NCBI RefSeq assembly: GCF_026013615.1
Contig: NZ_JAPDPI010000006.1
Location: forward strand, 62,001 to 126,000
Direction: 5' to 3'
Origin: Plebeiibacterium marinum
Lineage (GTDB): Bacteria; Bacteroidota; Bacteroidia; Bacteroidales; Marinilabiliaceae
Length of the DNA: 64,000 bases
A program made the translations under genes and the position numbers. The notes below the pieces were generated by a model. It was not told the origin of the DNA. It saw only the letters and a list, made by a program, of their open reading frames with translations, and searched no databases. This document shows positions 1-64,000 of this stretch, one piece after another. Every line of letters begins with the position of its first letter. The stretch's first letter is position 1.

Positions 1-840
1 AAAAGCCATTCCCAAAAGAAACAACCAAACTATCCCCAACGGCTGTTGCTTTGGAAAACCATATTTATCTCCTGTCCACGACGAATCAAAAAAGCGTTTA
101 AAGTGCTCGCCTACTATAAAATAATCAATAAAACCCTCACTATGTTTTTCTGCCAAAATATACCATGGAACAGCTATCAATGCAGCAAGAGGCAATCCCA
201 ACACCCAAGGGATTCTTGAAAAAAGGTTTTTCCATTCCTTAAACCACAATACCCATACAAATATTGGTGGAACTGTTAATATCAACACAATAGGCCCTTT
301 TGCCAACAATCCTAACCCTACCCCTGCAAACATCAAGTATCCCCACACATTAGTCTTTTCACTAATTATTTGTTTCCAAAAGCCTATCATTACTAATGTT
401 ATGGCCAGCAACAAACTTGTATCTGTTGAAACCACACCGGCATGAAGCATGAACTGGGGAAGTGTAAACATTACAAATGCAGAAACCAATAGACTCATCC
501 CCTTATCCTTAACTGCTTTTCCTATTATTAAAACGATAAGAACACATAAGATAAATGCAGGAAAACGAACTGCAAATTCATTCACCCCAAATAATTTCAT
601 ACTTAAAGCTGACAACCATGTATTTAAAGGAGGCTTGGCCCAAAAAGGAACACCATAATCAATCTGGGGAGTAATCCAATTATTTGTTTCATACATCAAC
701 CTTGCTATTTCTCCGTATCTTGCCTCTGTTTTATCCATTAATGGCAATATGGCATTAAGCAGTAAACGCAACAATAGTATACCAATAAGGCTGTTGCGGT
801 AAAACTTCTTATCGTTTATCATTTGAGATAGTTTTTGCAT
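1..840 (-). CDS. Glycosyltransferase family 39/83-like membrane protein (ArnT/PMT type), 3' end cut by window
   Basis: Reading the minus strand from ATG at 840 gives 280 codons open to the window edge, so the C-terminus lies outside. The protein is very hydrophobic, with a first membrane segment near residues 17-32 followed by an extracytoplasmic loop containing DKTEARYGEIAR, the acidic loop motif of the ArnT/dolichyl-phosphate-mannose transferase superfamily, and then WAKPPLNTW, also typical of that family. These enzymes move a sugar from a polyprenyl-phosphate carrier to a lipid or protein outside the membrane. The gene starts inside the end of the upstream GT2 gene (32-bp overlap), and that GT2 protein is of the kind that makes polyprenyl-phosphate sugars, so donor synthesis and use are coupled. 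The acceptor is unknown. Confidence 0.85.
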   Translation of the reverse strand, partial: MQKLSQMINDKKFYRNSLIGILLLRLLLNAILPLMDKTEARYGEIARLMYETNNWITPQIDYGVPFWAKPPLNTWLSALSMKLFGVNEFAVRFPAFILCVLIVLIIGKAVKDKGMSLLVSAFVMFTLPQFMLHAGVVSTDTSLLLAITLVMIGFWKQIISEKTNVWGYLMFAGVGLGLLAKGPIVLILTVPPIFVWVLWFKEWKNLFSRIPWVLGLPLAALIAVPWYILAEKHSEGFIDYFIVGEHFKRFFDSSWTGDKYGFPKQQPLGIVWLFLLGMAF

Positions 841-1570
841 TATATTTTTTGTTTATCTTATATAAATCATACCACAATTTTATTGAATAGGAAAATTTAA
901 CCTTGGACTCATCCTTATCAATCCACGCCTTCAATGGAATTTCCCGGGCGATTTTTCTCATTTTTTTTCCTTTATAATGATGCTTTATCCTAAAAAACAA
1001 CTCAACATCAAACAACCACCTGGAAATAAAACTATCTTTAAAAATAAACTGAGCCAAATCTCGTCTAAACACCTTACATCCACATTGGGTATCATAAACA
1101 TTCATATCAAGAATTATTGATATTACAGTTGCTATGCCTCTGCCTATTATGTGTCTATACAATTTTCTATCAATACGATTATCAATCTTTTGAATTCTTG
1201 AACCAAAAGAAAAAACAATGTTCTTTTTTATTCGCTTGCTTACTTTAAGGCATTCTTTTAAAGATGTTGCCAAATCAGAATCCAAAAAGGCAATTTTTTC
1301 AAAGTCAAGGTTTTGGTTGTAACAATACAATACTCCATCACGAACAGCAGCAGCTTTGCCTCCATTTTTCTTCAGGCAATTTATATACACCCTATTAGGG
1401 GCTGTCTCTTTAATTTCTTCCAGTACCTTAAGCGTATTATCCCTTGATCCATCATCAGAGAACACAATTTTACACTGACTTGTTTCATTTAAAAACCTGA
1501 TAAAATCATTTTTGGGAAGTCTGGTTTCTTCATTATAACACGGAACAACTATCGCGATATTTTCATCCAT
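809..1570 (-). CDS. GT2 polyprenyl-phosphate glycosyltransferase (ALG5/DPM1-like)
   Basis: A 253-residue GT-A fold glycosyltransferase without membrane helices. It shows the N-terminal VVPCYNEE start of family 2, the nucleotide-binding FSDDGSRDNT near residues 37-46, the metal-binding DSD near residues 96-98, and DTQCGCKVFRRD near residue 160, which matches the DTQCGFK motif of dolichyl-phosphate beta-glucosyltransferases. The likely reaction is transfer of a hexose from a nucleotide sugar to undecaprenyl phosphate on the cytoplasmic face. It overlaps the downstream GT39/83-like gene, which would use this lipid-linked sugar as donor. The exact sugar cannot be read from the sequence. Confidence 0.88.
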   Translation of the reverse strand: MDENIAIVVPCYNEETRLPKNDFIRFLNETSQCKIVFSDDGSRDNTLKVLEEIKETAPNRVYINCLKKNGGKAAAVRDGVLYCYNQNLDFEKIAFLDSDLATSLKECLKVSKRIKKNIVFSFGSRIQKIDNRIDRKLYRHIIGRGIATVISIILDMNVYDTQCGCKVFRRDLAQFIFKDSFISRWLFDVELFFRIKHHYKGKKMRKIAREIPLKAWIDKDESKVKFSYSIKLWYDLYKINKKYNAKTISNDKR

Positions 1571-1729
1571 AGTGTAATATTTATTCTCCTTAACTTTTAA
1601 AACCCTGCAAAAATACTAAATCATTTTAATTCCATAGGTGATTTTTCGCCAAATGACAGCATATGTAATTCTATCAGATAAAAGCCGAAATAAAACGCTT
1701 GCAATGACAAAAACATTTTATCCTTCAAT

Positions 1730-3652
1730 TCAATAACCCATAAATTCAAAAGCACTCCGATAGGCATTTTTTTCATTCACATAATCCAAAAATGAGCTAT
1801 AAAACGGATGCTGGCCAATTGTAGCACTATCTCCAATTACCACCAGTTTCTTTTTTGCCCGTGTTATGGCAACATTCATTCTTCGAATATCAGATAAAAA
1901 CCCTATATCACCCTTTTCATTACAACGCACCAAACTAATATAAACAACATCCCTTTCCTGTCCTTGAAATGAATCGATCGTATTTACAGAAAGATTTAAA
2001 TCCAGATACTCAAACTCTCCTTCTATATCTTTAAAACAATCCTGCATTAATACAACCTGAGCTTTATAAGGCGAGATCACTCCTACTGATATTCCTTTGC
2101 TAACACCCATATGTTCTAACGAATTAAAATAAATTCTGAAATGTTTCATCAGCACCTCGCACTCTTCCTGGTTAAAAGAGCTTTTGGTTTCAGAATCCAT
2201 CTCCTCAAAATATCCACATCCAGCAGTATCTATAAACTCCATAGCCAAATCCTCTTCAAAAAGCTTCCAATCACCAACACAATCACTGGCAATCAATTTA
2301 TCATCATAAAAATATCGACTGGAAAACATCATAATATCTTCGTTCATCCGATATTGTTCCCGAAGCATAACTCCTACATTGTTACGCTTTATAACCTTTT
2401 CAAAAAGGGTTTCTGCTAATCCGGATTGTGCAGCCTCATATGATTTTATGGTAGGAGGCAATTGAAAATGATCACCTGCAAAAACAACCCTTTGCGCCTT
2501 GGTTATAGGTATCCATGTAGCTGGTTCCAATCCCTGAGCCGCTTCATCAATAAAAACAGTTTTGAACTTCCTGTCGCGGATTTGATAATTTGAAGCTCCA
2601 ACCATGGTAGATGCAATCACCTGTGCATTTGACAATATATCATTTATAATATAAAACTCAAGATGCTCAGCTTCTTTCTTTAGTTTTCCTGATTCTTGAA
2701 GCAACAGCCTTCTTTGATTCCTTTCCTCATATCCAAAATTCCGTTTGTATTTTATGGCCAATTGATAACATTCCTCGGCCTGCTTTTTTACAGCTTTTAA
2801 GTCCTTAAAATTATTATGATGTGCAATTTTAGCATCCAGTGTTTTTAAAAGATTTTCTTCGGTTACTCTTGCTGGATGACCAATCCGAACCACATTCAAC
2901 CCTCGTTCACCGAGTTTTTCAGACAAAAGATCAACAGCTGCATTACTAGGAGCACAAACCAAAACCTGTCCTTCTTCTCTAACAGTATGACATACCCCCT
3001 CTACTAATGTTGTTGTTTTACCTGTTCCTGGAGGCCCATGAACAACAGCTACATCCCTGGCATTGACTATACTATTCAGAGCTTCATTTTGGCTGATATT
3101 TAATCCGGAAACAACAATTTTCTCCCTCACCAAAATCAAGCCCTCTTCCTCTCCTAACAAAATCCCTCTTAAATATTCCAGGCGTTCATCCTGTGGCTGC
3201 ATTACTATCTTCAATGCACGCTCCATTTCTATATAGGAATTCTCGTCAAACAACAATTGAACACCAATATTGCCATTCCTCAACCATTTGGGTTCTTCAT
3301 CCACATTTAGGGTTATCATCATCCAATGATCACGCACCTGATTTACAACCCCGTTAACTGCGTGTTGGTGCTCATTATTATTACCTGCATTAGAAAACAA
3401 CGAAACCAACTTTCCAGACTGGAAAAGATGAGCTTGATGATGCTCTTTAGAACGCAAAACCTTAACCAACAACCTCTCACCTGTGTCAAATTTTGTACGT
3501 TCCACTTGTAATGGATACCAGCACACCCCTTCTTTCCTGCGCTCTACAATACTAGCGCCTGACATTTTAAGTTTATATTGGTTTAAGTCTTCCTGTTTTT
3601 CCAACTGAAGTAATGACAGTGTTTTTTTAAGACCCTCTATTATATGTCTCAT
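1730..3652 (-). CDS. Superfamily 1 DNA/RNA helicase, IGHMBP2/UPF1-like
   Basis: A 640-residue cytoplasmic SF1B helicase. Visible motifs in order are Walker A GPPGTGKTTT near residue 206, Walker B VFIDEAAQG near 365, GDHFQLPPT (motif III) near 392, REQYRMNE (motif IV region), DSFQGQERDVVYISLVR (motif V), and MNVAITRAKKKL (motif VI) near 597. The N-terminal 190 residues match the beta-barrel region found before the helicase core in IGHMBP2-type proteins. Bacterial members are common in Bacteroidota but their role (nucleic-acid unwinding in repair or RNA metabolism) is poorly known. It stands alone: 159 bp separate it from the glycosyltransferase genes downstream. Confidence 0.9.
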   Translation of the reverse strand: MRHIIEGLKKTLSLLQLEKQEDLNQYKLKMSGASIVERRKEGVCWYPLQVERTKFDTGERLLVKVLRSKEHHQAHLFQSGKLVSLFSNAGNNNEHQHAVNGVVNQVRDHWMMITLNVDEEPKWLRNGNIGVQLLFDENSYIEMERALKIVMQPQDERLEYLRGILLGEEEGLILVREKIVVSGLNISQNEALNSIVNARDVAVVHGPPGTGKTTTLVEGVCHTVREEGQVLVCAPSNAAVDLLSEKLGERGLNVVRIGHPARVTEENLLKTLDAKIAHHNNFKDLKAVKKQAEECYQLAIKYKRNFGYEERNQRRLLLQESGKLKKEAEHLEFYIINDILSNAQVIASTMVGASNYQIRDRKFKTVFIDEAAQGLEPATWIPITKAQRVVFAGDHFQLPPTIKSYEAAQSGLAETLFEKVIKRNNVGVMLREQYRMNEDIMMFSSRYFYDDKLIASDCVGDWKLFEEDLAMEFIDTAGCGYFEEMDSETKSSFNQEECEVLMKHFRIYFNSLEHMGVSKGISVGVISPYKAQVVLMQDCFKDIEGEFEYLDLNLSVNTIDSFQGQERDVVYISLVRCNEKGDIGFLSDIRRMNVAITRAKKKLVVIGDSATIGQHPFYSSFLDYVNEKNAYRSAFEFMGY

Positions 3653-3976
3653 TTAATATTTTTTTTGCGAATATAGGATTTTGATAATGAATATTGTAAT
3701 TAATACAAATACATCCCTTCCGCAATAGAACATAGTCTTATTTTTAAATAAAAAAATATGAATACCCCCATTATACATTACCGTGTACTTTAACGCTATT
3801 TTCACTTTTATATGATTAAACATTGATATAAGACCATTACAAAACAATACAATGCAAAATATCTCATACCTGATATTCCATACATTCAAAATACATTACA
3901 ATCTAACAATGTGCATCTTACACCCATTCTCAAAGCAACTACAATCTTTATATCAGCCAAAGTAAATGTTAAAAAA
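3653..3976. other. AT-rich intergenic region
   Basis: Divergent spacer between the helicase and the uronate operon. A 78-codon minus-strand reading frame at 3653-3889 abuts the helicase start but is rich in Ile/Phe/Cys, has no recognisable domain and looks like chance in AT-rich DNA. The only supported signals are the promoter and palindrome just downstream. Confidence 0.5.
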
Positions 3977-4007
3977 TTTGCTATTAAAAAAATGTTATGT
4001 AATTTCG
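3977..4007 (+). promoter_or_regulatory. Bacteroidota-type promoter for uxaC operon
   Basis: TTTG at 3977-3980, a 19-bp spacer, then TAATTTCG at 4000-4007. This fits the Bacteroidetes sigma-ABfr consensus TTTG-N19-21-TAnnTTTG with one mismatch in the -7 box. Transcription would start near 4013, about 28 bp before the uxaC start codon. Confidence 0.6.
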
Positions 4008-4011
4008 TGTT

Positions 4012-4019
4012 CGTTAACG
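4012..4019. promoter_or_regulatory. Palindrome CGTTAACG, candidate LacI-family operator
   Basis: A perfect 8-bp palindrome with the central geometry often used by LacI-family regulators, placed right at the predicted transcription start of the uronate operon, where a repressor would block initiation. A one-mismatch version, CGTAAACG, lies at 6603-6610 upstream of eda. The regulator encoded at the end of this operon is the natural candidate to bind here; this is inference. Confidence 0.4.
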
Positions 4020-4040
4020 GTAATATAACATACATATTTA

Positions 4041-5450
4041 ATGATGGAATCAAAAAACTTTATTAATCCAAATTTTGTATTAGAAAGCAAAACTGCTCAG
4101 GAAATCTACCACAAATATTCTGCAGACAAACCAATCATTGACTACCACTGTCATCTTGATCCCAAAATAATAGCTGAAAATAAAAGCTTTCCCAATCTGG
4201 GAGATATGTGGCTCGGAGGCGACCATTATAAGTGGAGAGCAATGAGGATTAATGGAGTTGAAGAAAAGTTTTGTACTGGAAATGTTACAGATAAAGAGAA
4301 ATTTTTAAAATGGGCAGAAACGGTGCCTTACACAGTTGGAAATCCTCTATACCATTGGACTCATTTGGAACTGGCCCGGTATTTTGATATATATGAACTT
4401 TTATCTCCCAAAAACGCAGATAAAATATACAACCAAACTCAGGAAATGCTTCAGACTCCCGAGTACAGCACCAGGAGTTTAATGAAAAAGATGAATGTTG
4501 AAATGGTTGGAACCACTGATGATCCGGCTGATTCTCTTGAATATCACCTCCAATTAAAAAAAGAAGGATTTGAAATTAAGGTATTACCTTCATTCAGGGC
4601 TGACAACGTACTAAAAACAGAAGATGCGGAAGCATTTAAATTGTATGTTGAAAAACTTGGTAAAGCAGCAGATATTTCAATTACAACATATGCAGAATTA
4701 ATTGATGCTCTGGATAAGAGACATGAATTCTTTCATGAAGTGGGATGCCGTGTTTCCGACAGTGGGCCGGATCGCTTTTTCTTTGCACCATACACAAATG
4801 ACGAGGCAAGCACTATCTTTAAAAAAGCCTTAGATGGTAAATCATTAACGATAGAAGAAAAAGAAAAATACTGCACAGCAGTAATGGCCGAACTAAGCAA
4901 AATGAACCATAAGCGAGGGTGGGTTCAACAATTCCATGTGGGTGCACTTAGAAACAATAATACCAGGATGTTTAATAGTCTCGGGGCTGATACAGGTTTT
5001 GATTCAATCAATGATCCACAGCCCGCTTTAAAGATGTCACAATTTCTGAATCACCTTGACAGCACAGATCAATTGGCAAAGACAATCCTATATAACTTAA
5101 ACCCTGCCGATAATGAGATGCTATTGACTATGTGTGGAAACTTCAGCGATGGCACTACGTTTGGAAAAGTAACCTATGGGGCTGCATGGTGGTTCCTTGA
5201 TCAAAAGACAGGAATGGAACGCCATCTGGAAGATCTTTCCGTATTAAGCTTAATAAGTCGCTTTATTGGAATGGTAACTGATTCAAGAAGTTTCCTTTCA
5301 TACCCACGTCATGAATATTTCAGACGAATAGCTTGTAATTTTATCGGAAACCAGGTAGAAAAAGGATTAATACCTAATGATGAAGAAATCTTGAAAACAG
5401 TAGTGGAAGGGTTCTCATACAACAATGCAAAAGCATATTTTAATTTTTAA
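4041..5450 (+). CDS. uxaC: Glucuronate (uronate) isomerase
   Basis: A 469-residue protein of the amidohydrolase superfamily, close to the 470 residues of E. coli UxaC. The motif DYHCHLDP near residues 34-41 carries the metal-ligand histidines of the family, and GTTDDPADSLEYH, RGWVQQFHVGALRNNN and DSRSFLSYPRHEYFRR are characteristic UxaC segments. It converts D-glucuronate to D-fructuronate (and D-galacturonate to D-tagaturonate) in the cytoplasm. It is the first gene of the operon and lies 21 bp before kdgK. Because only uxuB and uxuA follow, with no uxaA or uxaB, the operon is set up for the glucuronate/fructuronate branch. Either of two adjacent ATG codons (4041 or 4044) could be the start. 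Confidence 0.96.
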   Translation: MMESKNFINPNFVLESKTAQEIYHKYSADKPIIDYHCHLDPKIIAENKSFPNLGDMWLGGDHYKWRAMRINGVEEKFCTGNVTDKEKFLKWAETVPYTVGNPLYHWTHLELARYFDIYELLSPKNADKIYNQTQEMLQTPEYSTRSLMKKMNVEMVGTTDDPADSLEYHLQLKKEGFEIKVLPSFRADNVLKTEDAEAFKLYVEKLGKAADISITTYAELIDALDKRHEFFHEVGCRVSDSGPDRFFFAPYTNDEASTIFKKALDGKSLTIEEKEKYCTAVMAELSKMNHKRGWVQQFHVGALRNNNTRMFNSLGADTGFDSINDPQPALKMSQFLNHLDSTDQLAKTILYNLNPADNEMLLTMCGNFSDGTTFGKVTYGAAWWFLDQKTGMERHLEDLSVLSLISRFIGMVTDSRSFLSYPRHEYFRRIACNFIGNQVEKGLIPNDEEILKTVVEGFSYNNAKAYFNF

Positions 5451-5471
5451 TAATTATATAATAAATAAACA

Positions 5472-6509
5472 ATGGCAAAAAAAGTAGTAACCTTTGGAGA
5501 AATCATGCTTCGCTTTGCAACTCCGGGGTACCAACGTTTTTCTCAGGCTACATCGTTTAACGCCTCTTTTGGTGGTGGTGAGGCCAATGTAGCAGTATCA
5601 CTGGCTAATTACGGAGTAGATGTTTCATTTGTAACCCGTTTACCAGAAAACGATATAGCTAAAGCGTGCAAAATGGATATGCTTAAGCATTCCGTTAATA
5701 TGGATAACGTTGTTTATGGGGGTGATAGATTAGGTACGTACTATTTAGAAACCGGAGCTGTAGCACGTGCAAGTAAAGTTGTTTATGATAGAGCTTATTC
5801 TGCTTTTTCTCAGATTAAACCGGGAATGGTAAACTGGGAAGAAGTGCTAAAAGATGCTGATTTCTTTCATTGGACAGGGATTACGCCTGCCGTATCTCAA
5901 GGTGCAGCAGACGCTTGTCTTGAAGCCATTCAGGTTGCAAACCGTTTAGGTGTTACTGTATCAACAGACCTTAACTACCGTAAGAACCTTTGGAAATACG
6001 GTAAAACAGCTAATGAGGTAATGCCTGAATTAGTTGCAGGATGTGATATTGTACTTGGAAATGAAGAAGATGCAGAAATGGTTTTAGGTATCAAACCTGA
6101 AGGCGTGGACGTTACCGGAGGTCATGTCGAAGCTGAAGCATACAGAAGTGTTTCTCAACAAATAATGGCTAAATACCCAAGAGTTAAAAAAGTAATCACA
6201 ACGCTTCGTGGTTCAGTAAATGCCAACCATAATACCTGGTCGGGAGTGCTTTATGATGGCAAAACACTTTTTAAAGCCGCTGATTACAACATCACTCATA
6301 TAGTTGACAGAGTGGGTGGTGGTGACTCGTTTATGGGTGGATTAATCTATGGATTATTAACCTATGAAGGTGACGACCAAAAAGCTTTGGAATTTGCAAC
6401 TGCTGCATCATGCTTAAAACATACCATTTACGGTGACTACAACCTGGCAACAGTGGAAGAAGTAGAGAAGTTAATGGGTGGAGATGCATCAGGAAGAGTA
6501 TCAAGATAA
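5472..6509 (+). CDS. kdgK: 2-keto-3-deoxygluconate kinase, PfkB family
   Basis: A 345-residue ribokinase/PfkB sugar kinase. It begins VTFGEIMLRF, has the N-terminal FGGGEANVAVSLA substrate-binding segment, and near residues 279-294 the C-terminal signature DRVGGGDSFMGGLIYG whose Asp is the catalytic base. It phosphorylates 2-keto-3-deoxygluconate, the product of mannonate dehydratase, to KDPG. The place between uxaC and eda supports KDG rather than another ketose as substrate. Spacing of 21 bp to uxaC indicates cotranscription. Confidence 0.93.
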   Translation: MAKKVVTFGEIMLRFATPGYQRFSQATSFNASFGGGEANVAVSLANYGVDVSFVTRLPENDIAKACKMDMLKHSVNMDNVVYGGDRLGTYYLETGAVARASKVVYDRAYSAFSQIKPGMVNWEEVLKDADFFHWTGITPAVSQGAADACLEAIQVANRLGVTVSTDLNYRKNLWKYGKTANEVMPELVAGCDIVLGNEEDAEMVLGIKPEGVDVTGGHVEAEAYRSVSQQIMAKYPRVKKVITTLRGSVNANHNTWSGVLYDGKTLFKAADYNITHIVDRVGGGDSFMGGLIYGLLTYEGDDQKALEFATAASCLKHTIYGDYNLATVEEVEKLMGGDASGRVSR

Positions 6510-6880
6510 AAAATAAAAGCTGTTCAGAAACAAGGTTGAGTCAAGGTATATCCAAATATGTGTCTTATAAAAGTTTTTGAAAAATTTAACCGATTTTAAT
6601 AGCGTAAACGTACCTTTTAAAATCAAATATATATTTGAAGCAACTTTTGTTTTTGAACGCTTTAATGATATTTCATTTTTTCTTTGATGGTAGATTGTTA
6701 GATATAATGTATTGGTGAAGTTTTCCGGGCACAAAAAAACTTTTTCATCAACACCTCTGGATTTAGATCTTCAATCTGCCATCTTTTATATTTTTAAAAT
6801 AAACACATGGTAAATGGTAAGGGGAATAGATATTTCAATCATTCAGTTACCCAAACCTTTTATTTAAAAACCTAAATAAA
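6510..6880. other. Gap inside the uronate operon
   Basis: 371 bp between kdgK and eda, long for an operon interior. It contains CGTAAACG at 6603-6610, a near match to the palindrome at 4012-4019, so a second regulated promoter may lie here, but no convincing TAnnTTTG box was found. No coding potential was recognised; a 77-codon minus-strand frame (6501-6734) has no sign of being a gene. Confidence 0.4.
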
Positions 6881-7552
6881 ATGGCTAAATATTCAAAATT
6901 AGAAGTATTTCAGGCTATGAAAGAAACAGGTGTGGTTCCTGTTTTCTTTGACAAAGATATCGATGTATGCAAAGCGGTGCTTAAATCATGTTATGATGGC
7001 GGTATCCGCGTTTTTGAGTTTGTAAACCGAGGTGATTTTGCACATGAAGTTTTTGGCGAATTAAACAAATATGCGCTTGAAAACCTACCTGGCATGATCT
7101 TAGGTGCAGGATCGATTGTAGAAGAAGCAACCACTGCCTTATACATCCAGTTGGGTGCAAACTTCATTGTTTCTCCCCTACTGAATGAAAACATGGCTAA
7201 AATCTGTAACCGCAGAAAGGTAATGTGGTCACCAGGATGTGGAACTATATCCGAAATCAACAAAGCACAGGAATTAGGATCTGATTTGGTTAAATGTTTC
7301 CCTGCTTCTGAGGTTGGAGGTCCGTCGTTTGTTAAAGCCGTTAAAGCTCCAATGCCATGGACGGATATTATGCCTACCGGAGGAGTGGATACTTCGAAAG
7401 AAAACCTGGAAAAATGGTTTGATGCAGGTGTTACCTGTGTAGGCATGGGATCCAAATTATTCCCTAAAGAAGTTATGGCAAATAAAGACTGGAATGCCCT
7501 AACTGAAGTTGTTAAGGAACTTATGGCTAATGTAGAAGCAGCCAGAAAATAA
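6881..7552 (+). CDS. eda: KDPG / 4-hydroxy-2-oxoglutarate aldolase
   Basis: A 223-residue TIM-barrel class I aldolase. Key segments are the substrate-binding E in RVFEFVNRG, LGAGSI followed by a stretch around residue 70, the PGCGT motif, and the Schiff-base lysine in DLVKCFPA near residue 138, followed by MPTGGVD that binds the phosphate. It splits KDPG to pyruvate and glyceraldehyde-3-phosphate, the last step of hexuronate breakdown. It follows kdgK and precedes uxuB on the same strand. Confidence 0.95.
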   Translation: MAKYSKLEVFQAMKETGVVPVFFDKDIDVCKAVLKSCYDGGIRVFEFVNRGDFAHEVFGELNKYALENLPGMILGAGSIVEEATTALYIQLGANFIVSPLLNENMAKICNRRKVMWSPGCGTISEINKAQELGSDLVKCFPASEVGGPSFVKAVKAPMPWTDIMPTGGVDTSKENLEKWFDAGVTCVGMGSKLFPKEVMANKDWNALTEVVKELMANVEAARK

Positions 7553-7558
7553 ACTACT

Positions 7559-7607
7559 ATAGATAAGAGATAATAAGCAAATGATCTTTGTTAAAACTCT
7601 TATCTAT
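7559..7607 (+). promoter_or_regulatory. 11-bp perfect inverted repeat between eda and uxuB
   Basis: ATAGATAAGAG at 7559-7569 is exactly complementary to CTCTTATCTAT at 7597-7607, leaving a 27-nt loop. It starts 7 bp after the eda stop codon. No U-run follows, so it is more likely an mRNA-stabilising or processing hairpin, or an operator, than an intrinsic terminator. Confidence 0.4.
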
Positions 7608-7694
7608 TGCATATAAAACTTATAACTATAAAACTACAAATAGCATAATATTGAATACCAAATCAATACAATGCTGTTTATTCATCGTAACAAT

Positions 7695-8537
7695 ATGATT
7701 CCCTTAAATTTAAAAGACAAAGTAGCTGTAATTACCGGAGGCGGTGGAGTACTATGCTCAACTATGGCAAAAAGCCTGGCTTCTCAAGGTGTAAAAACAG
7801 CAATTCTAGACTTGAACCTGGAAGCGGCTGAAAAAGTTGCATCAGAAATAACTCAAGAATTTGGAACAAAGTCAATAGGTCTTTCTGCCAATGTATTGGA
7901 TAAAGCTTCATTAGAAAATGCAAAAGAAGAAATCAATAAAACATTAGGTCCTGTCGACTATTTGGTTAACGGTGCTGGAGGTAATGCAGCTTCTGCTACC
8001 ACAAAAGCAGAGTTTTTAACAGAAGATCTATTTGACAAACTTGAAGACACCTTCTTTGGTCTACAGATGGAAGGTTTTGATAAAGTTTTTGCTCTAAATT
8101 TCCAGGGAACTTTACTTCCTTCAATGGTTTTTGCCAAAGACATGTTAGAGAAAAAAGCTGGATCGATAATAAACGTATCCTCTATGAATTCTTACACGCC
8201 TCTAACAAAAATCCCGGCATATTCAGCTGCAAAAGCAGCAATAAACAACTTTACTCAATGGTTGGCCGTTCATTTTGCCAAAACCGGAATAAGGGTTAAT
8301 GCTATAGCTCCAGGATTCCTTTTGACAAACCAAAACCGCTTTTTGCTAATTGACGAAAAAACTGGTGAAGCGACCCCTCGTGGAGAAAAAATCATAAGAA
8401 ACACTCCAATGGAACGATATGGAGAGCCTGAAGAATTATGTGGAACATTGATGTACCTTCTTTCTGATTGGTCTAATTTCATTACTGGTGTTGTAGTACC
8501 TGTAGATGGTGGATTTAGTGCATATTCCGGAGTATAA
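7695..8537 (+). CDS. uxuB: D-mannonate oxidoreductase (fructuronate reductase), SDR family
   Basis: A classical short-chain dehydrogenase/reductase of about 280 residues. The cofactor motif TGGGGVLCSTMA lies near the N-terminus, NGAGG follows, and the catalytic triad shows as SSMNS and YSAAK. It reduces D-fructuronate to D-mannonate with NAD(P)H. E. coli UxuB is a different, larger dehydrogenase; the SDR form is the usual replacement in Bacteroidota uronate operons, and the neighbours uxaC and uxuA fix the role. An in-frame ATG exists at 7671, but the extra eight residues are not family-like and the start at 7695 (MIPLNLKDK) puts the fold at its usual position. Confidence 0.85.
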   Translation: MIPLNLKDKVAVITGGGGVLCSTMAKSLASQGVKTAILDLNLEAAEKVASEITQEFGTKSIGLSANVLDKASLENAKEEINKTLGPVDYLVNGAGGNAASATTKAEFLTEDLFDKLEDTFFGLQMEGFDKVFALNFQGTLLPSMVFAKDMLEKKAGSIINVSSMNSYTPLTKIPAYSAAKAAINNFTQWLAVHFAKTGIRVNAIAPGFLLTNQNRFLLIDEKTGEATPRGEKIIRNTPMERYGEPEELCGTLMYLLSDWSNFITGVVVPVDGGFSAYSGV

Positions 8538-8655
8538 TCATAAATGAAATAAGCATAAAAGCTGAAATAAGTGTTTTTTTTCTATTTTTATTGCCTTTGG
8601 TTATTATTATAGACAATCAAACTCTTGAAATCATAGATAACATTAAACAAATCAG

Positions 8656-8663
8656 TAGTTTCG
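8656..8663 (+). promoter_or_regulatory. Possible -7 element upstream of uxuA
   Basis: TAGTTTCG, one mismatch from TAnnTTTG and similar to the -7 box of the uxaC promoter, 24 bp before the uxuA start. No good TTTG box is seen 19-21 bp upstream, so this is tentative. Confidence 0.3.
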
Positions 8664-8686
8664 ACTATTGAATTAAGCTTAAAAAC

Positions 8687-9871
8687 ATGGCTATAGAACA
8701 AACGTGGCGTTGGTACGGTCCTAATGATCGTATCACGTTAAATGATATAAAACAGACTGGTGCAACGGGAATTGTAACAGCTCTTCACCATATTAAAAAT
8801 GGTGAGATATGGACAAAAGAAGAGATTCTTGCCAGAAAAAAAATGATCGAAGAAGCAGGGCTTAGCTGGTCGGTTGTTGAAAGTGTACCTGTGCACGAAG
8901 ACATAAAGAAACAGACTGGCGACTGGCAATTGTATATTGAAAACTATAAAGAATCAATTAAAAACCTTGGTGAGCTAGGCATTAAAACCATATGCTACAA
9001 TTTTATGCCTGTCTTAGATTGGTCACGTACCAACCTTAATCATAGCACCCAGGACGGATCACTTGCCTTAATATATCAACAGAAAGTATTTGCTGCCTTT
9101 GATATCTATTTATTAAAAAGACCAAATGCAGCAAACGACTACACAGAAAAAATCCAAAAAGAAGCAAAAGAATACTTTGAGAACCTTGATGATGCAGGCA
9201 AAGAAGTATTAACAAATAATGTTATCAAAGGTCTTCCTGGCGCAGAAGAAAGCTACACTCTAGAACAATTTCAATCGGTTTTGGATGCATATGCTGATAT
9301 TGATGATGCAAAGTTAAAAAAACACCTGGAAGATTTTCTTAAAGCAATTATTCCTGTTGCAGAGGAGGCTGGAGTTAGAATGGCGATCCATCCTGATGAT
9401 CCACCATGGGGATTATTAGGTTTACCTCGTGTAGTTAGTACTTTAGACGATGCAAAAAATATTATCAACACGGTTGACTCTATTTCAAATGGAGTTACTC
9501 TTTGTACTGGTTCATGGGGTGCCGGATATTTTAATGATTTATCGGTTATGGCAAAAGAACTGGCTCCCAGAATAAATTTTGCCCACCTGCGTAACGTTAG
9601 CCGTGATACAGACCATAATTTTAACGAAGACCTTTTATTTGATGGTGATGTTGATATTTATGAAGTATTAAAAACAATTGTACTCGAAGAAGACAGAAGG
9701 AAAGCTGAAGGCAGAGGAGATTTCTCTATCCCTGTTCGTCCTGACCATGGTAACCAAATGTTAGGGGATATTGGTCAGCAAAACAATCCAGGATACTCCT
9801 TATACGGAAGGATGAAAGGGTTGGCGGAGATCAGAGGTTTGGAATTAGGAATTAGAAGAAGCTTAAAATAA
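8687..9871 (+). CDS. uxuA: Mannonate dehydratase
   Basis: A 394-residue protein, the same length as E. coli UxuA. It starts with the typical QTWRWYGPNDRITL block and continues TGIVTALHHI; later segments MAIHPDDPPWGLLGLPR and CTGSWGAG, and HLRNVSRD carry the metal-binding His and Cys residues expected for this family. It dehydrates D-mannonate to 2-keto-3-deoxygluconate, which kdgK in the same operon phosphorylates. The transporter gene begins 39 bp downstream. Confidence 0.96.
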   Translation: MAIEQTWRWYGPNDRITLNDIKQTGATGIVTALHHIKNGEIWTKEEILARKKMIEEAGLSWSVVESVPVHEDIKKQTGDWQLYIENYKESIKNLGELGIKTICYNFMPVLDWSRTNLNHSTQDGSLALIYQQKVFAAFDIYLLKRPNAANDYTEKIQKEAKEYFENLDDAGKEVLTNNVIKGLPGAEESYTLEQFQSVLDAYADIDDAKLKKHLEDFLKAIIPVAEEAGVRMAIHPDDPPWGLLGLPRVVSTLDDAKNIINTVDSISNGVTLCTGSWGAGYFNDLSVMAKELAPRINFAHLRNVSRDTDHNFNEDLLFDGDVDIYEVLKTIVLEEDRRKAEGRGDFSIPVRPDHGNQMLGDIGQQNNPGYSLYGRMKGLAEIRGLELGIRRSLK

Positions 9872-9910
9872 CAATCTGAATTAATTATTAATTTAACAAA
9901 ACACAAATTG

Positions 9911-11362
9911 ATGTCTACAAAACAAATTAAGGAGAATATGACGAAGTACAGATGGGCTATCTGTTCGTTATTATTCTTTGCAACAACTGTAAACTACATG
10001 GATCGCCAGGTGCTTTCGCTGACCTGGAAGGATTTTATAGCCCCTGAGTTTCATTGGACAAACAGTGACTATGGAAACATCACAGCTCTTTTTTCTGTAT
10101 TTTATGCCATCGGCCTTCTGGTAGCAGGTAGGTTCGTTGACTGGTTGGATACAAAAAAAGGATTTATGTGGGCCATTGGCGTATGGTCAGTTGGTGCTGT
10201 ATTACATGCCTTTTGTGGTATTGCCACTTCCGGAATTGTTGCAGGACAATGGTTCGTTGGATTTGAAGGAGCAAAAGAAGCCATTGAACACGTTGGCAAC
10301 ATATCCAAAGTAATAAACGTAAGTGTTGTGTTGTTTATATTCGCTCGTTTGGTATTAGCCATTGGTGAGGCAGGTAACTTCCCAGCAGCAATTAAAACAA
10401 CAGCAGAATACTTCCCAAAGAAGGACAGGGCATATGCTACAAGTATCTTTAATGCGGGGGCAACTGTAGGTGCATTAGCCGCACCCATAACAATCCCGTT
10501 AATTGCATCAAAATTTGGATGGGAAATGGCATTTATCATCATAGGTGCATTGGGCTTCATCTGGATGGGATTTTGGCAGTTTATGTATAAAAAGCCACAC
10601 GAACATCCAAAAGTAAATAAGGCAGAGCTTGATTATATTAATCAGGATCAAGCAGAAGAAAACAGCCATGTTGAATCAGCAAACGAAGATCTAAAATTAT
10701 CTTTCCTTGACAATTTTAAATACAAACAAACCTGGTCATTTATCATGGGTAAATTTATGACTGATGGAGTTTGGTGGTTCTTCTTATTTTGGACACCTGC
10801 ATACTTAAGTGATGTGTACGGTTTAACATCTGATAGTGGCATGGCTCAGCTTTTGTTATTTGCCCTTTATGCCATTACATTATTATCCATAATTGGAGGC
10901 TGGTTGCCAACATATTTTGTAGAGAAAAAGGGTATGAATCCTTATGCTGGTAGGATGAAAGCTATGCTTATATTTGCTTTCTTCCCATTATTGGCATTAT
11001 TAGCACAACCTCTTGGTTCATATTCATACTGGTTCCCAATCATTATTATTGGTATTGCCGGAGCTGCTCACCAGGCATGGTCTGCAAATATTTTCTCCAC
11101 AACAGGAGATATGTTCCCAAGATCATCCATTGCTACAATTACTGGTATTGGTGGTATGGCAGGAGGTTTAGGGTCATTCTGTATCAATAAGGGCTCGGGT
11201 GTTTTATTTGATTTTGCTGCAAATACCAATATGAAATTCATGGGTTTCCAAGGAATTGAAGCCGGTTATTTCATTATTTTCTCAATTTGTGCCGTTGCAT
11301 ATTTAATTGGGTGGGCTATAATGAAAGCTTTGGTTCCTCATTATAAACCTATCACAGCATAA
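9911..11362 (+). CDS. MFS hexuronate transporter (ExuT-like)
   Basis: A polytopic major facilitator superfamily protein of 483 residues, with about 12 predicted membrane segments. The N-terminal NYMDRQVLSL, the loop motif GRFVDWLDTKKGF and GEAGNFPAAIKTTAEYFPKK belong to the anion:cation symporter (hexuronate/phthalate) branch. It would bring glucuronate or other hexuronates into the cell by proton symport, consistent with its place directly after uxuA. The ATG at 9911 is preferred over the TTG codon just before it. An insert of about 40 residues between segments 3 and 4 (WFVGFEGAKEAIEHVGN region) makes it longer than E. coli ExuT. Confidence 0.88.
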   Translation: MSTKQIKENMTKYRWAICSLLFFATTVNYMDRQVLSLTWKDFIAPEFHWTNSDYGNITALFSVFYAIGLLVAGRFVDWLDTKKGFMWAIGVWSVGAVLHAFCGIATSGIVAGQWFVGFEGAKEAIEHVGNISKVINVSVVLFIFARLVLAIGEAGNFPAAIKTTAEYFPKKDRAYATSIFNAGATVGALAAPITIPLIASKFGWEMAFIIIGALGFIWMGFWQFMYKKPHEHPKVNKAELDYINQDQAEENSHVESANEDLKLSFLDNFKYKQTWSFIMGKFMTDGVWWFFLFWTPAYLSDVYGLTSDSGMAQLLLFALYAITLLSIIGGWLPTYFVEKKGMNPYAGRMKAMLIFAFFPLLALLAQPLGSYSYWFPIIIIGIAGAAHQAWSANIFSTTGDMFPRSSIATITGIGGMAGGLGSFCINKGSGVLFDFAANTNMKFMGFQGIEAGYFIIFSICAVAYLIGWAIMKALVPHYKPITA

Positions 11363-11378
11363 AACATTATTTTTGCAC

Positions 11379-11404
11379 GCCTGGCAAGAAAAATCTTGCC
11401 AGGC
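11379..11404 (+). terminator. Strong hairpin between transporter and regulator genes
   Basis: GCCTGGCAAG at 11379-11388 pairs perfectly with CTTGCCAGGC at 11395-11404 around a 6-nt loop, followed by an AT-rich but not U-pure run (AATTATATTTC). It could partly terminate the metabolic operon and so keep regulator expression low, or protect the upstream mRNA. Confidence 0.6.
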
Positions 11405-11438
11405 AATTATATTTCTTTACAAAAGTCACCAACAGAAA

Positions 11439-12488
11439 ATGCCGACAAAAAAAACCAGGATAAAGGATATAGCAGAAAAAGCAGGTGTTTCAATTGGCAC
11501 AATTGATCGCGTACTCCATAACAGAGGAGAGGTTAAAGCTGAAACAAGAGAAAAGGTGCTGAAAATTGCCAAGCAAATGAACTATCAGCCCAATATAGCT
11601 GCCCGTGCTTTAAAATCTCCAACCTCATATAAAATTGCCGTGATGATTCCTCAAAGCTCCGGAAATAACCATTTCTGGAATATGCATCCTCTTGGCATTG
11701 AACAGGCTCTTGAAACTGTAGCTCCTTTTATAGTTAAGGTAAACTATTTCAACTACGAGATGCACAGTGCTATGGATTTTATGAAGAATGCATCTCAATT
11801 GGTAGAATGGAAGCCTGATGGCGTTATATTGGCACCAATATTAAAAAACGAAACATTGGAATTGTGTCACAAACTAGACGACATGAATATCCCCTATGCA
11901 TTTATTGATACGAATATTCAAAACACAAATGCACTTACTTTTATTGGTGAGGACGGCAGAAAAGGAGGTCGTGTTGCTGCAAGCATTATGGATGTTGGCG
12001 TAGATACGGAAAAGGATATTTTGATTGTTAACATTGCAAAAGACCTTGATAACGTAATCCACCTTAACCTAAGAAACCAGGGTTTTATGAGTTACTTCAT
12101 GGATTCTGGTAAAAACAAAGGGCTAAAGATATCGGTTGAAGTACCCAGTGGCGATAAAAAAGGGATTTACAGCAAGCTTGACACCGTTTTCAACAACAAC
12201 AAAAACATAGGTGGAATAATGGTTTCCAGTGCCCGAACTTTTGTTATTGCTGAATACTTAAAAGACAGAAAGCTTGAAGATAAATTTTTAATTGGATACG
12301 AAGTATTCGAAAAAAACGCACAGTATTTAGAAGATGGGATTATTGATTTCTTAATTAGCCAGCGCCCTATTGATCAAGCTGAGAAAACCTTTAAGAGATT
12401 ATTCAGTTATCTGGTTCACCACACTGTTCCCGAAAAAATGGAATTTCAACCCATTGATATTATTAATAGGGAAAATCTTTTTATATAG
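11439..12488 (+). CDS. LacI-family transcriptional regulator of the uronate operon
   Basis: A 349-residue regulator. The N-terminal helix-turn-helix reads IKDIAEKAGVSIGTIDRVLHNRG, with the hinge-helix region YQPNIAARALKS, then a periplasmic-binding-protein-like sensor domain from about residue 60. The GTIDRVLH variant is the one found in Bacteroidota LacI proteins. As the last gene of the uronate operon it most likely senses a pathway intermediate and controls the promoter at 3977-4019. The ATG at 11439 is chosen; a longer frame reaching back to 11373 would run through the hairpin and gives no family-like sequence. Confidence 0.88.
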   Translation: MPTKKTRIKDIAEKAGVSIGTIDRVLHNRGEVKAETREKVLKIAKQMNYQPNIAARALKSPTSYKIAVMIPQSSGNNHFWNMHPLGIEQALETVAPFIVKVNYFNYEMHSAMDFMKNASQLVEWKPDGVILAPILKNETLELCHKLDDMNIPYAFIDTNIQNTNALTFIGEDGRKGGRVAASIMDVGVDTEKDILIVNIAKDLDNVIHLNLRNQGFMSYFMDSGKNKGLKISVEVPSGDKKGIYSKLDTVFNNNKNIGGIMVSSARTFVIAEYLKDRKLEDKFLIGYEVFEKNAQYLEDGIIDFLISQRPIDQAEKTFKRLFSYLVHHTVPEKMEFQPIDIINRENLFI

Positions 12489-12549
12489 TATTAACCATGT
12501 CAATATTTTTTTTTGCAGGGCGACCAATACTTTTTACCTAACCTTCATT

Positions 12550-13266
12550 CTATTTTAAGAAGTTTTCATCCAAGAATTTTTGAAAAGTATCTTTATACTG
12601 ATCACTAATTGGTATATAAACTTTATCATCAAATATAATCCGGGCTCTTTCAATTGTGGTGATCTTTTTAAGGTTGACAATATAGGAACGGTGAACCCTC
12701 ATAAAATCATCGGCAGGCAAAAACTTTTCCATTTTTTTCATTCCCATTAAAGCCATTACAGGACTTTGATTTTCAAGGTGGATCCTCACATAATCCCTCA
12801 TCCCTTCGATGTACTTAATTAAGCGAAACTCTATTTTAACTATTTTGTACTCTGATTTTATAAAAAGGAACTGATCATTATTTTCAATGGTTTCCACCGC
12901 TTTCTTCGATGTAAAATACCTATCGCGAGTTTTATCTACCGATTTTAAGAAATCAGAATAACTAATAGGCTTTACCAGATAGTCAGCTGCGTCTACCTTA
13001 AAACCCTCGAATGCATATTCTCGATAGGCTGTAGTAAAAATCACCTTTGGAGGATTGGATAAGGACTCAACAAATTCCAGCCCGGTTAAATCAGGCATGT
13101 TAATATCCACAAACATCAAATCCACCGAATTATCCTGAAGAAATTCTAATGCTTTAATGGCGTTCGAAAACTTATCTACTAACTGCAGATAAGGAGTTTT
13201 TTCTATATATCCTTCTATTTGTCTTAAAGCCAATGGCTCATCATCAATGGCAATACATGTAATCAT
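12550..13266 (-). CDS. LytTR-family response regulator
   Basis: A 238-residue two-domain regulator. The receiver domain has DD at 8-9, the phosphoacceptor Asp54 in FVDINMP and the conserved Lys99 in DYLVKPI. The C-terminal LytTR DNA-binding domain is seen from about residue 140, ending with the RVHRSYIVNLKKI segment near 190. It overlaps the upstream sensor kinase by 4 bp (ATGA), so the two are translationally coupled. LytTR proteins bind pairs of direct repeats spaced two helical turns apart; sites of that geometry exist at 19438-19466, 25088-25116 and 25260-25288, though which regulator uses them is unknown. Confidence 0.95.
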   Translation of the reverse strand: MITCIAIDDEPLALRQIEGYIEKTPYLQLVDKFSNAIKALEFLQDNSVDLMFVDINMPDLTGLEFVESLSNPPKVIFTTAYREYAFEGFKVDAADYLVKPISYSDFLKSVDKTRDRYFTSKKAVETIENNDQFLFIKSEYKIVKIEFRLIKYIEGMRDYVRIHLENQSPVMALMGMKKMEKFLPADDFMRVHRSYIVNLKKITTIERARIIFDDKVYIPISDQYKDTFQKFLDENFLK

Positions 13267-14405
13267 AATGGTACATTTAAATTAACCGCAAATAAGTTTT
13301 CATCAGGCAATTTACCTATTTCCAGTTTGTAGTTATTTCCATATATCAAATCCAACCTGTTTTTTGTATTTTCCACTCCTACACCTGAGTTGCCGACGTT
13401 TCCTTTACGCTCATATATTTTATTAATAATATCAAAAACCATCCTCCCTTTGTCAAACGAAAAGGAAATGCGTATAAAACAATTTTCATTATAACTAATT
13501 CCATGCTTAAATGCATTTTCAATATATGAAATGGTTAACAATGGTGGTATATTAACTGCAGGAAGTTTATCAGGAACATCTAATATAATTTCAACAGTAT
13601 CTGTAAAACGGATTTTCATTAACTCAATATAGCTTTTTATAAAATCCATTTCCTTTTGCAAAGGTATTTTTTCAGTTTTTGATTCATAAAGCATATACCC
13701 CATCATCCTGGAAAGCTTAATTATGGACTCCTTAGCTTCTTCTGTATCTATATCTACCAATGCATGAATATTATTAAGGGTATTCATAAAAAAATGTGGA
13801 CTAATCTGATTTTGCAGAAACGCCATTTTATTTTCTATGTTTTCTTTTTCGAGCAAGGCTTTGTTTTTTTCTGATATGATCCATTTTTGAGAAAAAACCA
13901 GTCCGGTATCAAAACCCAAAATAAGAATTGACAATATCAGAATGTTAGCAAATGGAAAGGCAAAATTCCTATGCCCATCTTTTTCATGATGTAAAGGTGG
14001 CATAATTGATTTACCGTCAAAAACAGGTGGTTCCCTGTATTCAAGAGGGGGTCCTTGTTGCGGGATTTCCCTGCGCACTTCTTTAAAATGCTTAAAGTTT
14101 GAAGAACTAACCAAATATAACGTATAGCTCCCACAAAGAAAAACAAGTGCCAATGCCAATGCATAAAAAAGTCTTTTACCTTTAAACAACAGTTTTGGCA
14201 ACAGCAAAAAACGGTTAACTAAAAACATGACAAAAACCAATGCATGCTCTTTCCACATTTTAAATATAAGATCCCAGTTTGTTTTGTCCTCAAAATCACC
14301 TGCTAACACAGGAACCAGTATTACAAGTAGCCACATGCATACCACAATAACTAGTTGTACATTCCATGAGCGGTTTTTGATTTTCTTTTTTATTTTAAAT
14401 ATCAT
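13263..14405 (-). CDS. LytS-type sensor histidine kinase
   Basis: A 380-residue membrane kinase. Membrane segments are near residues 18-36, 50-66, 77-98 and 150-168, with a charged Pro-rich extracytoplasmic loop between the last two. The His_kinase domain has the phosphoacceptor in QISPHFFMN (about His203). The ATPase domain shows the N-box IENAFKHG and the G-box GVGVENTKNRL. It pairs with the LytTR regulator encoded directly downstream. The ligand is unknown. Confidence 0.93.
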   Translation of the reverse strand: MIFKIKKKIKNRSWNVQLVIVVCMWLLVILVPVLAGDFEDKTNWDLIFKMWKEHALVFVMFLVNRFLLLPKLLFKGKRLFYALALALVFLCGSYTLYLVSSSNFKHFKEVRREIPQQGPPLEYREPPVFDGKSIMPPLHHEKDGHRNFAFPFANILILSILILGFDTGLVFSQKWIISEKNKALLEKENIENKMAFLQNQISPHFFMNTLNNIHALVDIDTEEAKESIIKLSRMMGYMLYESKTEKIPLQKEMDFIKSYIELMKIRFTDTVEIILDVPDKLPAVNIPPLLTISYIENAFKHGISYNENCFIRISFSFDKGRMVFDIINKIYERKGNVGNSGVGVENTKNRLDLIYGNNYKLEIGKLPDENLFAVNLNVPL

Positions 14406-14450
14406 AACTGAATCTTATAGTCTAAACTTTGTTTGATGTATAAAAACCAA

Positions 14451-14475
14451 CACAATGCATTAAAAATGCATTGTG
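14451..14475 (-). terminator. 11-bp perfect inverted repeat after the VTC/beta-helix operon
   Basis: CACAATGCATT at 14451-14461 and AATGCATTGTG at 14465-14475 are exactly complementary with a 3-nt loop. On the minus strand a T-rich stretch (TTGGTTTTTATA) follows, so this is a likely terminator for the 18582-14521 operon. It also lies in the leader region of the sensor kinase gene and might serve as an operator. Confidence 0.6.
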
Positions 14476-14520
14476 AAGTATAATTTATAAAAACTCCGAA
14501 ATATATTAATGAAAATTGGA

Positions 14521-16314
14521 TTAATAAATACTGGTTACAATATTTGATATTGTAAATTCTGTATAAACCGATCCCGGAGTATAGTTTCCACCCTCGTACA
14601 AGCCATCTGTCTCTGTTCCGGTTGAACTTCCACCTGTATAAAGTTTATACTGTACTCCTTTTTCGAGTTTGGGTGATGAAAATACAATAGATTGAAACGA
14701 CTTGGCTGATTTATATGTAAAGATACCTTCGCCAGACTCATCCTCTATATGAAATACAGTTCTGGCTGACTGCGTATTCCTGAAATTGACTTTTACACTA
14801 TACTGCGACGATGACGAACCAGGTGCTTGAGCCATACCTGATGAACCAATAGCCAAAAGTGTACCACCACTAACCTCACAGGTACGGTCATAATCCAATG
14901 CCCCATTTCCATTTGAAGTTGGTCCATTAACCAAAACTGTACCACCTGTAATATAAATATTTCCGTTTGAATCCAATCCATCTCCACTAGCATTTACATA
15001 AACATAGGCCTCATTATTTATATTTAAAGCATACTCACTTTCTGTAACACTTGTACTTTTGCGTCCTCCAAAGCCCGAATCGCCTCCTGCCGAAACATTG
15101 ATACCATCATCACTGGATACCACGTTAATATTACCTCCATTTAAAGTGATACTACCAAGGGAACTTTCAAGTCCTTCATACGATTTTGTAATAAATATAT
15201 CGCCATCCTCAATATCCAAATCATAATCAGAATGAATACCATCATCACCGGAGGCTATTTCAAATACGCCGGCATATATTTTATGGAAACCATTAGAATG
15301 CATACCATCATCGGCAGCATTTATTGATAAAACGCCATCATAAACCAATGTGCTTACTCCTGATTTTATCCCTTTAGCAGATTCATCATATCCAAGAGAA
15401 GCACTGCTCCCTCCACCTGTGGTTATATTAATTTCTCCTCCAAAAACCAAAACATCTGTTTGGGCCTGGATACCATCCCCACCAGCTTCTATTTCAACCG
15501 TTCCACTTTCGATTGAAATATAACCTTTGGCCAGGCTGTTTTCATTATCTGACTTTATTCCATCTCCCTGCGAATTAATATTTATATCCCCTCCTTTTAT
15601 TATAAGATAATCCTTTCCCCGAATCCCATCATCAACTGAATTAACCGTTATATTACCATTACCAATAATCAACCCATCTTTACTTGTAATACCATCATTA
15701 TACTTCCCATTTACCACAAGGGCACCATTCCCATAAATAGATAAGTCACTCTTACTAAAAACTGCTGCATTAGCATCTTCTTCCGCAGAACTATAAGAAC
15801 TGCCATCTGTAATATAGTTTGTCGTTTCTTCAGCCAGAATTATTACAGTTTTTTCTGATTTTTGCACATAAAGCGCTGCATTGTTTGAACAAGTTATGTC
15901 AACGCTGTTTAGTATTAAACGAACAGTAGATTCATCCTCTGTATTTACTATAACCTGTCCGTTATCCAGATCTCCGGAAATATCATATGTACCTGCAGAA
16001 ATAATAGTTACCACACTACCATTAACTTCAGCTCCTTCCCCGGTTACTGTAATGGTACTCCCATTTAACACAATAGAATTTACATCGTTGATATCCCAGG
16101 TATAATCCGCCTCATCTTCATGCCCCTCCATATTTCCAAGATCATCCAATACCAGATTGCTATCATCTTCATCCTCGTCATCGTCATTATCAATATCATC
16201 ATCATCGTCAATTGATTCAATATTACCGCTTATTGAATCGGCATCTCTATGGCAACTATTTAAAACCAGGGCCAAAGCAATAATAAGGCCTATTAAAAAA
16301 TTATACTGTTTCAT
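14521..16314 (-). CDS. Cthe_2159-like right-handed beta-helix lipoprotein (carbohydrate-binding domain protein)
   Basis: A 597-residue exported protein. The N-terminus has a lipoprotein signal ending ALVLNSC with the Cys near residue 21, then an extremely acidic run of Asp/Glu at about 34-52. The rest repeats short strands such as DDGIRGKD, GDGIKSDN, DDGMHSNG and DDGIHSDY at roughly 20-25-residue intervals, the signature of the Cthe_2159/DUF4353 beta-helix. Cthe_2159 of Clostridium thermocellum is known to bind cellulose and polygalacturonic acid and calcium. Here it is predicted to sit on the outer membrane and bind an acidic polysaccharide or metal ions. It is the last gene of a four-gene operon with DUF2490, DUF4956 and VTC proteins. 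Confidence 0.85.
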   Translation of the reverse strand: MKQYNFLIGLIIALALVLNSCHRDADSISGNIESIDDDDDIDNDDDEDEDDSNLVLDDLGNMEGHEDEADYTWDINDVNSIVLNGSTITVTGEGAEVNGSVVTIISAGTYDISGDLDNGQVIVNTEDESTVRLILNSVDITCSNNAALYVQKSEKTVIILAEETTNYITDGSSYSSAEEDANAAVFSKSDLSIYGNGALVVNGKYNDGITSKDGLIIGNGNITVNSVDDGIRGKDYLIIKGGDININSQGDGIKSDNENSLAKGYISIESGTVEIEAGGDGIQAQTDVLVFGGEINITTGGGSSASLGYDESAKGIKSGVSTLVYDGVLSINAADDGMHSNGFHKIYAGVFEIASGDDGIHSDYDLDIEDGDIFITKSYEGLESSLGSITLNGGNINVVSSDDGINVSAGGDSGFGGRKSTSVTESEYALNINNEAYVYVNASGDGLDSNGNIYITGGTVLVNGPTSNGNGALDYDRTCEVSGGTLLAIGSSGMAQAPGSSSSQYSVKVNFRNTQSARTVFHIEDESGEGIFTYKSAKSFQSIVFSSPKLEKGVQYKLYTGGSSTGTETDGLYEGGNYTPGSVYTEFTISNIVTSIY

Positions 16315-16333
16315 AATTGTAGATTTTATTTTT

Positions 16334-16990
16334 TTAAAACTTTAGTTTATATCCTATACTAACTATGTGTTTGTTCAGATATTCATTGTTGTAATAATCA
16401 AACTTATAATCAATTCCCACAGAGTTCTTTTTAAATAACTTATAATCAAACCCTAAAGCAAAGCGATTTTTATACATTTCAGAATTTGAAAGCTGCTGAA
16501 ATACCTCCCAGGCTACAAAAGGAGTTACCTTACATTTTGGAATATCATATTTCAAGGAAAGTTTGTATCTCATAAAATCATTTTCCTCCCCATCATCATC
16601 CGAATAGTTGCTATAGCGCAAACGAAATGACGTCTCAAACTTTTTGATTTTCTTCTCCAGAGAAGCACCCAATGCATACCTGTTAAGATACTCGGTATCT
16701 TTAGTTTCGCGCTGATTGGCTATAAACCGGTAAGAACCGGAAAAAGTAAGCATTTTCATAGCTTTGTAACTTGCTTCTCCTTCAATCAACGATTTATCTA
16801 AGGCATAATTCTCGTCAAAACGAAATTCGGGAGTTATACTAAGCTTTACTCTCTTTACAGGTTTAAATGCAAGTTCAAACGCAGTACGTGTTTGATATTC
16901 ATTCTCTACATCCTGTGCAAAAGCAATCACATTAATGAATAGAATAGCTATTAAAAATAGCATCCTTATTTTTTTATGAACTTTATCCAT
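16334..16990 (-). CDS. DUF2490-like outer-membrane beta-barrel protein
   Basis: A 218-residue protein with a signal peptide ending VIAFAQ. The rest alternates polar and aromatic residues in about 8-10 strands (for example EFRFDENYA, FRLRYSNYS, YKLSLKYDI, GIDYKFDYY) and ends on IGYKLKF, a C-terminal aromatic typical of Bacteroidota outer-membrane barrels. It fits the DUF2490 family, of unknown function. It lies 32 bp downstream of the DUF4956 gene and 19 bp upstream of the beta-helix lipoprotein, so the four genes are probably one unit that links the cytoplasm to the outer membrane. Confidence 0.7.
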   Translation of the reverse strand: MDKVHKKIRMLFLIAILFINVIAFAQDVENEYQTRTAFELAFKPVKRVKLSITPEFRFDENYALDKSLIEGEASYKAMKMLTFSGSYRFIANQRETKDTEYLNRYALGASLEKKIKKFETSFRLRYSNYSDDDGEENDFMRYKLSLKYDIPKCKVTPFVAWEVFQQLSNSEMYKNRFALGFDYKLFKKNSVGIDYKFDYYNNEYLNKHIVSIGYKLKF

Positions 16991-17022
16991 TTGTTTCTAT
17001 AATTTAGTCTTAATACCCTGTT

Positions 17023-17739
17023 CTACTCAGATAACTTCTTATCTTTTCCATTTACATTAAAATACAGTATGATTTCGGCCACATCCTTTAAGAAGTCAAT
17101 CTTTTGTATTTCGTAACGCTTAATATTAATTCCGGTTCTTTCTTTAAGGTCAAAAAGCAGCTCTTCACTTTTTAGTGCATGGATGTTTTCAATCTTTTCA
17201 TAGATCAACCGTATAGAGCCTTCTTGTTTTAACATCAACCGTTTTTCAAGAATCCATAAGCCAAAAATGATTACCGAATTGGTTATTATTAATTCGGCAT
17301 AACTAACTTTTTTATTTGCCAGTGCGTTAATTACAGAAATACCAATAACAATAAACAAATAGGTCATTTCCTTTATAGGAATAGCATCTGTTCGGTAACG
17401 AATAATGCCGAAAATGGCAAAAAGGCCTAATGCAAAACCCAATTCAAGTTTTACACTATTGAGCAGGAAACTGAGCAAAAATACAATAACACCAATTGAT
17501 AGATAACTAAAATAAAAGTCCTTTCTTCTACTATTTTTGGCATACATAAAGTGCACCACTACAAATATCAATAGGGTATTGAATACAAAACGCACCAACA
17601 ATTCTGTAAAATCTACCACATTAATAACTTTTATGTCTAAAAACCGGAAGCCATCTTCCCAAAGTTCTAGTCTGGTTGGCACTGGCTGGTTTACAATGCT
17701 ATCTTGCAAACTACTTGTTATCAAATTAAATCCCTTCAT
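17023..17739 (-). CDS. DUF4956 membrane protein
   Basis: A 238-residue protein with about four membrane helices between residues 45 and 160. The segment GFALGLFAIFGIIRYRTDAI, followed by IKEMTYLF, is the conserved core of the DUF4956 family. The C-terminal 70 residues are cytoplasmic (IKRYEIQKIDFLKDV). Genes of this family are repeatedly found beside VTC-domain polyphosphate-polymerase-like genes, as here (81 bp upstream), but the biochemical role is not established. It may form a membrane channel or partner for the VTC protein. Confidence 0.85.
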   Translation of the reverse strand: MKGFNLITSSLQDSIVNQPVPTRLELWEDGFRFLDIKVINVVDFTELLVRFVFNTLLIFVVVHFMYAKNSRRKDFYFSYLSIGVIVFLLSFLLNSVKLELGFALGLFAIFGIIRYRTDAIPIKEMTYLFIVIGISVINALANKKVSYAELIITNSVIIFGLWILEKRLMLKQEGSIRLIYEKIENIHALKSEELLFDLKERTGINIKRYEIQKIDFLKDVAEIILYFNVNGKDKKLSE

Positions 17740-17820
17740 TTCTTATGGTTTTAAAGTTTAGAAATGCCTGGTTATTATTATTACCATTGGTATAAAACAC
17801 GACACTCCCAAATACTCCTG

Positions 17821-18582
17821 TTAATTATATAGATTATTAGCATTTAACACTTTCTCGATCTGCCTTACCTTTCCTTTAAAGGCATTCCTCTTTAAATCGT
17901 TATCTGTAACTGTTCTACCAATACAGTATTTGCTGAAACCTGACGTTTTTATTCGCTGCGAACGTAAAGCCTTTTGCAAAGGAGAGAGTTTTGACCGGCC
18001 ATCTGACTTAATTTCTACAATAACTAAGTTATTTAATACCACATTTGTGTCTTCACTTTTAAAACTCAGGTTCACATCTATAGTACACCGCTCTTTAAAG
18101 TTTTTATTAACCAGGGTAAGCCGGTAAAAATTGTTGGCAAGAGAACTTTGCAGATCGTGATGAGAGTATGGGGTACTTTCGTTTATAAAATCCTTGTCGC
18201 GATCAGAAAAACTATTGACCCCGAATTCTGAGGACACACGCTTTTTTATAGTCCGCCCTTTATTATTTTTGAATTTTACTTCAAAAAAACTTTTACCTGA
18301 TGAAACATAACTACGCCTTCTGATTTTATATCGATTTAACTTACCATTATGATGTGCTGTGTACATCTCGTTTTCTATAGTATCATAATACACAGTGGAA
18401 TATGGCAGTAAACTTTTACCATTAATATTTAGCAAATAATATTTATTGGCAACAGATTCAATTGTAGAGGAAAGCTGTTTCGAATGAAACCAGTATTTTT
18501 TGTCTATGCGGTTCATAAGCTTTACCTGATCCATATCTTCCAGGCCAATCGACTCAAATAAGTTAGTATTAAACGCTCCCAT
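17821..18582 (-). CDS. VTC-domain protein (polyphosphate polymerase-like)
   Basis: A 253-residue cytoplasmic protein of the triphosphate-tunnel (VTC/CYTH-related) type. Visible tunnel elements are RIDKKYWFHSKQL, YKIRRRSY, FFEVKFKNNKG, KKRVSSEF and the acidic strand LVIVEIKSDG, followed by SKYCIG near residue 222. These supply the basic and acidic residues lining the tunnel in yeast Vtc4, which makes polyphosphate from ATP. It is the first gene of the operon. Its substrate in bacteria of this kind is not proven, and polyphosphate or another phosphate polymer is inference. Confidence 0.87.
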   Translation of the reverse strand: MGAFNTNLFESIGLEDMDQVKLMNRIDKKYWFHSKQLSSTIESVANKYYLLNINGKSLLPYSTVYYDTIENEMYTAHHNGKLNRYKIRRRSYVSSGKSFFEVKFKNNKGRTIKKRVSSEFGVNSFSDRDKDFINESTPYSHHDLQSSLANNFYRLTLVNKNFKERCTIDVNLSFKSEDTNVVLNNLVIVEIKSDGRSKLSPLQKALRSQRIKTSGFSKYCIGRTVTDNDLKRNAFKGKVRQIEKVLNANNLYN

Positions 18583-18909
18583 GTATTTATAAATTGATTA
18601 TTAAAAGGCTAAGCATAACTTGCCTATACTATTTTTCCTGTATATTATCTGTAACCCATCGTTTGTTTACATGTTAAAAATATATGTATTGCTTGCGGTA
18701 AATAAACAGAATCGACAAATGAGAAGGTTTTATAGACAAACCCAAATATTTTACATATTTGGTTCAATTGGTAAAAATGCTCAGCGCATAAAAAAAGGTA
18801 GCTATAAAGCAAAAAACTACTATAGCTACCTTTTACAACATATTTAATTTAAACCTCTGTCCATATATTCTATTCAAAAAAAGGAGTTTTGCCTTATATA
18901 TAAAGCTTT
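18583..18909. other. Intergenic region with terminator
   Basis: 327 bp between the VTC operon start and the end of the Spy-like gene. Apart from the hairpin at 18791-18834 and a presumed VTC promoter that was not resolved, nothing coding is supported; a 75-codon plus-strand frame here overlaps the hairpin and is rejected. Confidence 0.5.
18791..18834 (-). terminator. Rho-independent terminator for the Spy-like gene
   Basis: AAAAGGTAGCTATA at 18793-18806 pairs perfectly with TATAGCTACCTTTT at 18821-18834 (14-nt loop). Read on the minus strand the stem runs into a T-run, as expected for a terminator of the gene at 18910-19317. Confidence 0.85.
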
Positions 18910-19317
18910 CTATCTCCTTGGAGGACCTTTTCTTTGGTGCTCTTTTAAAAATACATCATATTTAGCCATTTGTTCTTCTGACAAAACAGATTTAACTTTC
19001 TTTTCAAAATCTGATTTTTGTTGCTCCATATCCTCCCTTGATGGTCGCTCTCCTTCTTCCATTTGAGTTTTTACATCCTCAAAATGCGCCAAATATAATT
19101 CCTCTACCCTACTTGTCTGTTCTTCGTTTAAACCAACCTCTTCAGCAAGTTTACTAACCATTTCTTTAATTTCCTTTTGATCCGGAAATCGGGGTGGCCC
19201 ATGCTGTTCTCTATGCTGATCATCCCCTAATGGCTGCGCTTTTATATTTATACCAAATGCAGTAACAACTGCTAACATCAATAAATTCAATAATGTTTGT
19301 CTTGTTAATTTTATCAT
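18910..19317 (-). CDS. Spy/CpxP-like periplasmic protein
   Basis: A 135-residue exported protein: signal peptide to about residue 27, then a His/Pro/Arg-rich segment (HREQHGPPRFPDQ), then charged helices with LNEEQTSRVEEL and LSEEQMAKYDVF, each resembling the LTxxQ motif of the Spy/CpxP family. Such proteins are periplasmic chaperones or metal/stress sensors. The gene lies just downstream of the iron-sulfur operon and carries its own upstream 21-bp-spaced direct repeat (19438-19466), shared with that operon, so they are probably co-regulated. The His-rich segment could bind metal; that is inference. Confidence 0.7.
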   Translation of the reverse strand: MIKLTRQTLLNLLMLAVVTAFGINIKAQPLGDDQHREQHGPPRFPDQKEIKEMVSKLAEEVGLNEEQTSRVEELYLAHFEDVKTQMEEGERPSREDMEQQKSDFEKKVKSVLSEEQMAKYDVFLKEHQRKGPPRR

Positions 19318-19437
19318 AATGACGAATTTAAAATTAGATTTTAATATTGTACAAATGCGTAATTGACTACATTAAAATATTGTTTTATTATTACGCTATA
19401 CAAACATAGGGTTGTACAAACTATTATTTAAATCCAA

Positions 19438-19466
19438 TCGACAAACGGAATAAATCTATCGACAAA
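19438..19466 (-). promoter_or_regulatory. Direct-repeat operator TTTGTCGA-N13-TTTGTCGA (site 1)
   Basis: On the minus strand TTTGTCGA occurs at 19466-19459 and again at 19445-19438, start-to-start distance 21 bp, or two helical turns. It lies 121 bp upstream of the Spy-like gene start. The downstream half is embedded in GTTTGTCGATTGGATTTA, 18 bp identical to site 2 at 25088-25116. This geometry matches LytTR-type operators. Confidence 0.65.
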
Positions 19467-19473
19467 AACCTGA

Positions 19474-20493
19474 TTAAACAATCATTCCCGACAGGTAAGA
19501 AAACAACACGATCACCAAATAAACTGTAAGAACCAAAACTGTGGTTAATCTCTTTCCTAAAAACTTAAACAGCATAATAATCGATGTGGTGCAAATAGCA
19601 GTAGCAGAAAGGGAAAACCCAATAGACACGCCTAAACCTAAATCAGTAAACCTGAGAAGTGGAGCCAGAAATAAAACATCTGCCCCATTGCACATATAAA
19701 TAAATGTGCCTATCAGTGTAAAAATAAGCAGCGATACAAAATGATCATTAAGTGGCAATTGCTCTATCACTTTTAAAGGCCCGGAAATTTCAAGTATTAA
19801 ACCTAAAAAGCCGGCAATAAAAACATACGGTGCAATTTCAAAAACCATTTTCCATGTTTTCATATACACATCCTCTCCCCTTATAGCACTACACACTTTT
19901 GGGCGACAACTGTTATATACACCAATTGCATTATTTCCCATTTTCTTATGGGCAATCTCCATAACAATACCTGTAATTATAGAAACAACAAAGGCGCCCA
20001 AAATCCTTAATACACCATATTTAAATCCTATAACTGAAAATGACAGATAGATTACATATGGATTTAAGATAGGCGCTGACATAACAAAACTTATAATAGT
20101 GCGCATTTTCAAACGCCGTTTCATCGACTCTATTAATGGGATGGCACTACAAGAGCAAACAGGTATTAACGAAGCATAAAAAAAGGCCGTCACCTGATTT
20201 TGGGGAATAAGCTTTTTATATCGTTTAAAATATTTTTCTGTAACACTACCCGCAAAGGCTCCTGCTATTACAACCATAAACAATTCAAATAGATATTCAT
20301 AAGTCATAAACAACCACCTGGGCATAAATTTATAAATAACACACTTTTCCCTGGTTTGGAGGTTTATACCATACCAGGTAGAATAGATTGTATCAGCCAC
20401 CAAAACCAATAATACAAACCAAATAGCCAATTTACCTATATTGATATCACTATTTTGTTTCTTTGAAACACTTGCTATATTACCACTTATCAT
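19474..20493 (-). CDS. YraQ/DUF318-family permease
   Basis: A 339-residue integral membrane protein with about eight helices. The motif SLIPVCSCSAIPLIESMKRR near residue 113 is the Cys-Ser-Cys-containing signature of the YraQ/UPF0718 permease family, with the second repeat marked by NGADVLFLAPLL near residue 270. Relatives include the ArsP methylarsenite exporter and the SO_0444-type metal efflux proteins, so a soft metal, metalloid or sulfur compound is a plausible substrate, but this cannot be read directly. It is the last gene of the iron-sulfur operon, 37 bp after the 129-residue secreted protein. Confidence 0.82.
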   Translation of the reverse strand: MISGNIASVSKKQNSDINIGKLAIWFVLLVLVADTIYSTWYGINLQTREKCVIYKFMPRWLFMTYEYLFELFMVVIAGAFAGSVTEKYFKRYKKLIPQNQVTAFFYASLIPVCSCSAIPLIESMKRRLKMRTIISFVMSAPILNPYVIYLSFSVIGFKYGVLRILGAFVVSIITGIVMEIAHKKMGNNAIGVYNSCRPKVCSAIRGEDVYMKTWKMVFEIAPYVFIAGFLGLILEISGPLKVIEQLPLNDHFVSLLIFTLIGTFIYMCNGADVLFLAPLLRFTDLGLGVSIGFSLSATAICTTSIIMLFKFLGKRLTTVLVLTVYLVIVLFSYLSGMIV

Positions 20494-20530
20494 TCTATAA
20501 GTATTTAAAAAATCACTTTGCAGGCTTTAA

Positions 20531-20920
20531 TCATTTGCTTTTAAAAACCGCTGTTTCAACAACTTCACCTTTATCTGTTTTGCGATAAGCAGTAAGCTGA
20601 ACAGAGCCGCTCTTCTTCGCTTTTAAACCAAGGCAAACTTGTCTATGCCATTCCGAAGCCGATGTTTGTTTCCAGAGTCCTTTTTCCAGGATATTTAAAC
20701 CTTTTACATAGAGTTTAACCTTATGAACACCCTCTGCACAATACTTTCCTTTTTGAATTACAATCAATGTGCATTTTAATACATCACCTACCACATAACC
20801 ATCCTTTACACCTTCCGAAAACTCAAATTTCAGTGTAATATTATCGGGAGTCACAGCATAGCAATTCAACTCATTAACAAATACAAATGCCATCAACAAG
20901 CTCAAAACAATCCGCCACAT
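20531..20920 (-). CDS. Small secreted protein, Ig-like, unknown function (paralogue of 24625-25011)
   Basis: A 129-residue protein with a signal peptide ending near residue 22. The mature part is beta-rich with Cys residues in VLKCTL, KYCAEG and RQVCLGL. Aligned by eye with the first protein of the operon (24625-25011) it shares the pattern Y-x-x-G-D-x-L, a Cys about 17 residues later, a K-x-K strand and a Trp-Lys/Glu pair, so the two look like paralogues, perhaps periplasmic Ig-like domains. No family was recognised. It lies between the ten-motif ferredoxin (22 bp) and the permease (37 bp). Confidence 0.6.
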   Translation of the reverse strand: MWRIVLSLLMAFVFVNELNCYAVTPDNITLKFEFSEGVKDGYVVGDVLKCTLIVIQKGKYCAEGVHKVKLYVKGLNILEKGLWKQTSASEWHRQVCLGLKAKKSGSVQLTAYRKTDKGEVVETAVFKSK

Positions 20921-20942
20921 TCTATTCTTTATAACAGTTATA

Positions 20943-21968
20943 TCACCCTCTACTTATAGCTCCATAAGTACATACCTCTTCACATTTACCACATAACATA
21001 CAATTAGTAGTATTAATATTTGCAGGCTCAAAATCTACATTTATAGCTGCCTGAACATCGCATTCCACAACACAATCGCCACAAGAAGTACAAACACTAT
21101 TATCAATGCTTGGATTTATAGCTGTTTCTTCATTCACTATTATTGCATCATCATTACAAACATTAAAACAATCACCACATTCGGTACACTTATCCTGGGA
21201 TATATAGGCTACCAATTCACTAGTAGTGCCTGATGACGATTTTAATACGGCATTCTCAGTACATACGCTATAGCATTCTCCACAACTTGTACATGATGCT
21301 GCATCAATTTTTACATAGGCATTAGATATGGCATTATGCCTGCATGCTGATAAACATTTACCACACTTTTTACATTTACTCGTATTAATACTGGCCTTAC
21401 CATTTACAGAAGAAATTGCTCCATAACTACAAACTGAAGAACAATGAGAAGTACAACCATGACATCTTGAAGTATTCACGCTATAGCTGGAAACAACATA
21501 TGAAATAGCCTTACCTTCATTTTCACATTGACTGATACAATCACCACATCCAACACAATTGCTTGCCGAAATAGAATATGAATTTGTTTGTATTGATGAA
21601 GGCGTGATGGTTATTGCTTGCTCAGGACAAGCCGTTTCGCACTCTTCACAGGCAGAACAATTATCTTTGTCAATGGTATATGATATTCCGGGAATGGTTA
21701 TTGCGTTTACATCGCAAACATTTAAGCACGATTTACATTCATCACATTTATCAATATCGATGCTGTATTCAGCTAAACTATCCAGCTCTATAGCAGAATA
21801 ATAACAAACATCAAGACAATCTCCACAAGCTGTGCAACGAGATCGGTCGACTGAAAACTGATGATTGGAGATATCTGAGCATGATTGAAAAACATGTGTA
21901 CTTAAACCATATCCTGCAACAAACAATAATGTTTTTTTTATAAACTTTCTTCTGTTCGATTTATCCAT
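20943..21968 (-). CDS. Exported polyferredoxin with ten [4Fe-4S] motifs
   Basis: A 341-residue protein whose N-terminus NRRKFIKK plus a hydrophobic stretch resembles a twin-arginine signal, the route for folded cofactor proteins; VFQSC near residue 30 may be a weak lipobox. From residue 45 to the end there are ten CxxCxxCxxxC-type motifs (RCTACGDC, KCDECKSC, NCSACEEC, NCVGCGDC, RCHGCTSHC, KCKKCGKC, SCTSCGEC, KCTECGDC, VCTSCGDC, NCMLCGKC), at about 26-33-residue spacing, so up to ten clusters in five ferredoxin-like units. The fifth motif has an extra residue (CTSHC). Such a chain could act as an electron wire in the periplasm. Its neighbours are a membrane ferredoxin and an outer-membrane barrel. 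Confidence 0.85.
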   Translation of the reverse strand: MDKSNRRKFIKKTLLFVAGYGLSTHVFQSCSDISNHQFSVDRSRCTACGDCLDVCYYSAIELDSLAEYSIDIDKCDECKSCLNVCDVNAITIPGISYTIDKDNCSACEECETACPEQAITITPSSIQTNSYSISASNCVGCGDCISQCENEGKAISYVVSSYSVNTSRCHGCTSHCSSVCSYGAISSVNGKASINTSKCKKCGKCLSACRHNAISNAYVKIDAASCTSCGECYSVCTENAVLKSSSGTTSELVAYISQDKCTECGDCFNVCNDDAIIVNEETAINPSIDNSVCTSCGDCVVECDVQAAINVDFEPANINTTNCMLCGKCEEVCTYGAISRG

Positions 21969-21980
21969 CTTGTATATTTT

Positions 21981-23288
21981 TTAAAAGAAAACCCTCAACT
22001 CCAAACGGGCAAGTTTGGCATATTCTTCCATATTATCAGACTTCATTAACCCAGATAAAACAGTTGTTCGCAGCTTCTTATTAAAAAAGTATTTCCCAAC
22101 AGACATATCAAATTCGTGCATATGTTTGCCTTTTATCTGGCGTGAATATTGTATTTTAAGACTTAACTTCTTATCTACAATTTGATGTTTAGCTATTAGA
22201 TTCACCAAGGGCATGTCTACTACATCCATTCTAAAAACCTCACCTAAAAACAAATTTGAAAAACGAGGACTAGCCAGTGCGCCATCATCCAGATCAAGTT
22301 TTCCAATATACCCCAAATGAAGTGTGGATAAATTTCCTGTTTGCCACTCTATCACTTTTTCTGCATCAACTGAATACAAAACCGCACTATTCTCTTTAAC
22401 TCCCTGGTACACTGTCTGTACAGACAAGAGGGCATTATTGAACAGTAAGAAATTGGCATGAAGTCCCAGATATATATCCGGGTTATCATAATACCCCCCA
22501 AATTCTGAATAAATTACCCCACCATATGATTCGAGAGAAGGATAGGTAGCTTGAGAGACACTTTCAAAATCGTTAAACTCATCATATTCATTATCACTTG
22601 CTGATTCCTTTTCTCCTTTAGCCTTTTCAAAAGAAACAAATGCAAAATTGGTATCTCCAAAACTATTGCCTAAAGGTTGATTCCGAACAGGGGTTATATC
22701 ATAAAGAAAACAATTTGCACAAAAACTGCCATTTCTGGCAACATCTTTTGTTACTGAAGCCATAGCCCCTGAAAACCGATATAATCCGGACTCCTTGTTA
22801 AAACTTACCCCCCAGCCTCTCTCATTCAACAAAAAGGAATTTGGCAACTTAACCTGTTGTAATCCAATGCCAAGACTAAAATCCGGGGTAAAATAATTAT
22901 AAGATACTTCACGAAGGCCTGTTTTCCATTTTGAAAAGTTTATATTAAGATCGTAATCATATTTATTCCAGGCCTTTATTCCCCCTTCAAAATAAAACTG
23001 ATGGTTGTTATGCGAGTAATCCAATCCCAAAAATGCCATTCCATTTGAAATATTAGTATTTGATAAGTAGCCGGATGAACCAACTATTTCTCCAGCCCAG
23101 TTTATTGCTGACGTAGCGTATACTGGTTTCAGATGTCCTGACAAATTACTTCTACACTCCCATTGTGCAAAAACCATCATATTGAGTAATAACATGACTC
23201 CAAGCAATACAATTCTTAACCTTATAGTTGTCATTACCTTTGATAAAAGACCTTTCTTTTTTGCCATATTTATTAAATCTACTTTCAT
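21981..23288 (-). CDS. Outer-membrane beta-barrel protein of the iron-sulfur operon
   Basis: A 435-residue protein with a signal peptide (MTTIRLRIVLLG onward, cleaved after MVFAQ) preceded by a basic extension. The mature part has many amphipathic strands (FYFEGGIKAW, LGIGLQQVKL, LKIQYSRQIK) and ends LARLELRVFF, the aromatic C-terminus of outer-membrane barrels. A loop contains CANC, plus an early Cys after the signal. Its start overlaps the end of the NapH/NosR-like gene by 4 bp and the polyferredoxin gene starts 12 bp after it, so the three are made together. It may be a porin that houses or docks the ferredoxin; this is inference by analogy with porin-cytochrome conduits. An ATG nearer the signal peptide may be used. 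Confidence 0.72.
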   Translation of the reverse strand: MKVDLINMAKKKGLLSKVMTTIRLRIVLLGVMLLLNMMVFAQWECRSNLSGHLKPVYATSAINWAGEIVGSSGYLSNTNISNGMAFLGLDYSHNNHQFYFEGGIKAWNKYDYDLNINFSKWKTGLREVSYNYFTPDFSLGIGLQQVKLPNSFLLNERGWGVSFNKESGLYRFSGAMASVTKDVARNGSFCANCFLYDITPVRNQPLGNSFGDTNFAFVSFEKAKGEKESASDNEYDEFNDFESVSQATYPSLESYGGVIYSEFGGYYDNPDIYLGLHANFLLFNNALLSVQTVYQGVKENSAVLYSVDAEKVIEWQTGNLSTLHLGYIGKLDLDDGALASPRFSNLFLGEVFRMDVVDMPLVNLIAKHQIVDKKLSLKIQYSRQIKGKHMHEFDMSVGKYFFNKKLRTTVLSGLMKSDNMEEYAKLARLELRVFF

Positions 23289-24628
23289 TTGTTGATTGCC
23301 TTAAATGAGCATACATCCAAACAGTCGCCGCACTGAATACACTCCTCATTAATCACAAAGCGTTTATTAACATTCGACACAGCCCCGTAAGCACAGTCTT
23401 TTTCGCAGCGGCTGCAAGACTTGCAATTTTGATTCACAGTTAGTTTATATGCACCTGGAATTCTTGAAACCCATCCAAGGATCAACCCTACCGGACATAA
23501 GGTTTTACAAAATGGACGATAAATAAATAGCGAACTCAACAGTAAAATGCCGAGAAGTATATAACCTGTAACATTGGAAGAAAACAAGTTAAACACTACC
23601 CTAAATGGATCAATTTTTATATACAAATTGGTTCTGGTAAACACTATTTGCATTACCAATGCAATGATTGCTACCACCCTTATAACTTTTAAAACCTTTT
23701 GCACTTGAGGTTTCAAGCCTTTCTTTGCTCTTTTACTCCTATATATGAATTCCTGAAGTGCCCCAAGGTGACATACCCAGCCACACCATATTTTTCCAAA
23801 AAAATAAGTAAGAAGCAAAAGCCCAAATATCCAAATTAAGTTTAGCCTATTTACACTATCACCTAACAGCAACAATATGAGGTTTTGAAAGCTGGATATC
23901 ATACAAGGACACCCTCCACTAATAAACCCCAAATAAACTAATGAACTTAAAAGCAATAAAGAACGAATGGCATATATTCTTTTATAGCGGAACAGCAAAC
24001 CGGCGAAAAAGGTGGCCATCAATGCTATGCATGTTCTCAATAAATTATGTTTATCCCCTTCTGAAAAACCTCCTTCAACTGTAGGGCTAACTCCTTCATC
24101 AAAGGTTTCAAATTCTTCCAGCTCTGAAAAATCATCAATTTCTGAAGCGTTTTTTAATGATAAATCTGTATCCACTTCATATAAAGAAGTTACTATGCTA
24201 TCATTGTCACGAATGGTTACATAGTTAGAATCACTTGTAGTAACAAACTCACCAGTACCATAAAAATCCTCACCTCTATAATCAGATTCCTGTGCTACTT
24301 TGAATATTATTCCTGCAAACAACAATACGCCCAGAACCCAAAAAAGAATAATCTTCCTCTTTCTTTTAAATACCAATAAAATAATTATAGCTATAGAAAT
24401 TAATACAAAAGGGAATTCATTAAATGGTAAAGAAAACAACATTCCTTCTCCGGAACATTCATTGCAGTTACTACACATATAACTTGACTCAGCATCACCC
24501 ACTGCATCATTAATTATCAACTCTTCAGTCAAGGGTTCAAACACATCTTTTTGCCCAAAAGAAATTATACTCACGAACAATATCCCAAGTATAACCCATA
24601 ACCGTATTATCCATCCCATGTTTATCAC
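23285..24628 (-). CDS. NapH/NosR-like polytopic membrane ferredoxin
   Basis: A 447-residue membrane protein. It opens with a signal or anchor helix, then CSNCNEC near residue 54, membrane helices near 70-112, a long acidic extracytoplasmic segment, then further helices with CGWVCHLGAL near residue 281 and CKTLCPVGLILG near 373, the paired CxxxC motifs of the NapH/NosR/RdxA family. Two [4Fe-4S] motifs close the protein (CKSCSRCEKDC and CIQCGDCLDVC). These proteins pass electrons between the quinone pool and periplasmic iron-sulfur or other redox partners. It overlaps its upstream neighbour and its downstream neighbour by 4 bp each. Confidence 0.85.
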   Translation of the reverse strand: MINMGWIIRLWVILGILFVSIISFGQKDVFEPLTEELIINDAVGDAESSYMCSNCNECSGEGMLFSLPFNEFPFVLISIAIIILLVFKRKRKIILFWVLGVLLFAGIIFKVAQESDYRGEDFYGTGEFVTTSDSNYVTIRDNDSIVTSLYEVDTDLSLKNASEIDDFSELEEFETFDEGVSPTVEGGFSEGDKHNLLRTCIALMATFFAGLLFRYKRIYAIRSLLLLSSLVYLGFISGGCPCMISSFQNLILLLLGDSVNRLNLIWIFGLLLLTYFFGKIWCGWVCHLGALQEFIYRSKRAKKGLKPQVQKVLKVIRVVAIIALVMQIVFTRTNLYIKIDPFRVVFNLFSSNVTGYILLGILLLSSLFIYRPFCKTLCPVGLILGWVSRIPGAYKLTVNQNCKSCSRCEKDCAYGAVSNVNKRFVINEECIQCGDCLDVCSFKAINK

Positions 24629-25011
24629 CCTTTTTTCAGAGTTATTTTAGCTACCCCTCCTTCTTTTTCACAAACCCGCTGACAAATAATTTCTATGTCA
24701 TTTTTATTATCATTCGTAACCTCAATTTTCAATTTTCTACTGTAAGTATTAGGTTGTTTTTTCTCCCATTTTGTTGCACCCACAATTTTTGCCCCAATTG
24801 CTTTAAACTTTGTTTTTGTTATGTCAACATGACAATTTCTATGATTTAAAATAACAGAAACTTCAACAACAAGCTCATCTCCTATACGATAGCTTTCTTT
24901 CTTAAATTGATCACTAACTTTTAGATCAATCTCACAAGCCATACCTAGGGTGGTAAACAAAAATAAAAACGTAAGGAGTCCGGATCTAACAACAGATTTT
25001 TTATTCATCAC
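24625..25011 (-). CDS. Small secreted Cys-containing protein, unknown function; first gene of the iron-sulfur operon
   Basis: A 128-residue protein with a signal peptide ending LGMA, so the mature chain begins at or next to a Cys (CEIDL). The rest is beta-rich and holds Cys in HRNCHVD and in a closing pair CQRVCEKEGG. It looks paralogous to the protein at 20531-20920 (shared Y-R-I-G-D type turn, central Cys, Lys-rich strand, Trp). No domain family was recognised. The 4-bp overlap with the membrane ferredoxin gene implies translational coupling and a linked function. Two adjacent ATG codons are possible starts. Confidence 0.62.
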   Translation of the reverse strand: MMNKKSVVRSGLLTFLFLFTTLGMACEIDLKVSDQFKKESYRIGDELVVEVSVILNHRNCHVDITKTKFKAIGAKIVGATKWEKKQPNTYSRKLKIEVTNDNKNDIEIICQRVCEKEGGVAKITLKKG

Positions 25012-25087
25012 AAAATATTATTGTATTTATTATATGTTTTTACAGTTTAACGAAACTAATTACAATCCACATTAACCATAAATCCAA

Positions 25088-25116
25088 TCGACAAACAATC
25101 CTATTTTATCGGCAAA
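25088..25116 (-). promoter_or_regulatory. Direct-repeat operator TTTGCCGA-N13-TTTGTCGA (site 2)
   Basis: On the minus strand TTTGCCGA at 25116-25109 is followed by TTTGTCGA at 25095-25088, start-to-start 21 bp. It sits 77 bp upstream of the first gene of the iron-sulfur operon and shares an 18-bp identical stretch with site 1. Confidence 0.65.
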
Positions 25117-25259
25117 TGGCAATAAAAGCATATACAAGTTCTCAAAGCTGACAACAACAACCTGTTTCTACATACCATACCCATAATCAAAACACCTGGA
25201 AACCTCTTTTTCTGAACGTTAACAACAGTAAACAAAGACGCAACAATTATACATTCCTG

Positions 25260-25288
25260 TTTGCAGACAAAAAACTGAGGTTTGTCGA
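25260..25288 (+). promoter_or_regulatory. Direct-repeat operator TTTGCAGA-N13-TTTGTCGA (site 3)
   Basis: On the plus strand TTTGCAGA at 25260-25267 is followed by TTTGTCGA at 25281-25288, again 21 bp start to start, 117 bp upstream of the YfiR-like gene. The first half has two mismatches to the consensus. Confidence 0.55.
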
Positions 25289-25404
25289 AATAAGTTTATC
25301 AACAAAACTTAATACGTCAATTTTGAACCAGAAATTACAGGAAAAACACCTTCCCGACTATGCTCACACATTATTAATAATTACTAACAATTAAAAAACG
25401 GACC

Positions 25405-25899
25405 ATGAAGAAACTATTACTAATTGCATTGGCTTTACTGCTGTACCAGCAGGTTCCTGCTCAGAACTACAAATTCCAGGCACTGTTCATTTTTAACATT
25501 GCACAGCGCATTGAATGGCCTTCAATTGCAAATGAATTCATTATTGGTGTTGCTGGATCCAATGAAATAATGCAAGAGCTGGAAAATATCTCAACAAAAC
25601 GCCAGCTGTTTGGGCATAAAATTAAAATTGTGCAATTATCAACATCTAACCCCAAAGTGGACCATTGTCACCTGGTATACCTTGGCAGATCATCCTCGTC
25701 TAAAATTGATAACATGATCCCAGTCATTAAAAACCGGCCTATATTATTAGTGGGTGATAAAAAAGGCCTAAAGGGTGCCCATATCAACTTTCTTGACACG
25801 CCGGGCAAAATTGAGTTTGAGGTATATCCTAACTCCATTAAATCACAAAAATTAAAAGTTGCCAATTCGTTGTACGAACTCGGAATTGTAAGACACTAA
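25405..25899 (+). CDS. YfiR/DUF4154-family periplasmic protein
   Basis: A 164-residue protein with a signal peptide ending VPAQ, followed by the DUF4154 start KFQALFIFNIAQRIEWP, and later CHLVYLGRSSS, ILLVGDKKG and the closing ANSLYELGIVR. In Pseudomonas YfiR is a periplasmic repressor of the diguanylate cyclase YfiN; in Bacteroidota, members often sit beside a TonB-dependent receptor, as here (27 bp upstream of one). It may sense a periplasmic signal or assist the receptor. It carries the shared direct-repeat operator upstream. Confidence 0.85.
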   Translation: MKKLLLIALALLLYQQVPAQNYKFQALFIFNIAQRIEWPSIANEFIIGVAGSNEIMQELENISTKRQLFGHKIKIVQLSTSNPKVDHCHLVYLGRSSSSKIDNMIPVIKNRPILLVGDKKGLKGAHINFLDTPGKIEFEVYPNSIKSQKLKVANSLYELGIVRH

Positions 25900-25926
25900 A
25901 AAACACTAAAACATAAAAAAGAACTA

Positions 25927-28275
25927 ATGAAAAACGTATTATTCAAGTATATGGTAGCAGTTATGGCGCTTGGAATATTTTCAAACCACATAAATGCACA
26001 ACAAGAAAAACCAATCATTAATATAAACGAACTCACACTGGAACAAATGAAGAATTATACGCAAGATGATTTACTTCAGTTGCCGTTTGAGGATTTGATA
26101 GCTTTGGTTAAGAAATTCAAATTATCATCTGTACAGGAATTATATAATTTATTGCTAAATCCAACGCAGTCAACCGCATCAAAAATGGAAGAAGATGTAT
26201 TCCAATCTCCCTTAGCAACAACTGTGATAACTGCTGATGAATTAAAAAAATCAGGGGCCCGTTCAATTCCAGAAGCACTTAAATTGGCTCCAGGCTTTAT
26301 TGTAAGGGAAAAAACAAATGGGAATTACGATGTTCATATCAGAGGAAATGATTTTATTGCTCCAGGATCTGACTTGTCAAACTCTGTAAATTCTACCACA
26401 TTAGTAATGATAGATAACAGACCCGTATATAACAGTTTTTTGGGGGCTACATTTTGGGAAAACCTTCCAATTTCGGTTAATGACATTGATAAGATAGAAA
26501 TTATATATGGCCCCTCCGCTGCATTATACGGTCCTAACGCAGTTTCAGGTGTGATACACCTGATCACAAAAAAAGCAGATAAGGATGGTTTCCAAACCGA
26601 TTTTGATATACAGGCAGGAAATAACAATACGAAAATTGCCAGTGGAGCTTTTAACTACAAAAATGAAAATTGGGCCTTTAACCTTTCTGGTAATTACACC
26701 AATTCAGATCGTTTTCAAGATACTTATTATATTCCCCAGCTTAATGAAGAGGTTAGCGGAGAAGAAGTAGGTGCTCAAAACGCCATAAAGGACACCAATT
26801 ATATTGCATCAGAGTTTACAAATGACTATTCCCTTGCCAAGGATCAGGGAGCTTTTAATATTGGTATAAGCTACCACCCTTCCGATAATATAGAGTTAAC
26901 TTATAGGGGATCATATCAGGCTTCAACAATTCAAACTGCCTATATGGATGTAGGTTCAGTTATTTCAACACGAAAATCGTCTTCATTCAGCAACAGTTTG
27001 AACCTTAACATTGGAAATTTCGATGGTCATTTCTCGTTACTTTCAGGAAATCTTAATGCTATAAAAGGAATGCCTGGATATGAGTACGACTACAAAGAAG
27101 CAATAGGTAAAATGGGTTATAACTTCAAATACAAGAACCTTGTGGTAAGGCCTGGAGTTACAGCGAACTATGCGTATTACTCTGATGAAGATTACGTTGA
27201 TGTAGAAGCCAACACTGGTTTATTGAATGGTTCAGCAGAGCTGGGAACAATACAAGGTAGCCTTCGCCTTGATTATACTGCCTTTGAAAGACTAAGGATT
27301 GTGGGAGCCTGGTTACAGGGATATTTTTATAAGCCGGAACGCAGCTACAACTCATACCAGTTTGCATCTTCTTATAAGGCAAGTGACAAAACTTTAATAC
27401 GTATGGTTGCTTCTAAATCAAATTCAAGTCCTTTCGTGCTGAATACTTATATGGATAAGTCAATACAAATGTTTATGCCAGCAAATGAAACCAATGAAGA
27501 GGGCACAAGCCTATCATTAAACATGGTTGGAAATGAAAATCTAAAACCACAGGAAATGAACATGTTGGAATTAGGGGTGCGTCATAACTTCATGAAAAAC
27601 CTTCATGCAGATGTTTCAGTATTCTACAACAAATCTAAAAACTATTCACAACTGGTTTCTGAGCAAAGAAATCCCGGGGAACAAGAAACTGGAAGTGCAC
27701 CTGAAGAAGAAATAAATCAGGAACCAGGCAGCTCAATTACAATAACAGAATCGATGCAGAACATGGATCTGAAATCATCGCAGTTTGGGGTTACAGCCAG
27801 CTTGAAGTATGTTATGAGCCATAAATTTAACGCAGCTATTTTTGCCACATACCAAAAAACCGACCTTGACGATTTTAAAATCAGCGATGCAACCGTTTAC
27901 CAGGAATTAACAGGAGAAGCCATTGATCCTATGACCTTAAACCAGGATCCGGCATATATTTCCATGGAACACCAATATACGCCAAGTTTTTTTGGAGGAG
28001 CATCTTTTAATTATGCCCCCTCTAAGAAATGGAATATTAATACTTCTGTGTATGGTTATAGCAAACAAAAATCGTTTTACACCGAAGGAAGGTCATTTAT
28101 GAATGTAGAGATTGATCCAAAAATTTCTTTTAACTTAAAAACATCATACCAGGTAAACAATTGGATGCAGATATATGTCAATGCCCGTAATTTAACAAAC
28201 AATACCAACCGGGAATTTATGTTTACTGATAAAACAGGTGGAATATATATGGGAGGTGTTAATATAAAACTATAA
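25927..28275 (+). CDS. TonB-dependent outer-membrane receptor
   Basis: A 782-residue receptor. A signal peptide ends INAQ; a linker of about 90 residues with LTLEQMKNYTQDDLLQLPFE follows; the plug domain begins ATTVITADELKKSGARSIPE near residue 98 and includes IEIIYGPSAALYGPNAVSGV; the rest is a long beta-barrel ending GGVNIKL. No N-terminal carboxypeptidase-like domain is present. The substrate is unknown. It follows the YfiR-like gene in a two-gene operon, divergent from the iron-sulfur operon and sharing its operator type, so it may import a metal, cofactor or sulfur compound for that system; this last point is inference. A terminator follows. Confidence 0.92.
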   Translation: MKNVLFKYMVAVMALGIFSNHINAQQEKPIININELTLEQMKNYTQDDLLQLPFEDLIALVKKFKLSSVQELYNLLLNPTQSTASKMEEDVFQSPLATTVITADELKKSGARSIPEALKLAPGFIVREKTNGNYDVHIRGNDFIAPGSDLSNSVNSTTLVMIDNRPVYNSFLGATFWENLPISVNDIDKIEIIYGPSAALYGPNAVSGVIHLITKKADKDGFQTDFDIQAGNNNTKIASGAFNYKNENWAFNLSGNYTNSDRFQDTYYIPQLNEEVSGEEVGAQNAIKDTNYIASEFTNDYSLAKDQGAFNIGISYHPSDNIELTYRGSYQASTIQTAYMDVGSVISTRKSSSFSNSLNLNIGNFDGHFSLLSGNLNAIKGMPGYEYDYKEAIGKMGYNFKYKNLVVRPGVTANYAYYSDEDYVDVEANTGLLNGSAELGTIQGSLRLDYTAFERLRIVGAWLQGYFYKPERSYNSYQFASSYKASDKTLIRMVASKSNSSPFVLNTYMDKSIQMFMPANETNEEGTSLSLNMVGNENLKPQEMNMLELGVRHNFMKNLHADVSVFYNKSKNYSQLVSEQRNPGEQETGSAPEEEINQEPGSSITITESMQNMDLKSSQFGVTASLKYVMSHKFNAAIFATYQKTDLDDFKISDATVYQELTGEAIDPMTLNQDPAYISMEHQYTPSFFGGASFNYAPSKKWNINTSVYGYSKQKSFYTEGRSFMNVEIDPKISFNLKTSYQVNNWMQIYVNARNLTNNTNREFMFTDKTGGIYMGGVNIKL

Positions 28276-28294
28276 TACGTTTTTTAATTTAGAT

Positions 28295-28328
28295 AAAGAG
28301 TCCGGCAAGTTAATGGCCGGGCTCTTTT
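28295..28328 (+). terminator. Rho-independent terminator after the TonB receptor
   Basis: AAAGAGTCCGGC at 28295-28306 pairs with GCCGGGCTCTTT at 28316-28327 (one G-U pair), followed by TTGATTTT. It lies 20 bp past the receptor stop codon. Confidence 0.85.
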
Positions 28329-28363
28329 GATTTTAATTCTTAAATAAATACTAACAATAGTTC

Positions 28364-28404
28364 GTTAGTTTTTAGTCATTGGTCATTAGTTTATTTGTCA
28401 ATAG
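28364..28404. repeat. TAATGACTA-family simple repeat copy
   Basis: On the minus strand this stretch reads as runs of CTATTGAC, CTAATGACCAATGACTAA, the same imperfect motif found at 42303-42330 and 45690-45770. It lies in the gap between convergent genes. Confidence 0.6.
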
Positions 28405-28511
28405 CTTGGATTCCAATATCTTATATAAAATTCTTTATTAATATTAAAATCCTAAAGATTAAACACTTACAAAAACTTAACGCATTAATGTACTAAATAA
28501 CCCCTACCCTA

Positions 28512-30989
28512 TTACAATTTAATCTCAAATAAAACCCTGATCCCAAAATCTGGAACTCCCTGAATGGATTTAGGAGTAACCCTCCATACACCTTCTACCC
28601 TGAAGAAACGAAAAACATTTTCTAAGCCCGCCCCTACTTCTAAATAAGTACCGTCTGCAGACCCGGCTCCAAGGGGTAAGGCAATCCCTTTTAATTGTTC
28701 ACTGCTTAATGTCCCAAACATTCCTTTAGCAGAAACCACTTCTCTTAGTCCTAAACGTTTTAATAATGGCAAGCGATTAAAAAAGAAACCATTCATATGA
28801 TAATCCAAATACGTATGAACATAGGAATCGTGGATAAATTCAAGATAATTGATTAAGTTAAAATCATATCGGTAATAGCCATAAGTTTCATTACCCCTAG
28901 GTATTTCAAGCATGGTATAAGGTAGCTTGCCAAATATCTTACCGGCCTCAACCGCATAATTAAAATAAGTCATACCAAAATACTTGCGGGCTTTAATGGT
29001 TGCATGAATCTTAGCATACCAATCACTAACATTTCCGTACTCTACCCTGCCCACATTGGCTGCCATATTAATTATCGGATAATCTGTTGACACATAGAAC
29101 CTCATAAAACCATCATCAATAAACGATTCCTTCCATGATAATCTCAAGTTAAGACCAGCTTCATATGCTTTTACAGAACTTACAGGTTCACCATCCATAA
29201 CAAATGGATAAAACTCCGGTGAGTGTTGTTTTTTGTAATCCAAATTGAATCCGGTACTAATTCCGGTACGCCACTCATGATCATATGACAAATGAATCCC
29301 TTGCTGGCGATATAGTTCATCAAACTTGTCCCTGGACAAAATACTGGATACCAGATTCGTTTCCGAAGGGCTAAGCATATTTTCGTACAGATACAGAATT
29401 TTCCTGTTTTCTCCCATACGAATATACCTATCGTCATATTCTACTTTAAAAACCCGTCTATTGGCTGTTTTAAACCTATAGCCAACGCCACCTCTTCCCG
29501 ATATCTGTTTGGTTTTTGTACCATACCCCATACCCCCAAACAACATCCAGTTTTCACTAATTTCAGAACTTGTCCTTCCTCCAAAATAAAAACGATACCC
29601 CTCAATTTCATTCGACTGAACAAAGTCAGTATAAGGGCCTATTTCATATTTACCAATATCCAGATAACCATTCAAACCCATCTCAACCAAATCATTTGCT
29701 AATTTAACCTGGGGTATCTGATTCACTGAATCAATTATCGCATATTTATTCAGATCTTCTTCCGAAAGTTTATTATGCCTGTATTTATCCCAATAAGATG
29801 CATCGCGCTTACGGTAATCCATCTGTTTTACAGATTCATAATTGATACTCTTAGTTGTTAATACGATCTCTTCCTTTGGCTCTATAGTAACCTTATCATA
29901 TGACGAAGACTCACTAAAAATCAATTCAAGGCGCTGCTTTGTGGAATCCCCCTGAACCGGTAAATAATCGAACTCAGCCTGTAGTTTATTGCTTTTATAA
30001 AACACTATGGTATCATTAATTACCTGATAATCGCTGACAACACTCATATTCTTGATGAAGTTAAGCTGGTTCCCTCCCGACAACCTGGCCTCAACCCTTT
30101 GAATAGCAAATCTTTTGTCGTCAACAACCATATATCCTTCAAAAACATTTTCACCCTTTCTACGTGGATAAAACAACACTTTGTAGTGTTTTATTCCATT
30201 AACCAAGGTGCTATCACCTAAATAGTAGCGGTAATAAAACCAACCATTGTTTGCTGCGGGACTTACAAAATTTTGCTCGTAATACTTAATATAATTATCG
30301 TAAAAATTATGGCTTACATTTAATCCACTGGTGTATCCACTAAACTCATAACTGTTTAAAACTCCTAAACCTGAAGTTTTGTCGGCCAATACGGTAGATT
30401 TTTGCTTTTCTGGTTTTCTCTGAAATTCATTATAAACTAATTGCTCAGAGAAATATACAGGCAAATACAAACTTCCATCGCCAGCTTTCTGGAATAAATG
30501 TTGATGATTTTTAAAAACGTTTGAATTAAGCAAACCCTTTTGGACATTGTTTAACACATAATCCCACTTGGTATATTTTTCATATGAGTAGCGGTTGTAT
30601 TTCTCTGGGTTATTGCGCTCTTTATTTGCCGTTAAGTTTTTAAGCAACCAACGAACACGCTCATCAGATGGCTTTACATTTACCTCATTAAGTTCCACTG
30701 TTTCAGGCGCAAGACCGATATTAAAACCGCGCTTGTTTCCATCTATTCTAAGTGTTTGTTTTACATACCCTACAGCAGATACTGTAATTGAATCACCAAT
30801 AAAGGCAAACATAAACAAACCCGTAGTATCAGTCATGGTACCCTGAGTTGTCCCCTTTACATATATGTTAGCAAAAGGAATTGGTTCCTTTGTTTCTATA
30901 TCTTTAACAGTACCTCCGATGGATTTCTCCTGAGCTACAGCGAGACTGGTAAAAACAAAGAAATATATAACAATTAATAAATTTCTCAT
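28512..30989 (-). CDS. DUF5686 outer-membrane protein with carboxypeptidase-regulatory-like domain
   Basis: An 825-residue protein starting at the ATG at 30989 (MRNLLIVIYFF), which places a signal peptide ending AVAQ at the N-terminus; a further 16 upstream codons give no signal-like sequence. Residues 20-100 are a CarboxypepD_reg-like Ig domain (GGTVKDIETKEPIPFANIYV). Then come DUF5686 features, such as ERVRWLLKNLTANKERNNP and EGYMVVDDKRFAIQ, and a C-terminal beta-barrel ending GIRVLFEIKL. The family is universal in Bacteroidota but of unproven function; it is usually placed among outer-membrane assembly or surface proteins. Confidence 0.87.
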   Translation of the reverse strand: MRNLLIVIYFFVFTSLAVAQEKSIGGTVKDIETKEPIPFANIYVKGTTQGTMTDTTGLFMFAFIGDSITVSAVGYVKQTLRIDGNKRGFNIGLAPETVELNEVNVKPSDERVRWLLKNLTANKERNNPEKYNRYSYEKYTKWDYVLNNVQKGLLNSNVFKNHQHLFQKAGDGSLYLPVYFSEQLVYNEFQRKPEKQKSTVLADKTSGLGVLNSYEFSGYTSGLNVSHNFYDNYIKYYEQNFVSPAANNGWFYYRYYLGDSTLVNGIKHYKVLFYPRRKGENVFEGYMVVDDKRFAIQRVEARLSGGNQLNFIKNMSVVSDYQVINDTIVFYKSNKLQAEFDYLPVQGDSTKQRLELIFSESSSYDKVTIEPKEEIVLTTKSINYESVKQMDYRKRDASYWDKYRHNKLSEEDLNKYAIIDSVNQIPQVKLANDLVEMGLNGYLDIGKYEIGPYTDFVQSNEIEGYRFYFGGRTSSEISENWMLFGGMGYGTKTKQISGRGGVGYRFKTANRRVFKVEYDDRYIRMGENRKILYLYENMLSPSETNLVSSILSRDKFDELYRQQGIHLSYDHEWRTGISTGFNLDYKKQHSPEFYPFVMDGEPVSSVKAYEAGLNLRLSWKESFIDDGFMRFYVSTDYPIINMAANVGRVEYGNVSDWYAKIHATIKARKYFGMTYFNYAVEAGKIFGKLPYTMLEIPRGNETYGYYRYDFNLINYLEFIHDSYVHTYLDYHMNGFFFNRLPLLKRLGLREVVSAKGMFGTLSSEQLKGIALPLGAGSADGTYLEVGAGLENVFRFFRVEGVWRVTPKSIQGVPDFGIRVLFEIKL

Positions 30990-31354
30990 ATATTTTATAA
31001 GGTATAAAACCCTGGCACAATTAATAAAAGCAATCAATTATTAATACCACGGTATAACACCTGTTAGTTCAAATTTGTTTCACTTTCTTTCATGACAAAG
31101 AAAACACATTCAACACTTACTTTTATTTTTATTTTGCTGAAGAATGAATTATTATTATTCAATTAGCAAAAATAAAGTATTAACATGATGTTCTGTTATT
31201 TTTTTGATCCCCACTAAAAAACGAACTGTTGTAAGCACTAAAACGCCTTCAATAAACAAATATTGACAAATATCATATTTTACCCCTAGTTTTATAGGGG
31301 CATTTATGATTTTAATATATATTTGCAACCGCATTACCATAATATTTACCACCT
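30990..31354. other. Divergent intergenic region
   Basis: 365 AT-rich bp between the DUF5686 gene and the PAS/chemoreceptor-like gene. The only supported signals are the palindrome and -7 box at 31283-31325. No coding potential was recognised. Confidence 0.5.
31283..31325 (+). promoter_or_regulatory. CCCCTA-N6-TAGGGG palindrome and TATATTTG promoter box
   Basis: CCCCTA at 31283-31288 and TAGGGG at 31295-31300 form a perfect inverted repeat. A perfect TAnnTTTG -7 box, TATATTTG, follows at 31318-31325, so the palindrome covers the -33 region. This is a good place for an activator or repressor of the gene at 31355. Confidence 0.5.
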
Positions 31355-32344
31355 ATGTTGCAATTTTTATACACTATTTCATTGGGATTAGTATGTTTTG
31401 TTATATGGTTAGTTTTAAAAAACAAAAAACTAAAAGAGCAAAACAATGTACTTGAGAATTCAAAAGAAAATGATGAAAAAGAAGATCTGAATCCCACATT
31501 TGTACAGCAAAATACCAAACAAGCTGAAATGGAACGCCTATCCATTGTGGCAAAACAAACTGACAACGCCATTATGATAATGGACCCGGAAGGGAACATA
31601 CAATGGCTCAATGATGGTTTTACCCGTATGTATGAGTATACATTTGACCAGTTTATTAAGATAAGGGGAAACAACATTCTTCAAACAAGCTTTAACCCTT
31701 TGGTTCAAAAGTGTATTGAACAATGCCTGGAGACCAAAAAACCTTCTTCCTATGAGGCCATTAACGTTACACCTTCAGGCAGGGAAATATGGACACACAC
31801 TTCATTGTCACCTGTTTTAGACGAGAATGGAGAAATTATCCATCTTGTTACTGTCGACTCAGATATCAGCAGGAGAAAAGAAGCTGGTGATGCTTTGATA
31901 CAACGTGTTGATAAATTAACCAGAAAAATATCTGATCTTTCGCAACAGCAGATGGATCTTACTAATTTTACCAACAGATTAATGCATGAAGTAGGCCGGT
32001 CCAACGAAAAAATTGGAGAAACAGACCAAATTGTAAACTTCATTCAGGAAATGTCGGACAAGATTAAGATAATGGGTATCAATGCATCTATCGAAGCCCA
32101 ATATGTTGGTGAAAAAGGGAGTGGCTTTAAAGTAATATCAAGCGAGATTGTGCAGATGTCGGATGAAACGAAAAGATACTCAAAGGAAATTTCCAATATC
32201 GTAAGGCATATCCAAAATTCATCGGAACAGTTAAATTCAGGTAAAGAATTAGTAGAGGAAGCTTCGGTAAAATACCAGCAGGCAGTTGATGCCCTAAAAC
32301 TTGAGGTCAGACTAGTTGAAGATGTTGTTGAACGGCTAAATTAG
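31355..32344 (+). CDS. PAS-domain methyl-accepting chemotaxis-like protein
   Basis: A 329-residue protein. One N-terminal membrane helix (residues 3-22) is followed by a charged coiled segment, a PAS domain at about 60-180 (NAIMIMDPEGNIQWLNDGFTR, with a PAC-like end VTVDSDISRRKEA), and a short C-terminal coiled coil whose hairpin tip reads IMGINASIEAQYVGEKGSGF, a variant of the chemoreceptor LNAAIEAARAGE motif. There is no HAMP domain and no periplasmic sensor domain. It may be a cytoplasm-facing redox or ligand sensor; no che genes are in the window. Confidence 0.78.
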   Translation: MLQFLYTISLGLVCFVIWLVLKNKKLKEQNNVLENSKENDEKEDLNPTFVQQNTKQAEMERLSIVAKQTDNAIMIMDPEGNIQWLNDGFTRMYEYTFDQFIKIRGNNILQTSFNPLVQKCIEQCLETKKPSSYEAINVTPSGREIWTHTSLSPVLDENGEIIHLVTVDSDISRRKEAGDALIQRVDKLTRKISDLSQQQMDLTNFTNRLMHEVGRSNEKIGETDQIVNFIQEMSDKIKIMGINASIEAQYVGEKGSGFKVISSEIVQMSDETKRYSKEISNIVRHIQNSSEQLNSGKELVEEASVKYQQAVDALKLEVRLVEDVVERLN

Positions 32345-32401
32345 CATTAGAGTTTCAATGTTTAAAGCATAAAGCAGGATAAACCCAGGTTAATACTACA
32401 T

Positions 32402-32437
32402 AAAAAAGAGATTACCCGTATGGATAATCTCTTTTTT
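32402..32437. terminator. Bidirectional rho-independent terminator
   Basis: AAAAAAGAGATTA at 32402-32414 is perfectly complementary to TAATCTCTTTTTT at 32425-32437 with a 10-nt loop. It lies between convergent genes and would work on both strands. Confidence 0.88.
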
Positions 32438-32493
32438 ATGCAGTAAACTCAAATTTTAGAAAGCACCTCGTTGCACCCCTAAAAATCTGCAGG

Positions 32494-33162
32494 TTAATAT
32501 CTCCTGTATATGGGTTCCGTTCCTTTTTTTGTTTCAACTACAAGAACCCCATTTTGTGCCTCATCACCATATAACTCAACTGCTTTCGAGCCCTTTATTA
32601 CCCTGATAGATTTTATATTAAAGTATTCCAAAGTAGTAACCCCTGTCACTTTTTTCTTATCAATAACAAATAAGGGTGCCCTATCATTTAAATAAAAAGG
32701 CTTAATCTGTTGTGCTATCAACCGGCTTTCGTCAGAGATATAAAAATGTACAGGTAAAGTAACTTTTGTATGAACCACTTCTCCATTAACCACTCCAGGC
32801 TTCCATTTATCTAAAGAATGTATTACCCTCAGCGCTTCCTTATCAATGCTTTCATAAAGTCCCTTAACCAATTCTACATTAGCTAACTCTCCATCCTTGG
32901 TAACCACAAACGAAACCAATACTTTTCCTTCAATTTCTTTCGCCAAGGCATCCACCGGATACTTCAACTGTTTTGCAAGATATTTCTGTATATTTCCGCG
33001 GCTCTTTTTATAAACCGGCACTTTATCAACGGTTTCATAGATACTATCGTTCTCAAACAATAAGTTATTAGTATCAGAACTATTTACTTTATTATTTGCA
33101 CAAATATTTATTGCAATTAATAAAGTAAATACTGCTAAAAATGATTGAATTCTTGTTTTCAT
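32494..33162 (-). CDS. Periplasmic TonB C-terminal domain protein with plug-like tail
   Basis: A 222-residue protein starting at the ATG at 33162 (MKTRIQSF), giving a signal peptide to about residue 22. Residues 60-140 form a TonB_C domain (YLAKQLKYPVDALAKEIEGK, VSFVVTKDGELANVELVKG, and LDKWKPGVVNGE). The C-terminal 60 residues resemble the start of a TonB receptor plug: ITLIDF-like strands with IRVIKGSKAVELYGDEAQNG and VLVVETKKG. There is no Pro-rich spacer and no membrane anchor like TonB proper, so it is probably a secreted relative. An extension upstream to 33222 lacks signal-like sequence. Confidence 0.75.
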   Translation of the reverse strand: MKTRIQSFLAVFTLLIAINICANNKVNSSDTNNLLFENDSIYETVDKVPVYKKSRGNIQKYLAKQLKYPVDALAKEIEGKVLVSFVVTKDGELANVELVKGLYESIDKEALRVIHSLDKWKPGVVNGEVVHTKVTLPVHFYISDESRLIAQQIKPFYLNDRAPLFVIDKKKVTGVTTLEYFNIKSIRVIKGSKAVELYGDEAQNGVLVVETKKGTEPIYRRY

Positions 33163-33226
33163 AGTCAGACAATTTACAGGTATACAACCACATACCCAAC
33201 AAATACCATGCCCAATCAACAAATTA

Positions 33227-33487
33227 TCAGCTCCTACCCCTTAACTTATCAATTTTCTCCATTGCCTTCCTGATATCTTCTAATGATTTCCTTCTGTTTT
33301 CTACTGAATTAATCTTCTCTTCCATAGCTTTTGAAGAACTCATTCCCCTTCTGGATCTTGCTCCTATAAAAGGAGGTTCTTCTTCAAAGCTTTTCACTTC
33401 TTTAAATTCAACAAACTCAAGACTATTGAGCAATTCTTTAAAAAACCTGGCTTTTTCCTTAGCAACCTTTACCTTAAAATACTTCAT
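33227..33487 (-). CDS. Small charged helical protein, possibly antitoxin-like
   Basis: An 86-residue cytoplasmic protein with no recognised domain family. The N-terminus (KYFKVKVAKEKARFFKELLNSL) resembles the opening of several small antitoxin-like or regulatory proteins of Bacteroidota; the C-terminal half is strongly helical and charged (KSLEDIRKAMEKIDKLRG). No toxin gene adjoins it, so an antitoxin role is only a possibility. It lies 64 bp upstream of the TonB-like gene on the same strand. Confidence 0.6.
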   Translation of the reverse strand: MKYFKVKVAKEKARFFKELLNSLEFVEFKEVKSFEEEPPFIGARSRRGMSSSKAMEEKINSVENRRKSLEDIRKAMEKIDKLRGRS

Positions 33488-33563
33488 TTTTAATTAATTA
33501 ATTACAACATAGAATGTAGCTCATATTTTTTGTGTTCATAAGGTTTTGTTTCAATTGATATAC

Positions 33564-34340
33564 CTATGATTCTATAATATTAAATAGGTCAGAATCCAAA
33601 TATACTGGAAATTCATCTTTAAATGAATTTTTCTTGTTTATGTCGATAGAAATTTTTTCGGAGATCATCATGCTCTCATCCATATCCAAACACACATCAC
33701 CCTTGAAATCAATCAATTTAGACCCTCCTGAATAAAAGATCCCTCCACCAGTACCGATCCGGTTAACTCCTATAACATAACTCTGGTTTTCTATAGCCCT
33801 GGCCCTTAACAGAACATCCCACACTTCATGCCGTGATCTGGGCCAGTTAGCCATATAAATAATCACATCATAATCATTCTGATTACGGCTCCAAACCGGG
33901 AATCTTAAATCATAACATATCAAAGGTAATATTTTTACGCCTTTATATTCAATAACCACACGTTTATCTCCTTTTGAAAATCTTTTGGATTCACCCCCCA
34001 TCCTGAACAGGTGCCGCTTATTATAGGTAAAAACTTCTCCCAGAGGATTCACAAACAATGCGCTGTTATATACTTCATCTCCTGTTTTAACAGCCAGACT
34101 ACCCATTATGGCCACACCTTTTTTTCGGGCACATTTCTTAAGCCACCTTACCTCATCTCCATCTTCTTTTACGGCAATACGGTTTACATCCATTGAAAAA
34201 CCACTCAAAAACATTTCGGGTAATAAAACCAGATCCACACCCTCTTCACAATCGTTTATTAGTGATTCAACTTTTCGCTGGTTAGCATCAAAATCTTCCC
34301 AATCAATGTCTAACTGAATAATGACTATATCAAGTTTCAT
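33564..34340 (-). CDS. Omega-amidase / nitrilase-family carbon-nitrogen hydrolase (YafV-like)
   Basis: A 258-residue cytoplasmic member of the nitrilase superfamily with the full catalytic triad: Glu42 in LLPEMFLSGF, Lys108 in TYNKRHLF and Cys142 in PLICYDLRFP. The HLFRMGGE and PVWSRN segments match YafV/Nit2 omega-amidases, which hydrolyse alpha-ketoglutaramate and related amides and so repair or salvage transamination products. Length matches the family (about 256). The gene stands alone on the minus strand between small unrelated genes. Confidence 0.9.
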   Translation of the reverse strand: MKLDIVIIQLDIDWEDFDANQRKVESLINDCEEGVDLVLLPEMFLSGFSMDVNRIAVKEDGDEVRWLKKCARKKGVAIMGSLAVKTGDEVYNSALFVNPLGEVFTYNKRHLFRMGGESKRFSKGDKRVVIEYKGVKILPLICYDLRFPVWSRNQNDYDVIIYMANWPRSRHEVWDVLLRARAIENQSYVIGVNRIGTGGGIFYSGGSKLIDFKGDVCLDMDESMMISEKISIDINKKNSFKDEFPVYLDSDLFNIIES

Positions 34341-34462
34341 CTCATTGTAATTTATAACTCCAAAGGTATTCTATGTTTAAAAAGTAGTATCAAGGCAAAC
34401 TTACCTGGTTTGATGAATTAAATTTTGAACAAATAAGCTTTTATAATATAATCTAAAATTAA

Positions 34463-35332
34463 TTATTGTGCTAATATAAATTCAGCAGTACCCATTCCTG
34501 TCCACCGACCAATTCCCCCATTAATATTTGAACTGGTACTTTTATTTATAAACGAAAATGGGTTAGATGAATTTTGTTGGTCCATATAAATATCCGACAA
34601 TACGTTAAATGAAGCCTGATCCAAAGCTGATATCCTCAACCCTATTGTATCTGTATCATAAAACTCATATACAGGAAGGTTTCTGGAAGAATCAGAGCTA
34701 TTAAGCCCTAAAGGATCCGGCTCTACACTCCGGTATATATTTTTAGTAAATACTTCCCCGTTTTTCCCAACATCATTAAACAAAGGAAATGCAGAAGAAT
34801 GGAAATTTCTATCCACACCAATAATTTTTATTTGCGAATAATAATAATCCACTCCACCACCATCATCTTCCAGGTCGGCTGATATGTACATAGTTGTATC
34901 TGAACTCTGGTGCATATTAACCTTTAATATTTTTGGCGGATCGGGTATTGAAGTGTTGCTCTCTATCCTGTTACCTTCCACCTCAATGGTTAATTGATAT
35001 TCTAATCCTGCTTCACCTTTCATTTGAACAGACCTATAAACAAAAGGAGGAAAAAATTCTTCCCTTCTGAACAAAGTCAAAATTTCTGACTCCCCTTTAG
35101 AAGAAGTTAAGGTAACCTTGGCATAATTTAAAAACGTATTTCTAATGGCAGCAGAATCGTAATTCGTTAAAAATGGAGAACTCTTAGTCAGTATAACATA
35201 GGCATAATTATCACTGGATATCCATCCATCAACCACAACTTTAGACTCATACCCGGGTTGTTCAATACTAATTTCCTTTGAGCAGGATATTAACAAAAGC
35301 AAAAAACCAAATACTATAATACTTCTACCCAT
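34463..35332 (-). CDS. DUF4249-family lipoprotein
   Basis: A 289-residue protein with a lipoprotein signal (LLLLISC, Cys near residue 17). The domain starts with KVVVDGWISSDNYAYVILTKSSP and contains the beta-rich core typical of DUF4249. It begins 2 bp after the TonB-receptor gene. DUF4249 lipoproteins regularly pair with a TonB-dependent receptor in Bacteroidota and are thought to act as a surface partner of it, in a way like SusD; the ligand is not known. Confidence 0.88.
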   Translation of the reverse strand: MGRSIIVFGFLLLLISCSKEISIEQPGYESKVVVDGWISSDNYAYVILTKSSPFLTNYDSAAIRNTFLNYAKVTLTSSKGESEILTLFRREEFFPPFVYRSVQMKGEAGLEYQLTIEVEGNRIESNTSIPDPPKILKVNMHQSSDTTMYISADLEDDGGGVDYYYSQIKIIGVDRNFHSSAFPLFNDVGKNGEVFTKNIYRSVEPDPLGLNSSDSSRNLPVYEFYDTDTIGLRISALDQASFNVLSDIYMDQQNSSNPFSFINKSTSSNINGGIGRWTGMGTAEFILAQ

Positions 35333-35334
35333 TG

Positions 35335-37671
35335 CTAAAATTTAAATTTCCAACTTATTGAAGGTAAGATAGGGAATAACGACACCTGACGGGCACTGAT
35401 ATCAAGATCATAACTCCCTTCGCCAGCTAAAACATCATAATATATAAAATAAGGATTACTCCTGTTAAACACATTAATTACAGAAAAATTTAACACTGAC
35501 TCCTTAAACACATCTGATTTAAGCTTATAATTTACAGACAAATCAAATCTTTGATATCCAGGCATCCTATAATTGTTGATACCTTCATAATCATTGGCAA
35601 TATCCCCCATCATCCAATATCTACCAACCGGTAAGGTTGTTTTATTACCTGAAGCATAAACAAACACGCCGCCTAAATCAATCCGGTCATTTATCCTGTA
35701 ACTACACAGCACATTCAGGTCGTGCCTCCTGTCATACTTAGCATCATGCCACTTCCCGTCATTAAGTTCATCAAACCGCTGCTGCACCCAGCCCAGGGTA
35801 TATGATATATTTGAATTAAATTTACCGTATGATTTTTTTGCATAAACCTCGATCCCATATGCCTTACTTTCCCCTTTAAAGAAATTATCCTCAAAGTCCA
35901 CTATTTCATCGCCCTGAAAATTCACGTTCAACATCAATTGGTTCTCCTGCCACCTTGAATAACCCTCTATTCCCATTTCAACATCCCACTTATCTATTTC
36001 TTTAAAATATCCTAAAGTCAGTTGTTTCCCGTTTTCCTCAGGCACTTTACCTGTAGCCGGCATCCAAACATCAGATGGCAACGGTATAGAAGCAATTGAA
36101 GTTAAATGAATGTTTTGGGGCACATACCCTACAGATCCTTTAATTGACGAATGTGATGTAAGCAGGTAAGTAAAGTTAACTATGCCTTTAAACATAAACC
36201 TTGCTTTATCCAAAGCCTGACTATAGGCCTTGTCATCAGAAAAGCCATTGGTCAATTTATCTGCATGTTGATACAACTGCACTCCTCCACCAAAATACAC
36301 ATCTAACCGAGGTAAAACACGATATTCGTCGCCCGCATAAACCTCAAAAATACGATGCAGGTACTCAATACGGGCATCATCAACACCGCTCCCCAAAGAC
36401 AGATCCAGACTATGCGGCATTATTTGCCGGCACTGGGCAGCTAATCCAAATCTCACTACATGCTTATCAGCATCGTAAACAAAACCGGTTTGTGCTTTAA
36501 CATGACTATATCTATTATTAAAAGAAAGCTTTTGTTCGAGTATACCCAAATTCAAGTCACTTTTATAACCAGAGTAGGCCAGACTAGAATTCATTGAAAA
36601 CCGGGATCCAAACAAATGCTTAATTAGAACCACAGCACCCTGGTTTCCCCATTTATTATCCAAAGCAATTTTGTTTCTATTTTGGGCAAATTCAAAAACA
36701 TCACCACCCGAATACCATGCCAATGTAACACTACTCTGTTTTCCCTGATACTTTATCTTTCCATTAAAATCGTAGAAATTAAATTTATTACTGGTGAAAT
36801 AATTTTCTTCATCCTCAATAAACTGTTCTGCCACAAATCGGATGCCTTCAAGGTAACTCCTCCTGAAACCCGCATGAAAAAACCACTTATTATTCCGGGT
36901 TTTACCCTGATAACAAATATTCGATGTCAGATTACCTATGTTTGCAACCCAATTATAATCGCCTTTTTTATTATCAATAGAATTAACAACAATGGAAGAT
37001 GCCAGCCTATTATTATAATCAACCGGGGCATTACCCTTATAAAAGGCAACATTATCGACTAAATAAGGGTTAAATACCGAGTAAATCCCCATCAGGTGAG
37101 ATGGGTTCATTAACTCAATCCCATCAAATAAAATATAATTCTGGCCTGGAGACCCACCTCGCACATAAATACCAGAATTGCCTTCATTAACTGACTGGAT
37201 ACCTGGAAGCAATTGCAATGATCTGACTATATCCGGTTCTCCCAGCAAAGCAGGGGTTATTAGTATTTCTTTTTGCTTAAGCACCATTTTTCCGGGAACA
37301 CTTCCCCGCACCAACGATTCATTAGTGGCACGGATCACAATTTCCTGTGTTTGATACTGTTTCTCTTGTAAAAACACCTTGATCAAGTCTCTGTCAGCTG
37401 CATCCAAACCCATTTCCAGCATTTCAAAGGCTGTATGAAAAAAACGCAACCTCACTCCTTCCCTATCGATAAGATCTATCTCAAATTTCCCTTCCGCATC
37501 CGTAATAGTTCCAATATTTGTACCCACAACCAAAACATGTACATTCACTACAGGCTCAAGCAACTCTTTATCAAGCACCTGACCAAACAAACGATAGGAA
37601 CGATCCTGCCCAAACACAGCAATATGAACAATCGACAAAAGAAGTAAAATATTGATTTTTATATAGCTCAT
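35335..37671 (-). CDS. TonB-dependent receptor with carboxypeptidase-regulatory-like N-domain
   Basis: A 778-residue receptor starting at ATG 37671, which gives a signal peptide ending IAVFGQ (an earlier in-frame ATG adds 18 non-signal residues). Residues 25-110 are a CarboxypepD_reg-like Ig domain (FGQVLDKELLEPVVNVHVLV). The plug region has GEPDIVRSLQLLPGIQSVNE and GIYVRGGSPGQNYILFDGIE; the barrel ends LPSISWKFKF. It forms a two-gene unit with the DUF4249 lipoprotein. Confidence 0.93.
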   Translation of the reverse strand: MSYIKINILLLLSIVHIAVFGQDRSYRLFGQVLDKELLEPVVNVHVLVVGTNIGTITDAEGKFEIDLIDREGVRLRFFHTAFEMLEMGLDAADRDLIKVFLQEKQYQTQEIVIRATNESLVRGSVPGKMVLKQKEILITPALLGEPDIVRSLQLLPGIQSVNEGNSGIYVRGGSPGQNYILFDGIELMNPSHLMGIYSVFNPYLVDNVAFYKGNAPVDYNNRLASSIVVNSIDNKKGDYNWVANIGNLTSNICYQGKTRNNKWFFHAGFRRSYLEGIRFVAEQFIEDEENYFTSNKFNFYDFNGKIKYQGKQSSVTLAWYSGGDVFEFAQNRNKIALDNKWGNQGAVVLIKHLFGSRFSMNSSLAYSGYKSDLNLGILEQKLSFNNRYSHVKAQTGFVYDADKHVVRFGLAAQCRQIMPHSLDLSLGSGVDDARIEYLHRIFEVYAGDEYRVLPRLDVYFGGGVQLYQHADKLTNGFSDDKAYSQALDKARFMFKGIVNFTYLLTSHSSIKGSVGYVPQNIHLTSIASIPLPSDVWMPATGKVPEENGKQLTLGYFKEIDKWDVEMGIEGYSRWQENQLMLNVNFQGDEIVDFEDNFFKGESKAYGIEVYAKKSYGKFNSNISYTLGWVQQRFDELNDGKWHDAKYDRRHDLNVLCSYRINDRIDLGGVFVYASGNKTTLPVGRYWMMGDIANDYEGINNYRMPGYQRFDLSVNYKLKSDVFKESVLNFSVINVFNRSNPYFIYYDVLAGEGSYDLDISARQVSLFPILPSISWKFKF

Positions 37672-37897
37672 CAAAGTATTTTCCCTAAAAAACACAAATA
37701 ACAGAATAATAAACTTCTTATACAATCCCCTGTAAATAAATTACTCCGCCTTACAAACAAACATTCCTCTCTATTATTTAAAAAATATTATCTACATCCA
37801 CCCTATAACCTTTACAAACCTCTTCCGTAACAAAGCACTAAAACACAATTTAAATAGTATTAGGCCACTATTTACACACAATTAAATTTACTAACAA

Positions 37898-39289
37898 ATG
37901 AAAAATTTTTTGAATTTAAACATTTGGGTTGCTGCATTTGCAGTACTATTTTTTGCCAGTTGTGAAGATGAAACCACAACTGATGAGCTGCAAGATGTTT
38001 TTGAATCAGAGTATTCGGAGCTAACTGCTGAAGATTCGAAACAAGATGTTGAAGATGCAGGTATTGCCCTGGTTCAAAACATTGACCAGCTTGAAGACGA
38101 AGAAGCTATTGATGTTTTAATGGAAATGGCTAACCTTTTTGGCGGATCAGCGGACGCTCCTGCCGGTACTTACAATGTACCTTTAAAGGCTGCATCTATT
38201 ATTGCCAACGACTCAAAAAGCTCAGCTGAAGTATTTGGTTTATTAAAAGCTACTACAGAACAAGGGTTAGCGCTTAGTGATTCTTTTGCAGCTCAATGTG
38301 CTACTTACGCATATGATTTGACTTCCGGGGAATTTATTAAAAGCGAAAATGCAGATGCCATTGTTATCCAATTCCCAGGAAAAGAAGGTGATTTATCAAA
38401 CACTGCTGAAATTACCATTGGTAGTTTTACCGTTAAAGAAATTACTTCACCAAGAGAAGAATTTTCAATGTTTACTTCTATAGAAGTTCCTACTGGTTTA
38501 AAAGCTACATTAAAGTATGAGGGCAGCGAGATAATGGCCTATACTTTAACAGCCGACTATGCCGCTGACGGGACTCCTACTTTGCTTGAAAACGTATTAG
38601 AAATTGGAAGCTTTTCTTTTAACCAATCTCTTACTCATTCTATTAACAAGAGTGCAAGTTTTGATTACAGCTTTAAAAATGGCAGCACTATCCTAATTGC
38701 TTTCGGAGCAGAAGCCAATGGCGACTGGTCATCGGAAAATATTGCTGACAATACTTATGTAAATGAATACTTAGATAACGAAACAGACGTTGAAGAGATT
38801 ATCAACAACTCAAATGCTTATATTCAGTTTATGAATTTAAAAGCTGTTGGTGAAGTTGATATCAAGGCCATTGTGGATGCAGAACAAGCGTTTGAGAAAG
38901 CTCATGAAGCTGACGAAGATGAGTGGGGTAATTATCCTGATGAAATCAATAAATTAGAAACAGAAACCCTTGTTGAAGCAGTAAAAGAAAACGCCAGGTT
39001 TGTTCTTGTTTACACAGCAGACAACACAATGATTGCATCTCTTGAACCATACACTGTTGAAGATCCTTACAGCTATACAAGGGATGGAGTTACTTATACA
39101 GAAAATGACTACTATCTTGATTTCAGGATGATTTTTAAAGATGGCTCACCTGTTTCTATGGAAACATTTGTTGAAGATGAGTTAACAGGTTTCTTTGATG
39201 CCTTAAATGACTTCATTATAACAATCAATGGAAATTACAACACCACTATTGAACCAATAGATCTTTCTGACGAGGAACCTGTTCTGTAA
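37898..39289 (+). CDS. Large acidic lipoprotein, unknown function
   Basis: A 463-residue protein with a clear lipoprotein signal ending FFASC (Cys near residue 25). The mature chain is rich in Asp/Glu/Ala/Thr, starts with an acidic linker (EDETTTDELQDVF) and has a helical stretch at about 50-80. No domain was recognised. Upstream lies a divergent TonB-receptor/DUF4249 pair, and a terminator follows. Being Bacteroidota, the acidic residues straight after the Cys may direct it to the cell surface, in line with the known lipoprotein export signal of the phylum. Confidence 0.8.
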   Translation: MKNFLNLNIWVAAFAVLFFASCEDETTTDELQDVFESEYSELTAEDSKQDVEDAGIALVQNIDQLEDEEAIDVLMEMANLFGGSADAPAGTYNVPLKAASIIANDSKSSAEVFGLLKATTEQGLALSDSFAAQCATYAYDLTSGEFIKSENADAIVIQFPGKEGDLSNTAEITIGSFTVKEITSPREEFSMFTSIEVPTGLKATLKYEGSEIMAYTLTADYAADGTPTLLENVLEIGSFSFNQSLTHSINKSASFDYSFKNGSTILIAFGAEANGDWSSENIADNTYVNEYLDNETDVEEIINNSNAYIQFMNLKAVGEVDIKAIVDAEQAFEKAHEADEDEWGNYPDEINKLETETLVEAVKENARFVLVYTADNTMIASLEPYTVEDPYSYTRDGVTYTENDYYLDFRMIFKDGSPVSMETFVEDELTGFFDALNDFIITINGNYNTTIEPIDLSDEEPVL

Positions 39290-39320
39290 ATTAACATTTC
39301 AAGACATTAATAATATCAAG

Positions 39321-39348
39321 AGGCTGTTCATTTGAGCAGCCTTTTTTT
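39321..39348 (+). terminator. Rho-independent terminator after the 463-residue lipoprotein
   Basis: AGGCTGTTCA at 39321-39330 faces TGAGCAGCCT at 39333-39342, which can pair with one G-U pair and a tight loop, followed by a run of seven T. Confidence 0.8.
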
Positions 39349-39433
39349 ATGACTAAACCCTCCTCGCTACAAATATTTTAGTCAATAATTTTTTAGTGTT
39401 TGTAACACAAGCTGGCAGAAAGTAATGACATCG

Positions 39434-40588
39434 CTACAACAACAGCAAAAACTCACTCATCACATACCCAAGATAGGTACCAATAGCATAACCAATAACC
39501 CCAACTGTTATTCCGTGCACAACAATCTCTTTATTTTTGATTGCCCCGGCTACTACCGGCACAAAAGGAGGACTACAAATTAATGACACCGAAGTAACCA
39601 TAACTGTATCAACATCTACATGAAATAATTTAGAAAATGCTATATGTAAGAGGGTTGAACCAAAAACAGCAAACCCCACATAGGAAAACAAAGTTAAATC
39701 AATATTGCTCAGTTCCGAAATATTAAGCTTTGATGCTACAACAACACTAAAAACCAAAATAAAATACATGCCCAAATCATAGGTTTTAGGAATGTCACGC
39801 ACCTTATTATTAAAAGACAGCATTATGGCCAATGTAGTAATTGTAAGTATAAAAACAGCCATTTGCGACTTTTCTGCAACCAGCATCATTAAAACGCCCC
39901 CAATTGCAACAATAACAAAAGTAAAGCCAAGGGCCATCAGCAGTCTCTTTCTATATTCATTTTTTAAAATACCCCCAAATAATTCTTTTCGCTCTTCTAT
40001 TTGATGAGCCACTGGTACATTTAAGCCAGATTTAAAAGCCGGTAAAACATAACCCAACATCTTTTTTCCAACAGCAATAATAAATAACAAGTGCAAAGTA
40101 GAAAACAACATATCATAAGTGTGTACCGATATATAGGTTGGGGCATCAATATCCAAAGCCATCTTTAAGGCAGCCAGATTCGGAGTTCCACCTGTATATA
40201 CACCACATAACAAACCAGCTACTTTATGCAAAGATTCCACTCTACTGCCACCAAACAAAAAATAGCCACCAACAATAACAATCAACAAAGCCAATAGGGC
40301 AGCCACCAATGAATAGAATGTATTACGCGCCAGCAAAAGTGATTTTTTAAAATCATTTGAAAACAATAACAAAGGTATTGCCAATGGAATACATAAGGAC
40401 ATCATAAATTCCTGAAGCCGCTCAATTTCTTCTCCTACCAACAAACCTGAAGAAGCCATTAAAATACCCAACACATAGGCTATCAGAACCGATCCTGCCT
40501 TATTTACCGATTTATATTTAAAACACAGCCACAGTATCCCCAATGGTGCAAAAAAATATACTAATCCCAACACAATAATCCACATCAT
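39434..40588 (-). CDS. DUF819 family membrane protein
   Basis: A 384-residue integral membrane protein with about eleven predicted helices. Segments such as GVYTGGTPNLAALKMALDI and SPPFVPVVAGAIKNKE are characteristic of DUF819 (YjcL-like), a family distantly like sodium:solute transporters but without a settled substrate. The gene lies 33 bp after dacB on the same strand. Confidence 0.82.
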   Translation of the reverse strand: MMWIIVLGLVYFFAPLGILWLCFKYKSVNKAGSVLIAYVLGILMASSGLLVGEEIERLQEFMMSLCIPLAIPLLLFSNDFKKSLLLARNTFYSLVAALLALLIVIVGGYFLFGGSRVESLHKVAGLLCGVYTGGTPNLAALKMALDIDAPTYISVHTYDMLFSTLHLLFIIAVGKKMLGYVLPAFKSGLNVPVAHQIEERKELFGGILKNEYRKRLLMALGFTFVIVAIGGVLMMLVAEKSQMAVFILTITTLAIMLSFNNKVRDIPKTYDLGMYFILVFSVVVASKLNISELSNIDLTLFSYVGFAVFGSTLLHIAFSKLFHVDVDTVMVTSVSLICSPPFVPVVAGAIKNKEIVVHGITVGVIGYAIGTYLGYVMSEFLLLL

Positions 40589-40621
40589 CTTTTTTCTCTA
40601 TCTAAATACTACGTTCTTCCT

Positions 40622-42007
40622 TTATTTTATCAATATCCTTGTAACCAGGTCATCCAATTCTCCCCTTATAATTTTTGTTTCAACCAGATAATTATTTGCT
40701 AATACACAAAAGGAACATACTTCGTCGGAAGCCAATGTTGCGTAGCCACAATACCCCAATACACCTTCCATCGAACCACTCTTTCCAATGATTTTACCTT
40801 GTAAATCAGGGTGTTTAAATACACTTTTTAAAGTGCCATTTACACCACCTACGGCAAGGGATGCTTTAAACACTTCAAAACAAACACTTTCCCTTTTCAT
40901 CCAGGAAAGCAATTGTACCATGCCCTTTGGTGAAATTAAATTTTTCGGAGTCAGACCACTACCATCGCGTAATCTAAAATACTGATCGAACTCTATTTTA
41001 TCTTTCCAAAACCCACGGATGGCAAGAATCCCGTTATCCCAACTTGCTTTGCCGGTATACTCTTTTGCCAGGACTAAAAACAAGGCATCTGCAAACAGGT
41101 TATTACTTTTTTGATTTGTAATTCGAATGATTTCAGAAAGATCTGGTGAGAAATAACTGAATAAGTCAGTTTCCTCTTCCTGGGCTTTAAAATCCACCAA
41201 CATCTCATTTGCTATTTCAATTCCATGATGAATTAAGTATTCCGAGAATTCCCGGGCAAATACCCTTTGCGGATCGGGCATCGCTGCCTTAATTTTAAAG
41301 GCTGATCTATGGGACGGGATAGATCCTTCTATCCACCATTTATTGATTTCCGGAACTCCATAAACATAGGCACTATCTTTACTATGAGAGGCTGCAACAA
41401 CATCACATTGCAAGGCATAAGGATAAATATCCGGATCAACAGATTTAACCACGCAAGTTTCTCCAACTGCGGATGAACTTAATACCACATTCACCGTATT
41501 GTCGCGCCAGTTAAAACCATGAGGAAAACCACCATAGTAATTACCAATATCTTCCCAAAGCCTTGGCGAAGAATACCCGGGCGAACTGGATTCAACCCTT
41601 ATGATTCCTTCAATTCTGGTTATCCCTTCCTTTTGGAGCCCTTTACTCAGGGCTTCAAAAAAGCATGAAGGCTTTGTTTCTTCAAAATATTTAGAACCCA
41701 AAGTAGGGTCTCCACAAGCTTTTATTACAATATCTCCGTATAAAACATGATTAGATACGGTTCCTGAATAACACACCTTTGTTTCAAACTGAAAATCAGC
41801 TCCAAGAACTTCAAGAGCCGTAGCTGTAGTTACAATTTTAGTTAAAGAGGCTGGGATCAACTTCTTTTCTTCATGATATGCAAAAACGGTATCTGTATTT
41901 GACAGATTATATACTAAACCGGAAAACAAAGCCCCTGAATCAGAGATGTATTGGGCTTTTATATATGTACTAAAAAGAATAATAGAGAACGTAAAGATAT
42001 ATCTCAT
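40622..42007 (-). CDS. dacB: D-alanyl-D-alanine carboxypeptidase/endopeptidase (PBP4)
   Basis: A 461-residue class C penicillin-binding protein with a signal peptide ending YIKAQ. The active-site SxxK is SLTK at 54-57, followed by SNN near residue 297 and the KTG-box variant KSG near 412 (GKSGSMEG). Between the first two motifs lies the large PBP4-type insertion (roughly 75-260). The enzyme acts in the periplasm on D-Ala-D-Ala ends and crosslinks of peptidoglycan. It is followed by DUF819. Confidence 0.92.
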   Translation of the reverse strand: MRYIFTFSIILFSTYIKAQYISDSGALFSGLVYNLSNTDTVFAYHEEKKLIPASLTKIVTTATALEVLGADFQFETKVCYSGTVSNHVLYGDIVIKACGDPTLGSKYFEETKPSCFFEALSKGLQKEGITRIEGIIRVESSSPGYSSPRLWEDIGNYYGGFPHGFNWRDNTVNVVLSSSAVGETCVVKSVDPDIYPYALQCDVVAASHSKDSAYVYGVPEINKWWIEGSIPSHRSAFKIKAAMPDPQRVFAREFSEYLIHHGIEIANEMLVDFKAQEEETDLFSYFSPDLSEIIRITNQKSNNLFADALFLVLAKEYTGKASWDNGILAIRGFWKDKIEFDQYFRLRDGSGLTPKNLISPKGMVQLLSWMKRESVCFEVFKASLAVGGVNGTLKSVFKHPDLQGKIIGKSGSMEGVLGYCGYATLASDEVCSFCVLANNYLVETKIIRGELDDLVTRILIK

Positions 42008-42328
42008 ACCACAATGTTTTAACCTAACCAGGACCAGTCCATTTCATCTGTTCATTTTTTTGTTTTTTAAAAAAAATAAAATCTCTACTAACCCCAAACA
42101 ATCAACAAATAACTAATGAATAATAACTAGTTCCTGTAAGAAAACTCATGATTCCTACGCTCACCCTTTGATTCCCTAAAGGGGAAAACTCCAACGCACT
42201 GTGCGGAAGCAACTTCCCCCTTAGAGCCTGTTCCGAACTTGTATTCGGGAGACTGAGGGGTGTGGGTGGGCTAACAAAAATTTCAGCAGTTTTCTTGCAA
42301 GCACTAACTAATGACTATTGACTAATAT
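42008..42328. other. Intergenic region holding a MITE-like element inside simple repeats
   Basis: 321 bp. It contains TAATGACTA-type repeat fragments on both sides (42111-42130, 42303-42330) of a 163-165-bp inverted-repeat element. No coding potential was seen. Confidence 0.55.
42135..42299. mobile_element. MITE-like element, copy 1
   Basis: About 165 bp flanked by inverted ends: TGTAAGAAAACT at 42135-42146 and AGTTTTCTTGCA at 42288-42299 (11 of 12 complementary). The interior has CCCTAAAGGGGAA, also found in related form in copy 2 at 61808-61972, which has the same size and the same end motif. There is no open frame. The element sits inside a tract of TAATGACTA repeats, flanked by them on both sides. 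Confidence 0.55.
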
Positions 42329-43369
42329 TTACTCACCATCCCCAACTTGAATTTTTAGTTCATCCAATACTTTTAATCTTTGGGTCATATAAACAGAATA
42401 TAGCTTCAGCCGTTTTTTCTCTACATTAACCTGTCCACCAGACGAACCCGACAAAGAACCAAGACCTTCATTTATCCAGTAATTAGCCGATTCATAATCA
42501 CCAAGTATTTCAGAGGCCAAAGCTAAATTATATGCAGCACGGGATTTAACCTTTGTTTTGGCATGGTCGAATACATATTTCCATACTTTAATGGCTTCCC
42601 CCCAATTTTCTGAACGAACATATTCTGTCGCCTGCATAAACTGAATATTTCCGGAATTGTAGAATCCCCTCTTTTGTTCCTGCCAGTATGGTGCAATATC
42701 ATCAGCAGCCTTTTCGCCCATATAATTTGCCAGATCAGCCAAAGCGCTTTTAAGAGGCGGCAACTGGGCCGCAATATAGGCCATTGAGCCACCGTAAGCA
42801 TCCCACGAAATAGTATCCCTGTGAATCTCTTTATATTCCACCGTACGGTTCAAACTATTATAAGTCCTTAAAAGCACTGCGGCGCTGGCATCCATCAATG
42901 CAAAGAGGTTACCATCATGTACTTTTTTTACTTCAATTTTTGTATGGTACAAATAATCGTCAACAGACACAACTGCTTCGGCATTGTATTTTTTACAGAT
43001 GGCATCAATAATTTCCCAGGTAATATGCCCCTTAACCAAACCACTCCTTTTTAACGGATCCGGATGAACATATACAGAATCGAAAAAACTCCTCTGTTCC
43101 AGCTCATATTTCAAACCATCCAACGCTATCTGAGCAAAGTCATCTTTCCAAATGGTATCTACTTCATACGATTCTGATGGTAATATGATTTCATGGATTT
43201 TCTCCCCCCTGAACAAAAGCGAATTATCTATCAGCACCACCGATTTTATTTCCGGTTGAAGGGAATGTTTTGCCGGAATCAACACATCAATACTCAGAGG
43301 TTCATATGTTGAACAGGACACAAAAACTGCCACTGCTGAAATTATAAATAGATACGCTCGTTTCATCAA
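42329..43369 (-). CDS. DUF6340 family lipoprotein
   Basis: A 346-residue protein with a lipoprotein signal ending FVSC (Cys near residue 19). It has the DUF6340 features: an N-terminal IDVLIPAKHSL, KSVVLIDNSL, a central EAVVSVDDY and the C-terminal TPR-like helices (GDYESANYWINEGL). The function is unknown; the family is a common, stand-alone Bacteroidota lipoprotein. The stop codon borders the TAATGACTA repeat tract. Confidence 0.85.
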   Translation of the reverse strand: MMKRAYLFIISAVAVFVSCSTYEPLSIDVLIPAKHSLQPEIKSVVLIDNSLLFRGEKIHEIILPSESYEVDTIWKDDFAQIALDGLKYELEQRSFFDSVYVHPDPLKRSGLVKGHITWEIIDAICKKYNAEAVVSVDDYLYHTKIEVKKVHDGNLFALMDASAAVLLRTYNSLNRTVEYKEIHRDTISWDAYGGSMAYIAAQLPPLKSALADLANYMGEKAADDIAPYWQEQKRGFYNSGNIQFMQATEYVRSENWGEAIKVWKYVFDHAKTKVKSRAAYNLALASEILGDYESANYWINEGLGSLSGSSGGQVNVEKKRLKLYSVYMTQRLKVLDELKIQVGDGE

Positions 43370-43470
43370 TAAAAGTTTGAAAGTAGCAGCTTAAAGGAAA
43401 AACATAACAGTAATTCCCTTTAAGCCATAGTATTTTATGATATTTTTAACAACAAAAATCCTGCCTAAGG

Positions 43471-44634
43471 CTATTTTGCCATTTTCAAAATTTGAGTCAC
43501 CATTTCGTGGTTCAACCTTTTAAAATAACCTATCGGCCCAAACTTACAGGCTTTTTCTCCCATTACCTTAAAATGTTCATCTGAAATATCAACTTGCGAC
43601 AAAGAGGAAGGCATATCCAGAGAATTAAAAAATGACCTGATGGCATCAATTGTTGCTTTGGCAATTTCCAAATCATCAGAACCCTCAATTCCAAAAACAT
43701 TTTTTCCTAAACGGGCAAATTTAAAGGCAGTTTTATCATTTAAAACAAACTGCATCCAATAAGGGAACAAAATTGCCAGTCCAGCCCCGTGTGTCAAATC
43801 ATATATGGCACTTACCTCATGCTCTATCATATGGGTAGCCCAATCGCCCATCATTTTACCGGTACCTGTTAAACCGTTCAGTGCCAAACTGGATGCCCAC
43901 ATTAAATTAGCACGGGCTTCATAGTTTTCCGGATCCTGGAGAACCACCGGACCATATTTAATACATGTTTTTAAAATGGATTCAGCAATACCATCCTGAA
44001 TATCCGTTCCCGGGTCAGGTGTAAAATACTGCTCAAAAATGTGGCTCATTATGTCGACCGTACCTGCTGCCGATTGCCATTTGTTAACCGTAAAAGTATA
44101 GGTAGGATCAAGCATTGAAACTTTAGGGCGCAAACAATCATTACCCGTAGCCAATTTTTCCTGTGTTTCATCATTTGAAACCACCGTACTCCCGTTCATT
44201 TCCGAACCGGTAGCTGCTAATGTAAGCGCACAACCTAGTGGCAAAGCTTTATCCGGCGCTGCTTTTCGCAAATAAAAATCCCAGGGATCACCCTCATATA
44301 ACACACCCGCTGCCATGGCCTTTGACGCATCTATAACACTCCCCCCTCCTAAAGCCAGGATAAAACCTAAATCATTCTCACGGCATATCTTTATTCCTTC
44401 TTTTACACTTGACAAGCGTGGATTGGGCAAGATGCCACTTAATTCCTTGTAAAATGCGCCTTTTTCGTTTAAAGCTGTTTTTACCTTATCCAATAATCCG
44501 CTTTTTATAACAGAACCCTTTCCGTAAGTAATTAAAATCCTGTCTGAGAAGCACAATACTTCATCAATAAGGTTATTGACCTGGTTTTTACCAAAAATAA
44601 TTTTGGTTCCTGCCTGATATGTAAAATTTTTCAT
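43471..44634 (-). CDS. Iron-containing (NAD(P)H-dependent) alcohol dehydrogenase, YqhD/BdhA-like
   Basis: A 387-residue group III alcohol dehydrogenase, the same length as E. coli YqhD. Cofactor-binding GGGSVID lies near residue 94; metal ligands are seen in IMSHIFEQYF, ATHMIEHEVSA and DLTHGAGLA. It reduces aldehydes such as butyraldehyde or glyoxal-type compounds with NAD(P)H. It lies on the minus strand upstream of DUF6340 by about 100 bp. Confidence 0.9.
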   Translation of the reverse strand: MKNFTYQAGTKIIFGKNQVNNLIDEVLCFSDRILITYGKGSVIKSGLLDKVKTALNEKGAFYKELSGILPNPRLSSVKEGIKICRENDLGFILALGGGSVIDASKAMAAGVLYEGDPWDFYLRKAAPDKALPLGCALTLAATGSEMNGSTVVSNDETQEKLATGNDCLRPKVSMLDPTYTFTVNKWQSAAGTVDIMSHIFEQYFTPDPGTDIQDGIAESILKTCIKYGPVVLQDPENYEARANLMWASSLALNGLTGTGKMMGDWATHMIEHEVSAIYDLTHGAGLAILFPYWMQFVLNDKTAFKFARLGKNVFGIEGSDDLEIAKATIDAIRSFFNSLDMPSSLSQVDISDEHFKVMGEKACKFGPIGYFKRLNHEMVTQILKMAK

Positions 44635-44691
44635 TAGTTATATATGTATTAAGATAGAACACCAATATTACAAAATAGATTATTGACTAAC

Positions 44692-44722
44692 AAAAAAAGG
44701 GTACCCAAACGGATACCCTTTT
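44692..44722 (-). terminator. Rho-independent terminator after fabG
   Basis: AAAAGGGTACCC at 44695-44706 faces GGATACCCTTTT at 44711-44722 (11 of 12 paired, 4-nt loop), with a T7 run on the minus strand. Confidence 0.9.
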
Positions 44723-44743
44723 ATATGTTTTGTATGTAAAATA

Positions 44744-45490
44744 TTACATATTCATACCACCACAAACATTAATTACTTGTCCTGATACGTAAGCTGAAAG
44801 ATCAGACCCTAAGTATACACATGTATTAGCTACATCCTCAGGAGTACCACCTCTTCTCAATGGAATCTTTTGTTCCCACTCTTTTTTAACGTTTTCTGGT
44901 AATACACCTGTCATTTCAGTAATAATAAAACCAGGAGCAATTGCATTATGACGAATACCTCTTGTACCCATTTCTTTTGCTGCTGATTTTGTAAAACCGA
45001 TAATACCTGCTTTAGAAGCAGAATAGTTACATTGGTTTGCATTTCCCGAAACACCAACCACTGAGCTCATATTGATAACACTACCGCCTGCCTGTTTCCA
45101 CATAATAGGCTGAACTGCTTGTGTAAAGTTGAAAACAGATTTCAGGTTTACAGCAATTACCATATCCCACTGTTGTTCTGTCATTCTTTTTAAAGCACCA
45201 TCTTTGGTAATTCCTGCATTGTTCACCAAAATATCTACACGCCCAAACTCTGCAACAATTTCTTTTACTACACGTTGAGTATCTTCATAATTACTTGCAT
45301 CAGAAGCATAAGCTTTAGCTTTTACTCCAAAGGCAGCTAACTCTTTTTCAGTTTCCTGAGCCGCTTCATTTATTACTAAGTCAGTAAATGCAACGTTACA
45401 TCCGTGTTTTGCATAGGTTAAAGCAATTTCTTTACCGATACCTCTTGCAGCACCAGTTACAATTGCTGTTTTTCCTTCTAATAATTTCAT
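44744..45490 (-). CDS. fabG: 3-oxoacyl-[acyl-carrier-protein] reductase
   Basis: A 248-residue classical SDR. The cofactor motif TGAARGIGKEIA is at 12-23, NNAG at 90-93, and the catalytic residues are Ser142/143, Tyr156 and Lys160 in YSASK. It reduces 3-oxoacyl-ACP in fatty acid elongation. It is monocistronic with its own terminator. Because no acyl carrier protein or fab genes adjoin it, a role as a different 3-oxoacyl reductase cannot be ruled out, but length and motifs are FabG-like. Confidence 0.88.
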   Translation of the reverse strand: MKLLEGKTAIVTGAARGIGKEIALTYAKHGCNVAFTDLVINEAAQETEKELAAFGVKAKAYASDASNYEDTQRVVKEIVAEFGRVDILVNNAGITKDGALKRMTEQQWDMVIAVNLKSVFNFTQAVQPIMWKQAGGSVINMSSVVGVSGNANQCNYSASKAGIIGFTKSAAKEMGTRGIRHNAIAPGFIITEMTGVLPENVKKEWEQKIPLRRGGTPEDVANTCVYLGSDLSAYVSGQVINVCGGMNM

Positions 45491-45583
45491 TTTAAAAGTT
45501 TTTATATTAGAACTTAAAATCTGCGCAAATGTAATAATTTATGTGGATATTTTACTAACAAAGGTGTAATAGTAGGTTTTTGG

Positions 45584-45770
45584 TAGTGGATAGCGAGTAG
45601 GTTATAGCGGATAGCGAGTACCAAATAGCGGATGACTGATAGCGAGTAGCGGATAGCTGGTGGCGGATGGCTGATAGCTAACAATGCTGCAATGATAAAT
45701 GTCTAATAACTAATGACCAATAACTAATGACTAATGTCTATTGACTAATATCTAATGACCAATAACCAAT
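45584..45770. repeat. Two kinds of imperfect tandem repeat upstream of fabG and into the sirtuin end
   Basis: 45584-45680 holds repeats of GGATAGCGAGTA/GCGGATAGCTG. From about 45690 to 45770 a second type, TAATGACTAATG and CTAATAACTAATGACC, takes over and runs into the last codons of the sirtuin gene (stop at 45752-45754). The second type recurs at 28364-28404 and 42303-42330. Confidence 0.7.
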
Positions 45771-46486
45771 TCTCCAATACACCTCATAGCTTCACCCGCA
45801 TTCATCTTAATATGTACATCTGTAATTTGATGGGTAAAGTTGGATTCTCCTGGGTTTACTTCAATAATAACAGCTCCATTTCTTTTCGCTTCAAAAGGAA
45901 CATTACAGGCAGGCATCACCTCCCCTGTTGAACCAATTACTATAACTACATCTGCTTTTCTTGCAGCATCAAAACTTTTTGAATAAGCAACAGGAGGTAT
46001 CTCCTCTCCAAAAAATATAAAATCAGGTTTTAGCACCCCTCCACACTTTTTACATTTGGGAGGAATCATTTTCAGATTTACTTCTTTTGCAGGATACATA
46101 CTCCCACATTTTATACACTTTAATTGCTGAGAGTTTCCATGAAATTCGTAAACCTCCTTACTGCCTGCCTCAAAATGAAGGTTGTCGATATTTTGAGTAA
46201 CCACAGCCTTTAAAACCCCTTTCTCTTCCAGTTTTGCCAATACCAAATGGGCATCATTAGGTCTGGCCTCCGTAAAAAAGTCGTAAAATATTTCACGTAT
46301 TGCTTCCCACGATTTGGCTGGCCGGCTATGAAAATATCCCAAATCCAACAACTCAGGATCGTACCTGTTCCAGATACCCGACTCTCCCCTAAACGGCGGT
46401 ATCCCAGATTCAACTGAAATCCCAGCCCCTGTAAAAGCAATACAATTGCTTGAATTCTTTATTATATCTGCAGCTTTTTTTATCAT
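45752..46486 (-). CDS. cobB: NAD-dependent protein deacylase, sirtuin (CobB-like)
   Basis: A 244-residue class III sirtuin. The NAD-binding FTGAGISVESGIPPFRG is at about 18-34, TQNIDNLHFEAG at about 110, the catalytic His in EFHGNS, and four zinc Cys in CIKCGS and CKKCGG. It removes acetyl or longer acyl groups from lysines. The last residues are encoded within the TAATGACTA repeat, so the C-terminus may be an invasion product, while the functional core is complete. Confidence 0.93.
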   Translation of the reverse strand: MIKKAADIIKNSSNCIAFTGAGISVESGIPPFRGESGIWNRYDPELLDLGYFHSRPAKSWEAIREIFYDFFTEARPNDAHLVLAKLEEKGVLKAVVTQNIDNLHFEAGSKEVYEFHGNSQQLKCIKCGSMYPAKEVNLKMIPPKCKKCGGVLKPDFIFFGEEIPPVAYSKSFDAARKADVVIVIGSTGEVMPACNVPFEAKRNGAVIIEVNPGESNFTHQITDVHIKMNAGEAMRCIGELVIGH

Positions 46487-46500
46487 CTGTTTATACTACT

Positions 46501-46631
46501 TAATAGATCGTTAGGATTTTTTTATAAGTGTAAGATTATGAGATATTTAATAAATCAACTTAAGTTAGATAAAAATCTGATTTTAAGAATCTTGCAAATA
46601 AGTCTCTTATCTAAAGTCTAACGATCTGTTA
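46501..46631. repeat. 131-bp MITE-like element with 14-bp inverted ends
   Basis: TAATAGATCGTTAG at 46501-46514 and CTAACGATCTGTTA at 46618-46631 are complementary in 13 of 14 bases; the core AGATCGTTAG/CTAACGATCT is perfect. The interior is AT-rich with no frame. It may be a small mobile element or a large hairpin. Confidence 0.45.
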
Positions 46632-46660
46632 GTATTATTGTATGGTAAAATTAAAAAAAC

Positions 46661-46840
46661 TTATAATGCGCAACTCCACTGAGTTGAATAAAATTCCCCA
46701 ACCACAAGATAAAGCATTGTAAAATACATCCCAGGTGATACCTTGGACCAGGGTGAACGGTGCTTTCTGTACGATTTGATTCCGGTCTGTTCTGCTACTA
46801 TCACAACAAAAATATCTTTTCGAACACTTGAGGATTTCAT
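46661..46840 (-). CDS. Possible small gene or decayed fragment (59 codons)
   Basis: ATG at 46840, stop at 46661. The frame encodes MKSSSVRKDIF then VVIVAEQTGIKSYRKHRSP and a Trp/Tyr/Phe-containing end (GMYFTMLYLVVGEFYS). The composition is unlike random AT-rich translation, but there is no clear ribosome site and no family was recognised. It may be a fragment of a former gene. Confidence 0.3.
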   Translation of the reverse strand: MKSSSVRKDIFVVIVAEQTGIKSYRKHRSPWSKVSPGMYFTMLYLVVGEFYSTQWSCAL

Positions 46841-47049
46841 ACTAAGATGATGATAATTCCCATCTCGCTTTGGTTCACCATGTATAGAGCCTATGTCTCT
46901 ACAATAGGTATTATAAAACCTTAGCCTGACGGCTATGCCCTAAAGAAGTAAGCAAAAACGCTATTAAAACGCTTTACCAACAATATCCGTTACTTGGTAA
47001 TTGATCATTGTTTATTATCTTCACACCTGATCTAAACTCATCATAAAAA

Positions 47050-47721
47050 ATGAATTTGTTATTAATTGCTATTGCCCCTGTCTTTATTATCCTGATATAT
47101 GTTTACTATCGAGACAAATATGAAAAAGAACCTGTTTCATTATTGATAAAAGGATTAATTGGAGGGATGGTTATTGTTATACCAATCATCTTTGCTGAAG
47201 AATTTATAAGTGCTCATCTCCCCCTTATCTTTCACGAAAGAATCGGAATAGCTTTTGGTAATGCGTTTTTGGTTGCTGCTTTATGCGAGGAAGCCTTTAA
47301 ACTCCTTGCTGTTTATATACTCATATGGAAAAACCCTAATTTTAACGAGCGCTTTGACGGTATTGTATACGCTGTATTTGTTTCCCTTGGCTTTGCTTTG
47401 GTAGAAAACATTATGTATGTATTCTCTAATGGCATGGGGACGGGTATATCACGTGCTTTTACTGCAGTACCGGCACACGCCATGTTTGGTATTATGATGG
47501 GCTATTATCTGGGTATGGCAAGGTTTATCGTTGCTAAACGTATGCCTTATTTAGCTTTGTCATTTTTTGTCCCTTTCTTTTTCCATGGGCTGTATGATTT
47601 TATTTTAATGGTAAAAATTAACTGGGTATTGTTTTTCTTTTTCCCATTATTAATATTAATGATGTACCGTACCAACATGAGAATGAAGCAACACAGCGCC
47701 AATTCTGTATTTAAAGCATAA
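47050..47721 (+). CDS. PrsW-family intramembrane metalloprotease
   Basis: A 223-residue membrane protein with about six helices. It contains the PrsW/CAAX-like triad: CEEAFKLLAVY near residue 77, PAHAMFG near 141 and FFHGLYDF near 180, giving the EExxK, H and H/D residues. PrsW cleaves anti-sigma factor RsiW in Bacillus; no anti-sigma factor is nearby here, so the substrate is unknown. The arfB gene starts 5 bp downstream, an operon-like spacing. Confidence 0.88.
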   Translation: MNLLLIAIAPVFIILIYVYYRDKYEKEPVSLLIKGLIGGMVIVIPIIFAEEFISAHLPLIFHERIGIAFGNAFLVAALCEEAFKLLAVYILIWKNPNFNERFDGIVYAVFVSLGFALVENIMYVFSNGMGTGISRAFTAVPAHAMFGIMMGYYLGMARFIVAKRMPYLALSFFVPFFFHGLYDFILMVKINWVLFFFFPLLILMMYRTNMRMKQHSANSVFKA

Positions 47722-47725
47722 ACAT

Positions 47726-48121
47726 ATGCAAGACTTTAGTTCCGAAATAAAATTTTCAACTGCAAGGAGTTCAGGACCGGGAGGACAAAATGTAAATAAG
47801 GTAAATACCAAAGTTATCCTGCATTTTGATATTATGAACTCTGCCTTGTTAACCCTGCCCCAAAAAATACATCTTTCAGAAAAACTGGCATCGAAAATAA
47901 ACAATGATGGCATCCTGATTTTAAGTTGCGAACAAACCCGTTCGCAACTTAAAAACAAAGAGATTGCTATTTCTTTATTGAACAACATGGTGCATCAGGC
48001 TCTTATACCACCCAAAAAACGCAAAGCAACAAAACCCACTAAAAGTTCAAAACTAAAAAGATTGCAAAACAAAAAGCTACACTCTTTGAAAAAAGCCAAC
48101 AGAAAGGGTCCAGTGTTATAG
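47726..48121 (+). CDS. arfB: Ribosome rescue factor ArfB/YaeJ
   Basis: A 131-residue protein with the peptidyl-hydrolase motif GGQ at 19-21 in SSGPGGQNVNKVNTK and the positively charged C-terminal tail (PPKKRKATKPTKSSK onward) that enters the mRNA channel of stalled ribosomes. It hydrolyses peptidyl-tRNA on ribosomes without a codon in the A site. It lies 5 bp after the PrsW gene. Confidence 0.94.
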   Translation: MQDFSSEIKFSTARSSGPGGQNVNKVNTKVILHFDIMNSALLTLPQKIHLSEKLASKINNDGILILSCEQTRSQLKNKEIAISLLNNMVHQALIPPKKRKATKPTKSSKLKRLQNKKLHSLKKANRKGPVL

Positions 48122-48515
48122 GTAGTAATGAGCTTGTAAAGTGAACAGTTCTTAAAGTTCTTAAAGTTTGTAAAGTATAAAGTTGAATCGCTATTAAAGT
48201 AGTGCGTTCAAAGGAATAAGAATTTCAGAACTATTACGATGTTCATTGATATCAAAAAACACAAAGAGCAATAATGGAACAGATTGTATTATAAAACAAG
48301 CATACTTTTTTAACTAAAATTTTAACAACCAAATATATAAAAAACATATATTTGTTCGTTAAATCAATTAGTTACAGAGGTTATCGACCTGAAATATAAT
48401 ATATATAAAACCAATGTGTTTAGCGATTTGTTGTGTTTCATGGTAAAACCGTAGTGTAAAATAATACCTTTGAAAATTTAGAATTCAAATATTTTTATAC
48501 AGAAATGCTGACTCA
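48122..48515. other. Intergenic region with promoter-like boxes
   Basis: 394 bp between arfB and the unknown gene. A short GTTCTTAAAGTTCTTAAAGT direct repeat lies near 48150-48170. Two perfect TAnnTTTG -7 boxes occur, TATATTTG at 48347-48354 and TACCTTTG at 48465-48472; the second is 44 bp before the next gene start. Neither has a convincing TTTG box 19-21 bp upstream. No coding potential was recognised. Confidence 0.45.
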
Positions 48516-49064
48516 ATGCCAAGACTAGATAAAGAAACAAAGGAAAGAATTAGGAAACTAGATTACAAAGAACTCCAAGACATTGTAATTAAAATTGCGT
48601 CGAAAGAGAAATCAGTATATGATTTTATTTTAGTTAACTACCTTGATAAAAAAATTGGAGAAAAAGAATTATATGAGGCAACTAAAGTTGATTTAGAAAT
48701 TTTATTACAAAAAAGGTATAAAGGATTTTCAGAACAACTACGAAATGCAAATATGTTAGCTGCATGTATAAAAAGAATAAATGAATTTACAAAAATTTCA
48801 AAAAATAAATTATACGAAGCAGACCTATTATTATATATTCTTAGTATCCCTTTTTCATTGAATGCTAATATGTTTGGAACTTGTTTTACTCAATATGATA
48901 CGAAAGTTGCTATAATTGTGAAACGATTAGTTAACGTTGTTACAAAGAAACTTCATGAAGATTATAAAATAGAATATGAGGAAACCATAAATGATTATCT
49001 TAAGAAACTTCATCAGATGTCGAATCATATTGATACTGTATATAATTTACCTGAAACTATTTAA
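48516..49064 (+). CDS. Hypothetical cytoplasmic helical protein
   Basis: A 182-residue soluble protein, lysine-rich and almost wholly helical by eye, beginning RLDKETKERIRKLDYKELQD. No membrane helix, signal or recognised domain was found. Its high A and T use and place in a region of repeats, a toxin-antitoxin pair and a decayed element fit an accessory, possibly acquired, gene. A perfect TACCTTTG promoter box is 44 bp upstream. Confidence 0.65.
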   Translation: MPRLDKETKERIRKLDYKELQDIVIKIASKEKSVYDFILVNYLDKKIGEKELYEATKVDLEILLQKRYKGFSEQLRNANMLAACIKRINEFTKISKNKLYEADLLLYILSIPFSLNANMFGTCFTQYDTKVAIIVKRLVNVVTKKLHEDYKIEYEETINDYLKKLHQMSNHIDTVYNLPETI

Positions 49065-49517
49065 AGAAAAAATAAAAAGAAGCACGAAAACACAATCGTA
49101 GATCTCCGATAAGCTAAAAGCCTACCGGAGGACCTCTCACACCTACGTACACACGGGTCTTCCCGACAATATCGGGACAGGCAGTATCTTGCGGTTCCAT
49201 ACATCATAACAAACAGCGAATTAGTATTTGAAGTTAAAGATGAGTGCAGCTGATTATACATATCAGCTAAAGGATCTTCACTGCTACCGTCACCGACAAC
49301 CACTACGTTTTTGCAGTAGCAAAAGCATCACCTGCTAATGGCTCGAAGCCTTACCTCCGCCCATTCGGGACTTCCTGCCTATGGATAAAAATGACCCAAC
49401 AGTTTCACATAGCGCAAAACCACTATGGGCAAGTAACTTCAAATAAAGGAACAGCTCATTTAAAGTTAAATATTACAATAAGTTCTGAAATTACCCGAAC
49501 AATATTTCGTATCTTTG
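49065..49517. other. Gene-poor stretch around the decayed repeat
   Basis: 453 bp. Besides repeat copy A, nothing coding is supported; an 80-codon minus-strand frame (49061-49303) overlaps the repeat hairpin and is judged a by-product of it. Confidence 0.5.
49085..49240 (-). repeat. Diverged repeat copy A, group II intron 3'-end-like hairpins
   Basis: Shares colinear blocks with copy B at 55541-55680: CCGATA at 49106 (55556 in B), CCTACCG, ACCTCTC, GGGACAG at 49174 (55625) and ACAGCGAATTAG at 49213 (55667). Read on the minus strand it contains GTGAGAGG followed by a hairpin CCGGTAG/CTTATCGG and then CTACGATT, arranged as in the domain V-VI end of group II introns. Pairing on the minus strand keeps G-U pairs. 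The intron call is inference; no reverse transcriptase frame is present. Confidence 0.4.
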
Positions 49518-49880
49518 ATGAGAAATAAATGTATTGATTTGGAAATAGTAAACAAGAACATTTTAATAAAACTCATTCGGAAGAATAAGGGGAATACCAA
49601 GTTAGTAAAAGCAATCCTGCAATTAATTGATGATATTGAAGAAAATGCTTGGGAAACTCCTCTTGCTCTTATTGCAAGCCGTCCAGATGCAGATTGTATT
49701 TATGGAGGCGAATTTTACTTTTTTAATATCAATATACATCGTACAATGATTATGATTGAATTTGAAGAAGATGGTGAAGCTACTATCGTGTGGGCCGGAA
49801 ATCATCATGAATACGACCAGACGTTTAAGAATAATAAAAATGTCATTAAGAAATGGCTAAAAGATAATAGTTGGATTTAA
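49518..49880 (+). CDS. higB: HigB-family toxin (RelE superfamily)
   Basis: A 120-residue protein from ATG 49518 (a TTG just before is less likely). It matches the HigB_toxin mRNA-interferase layout: helices with LIKLIRKNKGNTKLVKAIL, a beta-sheet FYFFNINIHRTMIMIEFEE, and the closing basic/aromatic strand AGNHHEYDQTF. It would cut mRNA on the ribosome until neutralised by HigA. The antitoxin gene follows in the toxin-first order typical of hig loci, overlapping or abutting by a few bases. Confidence 0.78.
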   Translation: MRNKCIDLEIVNKNILIKLIRKNKGNTKLVKAILQLIDDIEENAWETPLALIASRPDADCIYGGEFYFFNINIHRTMIMIEFEEDGEATIVWAGNHHEYDQTFKNNKNVIKKWLKDNSWI

Positions 49881-49891
49881 TTAATTTCGTT

Positions 49892-50443
49892 ATGAAGGAT
49901 ATTGTAAATATAAAAGAGATAGCAGGGATTGAAAGTCTTGAGAATGAATATGATTTGCAAAAAGCTTCAATGATGGAGCGAAAGTTGCGCCTCATGATCA
50001 AAGAGAGTCCAGAATTAAAACCTTTAAGAAAAAAGCTTAGAGATCTAATAAAAGAATATGAATCAAGAGAATGGTCTGATTTTGAAAAAGTAGATGATGT
50101 CCAAATTGCATCATCTGATAAAGCAGAAGAGATTGTAAATCATGAGGAAAAATTTATAAAGAAGCGCAAAGAAAGCATAAAAAAGAAATTAAAAGAGTTT
50201 GATATGACTCAGCAAGATTTAGGAATTCTTCTGGGGCATCCTAAATCATATATGAGTGAATTAATAAATGGAATATCTCAATTTACGATGAAGGATTTGG
50301 TGATAATCCATAGGGTTTTTGGGATTACTCTAAAAACCTTAATTCCAACCTATTTACAAAGCGAGACAAGGGACAAAGTGCGTGATTCTATTAGACTTTT
50401 GAATAAACCAAAGCTAAAGCTAAGAAAGACAGAACCAGCTTAA
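49892..50443 (+). CDS. higA: HigA-type antitoxin with HTH (XRE) domain
   Basis: A 183-residue protein from ATG 49892; the frame extends to a TTG at 49871 but the ATG starts a better product and keeps a short gap after higB. The N-terminal 90 residues are helical and would bind the toxin; the C-terminal XRE helix-turn-helix shows MTQQDLGILLGHPKSYMSELINGISQFTMKDL near residues 105-140, with the usual Q-x-x-L-A/G and turn pattern. It would repress its own operon and neutralise HigB. Confidence 0.82.
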   Translation: MKDIVNIKEIAGIESLENEYDLQKASMMERKLRLMIKESPELKPLRKKLRDLIKEYESREWSDFEKVDDVQIASSDKAEEIVNHEEKFIKKRKESIKKKLKEFDMTQQDLGILLGHPKSYMSELINGISQFTMKDLVIIHRVFGITLKTLIPTYLQSETRDKVRDSIRLLNKPKLKLRKTEPA

Positions 50444-51067
50444 TATAGAAGAAAATAACAGTAATTTTACTGTAACTTTTTTCAACTGTAATATATTGGT
50501 AATTAATAGTTAGTGATTTGCGGGTGTTTTGGTTTTGATTTCTTTATACCCCCATAATGGCTTAGAATTCCACTTTTTGCTAAAAATGACCATTTTGGAT
50601 TCCAACTTTAGTGCTTTTTGCACTTTTTGTGTGTTTTCTTCGCACCCTCTTCGCATTTCCTCGCATGTTCTTCGCATTTCTTCGCATAACCTATGCAAAT
50701 GCTATGCACTTTCAATGCATCAACAATAGGAATGCTACGGACTACGTTCGCCCTTTTACACGGGAGTAACACAGATTCATCGCAGGCTCTTTGCCATAAG
50801 GGTGCGAAGAACCTGCATTAAACCTGTGATAAAAATGTGGCGAATGGCAGACGTGTATCAGAGTTGAATAGGAGAAGGGTAGGTAAAGGGTGCTAGAATA
50901 TGCTTTAAAAATCCCACCCCCAAAAAAAGTACGTTGTCATACGCTTGTTATACCATACCATAGCAAGACAGAGCAAACAGAAATAATTACATAACAGACT
51001 ATGTACAGGCAGTTCTATGCATACATTATTTATAAAATCAATTTAAGAAAACCCAAATAATCTATTC
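50444..51067. other. Large intergenic region with phased repeats
   Basis: 624 bp without a supported gene. It contains the phased GCA repeats at 50639-50720. A 62-codon minus-strand frame (50510-50698) reads through these as a CEEMRRT-type heptad repeat but has no other sign of being a gene. Confidence 0.5.
50639..50720. repeat. Helically phased CGCA/ATGCA repeats
   Basis: GCA occurs at 50642, 50653, 50663, 50674, 50684, 50695, 50706 and 50717, spaced 10-11 bp, about one helical turn. The first five sit in TTCGCATTTC-type units, the last three in ATGCA. Such phasing puts every copy on the same face of the helix. Confidence 0.6.
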
Positions 51068-52951
51068 TTAATAATTAAACCCAATTAAATTATAATACTG
51101 TAACCAGGGAATAAAAAGCACAACCGCAATAGTTATAAGTGATTGATAAACCAAGTTCAAAGTCCTCAGTTCTTTATATCTAATAACTTTTATCAAAGAA
51201 TAAATGGTAACACACTCCAATGGGATAATGATAAAAGGTATTACCAAGGTCATTTTAAGGAGCAAAGGGACACCAAAGAAAAACTCGTTAAGCTCTGTTT
51301 TTGTTAAAGTATAAGCAAGTAGTGCCATAAAAAGAACAATGAGTAAGGACAAAGAGACGTTAAGTTTTTTAATAAGATGACTTTTTTTGTTGCGATTAAA
51401 TAGTTTACGTACAGCACTCGCAATAATGTATATCAATAAAATATGTATAATACTTCCCATCCAATACATCTGAAATGTAACGGATTCGTACCATTTTAAT
51501 TTTTCGTACGAATAGATTTGAGTAAAGAAATAAAAAACATCTCCTTTAGCATCTCTATCAAAAGCAAAGTGGCCGTATTTTGTATGGAAGGTTAAATCGG
51601 ATACAGGTTGCAATTCAAGGTTCCATTCCGGTATTTTAAGTATGCTATCTTGTGAAGCAATGGTAATTTCATTAGCCAACCCAATTAAAGTAGCTAATTT
51701 ACCTAAAGTTTTATGTGAATAGTCTGTTGATCTATACCTACCTTTAAACTTCCCCAATGGTTCATCAACAGAACCCTGCTTAGGGGTAACTTCTGCCTTT
51801 TGTTTTTCAATAATGCTTTGGGGCATCATTCTTTCTACAAAGCTATCCGTAAAATTTTGAATAAACTTTCGACTGTTACCAATGGTACTCTCAGAATTAA
51901 CATCAATAAAAAAACCGATGTTTTTATCGGGAAACAGTGCCAGCCTGCTTTGAAACCCCTGCCATGAGCCGTCATGTCCATAATATTTAATTTTTTGGGA
52001 TTGAAATTCGTAAAAGCCAAGCAACCATCCGTATTCAGCCATTTCGTATTGCTTAACTGGAGAGTAGAACATTTTATCCACAGATGTCGGGTCTAAAATT
52101 TGCCTACCTTTAAAACTACCATTATTTAAAAACATAGAAATATAGTTTCCCATATCTGAAGCTGTTGCACCTAATCCACCTGCCGGGTAACCAAGTATGA
52201 AATCCGGCTTGAACGGAGTAAACTGTTCGCCTTTCAGCTCGTAACTTGTAGCGTAGTTTTCTTCGAACTTAGTTTCTCGTTTATAACTACTGGAATTCAT
52301 TTCCAATGGATTCAAAATATTTTGTCTCACATAATCATAAAATGTTAAGCCTGATACTTCTTCAACAATAAGCCCCAATAAAGCATACCCCTGATTGGAA
52401 TACGTTATCACCTTTCCGGAAGGTCTTATTTGCGGTGGTAATTGTGTTTGTAAGTATTGGGTCAGAGGAATGATATCACTTTTGGACGGAACTGACATAC
52501 CAATAATATTATAATCAAAACCAGCTGTGTGCGTTAAAAGATTCCTTATAGTTATAGAATCATTGAATTTATACTCCAATTGAAAACTTGTGAGGTAATT
52601 ATTTACATCCCGATCAAGCTCTAACTTACCTTTTTCATATAATTGCATAACAGCTGTACCTACAAATGTTTTGGAAATAGAAGCTATTCCAAAAATTGAA
52701 GTATTAGCATTCACCGGCGTATTGGATTCGACATTAGCCATGCCATATCCGTTCATATGAAGAACAGAATCACCTTGCATGACTATTATGGTAGCTCCTG
52801 CAATACTGTACGTATCAAGGTCTTTTGTAAATGATGAATCTATCCAGGCTGATAAATCCGGATTTAAGGAATCCGTGTTTTGCGAATACATTATATTCCT
52901 GGGTAAGAAAATAAATGATAGAAATATAAATATGGTGATTTTGGGTTTCAT
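51068..52951 (-). CDS. Serine beta-lactamase-like hydrolase with C-terminal membrane domain
   Basis: A 627-residue class C-like serine hydrolase starting at ATG 52951 (signal peptide ending NIMYSQ). The SxxK is SISK near residues 90-93, the YxN is YSN near 184 and the HxG triad is HDG near 325, so all three catalytic motifs are present. The C-terminal third has about five membrane helices (for example near 480, 520 and 560-620). Such proteins are often esterases or D-amino-acid peptidases and not true beta-lactamases; the substrate is unknown. It lies beside an ExbB-like gene and a LytS/LytTR pair on the other strand. Confidence 0.82.
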   Translation of the reverse strand: MKPKITIFIFLSFIFLPRNIMYSQNTDSLNPDLSAWIDSSFTKDLDTYSIAGATIIVMQGDSVLHMNGYGMANVESNTPVNANTSIFGIASISKTFVGTAVMQLYEKGKLELDRDVNNYLTSFQLEYKFNDSITIRNLLTHTAGFDYNIIGMSVPSKSDIIPLTQYLQTQLPPQIRPSGKVITYSNQGYALLGLIVEEVSGLTFYDYVRQNILNPLEMNSSSYKRETKFEENYATSYELKGEQFTPFKPDFILGYPAGGLGATASDMGNYISMFLNNGSFKGRQILDPTSVDKMFYSPVKQYEMAEYGWLLGFYEFQSQKIKYYGHDGSWQGFQSRLALFPDKNIGFFIDVNSESTIGNSRKFIQNFTDSFVERMMPQSIIEKQKAEVTPKQGSVDEPLGKFKGRYRSTDYSHKTLGKLATLIGLANEITIASQDSILKIPEWNLELQPVSDLTFHTKYGHFAFDRDAKGDVFYFFTQIYSYEKLKWYESVTFQMYWMGSIIHILLIYIIASAVRKLFNRNKKSHLIKKLNVSLSLLIVLFMALLAYTLTKTELNEFFFGVPLLLKMTLVIPFIIIPLECVTIYSLIKVIRYKELRTLNLVYQSLITIAVVLFIPWLQYYNLIGFNY

Positions 52952-52986
52952 ACTATTTGATTTTAGACAATACAATTTTTGAACCA

Positions 52987-53041
52987 CTGTAACAACAGAA
53001 GTACTTTTTAAAAATAATGAGGTTACACCCTGTTGTTACAG
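52987..53041. promoter_or_regulatory. 12-bp perfect inverted repeat upstream of the serine hydrolase
   Basis: CTGTAACAACAG at 52987-52998 is perfectly complementary to CTGTTGTTACAG at 53030-53041, spacing 31 bp. It is close to the hydrolase start (36 bp) and just past the end of the ExbB-like gene. No T-run follows on either strand, so an operator is more likely than a terminator. Confidence 0.5.
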
Positions 53042-53089
53042 AGAAGGAGAGTAAATGTAAACTGAATTATTATTGCTAATAATAGCCTC

Positions 53090-53491
53090 TTAATGATTTT
53101 TAAACTCTGTTTTGGAGGGGTATTTTTTTAAATTACGGAGAACAAACCAGGTAATAGCAGATAATATCAGAAATGTGATACCAAAAAGCGGGGCAATAAA
53201 AGTTACTTTTAAACCACCAGCCAGCATTCCCGGTTTAATACTGGCAGCTTCCATACATTGAACAGCATCAAAAGCTGCTATAAGACCCATCATTTGTCCG
53301 GTTATCCCAAATAGAAACGATAAACTGCCAAAAAACAAAATACTATCGCTGGTTCTTTTAAGTTTTTGAGGTTTTTTATTACCTCGGTACATTATTATAA
53401 AACGGACTGTCTGTACAATGGCAAGTATCCACATAGAGTACACAAGAGACATAAAAAATGCTCCACCTTCAAAAAATAATCTAATTATCAT
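53090..53491 (-). CDS. Short MotA/TolQ/ExbB-like membrane protein
   Basis: A 133-residue protein with three predicted membrane helices: residues 12-33, 48-68 and 95-116. The segment GSLSFLFGITGQMMGLIAAFD, followed by KPGMLAGGLKVTFIAPLFGI, matches the proton-channel core of the ExbB/TolQ/MotA family. It is shorter than the typical 200 or more residues and has no ExbD/TolR neighbour, so it may be a stand-alone or partial relative. It sits between the serine hydrolase and a LytS kinase on the opposite strand. Confidence 0.68.
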   Translation of the reverse strand: MIIRLFFEGGAFFMSLVYSMWILAIVQTVRFIIMYRGNKKPQKLKRTSDSILFFGSLSFLFGITGQMMGLIAAFDAVQCMEAASIKPGMLAGGLKVTFIAPLFGITFLILSAITWFVLRNLKKYPSKTEFKNH

Positions 53492-53612
53492 GATTTAAAT
53501 TTTTAAATTAATAATGGAACAATTGTAAATATTCATGATAATATTTAAAAACATCTTATAGCAACAACAGAATTACCACCCCAAACAACAAATTTAAAAC
53601 AATAAATAGCAA

Positions 53613-53650
53613 TTATGTCATTCGGGGTGAGATTCGTGTTATTGACATAA
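53613..53650. promoter_or_regulatory. TTATGTCA-N22-TGACATAA inverted repeat
   Basis: TTATGTCA at 53613-53620 and TGACATAA at 53643-53650 are perfectly complementary. They lie between the divergent ExbB-like gene and sensor kinase gene, a place for a shared operator. Confidence 0.4.
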
Positions 53651-53702
53651 AATAAGAGTGATATTTAATATCCAAGCTATTTTCCTTTTATATTTGTTAG
53701 CT

Positions 53703-54806
53703 ATGGCTAACAACAAAAACATAAAATCCATCGGCCGCCAAATGCTTGCAGACGGCATTGCCGTTTTAAGTGCCTTTCCTATCTGGGAAATTATTTATTG
53801 GATCATAGCATCTTTATTTATGTTTTTTGTTTTTAGTAACAGGCATTATGATATTCAGATACGCACTAATGTATCCATATTGCTATTACTGATTAGTTTT
53901 GCAAGCGCCAGAATCATCAATAAAGTCTTAATTCCAAAGTTCTTATTTAAAGGTAAAACAGGGTTATTTATATACTCTATCTTTTTTTTAATTATTATTT
54001 CGTCATGGCTCATAAGCATTGCGCTCTTTTTAATTACTTTTTATAGCAACATTGCTTTTGAAAATACCATTTTACCTTCCAGGGAAGATGTTATCATTCT
54101 TTTAACCGGTACCTATATCATTGCACTAGTATCATCAATGTTTTATTTTACAAGAGAATCTTATCAATCAAAAGAAGAAAAACTAATTATTGAGAAGGAA
54201 AAGAATCAGCTTGAATTAAAATTCAAAGAAGTACAGTTACAATTACTTAAAGAACAAATTCACCCGCATTTTATCTTTAACATGATGAATAACCTTTATG
54301 CTCTGGTAAATGTAAGCACTGCACTTTCAAGAGAAGTTATTGTACGCTTATCGGACTTACTGGAATATATGCTTTATAAATGCAACACGGAAAAGGTAGC
54401 ATTAAGCAAAGAAATAGAATTCATCAACAACTATATTGAACTTGAAAAAATACGGCACGATGATAGTTTTAACGTAAGAACCGATTTCCCCGAGGATTTA
54501 ACCGGGATTAAAATTGCTCCATTGGTGTTATTCCCGTTTGTTGAAAATGCTTTTAAGCACGGACTAAAACAAACCAATAACGATTTTATTACAATGCAAC
54601 TAATGGTTACTGCAACCAAAATACAATTTAATATAAATAACTACATACATAATATTAAAGTTTCTGAGGCTAAAACTAAAAAGAGTAATGGTTTAGGACT
54701 TAAAAATGTACGCGAAAGACTTGAGCTATTGTATTTGAACAGATATGATTTGCAAATATCAACAAACAACAACATTTTTGACGTTAAATTAAAGATTATA
54801 CGATAA
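53703..54806 (+). CDS. LytS-type sensor histidine kinase
   Basis: A 367-residue membrane kinase from ATG 53703; a GTG at 53658 would add 15 hydrophobic residues and cannot be ruled out. About four membrane helices cover residues 20-160. The phosphoacceptor lies in QIHPHFIFN near residue 187, and the ATPase N- and G-boxes read VENAFKHG and GLGLKNVRERL. It pairs with the LytTR regulator that starts one base into its stop codon. Confidence 0.92.
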   Translation: MANNKNIKSIGRQMLADGIAVLSAFPIWEIIYWIIASLFMFFVFSNRHYDIQIRTNVSILLLLISFASARIINKVLIPKFLFKGKTGLFIYSIFFLIIISSWLISIALFLITFYSNIAFENTILPSREDVIILLTGTYIIALVSSMFYFTRESYQSKEEKLIIEKEKNQLELKFKEVQLQLLKEQIHPHFIFNMMNNLYALVNVSTALSREVIVRLSDLLEYMLYKCNTEKVALSKEIEFINNYIELEKIRHDDSFNVRTDFPEDLTGIKIAPLVLFPFVENAFKHGLKQTNNDFITMQLMVTATKIQFNINNYIHNIKVSEAKTKKSNGLGLKNVRERLELLYLNRYDLQISTNNNIFDVKLKIIR

Positions 54807-55507
54807 TGCCCCATAAAAACAAATATACGTGCCTGATTATTGACGATGAACCATTGGCTATAAAAGTAATAAAAGAACATCTTGATAATTTCAGTGATCA
54901 GTTTGAGTGTGTTGGAATGTATACAAAGCCTATTGAGGCTATGTCTGTTTTAAACAAAGGAGGTGTTGATCTATTATTTTTAGATATTAATATGCCATCC
55001 ATATCTGGAATTGAATTTTTAAAAGCCCTCCCCCATCAGCCTTACGTAATATTCACTACTGCCTACAGGGAATTTGCTGTTGATGCTTTTGACCTTAATG
55101 CGCTTGATTACCTTGTTAAACCTATTTCAACCGGAAGGTTTTTAAAGGGTATCAATAAGTTTCTTGCATTGGAACAATCACAACAGACCAGGACAAAAGA
55201 TATTATTCACATTAAAGCAGATAAAAAGCATTATAACATTCCTGCGGAAACCATACTTTATATCGAAGGTTTAGATAATTACATTAAAGTTAAAACAACA
55301 ACGAGCAATCTCATTTGCTACGAATCACTATCAGGTATGGAGAAGGAATTATCATCAGATATATTTTTACGCATCCACCGTTCTTTCATTATTAATATCA
55401 ATCAAATTGAACACTACACATCGTCATATATTAAAATAGATGAGCGACAATTTACTATAGGCAGAAATTACAAAGAACAAGTACTAAACTATCTTGAAAG
55501 ACAATAA
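54806..55507 (+). CDS. LytTR-family response regulator
   Basis: A 233-residue regulator. The receiver has DD at 13-14, Asp60 in FLDINMP and Lys105 in DYLVKPI. The LytTR domain occupies roughly residues 130-233 (KADKKHYNI, ETILYIEGLDNYIKV, LRIHRSFIININQI). ATGA overlap by one base (54806) couples it to the kinase. It is the second LytTR protein of the window and could serve the direct-repeat operators near the iron-sulfur operon, but so could the first. Confidence 0.94.
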   Translation: MPHKNKYTCLIIDDEPLAIKVIKEHLDNFSDQFECVGMYTKPIEAMSVLNKGGVDLLFLDINMPSISGIEFLKALPHQPYVIFTTAYREFAVDAFDLNALDYLVKPISTGRFLKGINKFLALEQSQQTRTKDIIHIKADKKHYNIPAETILYIEGLDNYIKVKTTTSNLICYESLSGMEKELSSDIFLRIHRSFIININQIEHYTSSYIKIDERQFTIGRNYKEQVLNYLERQ

Positions 55508-55827
55508 TTAGTACTTGACCCCGAATAATGCACCGCACAACAATCTGGTAAATCGCCGATAGCCCAGAAACCTACCGAAAAACCTCTCGCCTCCTAGTGC
55601 AGTACTCTACACGTTCATAATCATGGGACAGACTTTATGCAACAACTCCTTAGATCAGGTTGAGGAACAGCGGATTAGAACATCAAGCATAAAAAAGTTC
55701 TATTTGCAGTGAGTAATATTACTCTTGTTGTTGTATATAATTAATTATGTAGGGAATGATGAACATAAACTTTCTGTAATAACTACCCTACTTTAACAAT
55801 TATACTTTAATACAAAACAAAAACATT
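55508..55827. other. Intergenic region before the GH28 gene
   Basis: 320 bp holding repeat copy B (55541-55680). A GTAGGG/CCCTAC inverted pair lies at 55749-55791. No coding potential was seen. Confidence 0.5.
55541..55680 (-). repeat. Diverged repeat copy B, partner of 49085-49240
   Basis: Blocks CCGATA, CCTACCG, ACCTCTC, GGGACAG and ACAGCGGATTAG match copy A in the same order and at nearly the same spacing (offsets 0, 69 and 111 against 0, 68 and 107). On the minus strand the hairpin TCGGTAG/CTATCGG keeps pairing by G-U substitutions. The two copies are far apart in sequence, so this is an old or structurally constrained element. Confidence 0.45.
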
Positions 55828-58326
55828 ATGAAATTTAAACTGTCCGCCACAGTAATTTTATTAATTGTTTCGCTAGGAACAATAAATGCTCAAGGAGCAA
55901 AAGACTTCAGCACCACTTATTATGAGGGTGAAAACTACACCAATAAATCATCCGACTGTACAGTTGGTACAGCAAATTTCCCATACGTTGGATCAGGATA
56001 TCTTGATATGGGAGGAAACGAATCATTTGTTGAATGGAACAATATATATAGTGAAACCGCAGGAAATCATACTCTATTGATTAAATATGCGAATGCAAGC
56101 GGAGCTAACCGTCAGTGCGAATTAACAGTAAACGGTGTTGTGATTAAGGACATGATGTTTCCATCCCATTTTGGGGATTGGCATTATTACTGGATTGGCA
56201 GAGTTACTGTTCATCTAAATGCAGGATATAATACCATTAGACTCAAGGCAAATACTTCAAGCGGTGGCCCAAATATTGATAACATTGCAGTTTCGAGTGA
56301 TGATGGGCTTTGCAGTGCTACGGGAACTCAATATAATGTAAAAGATTATGGAGCTAAAGGAGATGGAATAACAAATGATACCAAGGCAATACAAGCGGCC
56401 ATAGACGCGTGTTCTGATGGTGGCTCTGTAGTTTTATCGGAAGGAACATTTATGTCGGGTCAGATAAAACTGAAATCCAATATGACCTTATGGATTGATC
56501 ACACCGCAGTATTGAAGGGAATACAGGATAATTCTTTGTATCCTGCAATCACTCAACATGCGGATAATGCAAATGTATGGTTGGAAGGTGTTCTTGGCGG
56601 TGGAGGCTGGGAACTCAAAGAAGCCTTTGTTTATGCAGAGGAAGCACACAACTTAACGATTGCAGGTGGTGGTGTAATTGACGGCAATGGAGATTGCGCG
56701 ATATGGGATCATACCAAAGATGAAATTCTTAGGCCAATGGCTTTGTATGTAGCTTATTCAGAAAATGTAAGGGTTGCCAACGTTGATATTGTAAACAGCG
56801 CCATGTGGGACTTTGTTATTTTGGAATGTGATGTAGTAATAGTGGATGGAATTAACATTAACACTTCTACTTTTGGAGTAAATAAAGATGGAATTGATAT
56901 TTGTGATACCCGGGATATAACAATTACTAACAGCACAATTTTATGTCAGGACGACGCCATTTGTCCCAAAAGCGGTTCAACAAGAGGTATAAATAATATG
57001 ACCATTCAAAATGTAACAGTAAATGGTACAACAGGCAATAAAATAAAATTCGGTACTTTAACTTATGGAGCTTTTACAAACTGTTTGCTTCAGGATATTG
57101 CAATTAATGGATCTGGAAGAGGTGGTTTATGCGCCATTTCACTGCAAGGATTGGATGGTGCAGACTTTTCTAACATTACCTTCGACAGGATAAACTTACA
57201 CACCTCTGCAAACGCTTTTTTCCTACTACATTCTGCAGGAAAACGTGGTCATAGACCTGCCGGTGCTCCGGCAAAAACGGGAAGTATGACCGGTATTACA
57301 TTTTCAAATTTAGATTTTAGAAATATTTATGACAATATAGGCAGTTGTATCAGCGGAATTAATGCAGATGGTACTATTTATAAAGTAAATGATGTAACAT
57401 TTAATAATGTTAGTGTTAATTCGTTTAAAGGAGGTGCAACCATGATTCCAGGAAGACCTGGTGAATATATGGGGAATTATCCCGAATTCAACGTCTTTGG
57501 CATGCTACCGGCCTGGGGATATTACATCAGGTATGCAGAGAATATTAATTTTGAAAATTGCAGCCAGACGGTATCTCCTGCAGATGTAAGACAGCCAATT
57601 GTAATAGAAGAAGACGTTCCAACACAATCACCTTACAATGGTGTTATTGCAATACCTGGTACCGTTCAAATTGAAAATTACGACAAAGGAGGTGAAGGTG
57701 TTGCATATCACGATGCCGATGTTAGCAATCGGACTGGAGAATATCGTTTAGATGGTGTAGATATTGAAGCATGTGATGAAGGCGGGTATAACATTGACTG
57801 GTCAGTTACCGGCGAATGGCTTGAGTATACAGTGGATGTGTCCACTTCGGGCACTTATGAAATGACTGCCCGGGTTGCTTCTCCTGTCGGTGGTTCTTTT
57901 CATATTGAGATGGACGGAACTGACATTTCCGGTATACAAACGGTACCCAACACAGGTGGCTGGCAAGCATGGCAGAATGTAACTGTTAATGTAAATTTAT
58001 CTGCAGGCCAACATATTATGCGATTCTATATCGATTCACAGGAATTCAATACAAATTACATCTCATTTTCAATAGCAGAAGACGTTACAGCTTTAAGTGT
58101 TACTCCAACTTCGGATATAGGGTTATATCCTAACCCGATTACCAATGAACTGTTTGTAACAGGTGTATCAGTTGATGCAAACTTAATTGTATATAGTATG
58201 TCTGGGACTAAACTGTTACAAACCAAAGGTCAATCAATCACTATTAAAAACATACCTAACGGTATGTTTTTAATAAAGATACAAGACCATAAAATATCAA
58301 AATCATTAAAATTTATTAAAGCATAA
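55828..58326 (+). CDS. Secreted GH28-family polygalacturonase-like enzyme with CBM and T9SS sorting domain
   Basis: An 832-residue secreted protein. A signal peptide ends TINAQ; residues 25-165 are a CBM6/35-like module (EGENYTN, GYLDMGGNESFVEW). The GH28 beta-helix covers about 170-590, starting YNVKDYGAKGDGITNDTKAI; the acidic motifs are NKDGID near 351 and QDDA near 374, while the usual GHG is not seen and GNKIKFGT near 402 stands where RIK is expected. A second CBM6-like module covers about 612-750, and the end (LYPNPITNELFV on to LKFIKA) is a type A T9SS sorting domain. It likely acts on pectin or a related polyuronide, which fits the uronate operon. Confidence 0.88.
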   Translation: MKFKLSATVILLIVSLGTINAQGAKDFSTTYYEGENYTNKSSDCTVGTANFPYVGSGYLDMGGNESFVEWNNIYSETAGNHTLLIKYANASGANRQCELTVNGVVIKDMMFPSHFGDWHYYWIGRVTVHLNAGYNTIRLKANTSSGGPNIDNIAVSSDDGLCSATGTQYNVKDYGAKGDGITNDTKAIQAAIDACSDGGSVVLSEGTFMSGQIKLKSNMTLWIDHTAVLKGIQDNSLYPAITQHADNANVWLEGVLGGGGWELKEAFVYAEEAHNLTIAGGGVIDGNGDCAIWDHTKDEILRPMALYVAYSENVRVANVDIVNSAMWDFVILECDVVIVDGININTSTFGVNKDGIDICDTRDITITNSTILCQDDAICPKSGSTRGINNMTIQNVTVNGTTGNKIKFGTLTYGAFTNCLLQDIAINGSGRGGLCAISLQGLDGADFSNITFDRINLHTSANAFFLLHSAGKRGHRPAGAPAKTGSMTGITFSNLDFRNIYDNIGSCISGINADGTIYKVNDVTFNNVSVNSFKGGATMIPGRPGEYMGNYPEFNVFGMLPAWGYYIRYAENINFENCSQTVSPADVRQPIVIEEDVPTQSPYNGVIAIPGTVQIENYDKGGEGVAYHDADVSNRTGEYRLDGVDIEACDEGGYNIDWSVTGEWLEYTVDVSTSGTYEMTARVASPVGGSFHIEMDGTDISGIQTVPNTGGWQAWQNVTVNVNLSAGQHIMRFYIDSQEFNTNYISFSIAEDVTALSVTPTSDIGLYPNPITNELFVTGVSVDANLIVYSMSGTKLLQTKGQSITIKNIPNGMFLIKIQDHKISKSLKFIKA

Positions 58327-58425
58327 AAAATACATAACCAGGCGAACCAAGCGTTTTTTACGCACAGACCACATTCTGTATTGTGATCAGTTCTCCTGGC
58401 TACGTGCTACCAGTATATTCCCTAT

Positions 58426-60246
58426 TTATCTTACCTGCAACTCATGAAGTTTGCTATAGGTACCGCCATTTTTTATAAGTTCATCATGAGTACCTTGCTC
58501 AACGATTTCTCCTTCATTAAAAACACAGATCACATCAGCATTTCTAACGGTTGACAGCCTATGTGCTATCACTATAGAAGTCCGGGAACTCATTAAATTC
58601 TCCAATGCCTCCTGAACCAGCTTTTCTGATTCTGTATCAAGTGCAGAAGTAGCTTCATCCAGGATCAAAATATCAGGATTTTTAAGAATCGCTCTAGCGA
58701 TACTAATACGTTGGCGCTGACCACCGGAAAGTTTTCCTCCCCTATCTCCTACTTTTGATTGATATCCATCTTCAGTAGCCATAATAAACTCATGGGCATT
58801 GGCAACTTTAGCTGCATTTTCAACTTCTTCAGGAGTAGCATTCCCAACACCAAAAGCTATATTATTATAAAATGTATCATTAAAAAGAATGGCTTCCTGA
58901 TTTACATTCCCCATTAAACCACGCAAATCATGCACTTTTATATCTCTTATATCCTTTCCATCCACTAAAATACTCCCCTCCTGAATATCATGAAAGCGAG
59001 GCAAAAGATCTACAAAAGTAGTTTTACCGGAGCCTGATTGCCCCACCAAGGCCACCATCTTGCCTTTTTCAATAGTCATGGAAACATTCTTAAGCACTTT
59101 CTTTTCGTTGTATCCGAATGTTACATTTTTATACTCAATACACTTTTCAAAACTATTAACCCTGATGGCTCCATCCTGCTCCAATATCTTATTGTCGGCC
59201 AACAGAATTTTATCTATACGCTCCATGGCAGCCAACCCTTTCTGTATATTAAAGAAACCGGTTGAAAACTGCTTAGCAGGATTAATAATCTGATAAAAAA
59301 TACCTATATAAGCAAGAAAGATAGCACCCGTTAATGTTGGGTTGTCGCCTGTTATAAGATATGCACCAAACCAAACCAACACAACAATTACAATGGTACC
59401 CAAAAACTCACTCATGGGATGGGCCAACACATACCTTCTGCGTACTTTATTCATGATTAAGCGGTAATCCTCTGCTTCCTTTTCAAAGCGTTTAGCCATA
59501 CGGTTTTCTGCATTAAAGGCTTTGATTATCCTTAACCCCCCAACAGATTCCTCTATTACTCCAAGAATGGACCCCATCAAATTTTGAGATTTCCTTGACT
59601 TATGCTTTAACGATTTTCCTGTTTTACCAATTATCCAGCCAGCAATGGGGAGCATTATAAAAACAAAAATAGTTAACTGATAACTCATGGCTAACATAAA
59701 GCCCACCGACACTAATATTATAATCGGATTTTTAAACATCATATCAATTGACGACATGATAGAGTTTTCTACCTCAGTAACATCTCCGGTAGCCCTTGCA
59801 ATAACATCCCCTTTTTTTTCTTCGGAATAAAAAGCCAAAGGCAAAGCCATTAGCTTAGCAAATATCTGAGTTCGAATATCTTTTACCACATTATTTCGAA
59901 TACCAACCATTTGATGCGAAGCAAAATAGGCAAACCCCACCTTTAAAAAGGTTGTTAAAAGCATCAACAAACCAATAAAAGGCATTACAACAACCACCCC
60001 GTATTCATGCTTAACCGCGGTAACATAATAATATAAATTATTCTGAAGAACATCCTTTGAAAATTCCCAGGGCATCAAAGATGTAATTTCATTTGCAGTA
60101 TCAAACAGCACCTCCAGAATAGGAATCATAAAAAGCATCTGAACACCCGAAAAAATGGCATGCAAGAGATTGGATATGATACTAATAATTAATTGACGCT
60201 TATAAGGAGGAACAAAACGTCTGAGAATTTTTATAAAATCTTTCAT
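58426..60246 (-). CDS. ABC exporter, MsbA-like half-transporter
   Basis: A 606-residue fused transporter. The N-terminal 340 residues hold six membrane helices (ABC_membrane type 1). The ATPase domain has Walker A LVGQSGSGKTT, the signature LSGGQRQRISIARAI, Walker B ILILDEATSALD and the switch His in VIAHRLST. It would homodimerise and move a lipid or hydrophobic compound out of the cell; in this phylum such MsbA-like proteins export lipid A precursors. It is convergent with the GH28 gene. Confidence 0.92.
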   Translation of the reverse strand: MKDFIKILRRFVPPYKRQLIISIISNLLHAIFSGVQMLFMIPILEVLFDTANEITSLMPWEFSKDVLQNNLYYYVTAVKHEYGVVVVMPFIGLLMLLTTFLKVGFAYFASHQMVGIRNNVVKDIRTQIFAKLMALPLAFYSEEKKGDVIARATGDVTEVENSIMSSIDMMFKNPIIILVSVGFMLAMSYQLTIFVFIMLPIAGWIIGKTGKSLKHKSRKSQNLMGSILGVIEESVGGLRIIKAFNAENRMAKRFEKEAEDYRLIMNKVRRRYVLAHPMSEFLGTIVIVVLVWFGAYLITGDNPTLTGAIFLAYIGIFYQIINPAKQFSTGFFNIQKGLAAMERIDKILLADNKILEQDGAIRVNSFEKCIEYKNVTFGYNEKKVLKNVSMTIEKGKMVALVGQSGSGKTTFVDLLPRFHDIQEGSILVDGKDIRDIKVHDLRGLMGNVNQEAILFNDTFYNNIAFGVGNATPEEVENAAKVANAHEFIMATEDGYQSKVGDRGGKLSGGQRQRISIARAILKNPDILILDEATSALDTESEKLVQEALENLMSSRTSIVIAHRLSTVRNADVICVFNEGEIVEQGTHDELIKNGGTYSKLHELQVR

Positions 60247-60291
60247 TGTAAATACACTTTATCCTAAAAAACATCATTCGATTCAGGACAT

Positions 60292-60333
60292 AAAAAAAGT
60301 CAGCTGCAAAAGTAGTTTTATGCACGCTGACTT
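60292..60333 (-). terminator. Rho-independent terminator after purB
   Basis: AAGTCAGCTGCA at 60297-60308 faces TGCACGCTGACTT at 60321-60333 (one bulged base), with a run of seven T on the minus strand. Confidence 0.85.
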
Positions 60334-60356
60334 CAAAAATTTTTATGCTGAAATGA

Positions 60357-61700
60357 TTACATTCCTGTATAAGAGTGAGGAGATACAGAACGAAGTTCTT
60401 CCTTCACTTCCTCAGAAACATCCAAACCATTAATAAACTCTGCAATTGTTTTTGCATTAATTCCCTCATTAGTACGCGTCAAAGCTTTTAATGCTTCATA
60501 TGGATTTGGATATGCTTCTCTGCGCAAAATAGTTTGGATAGCTTCTGCCACCACTGCCCAGTTAGCTTCCAGGTCTCTGTCAATTGCTTCTTTGTTCAAC
60601 AATAATTTGCCTAAACCTTTTTGTAATGATTTAATTGCAATTACCGTATGAGCAAGAGGTACACCTATATTTCTTAATACAGTTGAATCTGTTAAATCTC
60701 GCTGCAACCTTGAAACAGGTAGTTTGGCCGACAAATGTTCAAAAATTGAATTGGCGATACCCAGGTTACCTTCTGCATTTTCAAAGTCGATAGGATTAAC
60801 TTTATGTGGCATAGCACTTGAACCAACCTCACCCTTTTTAATCTTTTGTTTGAAGTACTCCATCATTATGTAGGTCCAGAAGTCCCTTGATAAATCAAGC
60901 ATAATGGTATTCAAGCGCTTCAGGTTATCAAAGATAGCACCTAAATTGTCATAATTTGATATCTGTGTAGTATACTGCTCTCTATCTAATTTCAGTACAT
61001 CATTCACAAAATGATTACCAAAATCAATCCAGTTAATTTCAGGATAGGCTACTTTATGAGCATTAAAGTTTCCTGTGGCACCACCAAACTTAGCAGAACA
61101 AGGTATTCCTTTAAGCAACGACAACTGTGTTTTTAATCGTTCAATAAACACCATCATTTCTTTTCCCAAACGAGTTGGAGAAGCTGGTTGTCCATGGGTT
61201 TTTGCCAACATAGAAATTTCTTTCCAGTCATCAGCAAGTTCCTGCAACTGGTCAATCAATTCATCTAATAAAGGATAATACATATCGTTAACTGCATCTC
61301 TTAACGAATATGGAATAGCAGTATTGTTAATATCCTGGGAAGTTAATCCGAAATGGATAAACTCCTTATATTTTTCAAGCTTTAAAGCATCAAATTTCTC
61401 TTTGATAAAATACTCAACAGCCTTTACATCATGATTGGTAACACCTTCAATTTCTTTAATCCTGTCAGCATCTTCCAATTCAAACTCTTTATATATTTTT
61501 CGCAAATCTGCATATAAAGACTTATCAAAATCTGCCAACTGTGGCAATGGCTGCTCACAAAGTGTAATAAAATACTCAATTTCAACAAGTACCCTATATC
61601 TGATTAAGGCATATTCTGAAAAATAAAGCGCTAATCCATCAACTTTATTTCTATATCTTCCATCAACCGGAGAAATGGCTGTTAATAATTGTATATCCAT
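60357..61700 (-). CDS. purB: Adenylosuccinate lyase
   Basis: A 447-residue fumarase/aspartase superfamily enzyme, length as in bacterial PurB (about 450). The start MDIQLLTAISPVDGRYRN at ATG 61700 (or the adjacent 61703) is the canonical N-terminus. The family signature SSAMPHKVNPIDFENAEGN lies near residue 290, THGQPASPTRLGKEM near 168. It splits adenylosuccinate to AMP and SAICAR to AICAR in purine synthesis. A longer frame to 61739 adds non-family residues. Confidence 0.96.
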   Translation of the reverse strand: MDIQLLTAISPVDGRYRNKVDGLALYFSEYALIRYRVLVEIEYFITLCEQPLPQLADFDKSLYADLRKIYKEFELEDADRIKEIEGVTNHDVKAVEYFIKEKFDALKLEKYKEFIHFGLTSQDINNTAIPYSLRDAVNDMYYPLLDELIDQLQELADDWKEISMLAKTHGQPASPTRLGKEMMVFIERLKTQLSLLKGIPCSAKFGGATGNFNAHKVAYPEINWIDFGNHFVNDVLKLDREQYTTQISNYDNLGAIFDNLKRLNTIMLDLSRDFWTYIMMEYFKQKIKKGEVGSSAMPHKVNPIDFENAEGNLGIANSIFEHLSAKLPVSRLQRDLTDSTVLRNIGVPLAHTVIAIKSLQKGLGKLLLNKEAIDRDLEANWAVVAEAIQTILRREAYPNPYEALKALTRTNEGINAKTIAEFINGLDVSEEVKEELRSVSPHSYTGM

Positions 61701-61703
61701 CAT

Positions 61704-62029
61704 TAATTTTTGTTTTTTAAAGAATTGCAAAATTAACACTTTTTTTTGTCACTGCAGGAATTATCTGTTAACTGTTTTTTTAATATTATTGTATTTAAAT
61801 AGTGTCAGCAAGAAAACTCCTGTTTTATGGGGAGACCCTATCGCTCAACTCTCGTCCCTTAGCGGGGAAGTCCTTTGCTCCATGAGGGTGGGCTGTTCTC
61901 ACTTAAGAGCGTGGCCTGCGAAACTACGTGAGAGCCAGAGGGTATACGGAGGAGAAAACGGACTTTTCTTGCAGAGACTCGAGTAAGATAGAACGACAAT
62001 TAAAATTCATCATTATATTTATTTTACAA
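61704..62029. other. Divergent intergenic region with MITE-like element
   Basis: 326 bp between purB and the EI24 gene, mostly filled by the element at 61808-61972. Plus-strand frames entering from 61675 and 61928 read through it and are rejected. Confidence 0.5.
61808..61972. mobile_element. MITE-like element, copy 2
   Basis: 165 bp with inverted ends: GCAAGAAAACTCC at 61808-61820 and, as reverse complement, GCAAGAAAAGTCC at 61972-61960, followed by TGTTTT and GTTTT. The interior CCCTTAGCGGGGAAG matches CCCTAAAGGGGAA of copy 1 at 42135-42299. Both copies have the same size and end motif and no open frame, so they appear to be members of one non-autonomous family. Confidence 0.55.
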
Positions 62030-62824
62030 ATGACATTTTTTCAAGGGTTGCAACTGGGTTTTAATAGCTATTCAAAGGCCATTAACTTTATAAAAAAACA
62101 CAAACTCGGGTGTTTTTTTATATTCCCGTTACTTTTAAATATCATTTTATTTTCTTTAGGATATGCTTCCACTGTTTCATTAAGCACCAAGTGCTTTGTG
62201 TATTTAACAGATTGGGTTAATATGGATTCATGGGATTTCTGGGGATCAAATTTTATATCTTCAGTCCTGTTTGTTTTTATGAATATTGTAATCCGGCTCC
62301 TGTTCGTCATCATTTTCGCATATATTGGTGGCTACATCGTTATCATGCTTTTATCTCCTGTTTTCGCTTACCTGTCTGAAACAGTAGAAAAAATAATTAC
62401 AGGAAATGAATTCCCCTTTGATTTTAAACAATTTTTAAAAGATATATGGCGTGGTATCAGACTGGCCACGCGAAACTTTTTAATTGAGATGATGTTCACA
62501 ATTTTATTCCTGATAATAGGCTTTATTCCTATTGTTGGCCTGTTTTCCAGTCTGGCATTATTTGCCATATCATCATACTTTTATGGATTTTCATTTATCG
62601 ACTTTTCTTTAGAAAGAAAAAAAGCAGACATAAAAGAGAGTATTGCCTTTGTTAAAACCCATAAGGGGTTAGCAATTGGAACAGGCTCGGTATTCGGCAT
62701 TGTTCTAATGATCCCATATATTGGTGTACTCCTATCCGGATTTATCTCAATCATATCAATTGTGGCTTCCACAATAGCCACAACCGAATCAATAAATCAT
62801 GAAAAAACAATTAATTTAAACTGA
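62030..62824 (+). CDS. EI24/CysZ-like membrane protein
   Basis: A 264-residue protein from ATG 62030 (an upstream reading frame to 61928 runs into the MITE-like element and is rejected). It has four main membrane segments and the EI24/CysZ pattern: LGFNSYSKAINFIKKHKL at the N-terminus, a YIGGYIVIMLLSPVFAYLSE segment, RNFLIEMMFTILF and GFIPIVGLFSS. CysZ imports sulfate in E. coli; the family also has other roles, so the substrate is uncertain. The NfeD-type gene starts 62 bp downstream on the same strand. Confidence 0.82.
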   Translation: MTFFQGLQLGFNSYSKAINFIKKHKLGCFFIFPLLLNIILFSLGYASTVSLSTKCFVYLTDWVNMDSWDFWGSNFISSVLFVFMNIVIRLLFVIIFAYIGGYIVIMLLSPVFAYLSETVEKIITGNEFPFDFKQFLKDIWRGIRLATRNFLIEMMFTILFLIIGFIPIVGLFSSLALFAISSYFYGFSFIDFSLERKKADIKESIAFVKTHKGLAIGTGSVFGIVLMIPYIGVLLSGFISIISIVASTIATTESINHEKTINLN

Positions 62825-62886
62825 AATAAATTGCATTTTATTCTCTATTAAGTAAATTTATACTAACAAGATAAATCATAAATCTA

Positions 62887-64000
62887 ATGAATAAATACTT
62901 ATTTTTTTCACTACTGCTTTTCTTCATTCCACTCGGATTGTTCGCCCAATCTGATAGTGTAGTGCAACAGGCTGTTATTTACAAATATGATATTAAACGG
63001 GAAATAGGAAGCACCTCCTGGATCCATACACAGAATGCTTTTGAAGAAGCCAATGAAATAAATGCAGATGTGATCCTTCTTCATTTAAACACATACGGCG
63101 GACAGGTTATTTTTGCTGATTCAATCAGAACAAAAATCTTAAACTCAGATATACCGGTTCATGTATTTATCGATAACAATGCAGCATCAGCCGGCGCCTT
63201 AATTTCCATTGCCTGCGATAGCATATACATGCGTCCCGGGGCTAACATTGGGGCCGCAACAGTGGTAAACCAATCCGGAGAGAAGATGCCCGATAAATAC
63301 CAAAGCTACATGCGCTCCACCATAAGGGCCACAGCAGAAGCTCATGGCCACGATACCATCATTAACGGAAAAGACACAACCTATATCTGGAAGCGCGATC
63401 CTCATATTGCAGAAGCCATGGTAGATGAAAGTATATATATTGCCGGAATTATTGATACGGGAAAAATCTTAACATTTACAACAAACGAAGCCATTAAAAA
63501 TGGTTTTTGCGAAGGAAAAGCAGAAAGCATAAAGGAAGTAATCGATATCCTTGGATATAAAGAATATCAGTTAATAACCTACAAACCCACCTTTTATAGC
63601 GGGTTAAAAGGATTTTTAACTAATCCTATATTTCATGGCATTCTTATTTTAATCATTATAGGAGGATTATACTTCGAACTTCAATCACCGGGTGTTGGTT
63701 TTCCATTACTGGCATCCGGAATTGCTGCAGTACTATACTTTGCCCCCCTCTATATTGACGGACTGGCTGCTAACTGGGAAATAATCCTGTTTGTTATTGG
63801 AATTGTTCTTATAGCCCTTGAAATATTTGTTGTTCCCGGATTTGGAATCACTGGCATTTCAGGTATTATACTGGTTTTTACAGGACTAACACTAAGTCTG
63901 GTTGATAATGTAATATTTGATTTTTCAGGTGTACCTGCCGTAGAATTATTGATGGCACTCATTATTGTTTCAGCCGGAACTTTTCTATCGTTTCTAATTG
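62887..64000 (+). CDS. NfeD-type membrane-bound serine protease (ClpP class), 3' end cut by window
   Basis: Reading from ATG 62887 gives 371 codons open to the window end. A signal peptide ends LFAQ. The ClpP/crotonase-like protease domain has LHLNTYGGQV, the nucleophile Ser in ASAGALISIACD near residue 102, and ANIGAATVV. Membrane helices of the NfeD core begin near 255. Such proteins pair with flotillin/stomatin-like partners and cleave membrane proteins; that partner gene would lie beyond the window. The C-terminal OB-fold is outside the window. Confidence 0.85.
   Translation, partial: MNKYLFFSLLLFFIPLGLFAQSDSVVQQAVIYKYDIKREIGSTSWIHTQNAFEEANEINADVILLHLNTYGGQVIFADSIRTKILNSDIPVHVFIDNNAASAGALISIACDSIYMRPGANIGAATVVNQSGEKMPDKYQSYMRSTIRATAEAHGHDTIINGKDTTYIWKRDPHIAEAMVDESIYIAGIIDTGKILTFTTNEAIKNGFCEGKAESIKEVIDILGYKEYQLITYKPTFYSGLKGFLTNPIFHGILILIIIGGLYFELQSPGVGFPLLASGIAAVLYFAPLYIDGLAANWEIILFVIGIVLIALEIFVVPGFGITGISGIILVFTGLTLSLVDNVIFDFSGVPAVELLMALIIVSAGTFLSFLI

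Follow-up and report, generated by a model that had tools for sequence, protein, structure and literature searches.

We found that six genes in Plebeiibacterium marinum form a conserved iron–sulfur module rather than a local oddity. We favour reading it, at a little short of an even chance, as an envelope redox module in which a NapGH-type electron exporter works with an outer-membrane pore of its own and a polyferredoxin donates electrons on the periplasmic side. The genes lie at 19474–25011 on the minus strand of the window, the whole 64,000-nt stretch of DNA analysed. In order of transcription, they encode a small exported Ig-like protein (Ig1, 24625–25011), a NapH-like membrane protein (23285–24628), a barrel with 18 predicted strands (21981–23288), a polyferredoxin predicted to be a Tat-exported lipoprotein (20943–21968), an Ig1 paralogue paired with the permease (Ig2, 20531–20920) and an ArsP_1/YraQ-family permease (19474–20493). 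All six open reading frames (ORFs) were present where and in the order in which a preliminary description of this DNA had placed them, and domains, folds and a shared profile agreed with the identities it had proposed. The 4-bp overlaps it had reported among the first three genes occur twice in the ORFs as called (24625–24628 and 23285–23288). The fourth codon of the NapH-like gene is an ATG that aligns with methionine in 59 of the 60 rows of the NapH-like alignment, and translation may start there, which would remove the first overlap. No Pfam family scored above its cut-off for Ig1, the barrel or Ig2, the six translations contain no CxxCH motif, and a search of the open-access literature found no description of this gene set. 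A defence function was also considered and rejected, as none of the five proteins scanned with PADLOC (all but the polyferredoxin) gave a match.

The NapH-like protein matched Fer4_5 with 60.3 bits (cut-off 22) and the NapH/MauN model TIGR02163 with 68.1 bits, below the cut-off of 213.05, which on profile score marks it as a relative of NapH rather than a curated NapH. It has an exported N-terminus with a CxxC motif, together with an acidic linker, GGCPC, CGWxCH and CxxxCP motifs and a C-terminal 2×[4Fe–4S] domain. Based on hydrophobicity, positive-inside reasoning and the natural NapH–barrel ORFs in two loci (L025 and L027), we infer that the acidic linker and the GGCPC motif are periplasmic and that the C-terminal clusters are cytoplasmic. 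In an alignment with Escherichia coli NapH, 12 cysteines coincided; both CxxxC motifs and the C-terminal domain are common to the two proteins, whereas CGWxCH replaces CSWVCP and both the acidic linker and the CPC motif are absent from the E. coli protein. Both CPC cysteines were present in 53 of the 60 NapH-like rows, most of which had been selected by that motif. [DEN]EF motifs occurred 7.0 times per 1000 amino acids in the NapH-like proteins and 6.9 times in the barrels, compared with 0.71 in other ORFs and 0 in ferredoxins and permeases. Acidic 'DEF' linkers are common to the NapH-like protein and the barrel, and both linkers probably face the periplasm. NapH is already known to pair with a Tat-exported polyferredoxin and to be fused to one, as exemplified by the NapH–NapG fusion polyferredoxin of MLMS-1 mentioned in PMC5449189. 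The module resembles NapGH in its polytopic NapH-type protein with CxxxC motifs, its C-terminal 2×[4Fe–4S] domain and its Tat-exported polyferredoxin, but its ferredoxin is a predicted lipoprotein of variable length, and its gene unit has two additional members, a barrel of the outer-membrane type and an Ig-like protein.

The gene set was found again in divergent form, which places the operon beyond chance. Synteny was conserved well beyond close relatives, and barrel and ferredoxin were also present together in loci from Zixibacteria, KSB1 and Ignavibacteriota. In a phylum-wide draw of 392 genomes, the barrel was detected only in its own genome, apart from one 19.9-bit match; because this draw was nearly empty, we used an order-level survey. 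Here, the barrel profile matched 20 of 393 genomes; of the 19 besides its own, 17 have a NapH-like gene next to the barrel and the other 2 have one at a different location. When the 393 genomes were searched separately for the polyferredoxin, nine were positive, all within the 20 barrel genomes (hypergeometric P = 5.9e-12 for the 8 others among 19/392, uncorrected for kinship). Support also comes from genome G536, in which the barrel, NapH-like and ferredoxin genes are all present, on three separate contigs. The same held for both polyferredoxin genomes (2/2) in a second set of 25 genomes. In that set, no long polyferredoxin was found in four of the six barrel genomes (L031, L034, L021 and L033), all of which bear CPC, so that the motif is no guarantee of a polyferredoxin there; short ferredoxins and incomplete assemblies are possible reasons. 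Among barrel genomes with CPC or CTGC, a ferredoxin was present in 10 of 11, the exception being 73% complete, while a long polyferredoxin was found in none of the seven with a CPC-less NapH-like protein. These CPC-less proteins are neighbours in the tree and the contrast may therefore reflect one event; the co-occurrence is in part due to shared descent. The association also has gaps: the barrel was absent beside the NapH-like gene in 18 of 45 loci with enough downstream sequence, and one genome (G035) carries a distant barrel but not the module, its best NapH-like match reaching only 121 bits. Two NapH/Ig1 loci (L040 and L045) have a different predicted barrel nearby, together with a small lipoprotein that bears a single CxxCH. 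Three genes behind opposite-strand ORFs (ig1 in L012 and L037 and the ferredoxin in L027) were added by ORF listing; the other loci rest on the ORF caller.

The polyferredoxin of the window has ten Fer4_6 stretches. Of the ten motifs first reported, nine were recovered as CxxCxxC by regular expression, and the tenth is a variant (CHGCTSHCSSVC) spotted by eye. Its N-terminus carries an RR and a lipobox-like cysteine (RRKF...FQS-C), and the protein thus looks like a Tat lipoprotein. Across the polyferredoxins, the number of motifs ranged from 2 to 21. In a set of 30 ferredoxins, which leaves out that of L027, seven had two motifs, and the RR was present in all 23 with at least four motifs and in 25 overall, as a sequence signal only. 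Judged by the minimal lipoprotein export signal (LES) of PMC5080379, the 30 proteins showed no clear surface-export signal: at least two acidic residues at positions +2 to +6 after the lipid cysteine were found in 12 of them, and the polyferredoxin of the window has one.

The structure model of the third protein is a convincing barrel, as the preliminary description had supposed from sequence, with 18 predicted strands. No PDB sequence matched below E 0.2 and no Pfam family, PF11854 included, matched. Foldseek returned AlgE and OprD/Occ porins as the best fold matches (query TM 0.48 for the top match, OpdO, and 0.52–0.58 for AlgE) at 9–12% identity, a moderate likeness of the modelled fold. 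This fold is all that the barrel has in common with these porins, from which it differs in its acidic linker, its conserved cysteines and its link to a redox operon. The linker (residues ∼224–250) sits after an even strand and is probably on the periplasmic side. Across 26 barrels, C45 was invariant and C190 nearly so. Lumen charge, considered as a pointer to a polyferredoxin inside the barrel, gave no clear sign either way: on average ∼12 lumen residues were positive and 12–13 negative, and the in/out phase is doubtful in several strands. Strict MtrAB homology was ruled out by strand number and fold, MtrB having 26 strands according to PMC7198977.

These data bear directly on the conduit of the MtrCAB type, with iron–sulfur clusters in place of haems, that had been proposed initially. 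In such a conduit, all or part of the polyferredoxin would thread or cap the barrel and pass electrons to outside acceptors. Like porin–cytochrome conduits, the module encodes a redox chain together with an outer-membrane-type barrel. Consistent with the proposal are the conserved synteny, the predicted barrel, the restriction of polyferredoxins to barrel genomes and the existence of a single protein with as many as 21 motifs. Furthermore, when 22 of the 24 known barrel genomes (all but G035 and G543) were searched for two common multihaem families, 11 showed neither, and the other barrel and CxxCH lipoprotein of L040 and L045 could be a haem version. Against it stand the 18-stranded AlgE/OprD-like fold, the barrels kept where no long polyferredoxin was found, the two-motif ferredoxins, which are probably too short for a membrane-spanning wire, and the fact that only a minority of the ferredoxins have two or more acidic residues shortly after the lipid cysteine. 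Nor did we recognise a surface redox partner among the six genes, a further difference from MtrCAB besides the missing multihaem cytochrome and the occurrence of the barrel without a redox chain. Mainly because of the barrels without polyferredoxin, the two-motif ferredoxins and the unclear export signal, we regard a true iron–sulfur wire to the outside as possible but weaker than NapGH-type export with a pore, and on balance unlikely. We likewise doubt a haem-free version in which the polyferredoxin, lodged in or beneath the barrel, relays electrons from a NapH-type exporter to outside acceptors and repeat duplication tunes the number of clusters. Redox handling of a compound that passes through the membrane proteins, the alternative raised alongside the conduit, is at least an equally good fit.

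A further reading concerns metals. Ig1 is modelled as a beta sandwich (AF2, pLDDT 89.9), in which C60 and C114 are invariant and C26 nearly so across 36 sequences. Among 49 loci in which the upstream sequence is long enough, 35 have its gene immediately 5′ of the NapH-like one. Attempts to assign a function by fold gave only generic Ig-fold matches (best E 7.1e-4). One profile finds both Ig1 and Ig2, and Ig2 has lost most of the conserved cysteines. The permease scored 95.7 bits for ArsP_1 (PF03773, cut-off 32.3) but far below the cut-offs for its relatives SaoE and SO_0444, from which it also differs in being paired with Ig2. Ig2 lies beside arsP in all 13 arsP loci of the 53-locus set of relatives and in the window, and in all 14 of these permease loci permease, Ig2, barrel and ferredoxin occur together. 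In a model based on CcoG/CcoH-type metal reduction, combined with an ArsP-type exporter, a thiophilic metal ion would be captured and reduced by Ig1, the NapH-like CPC and the barrel cysteines and would leave through permease and barrel. The conserved cysteines of all three proteins and the ArsP-family permease agree with this model, as does a nearby Spy/CpxP-like protein whose gene follows a promoter site of the same kind (see below). However, only 13 of the 53 loci of relatives have the permease, no feature points to a metal, the SaoE and SO_0444 scores are low and the long polyferredoxins are left unexplained, which makes metal or metalloid handling improbable.

The barrel cysteines could instead be the target, with the NapH-like protein and Ig1 setting their redox state to control gating or assembly and the ferredoxin serving as an electron buffer. 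The strong conservation of C45 and C190 and the persistence of barrel and NapH-like protein without a long polyferredoxin would be in line with this. Yet the highest motif numbers are excessive for one disulfide, and barrels kept beside CPC-less proteins indicate that the barrel can do without the supposed outlet; we consider this explanation very unlikely.

In the favoured reading, an electron exporter with a pore, the NapH-like protein would take electrons from the quinol pool or cytosolic ferredoxin and pass them across the inner membrane to its CPC motif, with an extra CxxC in the window and part of the relatives. The predicted topology suggests CPC as the periplasmic outlet, as does the finding that no long polyferredoxin was seen in the seven CPC-less genomes. 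The lipid-anchored polyferredoxin, as the NapG counterpart, would collect the electrons and carry them towards the outer membrane, where the matching DEF linkers may connect the barrel with the inner-membrane protein or with a partner common to both. A small redox-active substrate would enter or leave through the barrel and be reduced by the polyferredoxin on the periplasmic side. Ig1 would be a frequent thiol- or metal-handling accessory, and Ig2 with the permease an optional cassette that takes the substrate or a product through the inner membrane. The presumed direction of electron flow follows this scheme, and ArsP relatives prompt our guess that the substrate is a metal, metalloid or sulfur compound. 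The exporter with a pore is favoured by NapH-like adjacency, polyferredoxin nesting, the CPC–ferredoxin link, the paired linkers, the porin-like fold, the uniform permease loci and the known NapH–polyferredoxin pair. It is weakened by the low NapH score, barrels with a NapH-like protein and no long polyferredoxin, loci without an adjacent barrel, G035, shared descent and the moderate fold match.

The neighbourhood suggests one local regulon spanning 12550–25116, as a regulatory pair lies close to matching tandem promoter sites. One site (TTTGCCGAT-12 nt-TTTGTCGATTGGATTTA, 25079–25116) precedes the operon, and another (TTTGTCGAT-12 nt-TTTGTCGATTGGATTTA, 19429–19466) lies upstream of a small exported protein (18910–19317). 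We read this protein as Spy/CpxP-like (DUF4890 19.6 bits, below the cut-off of 29.7) and perhaps co-regulated with the operon. A third, weaker site with three mismatches (18708–18740) is found upstream of a VTC gene cluster (14521–18582) with VTC domain, DUF4956, DUF2490 and Cthe_2159 genes. Domain matches identify a LytS-type histidine kinase (His_kinase) and a LytTR response regulator at 12550–14405, a candidate regulator of all three sites. All these features are on the minus strand.

To our knowledge, all porin-type extracellular electron conduits known to date are haem-based. The module described here combines an inner-membrane iron–sulfur exporter with an outer-membrane-type barrel and an iron–sulfur lipoprotein whose length varies. 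Present in Bacteroidota and a number of uncultured phyla, it would bring electron export of the NapGH type closer to the outer membrane. Whether iron–sulfur proteins are able to deliver electrons from respiration to the cell surface is directly testable in relatives with the module, such as Labilibacter sediminis, Mangrovibacterium lignilyticum, Draconibacterium aestuarii and Bacteroides reticulotermitis, and the CPC–ferredoxin co-occurrence and the paired DEF linkers point to residues for mutation. The module looks like an uncharacterised route by which these bacteria spend electrons at the outer membrane without haem proteins.

The six minus-strand genes of the preliminary description are all present in the window at 19474-25011, and encode Ig1 (128 aa), a NapH-like protein (447 aa; Fer4_5 and ferredoxin domains by Pfam and NCBIfam), a barrel (435 aa), a polyferredoxin (341 aa; ten Fer4_6 stretches by Pfam), Ig2 (129 aa) and a permease (339 aa; ArsP_1 by Pfam). 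For genes 1, 3 and 5 (Ig1, the barrel and Ig2), no Pfam family scored above cut-off. Ig1 and Ig2 are paralogues that were recovered with a single profile and could be aligned; three conserved cysteines are kept in Ig1, most of which are gone from Ig2.

Upstream of both the operon and the Spy/CpxP-like gene (18910-19317) lies a common tandem site, TTTG[TC]CGAT-12 nt-TTTGTCGATTGG. Its core matched exactly twice in the window, compared with a mean of 0.12 in shuffled sequences, of which 1 in 100 had two matches. Allowing up to three mismatches, we found four matches in the whole genome (reversed control: two), three of them in the operon region. The third of these, with three mismatches and upstream of the VTC cluster (VTC domain, DUF4956, DUF2490 and Cthe_2159 genes; 14521-18582, minus strand), is weak on its own because four genome matches stand against two for the control. 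Sites of LytTR regulators are typically direct repeats with a period of about 21 nt; once the site had pointed to such a regulator, a histidine kinase and a LytTR response regulator were located where the VTC cluster ends (12550-14405). Together, this pair and the three same-strand TTTGTCGAT-type tandem sites suggest one local regulon (12550-25116), which seems to comprise the iron-sulfur operon, the Spy/CpxP-like gene and the VTC-DUF4956-DUF2490-Cthe_2159 cluster. The window holds a second histidine kinase/LytTR regulator pair at 53658-55507.

The conserved synteny raised in the preliminary description was borne out by NapH-like, barrel and ferredoxin loci across Bacteroidota and other phyla. 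Scanning named genomes with the NapH-like alignment and selecting by the patterns WCGW[VL]CH and CPC[MP]I[SM]SF yielded 53 loci, most of them from Bacteroidota, the other titles being Ignavibacteria, Zixibacteria, KSB1, Acidobacteria, Myxococcota, Deltaproteobacteria, Cloacimonadota, Krumholzibacteria, Kapaibacterium and Neomarinimicrobiota. The barrel adjoined the NapH-like gene in 27 of the 45 loci with at least 1.5 kb of downstream sequence, a ferredoxin gene was present in 22 of 25 barrel loci with 2.2 kb downstream (L027 included), and Ig1 stood immediately upstream of the NapH-like gene in 35/49 loci (L012 and L037 included). The Ig2-permease cassette occurred at 14 loci (13 scan loci and the window), all of which had both barrel and ferredoxin. 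Within the family, 5 of 71 genomes carried the barrel, including the window's own; the other four barrels were 27-40% identical, and the order NapH-barrel-polyferredoxin was retained in three of these four genomes. The fourth barrel (G035, locus L008) is a distant paralogue in a different gene context, and the top NapH-like match in that genome reached just 121 bits. This paralogue (L008:1495-2685; L134:8127-9317) has no acidic linker and no NapH-like or ferredoxin neighbours; its divergent neighbour resembles, by eye, the start of a LytS-type kinase.

Samples centred on the barrel and on the ferredoxin were independent of the NapH patterns. Across the order, barrel profile A3 matched 20 of 393 genomes (18 of 206 genera), and reading the flanks placed the NapH-like gene next to the barrel in 17 of the 19 non-own genomes; in G536 and G637 it was present but away from the barrel. 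The polyferredoxin profile A5, searched against the same draw as judged from the matches listed, hit nine of the 393 genomes at E ≤1e-20, all within the 20 barrel genomes (chance overlap for the eight non-own genomes 5.9e-12, uncorrected for kinship). The two genes were not neighbours in G816 and G536, the latter carrying barrel (C138), NapH-like gene (C42) and polyferredoxin (C287, 15 motifs) on three separate contigs. The polyferredoxins at L132:4368-6539 (21 motifs) and L133:2454-4028 (15 motifs) are in genomes that have the barrel on a different contig. A second set consisted of the genomes of 25 of the 29 scan loci without a local ferredoxin: two (G853 and G863) had a polyferredoxin, with the barrel beside it in both, and six had the barrel, four of them (L031, L034, L021 and L033) with no long polyferredoxin found. 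Within the sampled genomes, the module parts therefore nest: NapH-like protein, then barrel, then polyferredoxin.

In the host's own genus, only two of nine genomes have the barrel. In the NapH-like tree, the two genus members lie far apart, the window's grouping with Prolixibacteraceae rows and that of Labilibacter sediminis (L019, whose proteins are identical to those of G049) with a Saprospiraceae row. The module therefore appears to have been horizontally transferred or frequently lost.

The CPC pair was missing from the NapH-like proteins of seven barrel genomes, which had GGPG (G509, G513, G543, G630, G655 and G837) or GGCPG (G535) at this position; by sequence comparison, E. coli NapH also lacks it. 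None of the seven was among the polyferredoxin genomes of the A5 search of the order, and six gave no match in a separate polyferredoxin search, but a two-motif ferredoxin may be encoded elsewhere in these genomes. Among barrel genomes with CPC or CTGC, 10 of 11 had a ferredoxin (two-motif in two, encoded apart from the barrel in two), the exception being G637, whose assembly is 73% complete. The NapH-like genes of G487 and G711 are truncated. A strict CPC-polyferredoxin rule is countered by L031, L034, L021 and L033, which have CPC and barrel, yet yielded no long polyferredoxin. As the CPC-less sequences lie next to one another in the tree (six in a group with weak support, L096 beside it), this state may reflect a single event, gain or loss; E. 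coli NapH, on a very long branch, joins at the CPC-less end. A TetR-type gene, confirmed by Pfam in one case, is found immediately upstream of ig1 in the CPC-less loci L096, L098, L099 and L100.

Variant loci may give hints of function. L040:2105-4572 and L045:107-2552 keep Ig1 and the NapH-like gene, with another predicted barrel nearby (DUF5777 by Pfam in L040, assigned from like position and translation in L045), a lipoprotein in which CxxCH occurs once, and a T9SS-sorted protein that Pfam assigns to DUF2271 in L040; this gene set is possibly a haem version of the module. In L020, too, a DUF2271/T9SS protein is encoded immediately upstream of the module. In two Prolixibacteraceae, nqr-like genes directly precede the module (L010:86-3372 and L011:1436-7380), the adjoining one in L010 being NqrF-like (Pfam), and gene sizes suggest a whole nqr operon in both. 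Rnf-like genes seem, by eye, to adjoin the module in L097 and L100. Between barrel and two-motif ferredoxin, L047:7045-7887 encodes a 280-aa protein that by eye is lipoprotein-like, with Ig-like repeats and a two-motif ferredoxin end.

An AlphaFold2 model of the barrel from 26 sequences had 18 strands (mean pLDDT 84.2, pTM 0.78; pLDDT ≥90 at 243/435 residues). Its best Foldseek matches were OprD/Occ porins (top OpdO, query TM 0.48) and AlgE (0.52-0.58), which it resembles in predicted fold at 9-12% sequence identity; a sequence comparison with PDB chains gave nothing under E 0.2. C45 is invariant and C190 almost invariant in the alignment. Numbered from a periplasmic N-terminus, the even strands are followed by short turns, except strand 8, and the two longest of the other loops come after odd strands, where external loops are expected. 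The acidic linker is the loop after strand 8 (residues 224-250), an even strand, and would thus be periplasmic. Its motif, [DEN]EF, had a frequency per 1000 aa of 7.0 in NapH-like proteins (n = 63) and 6.9 in barrels (n = 41), compared with 0.71 in other ORFs (n = 570), 0.53 in Ig proteins (n = 57) and zero in ferredoxins (n = 29) and permease ORFs (n = 14), a few ORFs being fragments. Across 37 loci, the counts in NapH-like protein and barrel showed a weak correlation (Spearman 0.43, p 0.009, uncorrected for kinship and fragments). NapH-like proteins carry the motif in the stretch that joins their exported N-terminal part to the core, which by positive-inside reasoning is probably periplasmic. 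Two loci encode NapH-like protein and barrel as a single ORF (L025:1792-4392 and L027:1785-4568), with an apparent internal signal peptide following the ferredoxin domain, which places this domain on the cytoplasmic side, like that of NapH; the product is perhaps a precursor cleaved after export.

A lipobox-like A/S/G-Cys site preceded the first motif in 29 of 30 ferredoxins examined, and RR was present in 25, including all 23 with at least four motifs. By regular expression, motif counts were 2 (seven proteins), 4, 7, 9, 11, 13, 15, 19 and 21; the four-motif protein (L018) is shorter than its relatives and close to a contig end. Ten aligned long ferredoxins share a conserved, non-canonical central element at about residues 155-180. 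The minimal surface-export signal published for Capnocytophaga is K-(D/E)2 or Q-A-(D/E)2 (PMC5080379). At least two acidic residues at +2 to +6 after the cysteine were present in 12/30 ferredoxins and one in the window's, and no convincing surface-export signal was seen in the post-Cys residues of the 30.

For multihaem cytochromes, the presence or absence of which had been raised earlier, two families were searched: in 22 of the 24 barrel genomes from the family and order searches, PF09699 was found in five, PF13435 in nine and neither in 11, the window's genome having one weak PF13435 match and no PF09699. The module is therefore independent of these two families. The electron conduit to the outer membrane that had been proposed, an iron-sulfur wire carrying electrons outside the cell, gains from the exclusive link of polyferredoxin to barrel and from the very long motif chains, but is less favoured given the porin-like fold, the barrels for which no long polyferredoxin was found, the two-motif ferredoxins, the lack of a clear surface signal and the permease cassette at 14 loci. 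For these same reasons, the evidence leans towards the barrel acting as a pore for a substrate that would be reduced in the periplasm. The safest statement is that the operon encodes an electron-export module resembling NapGH that is linked to a dedicated barrel of the outer-membrane type.
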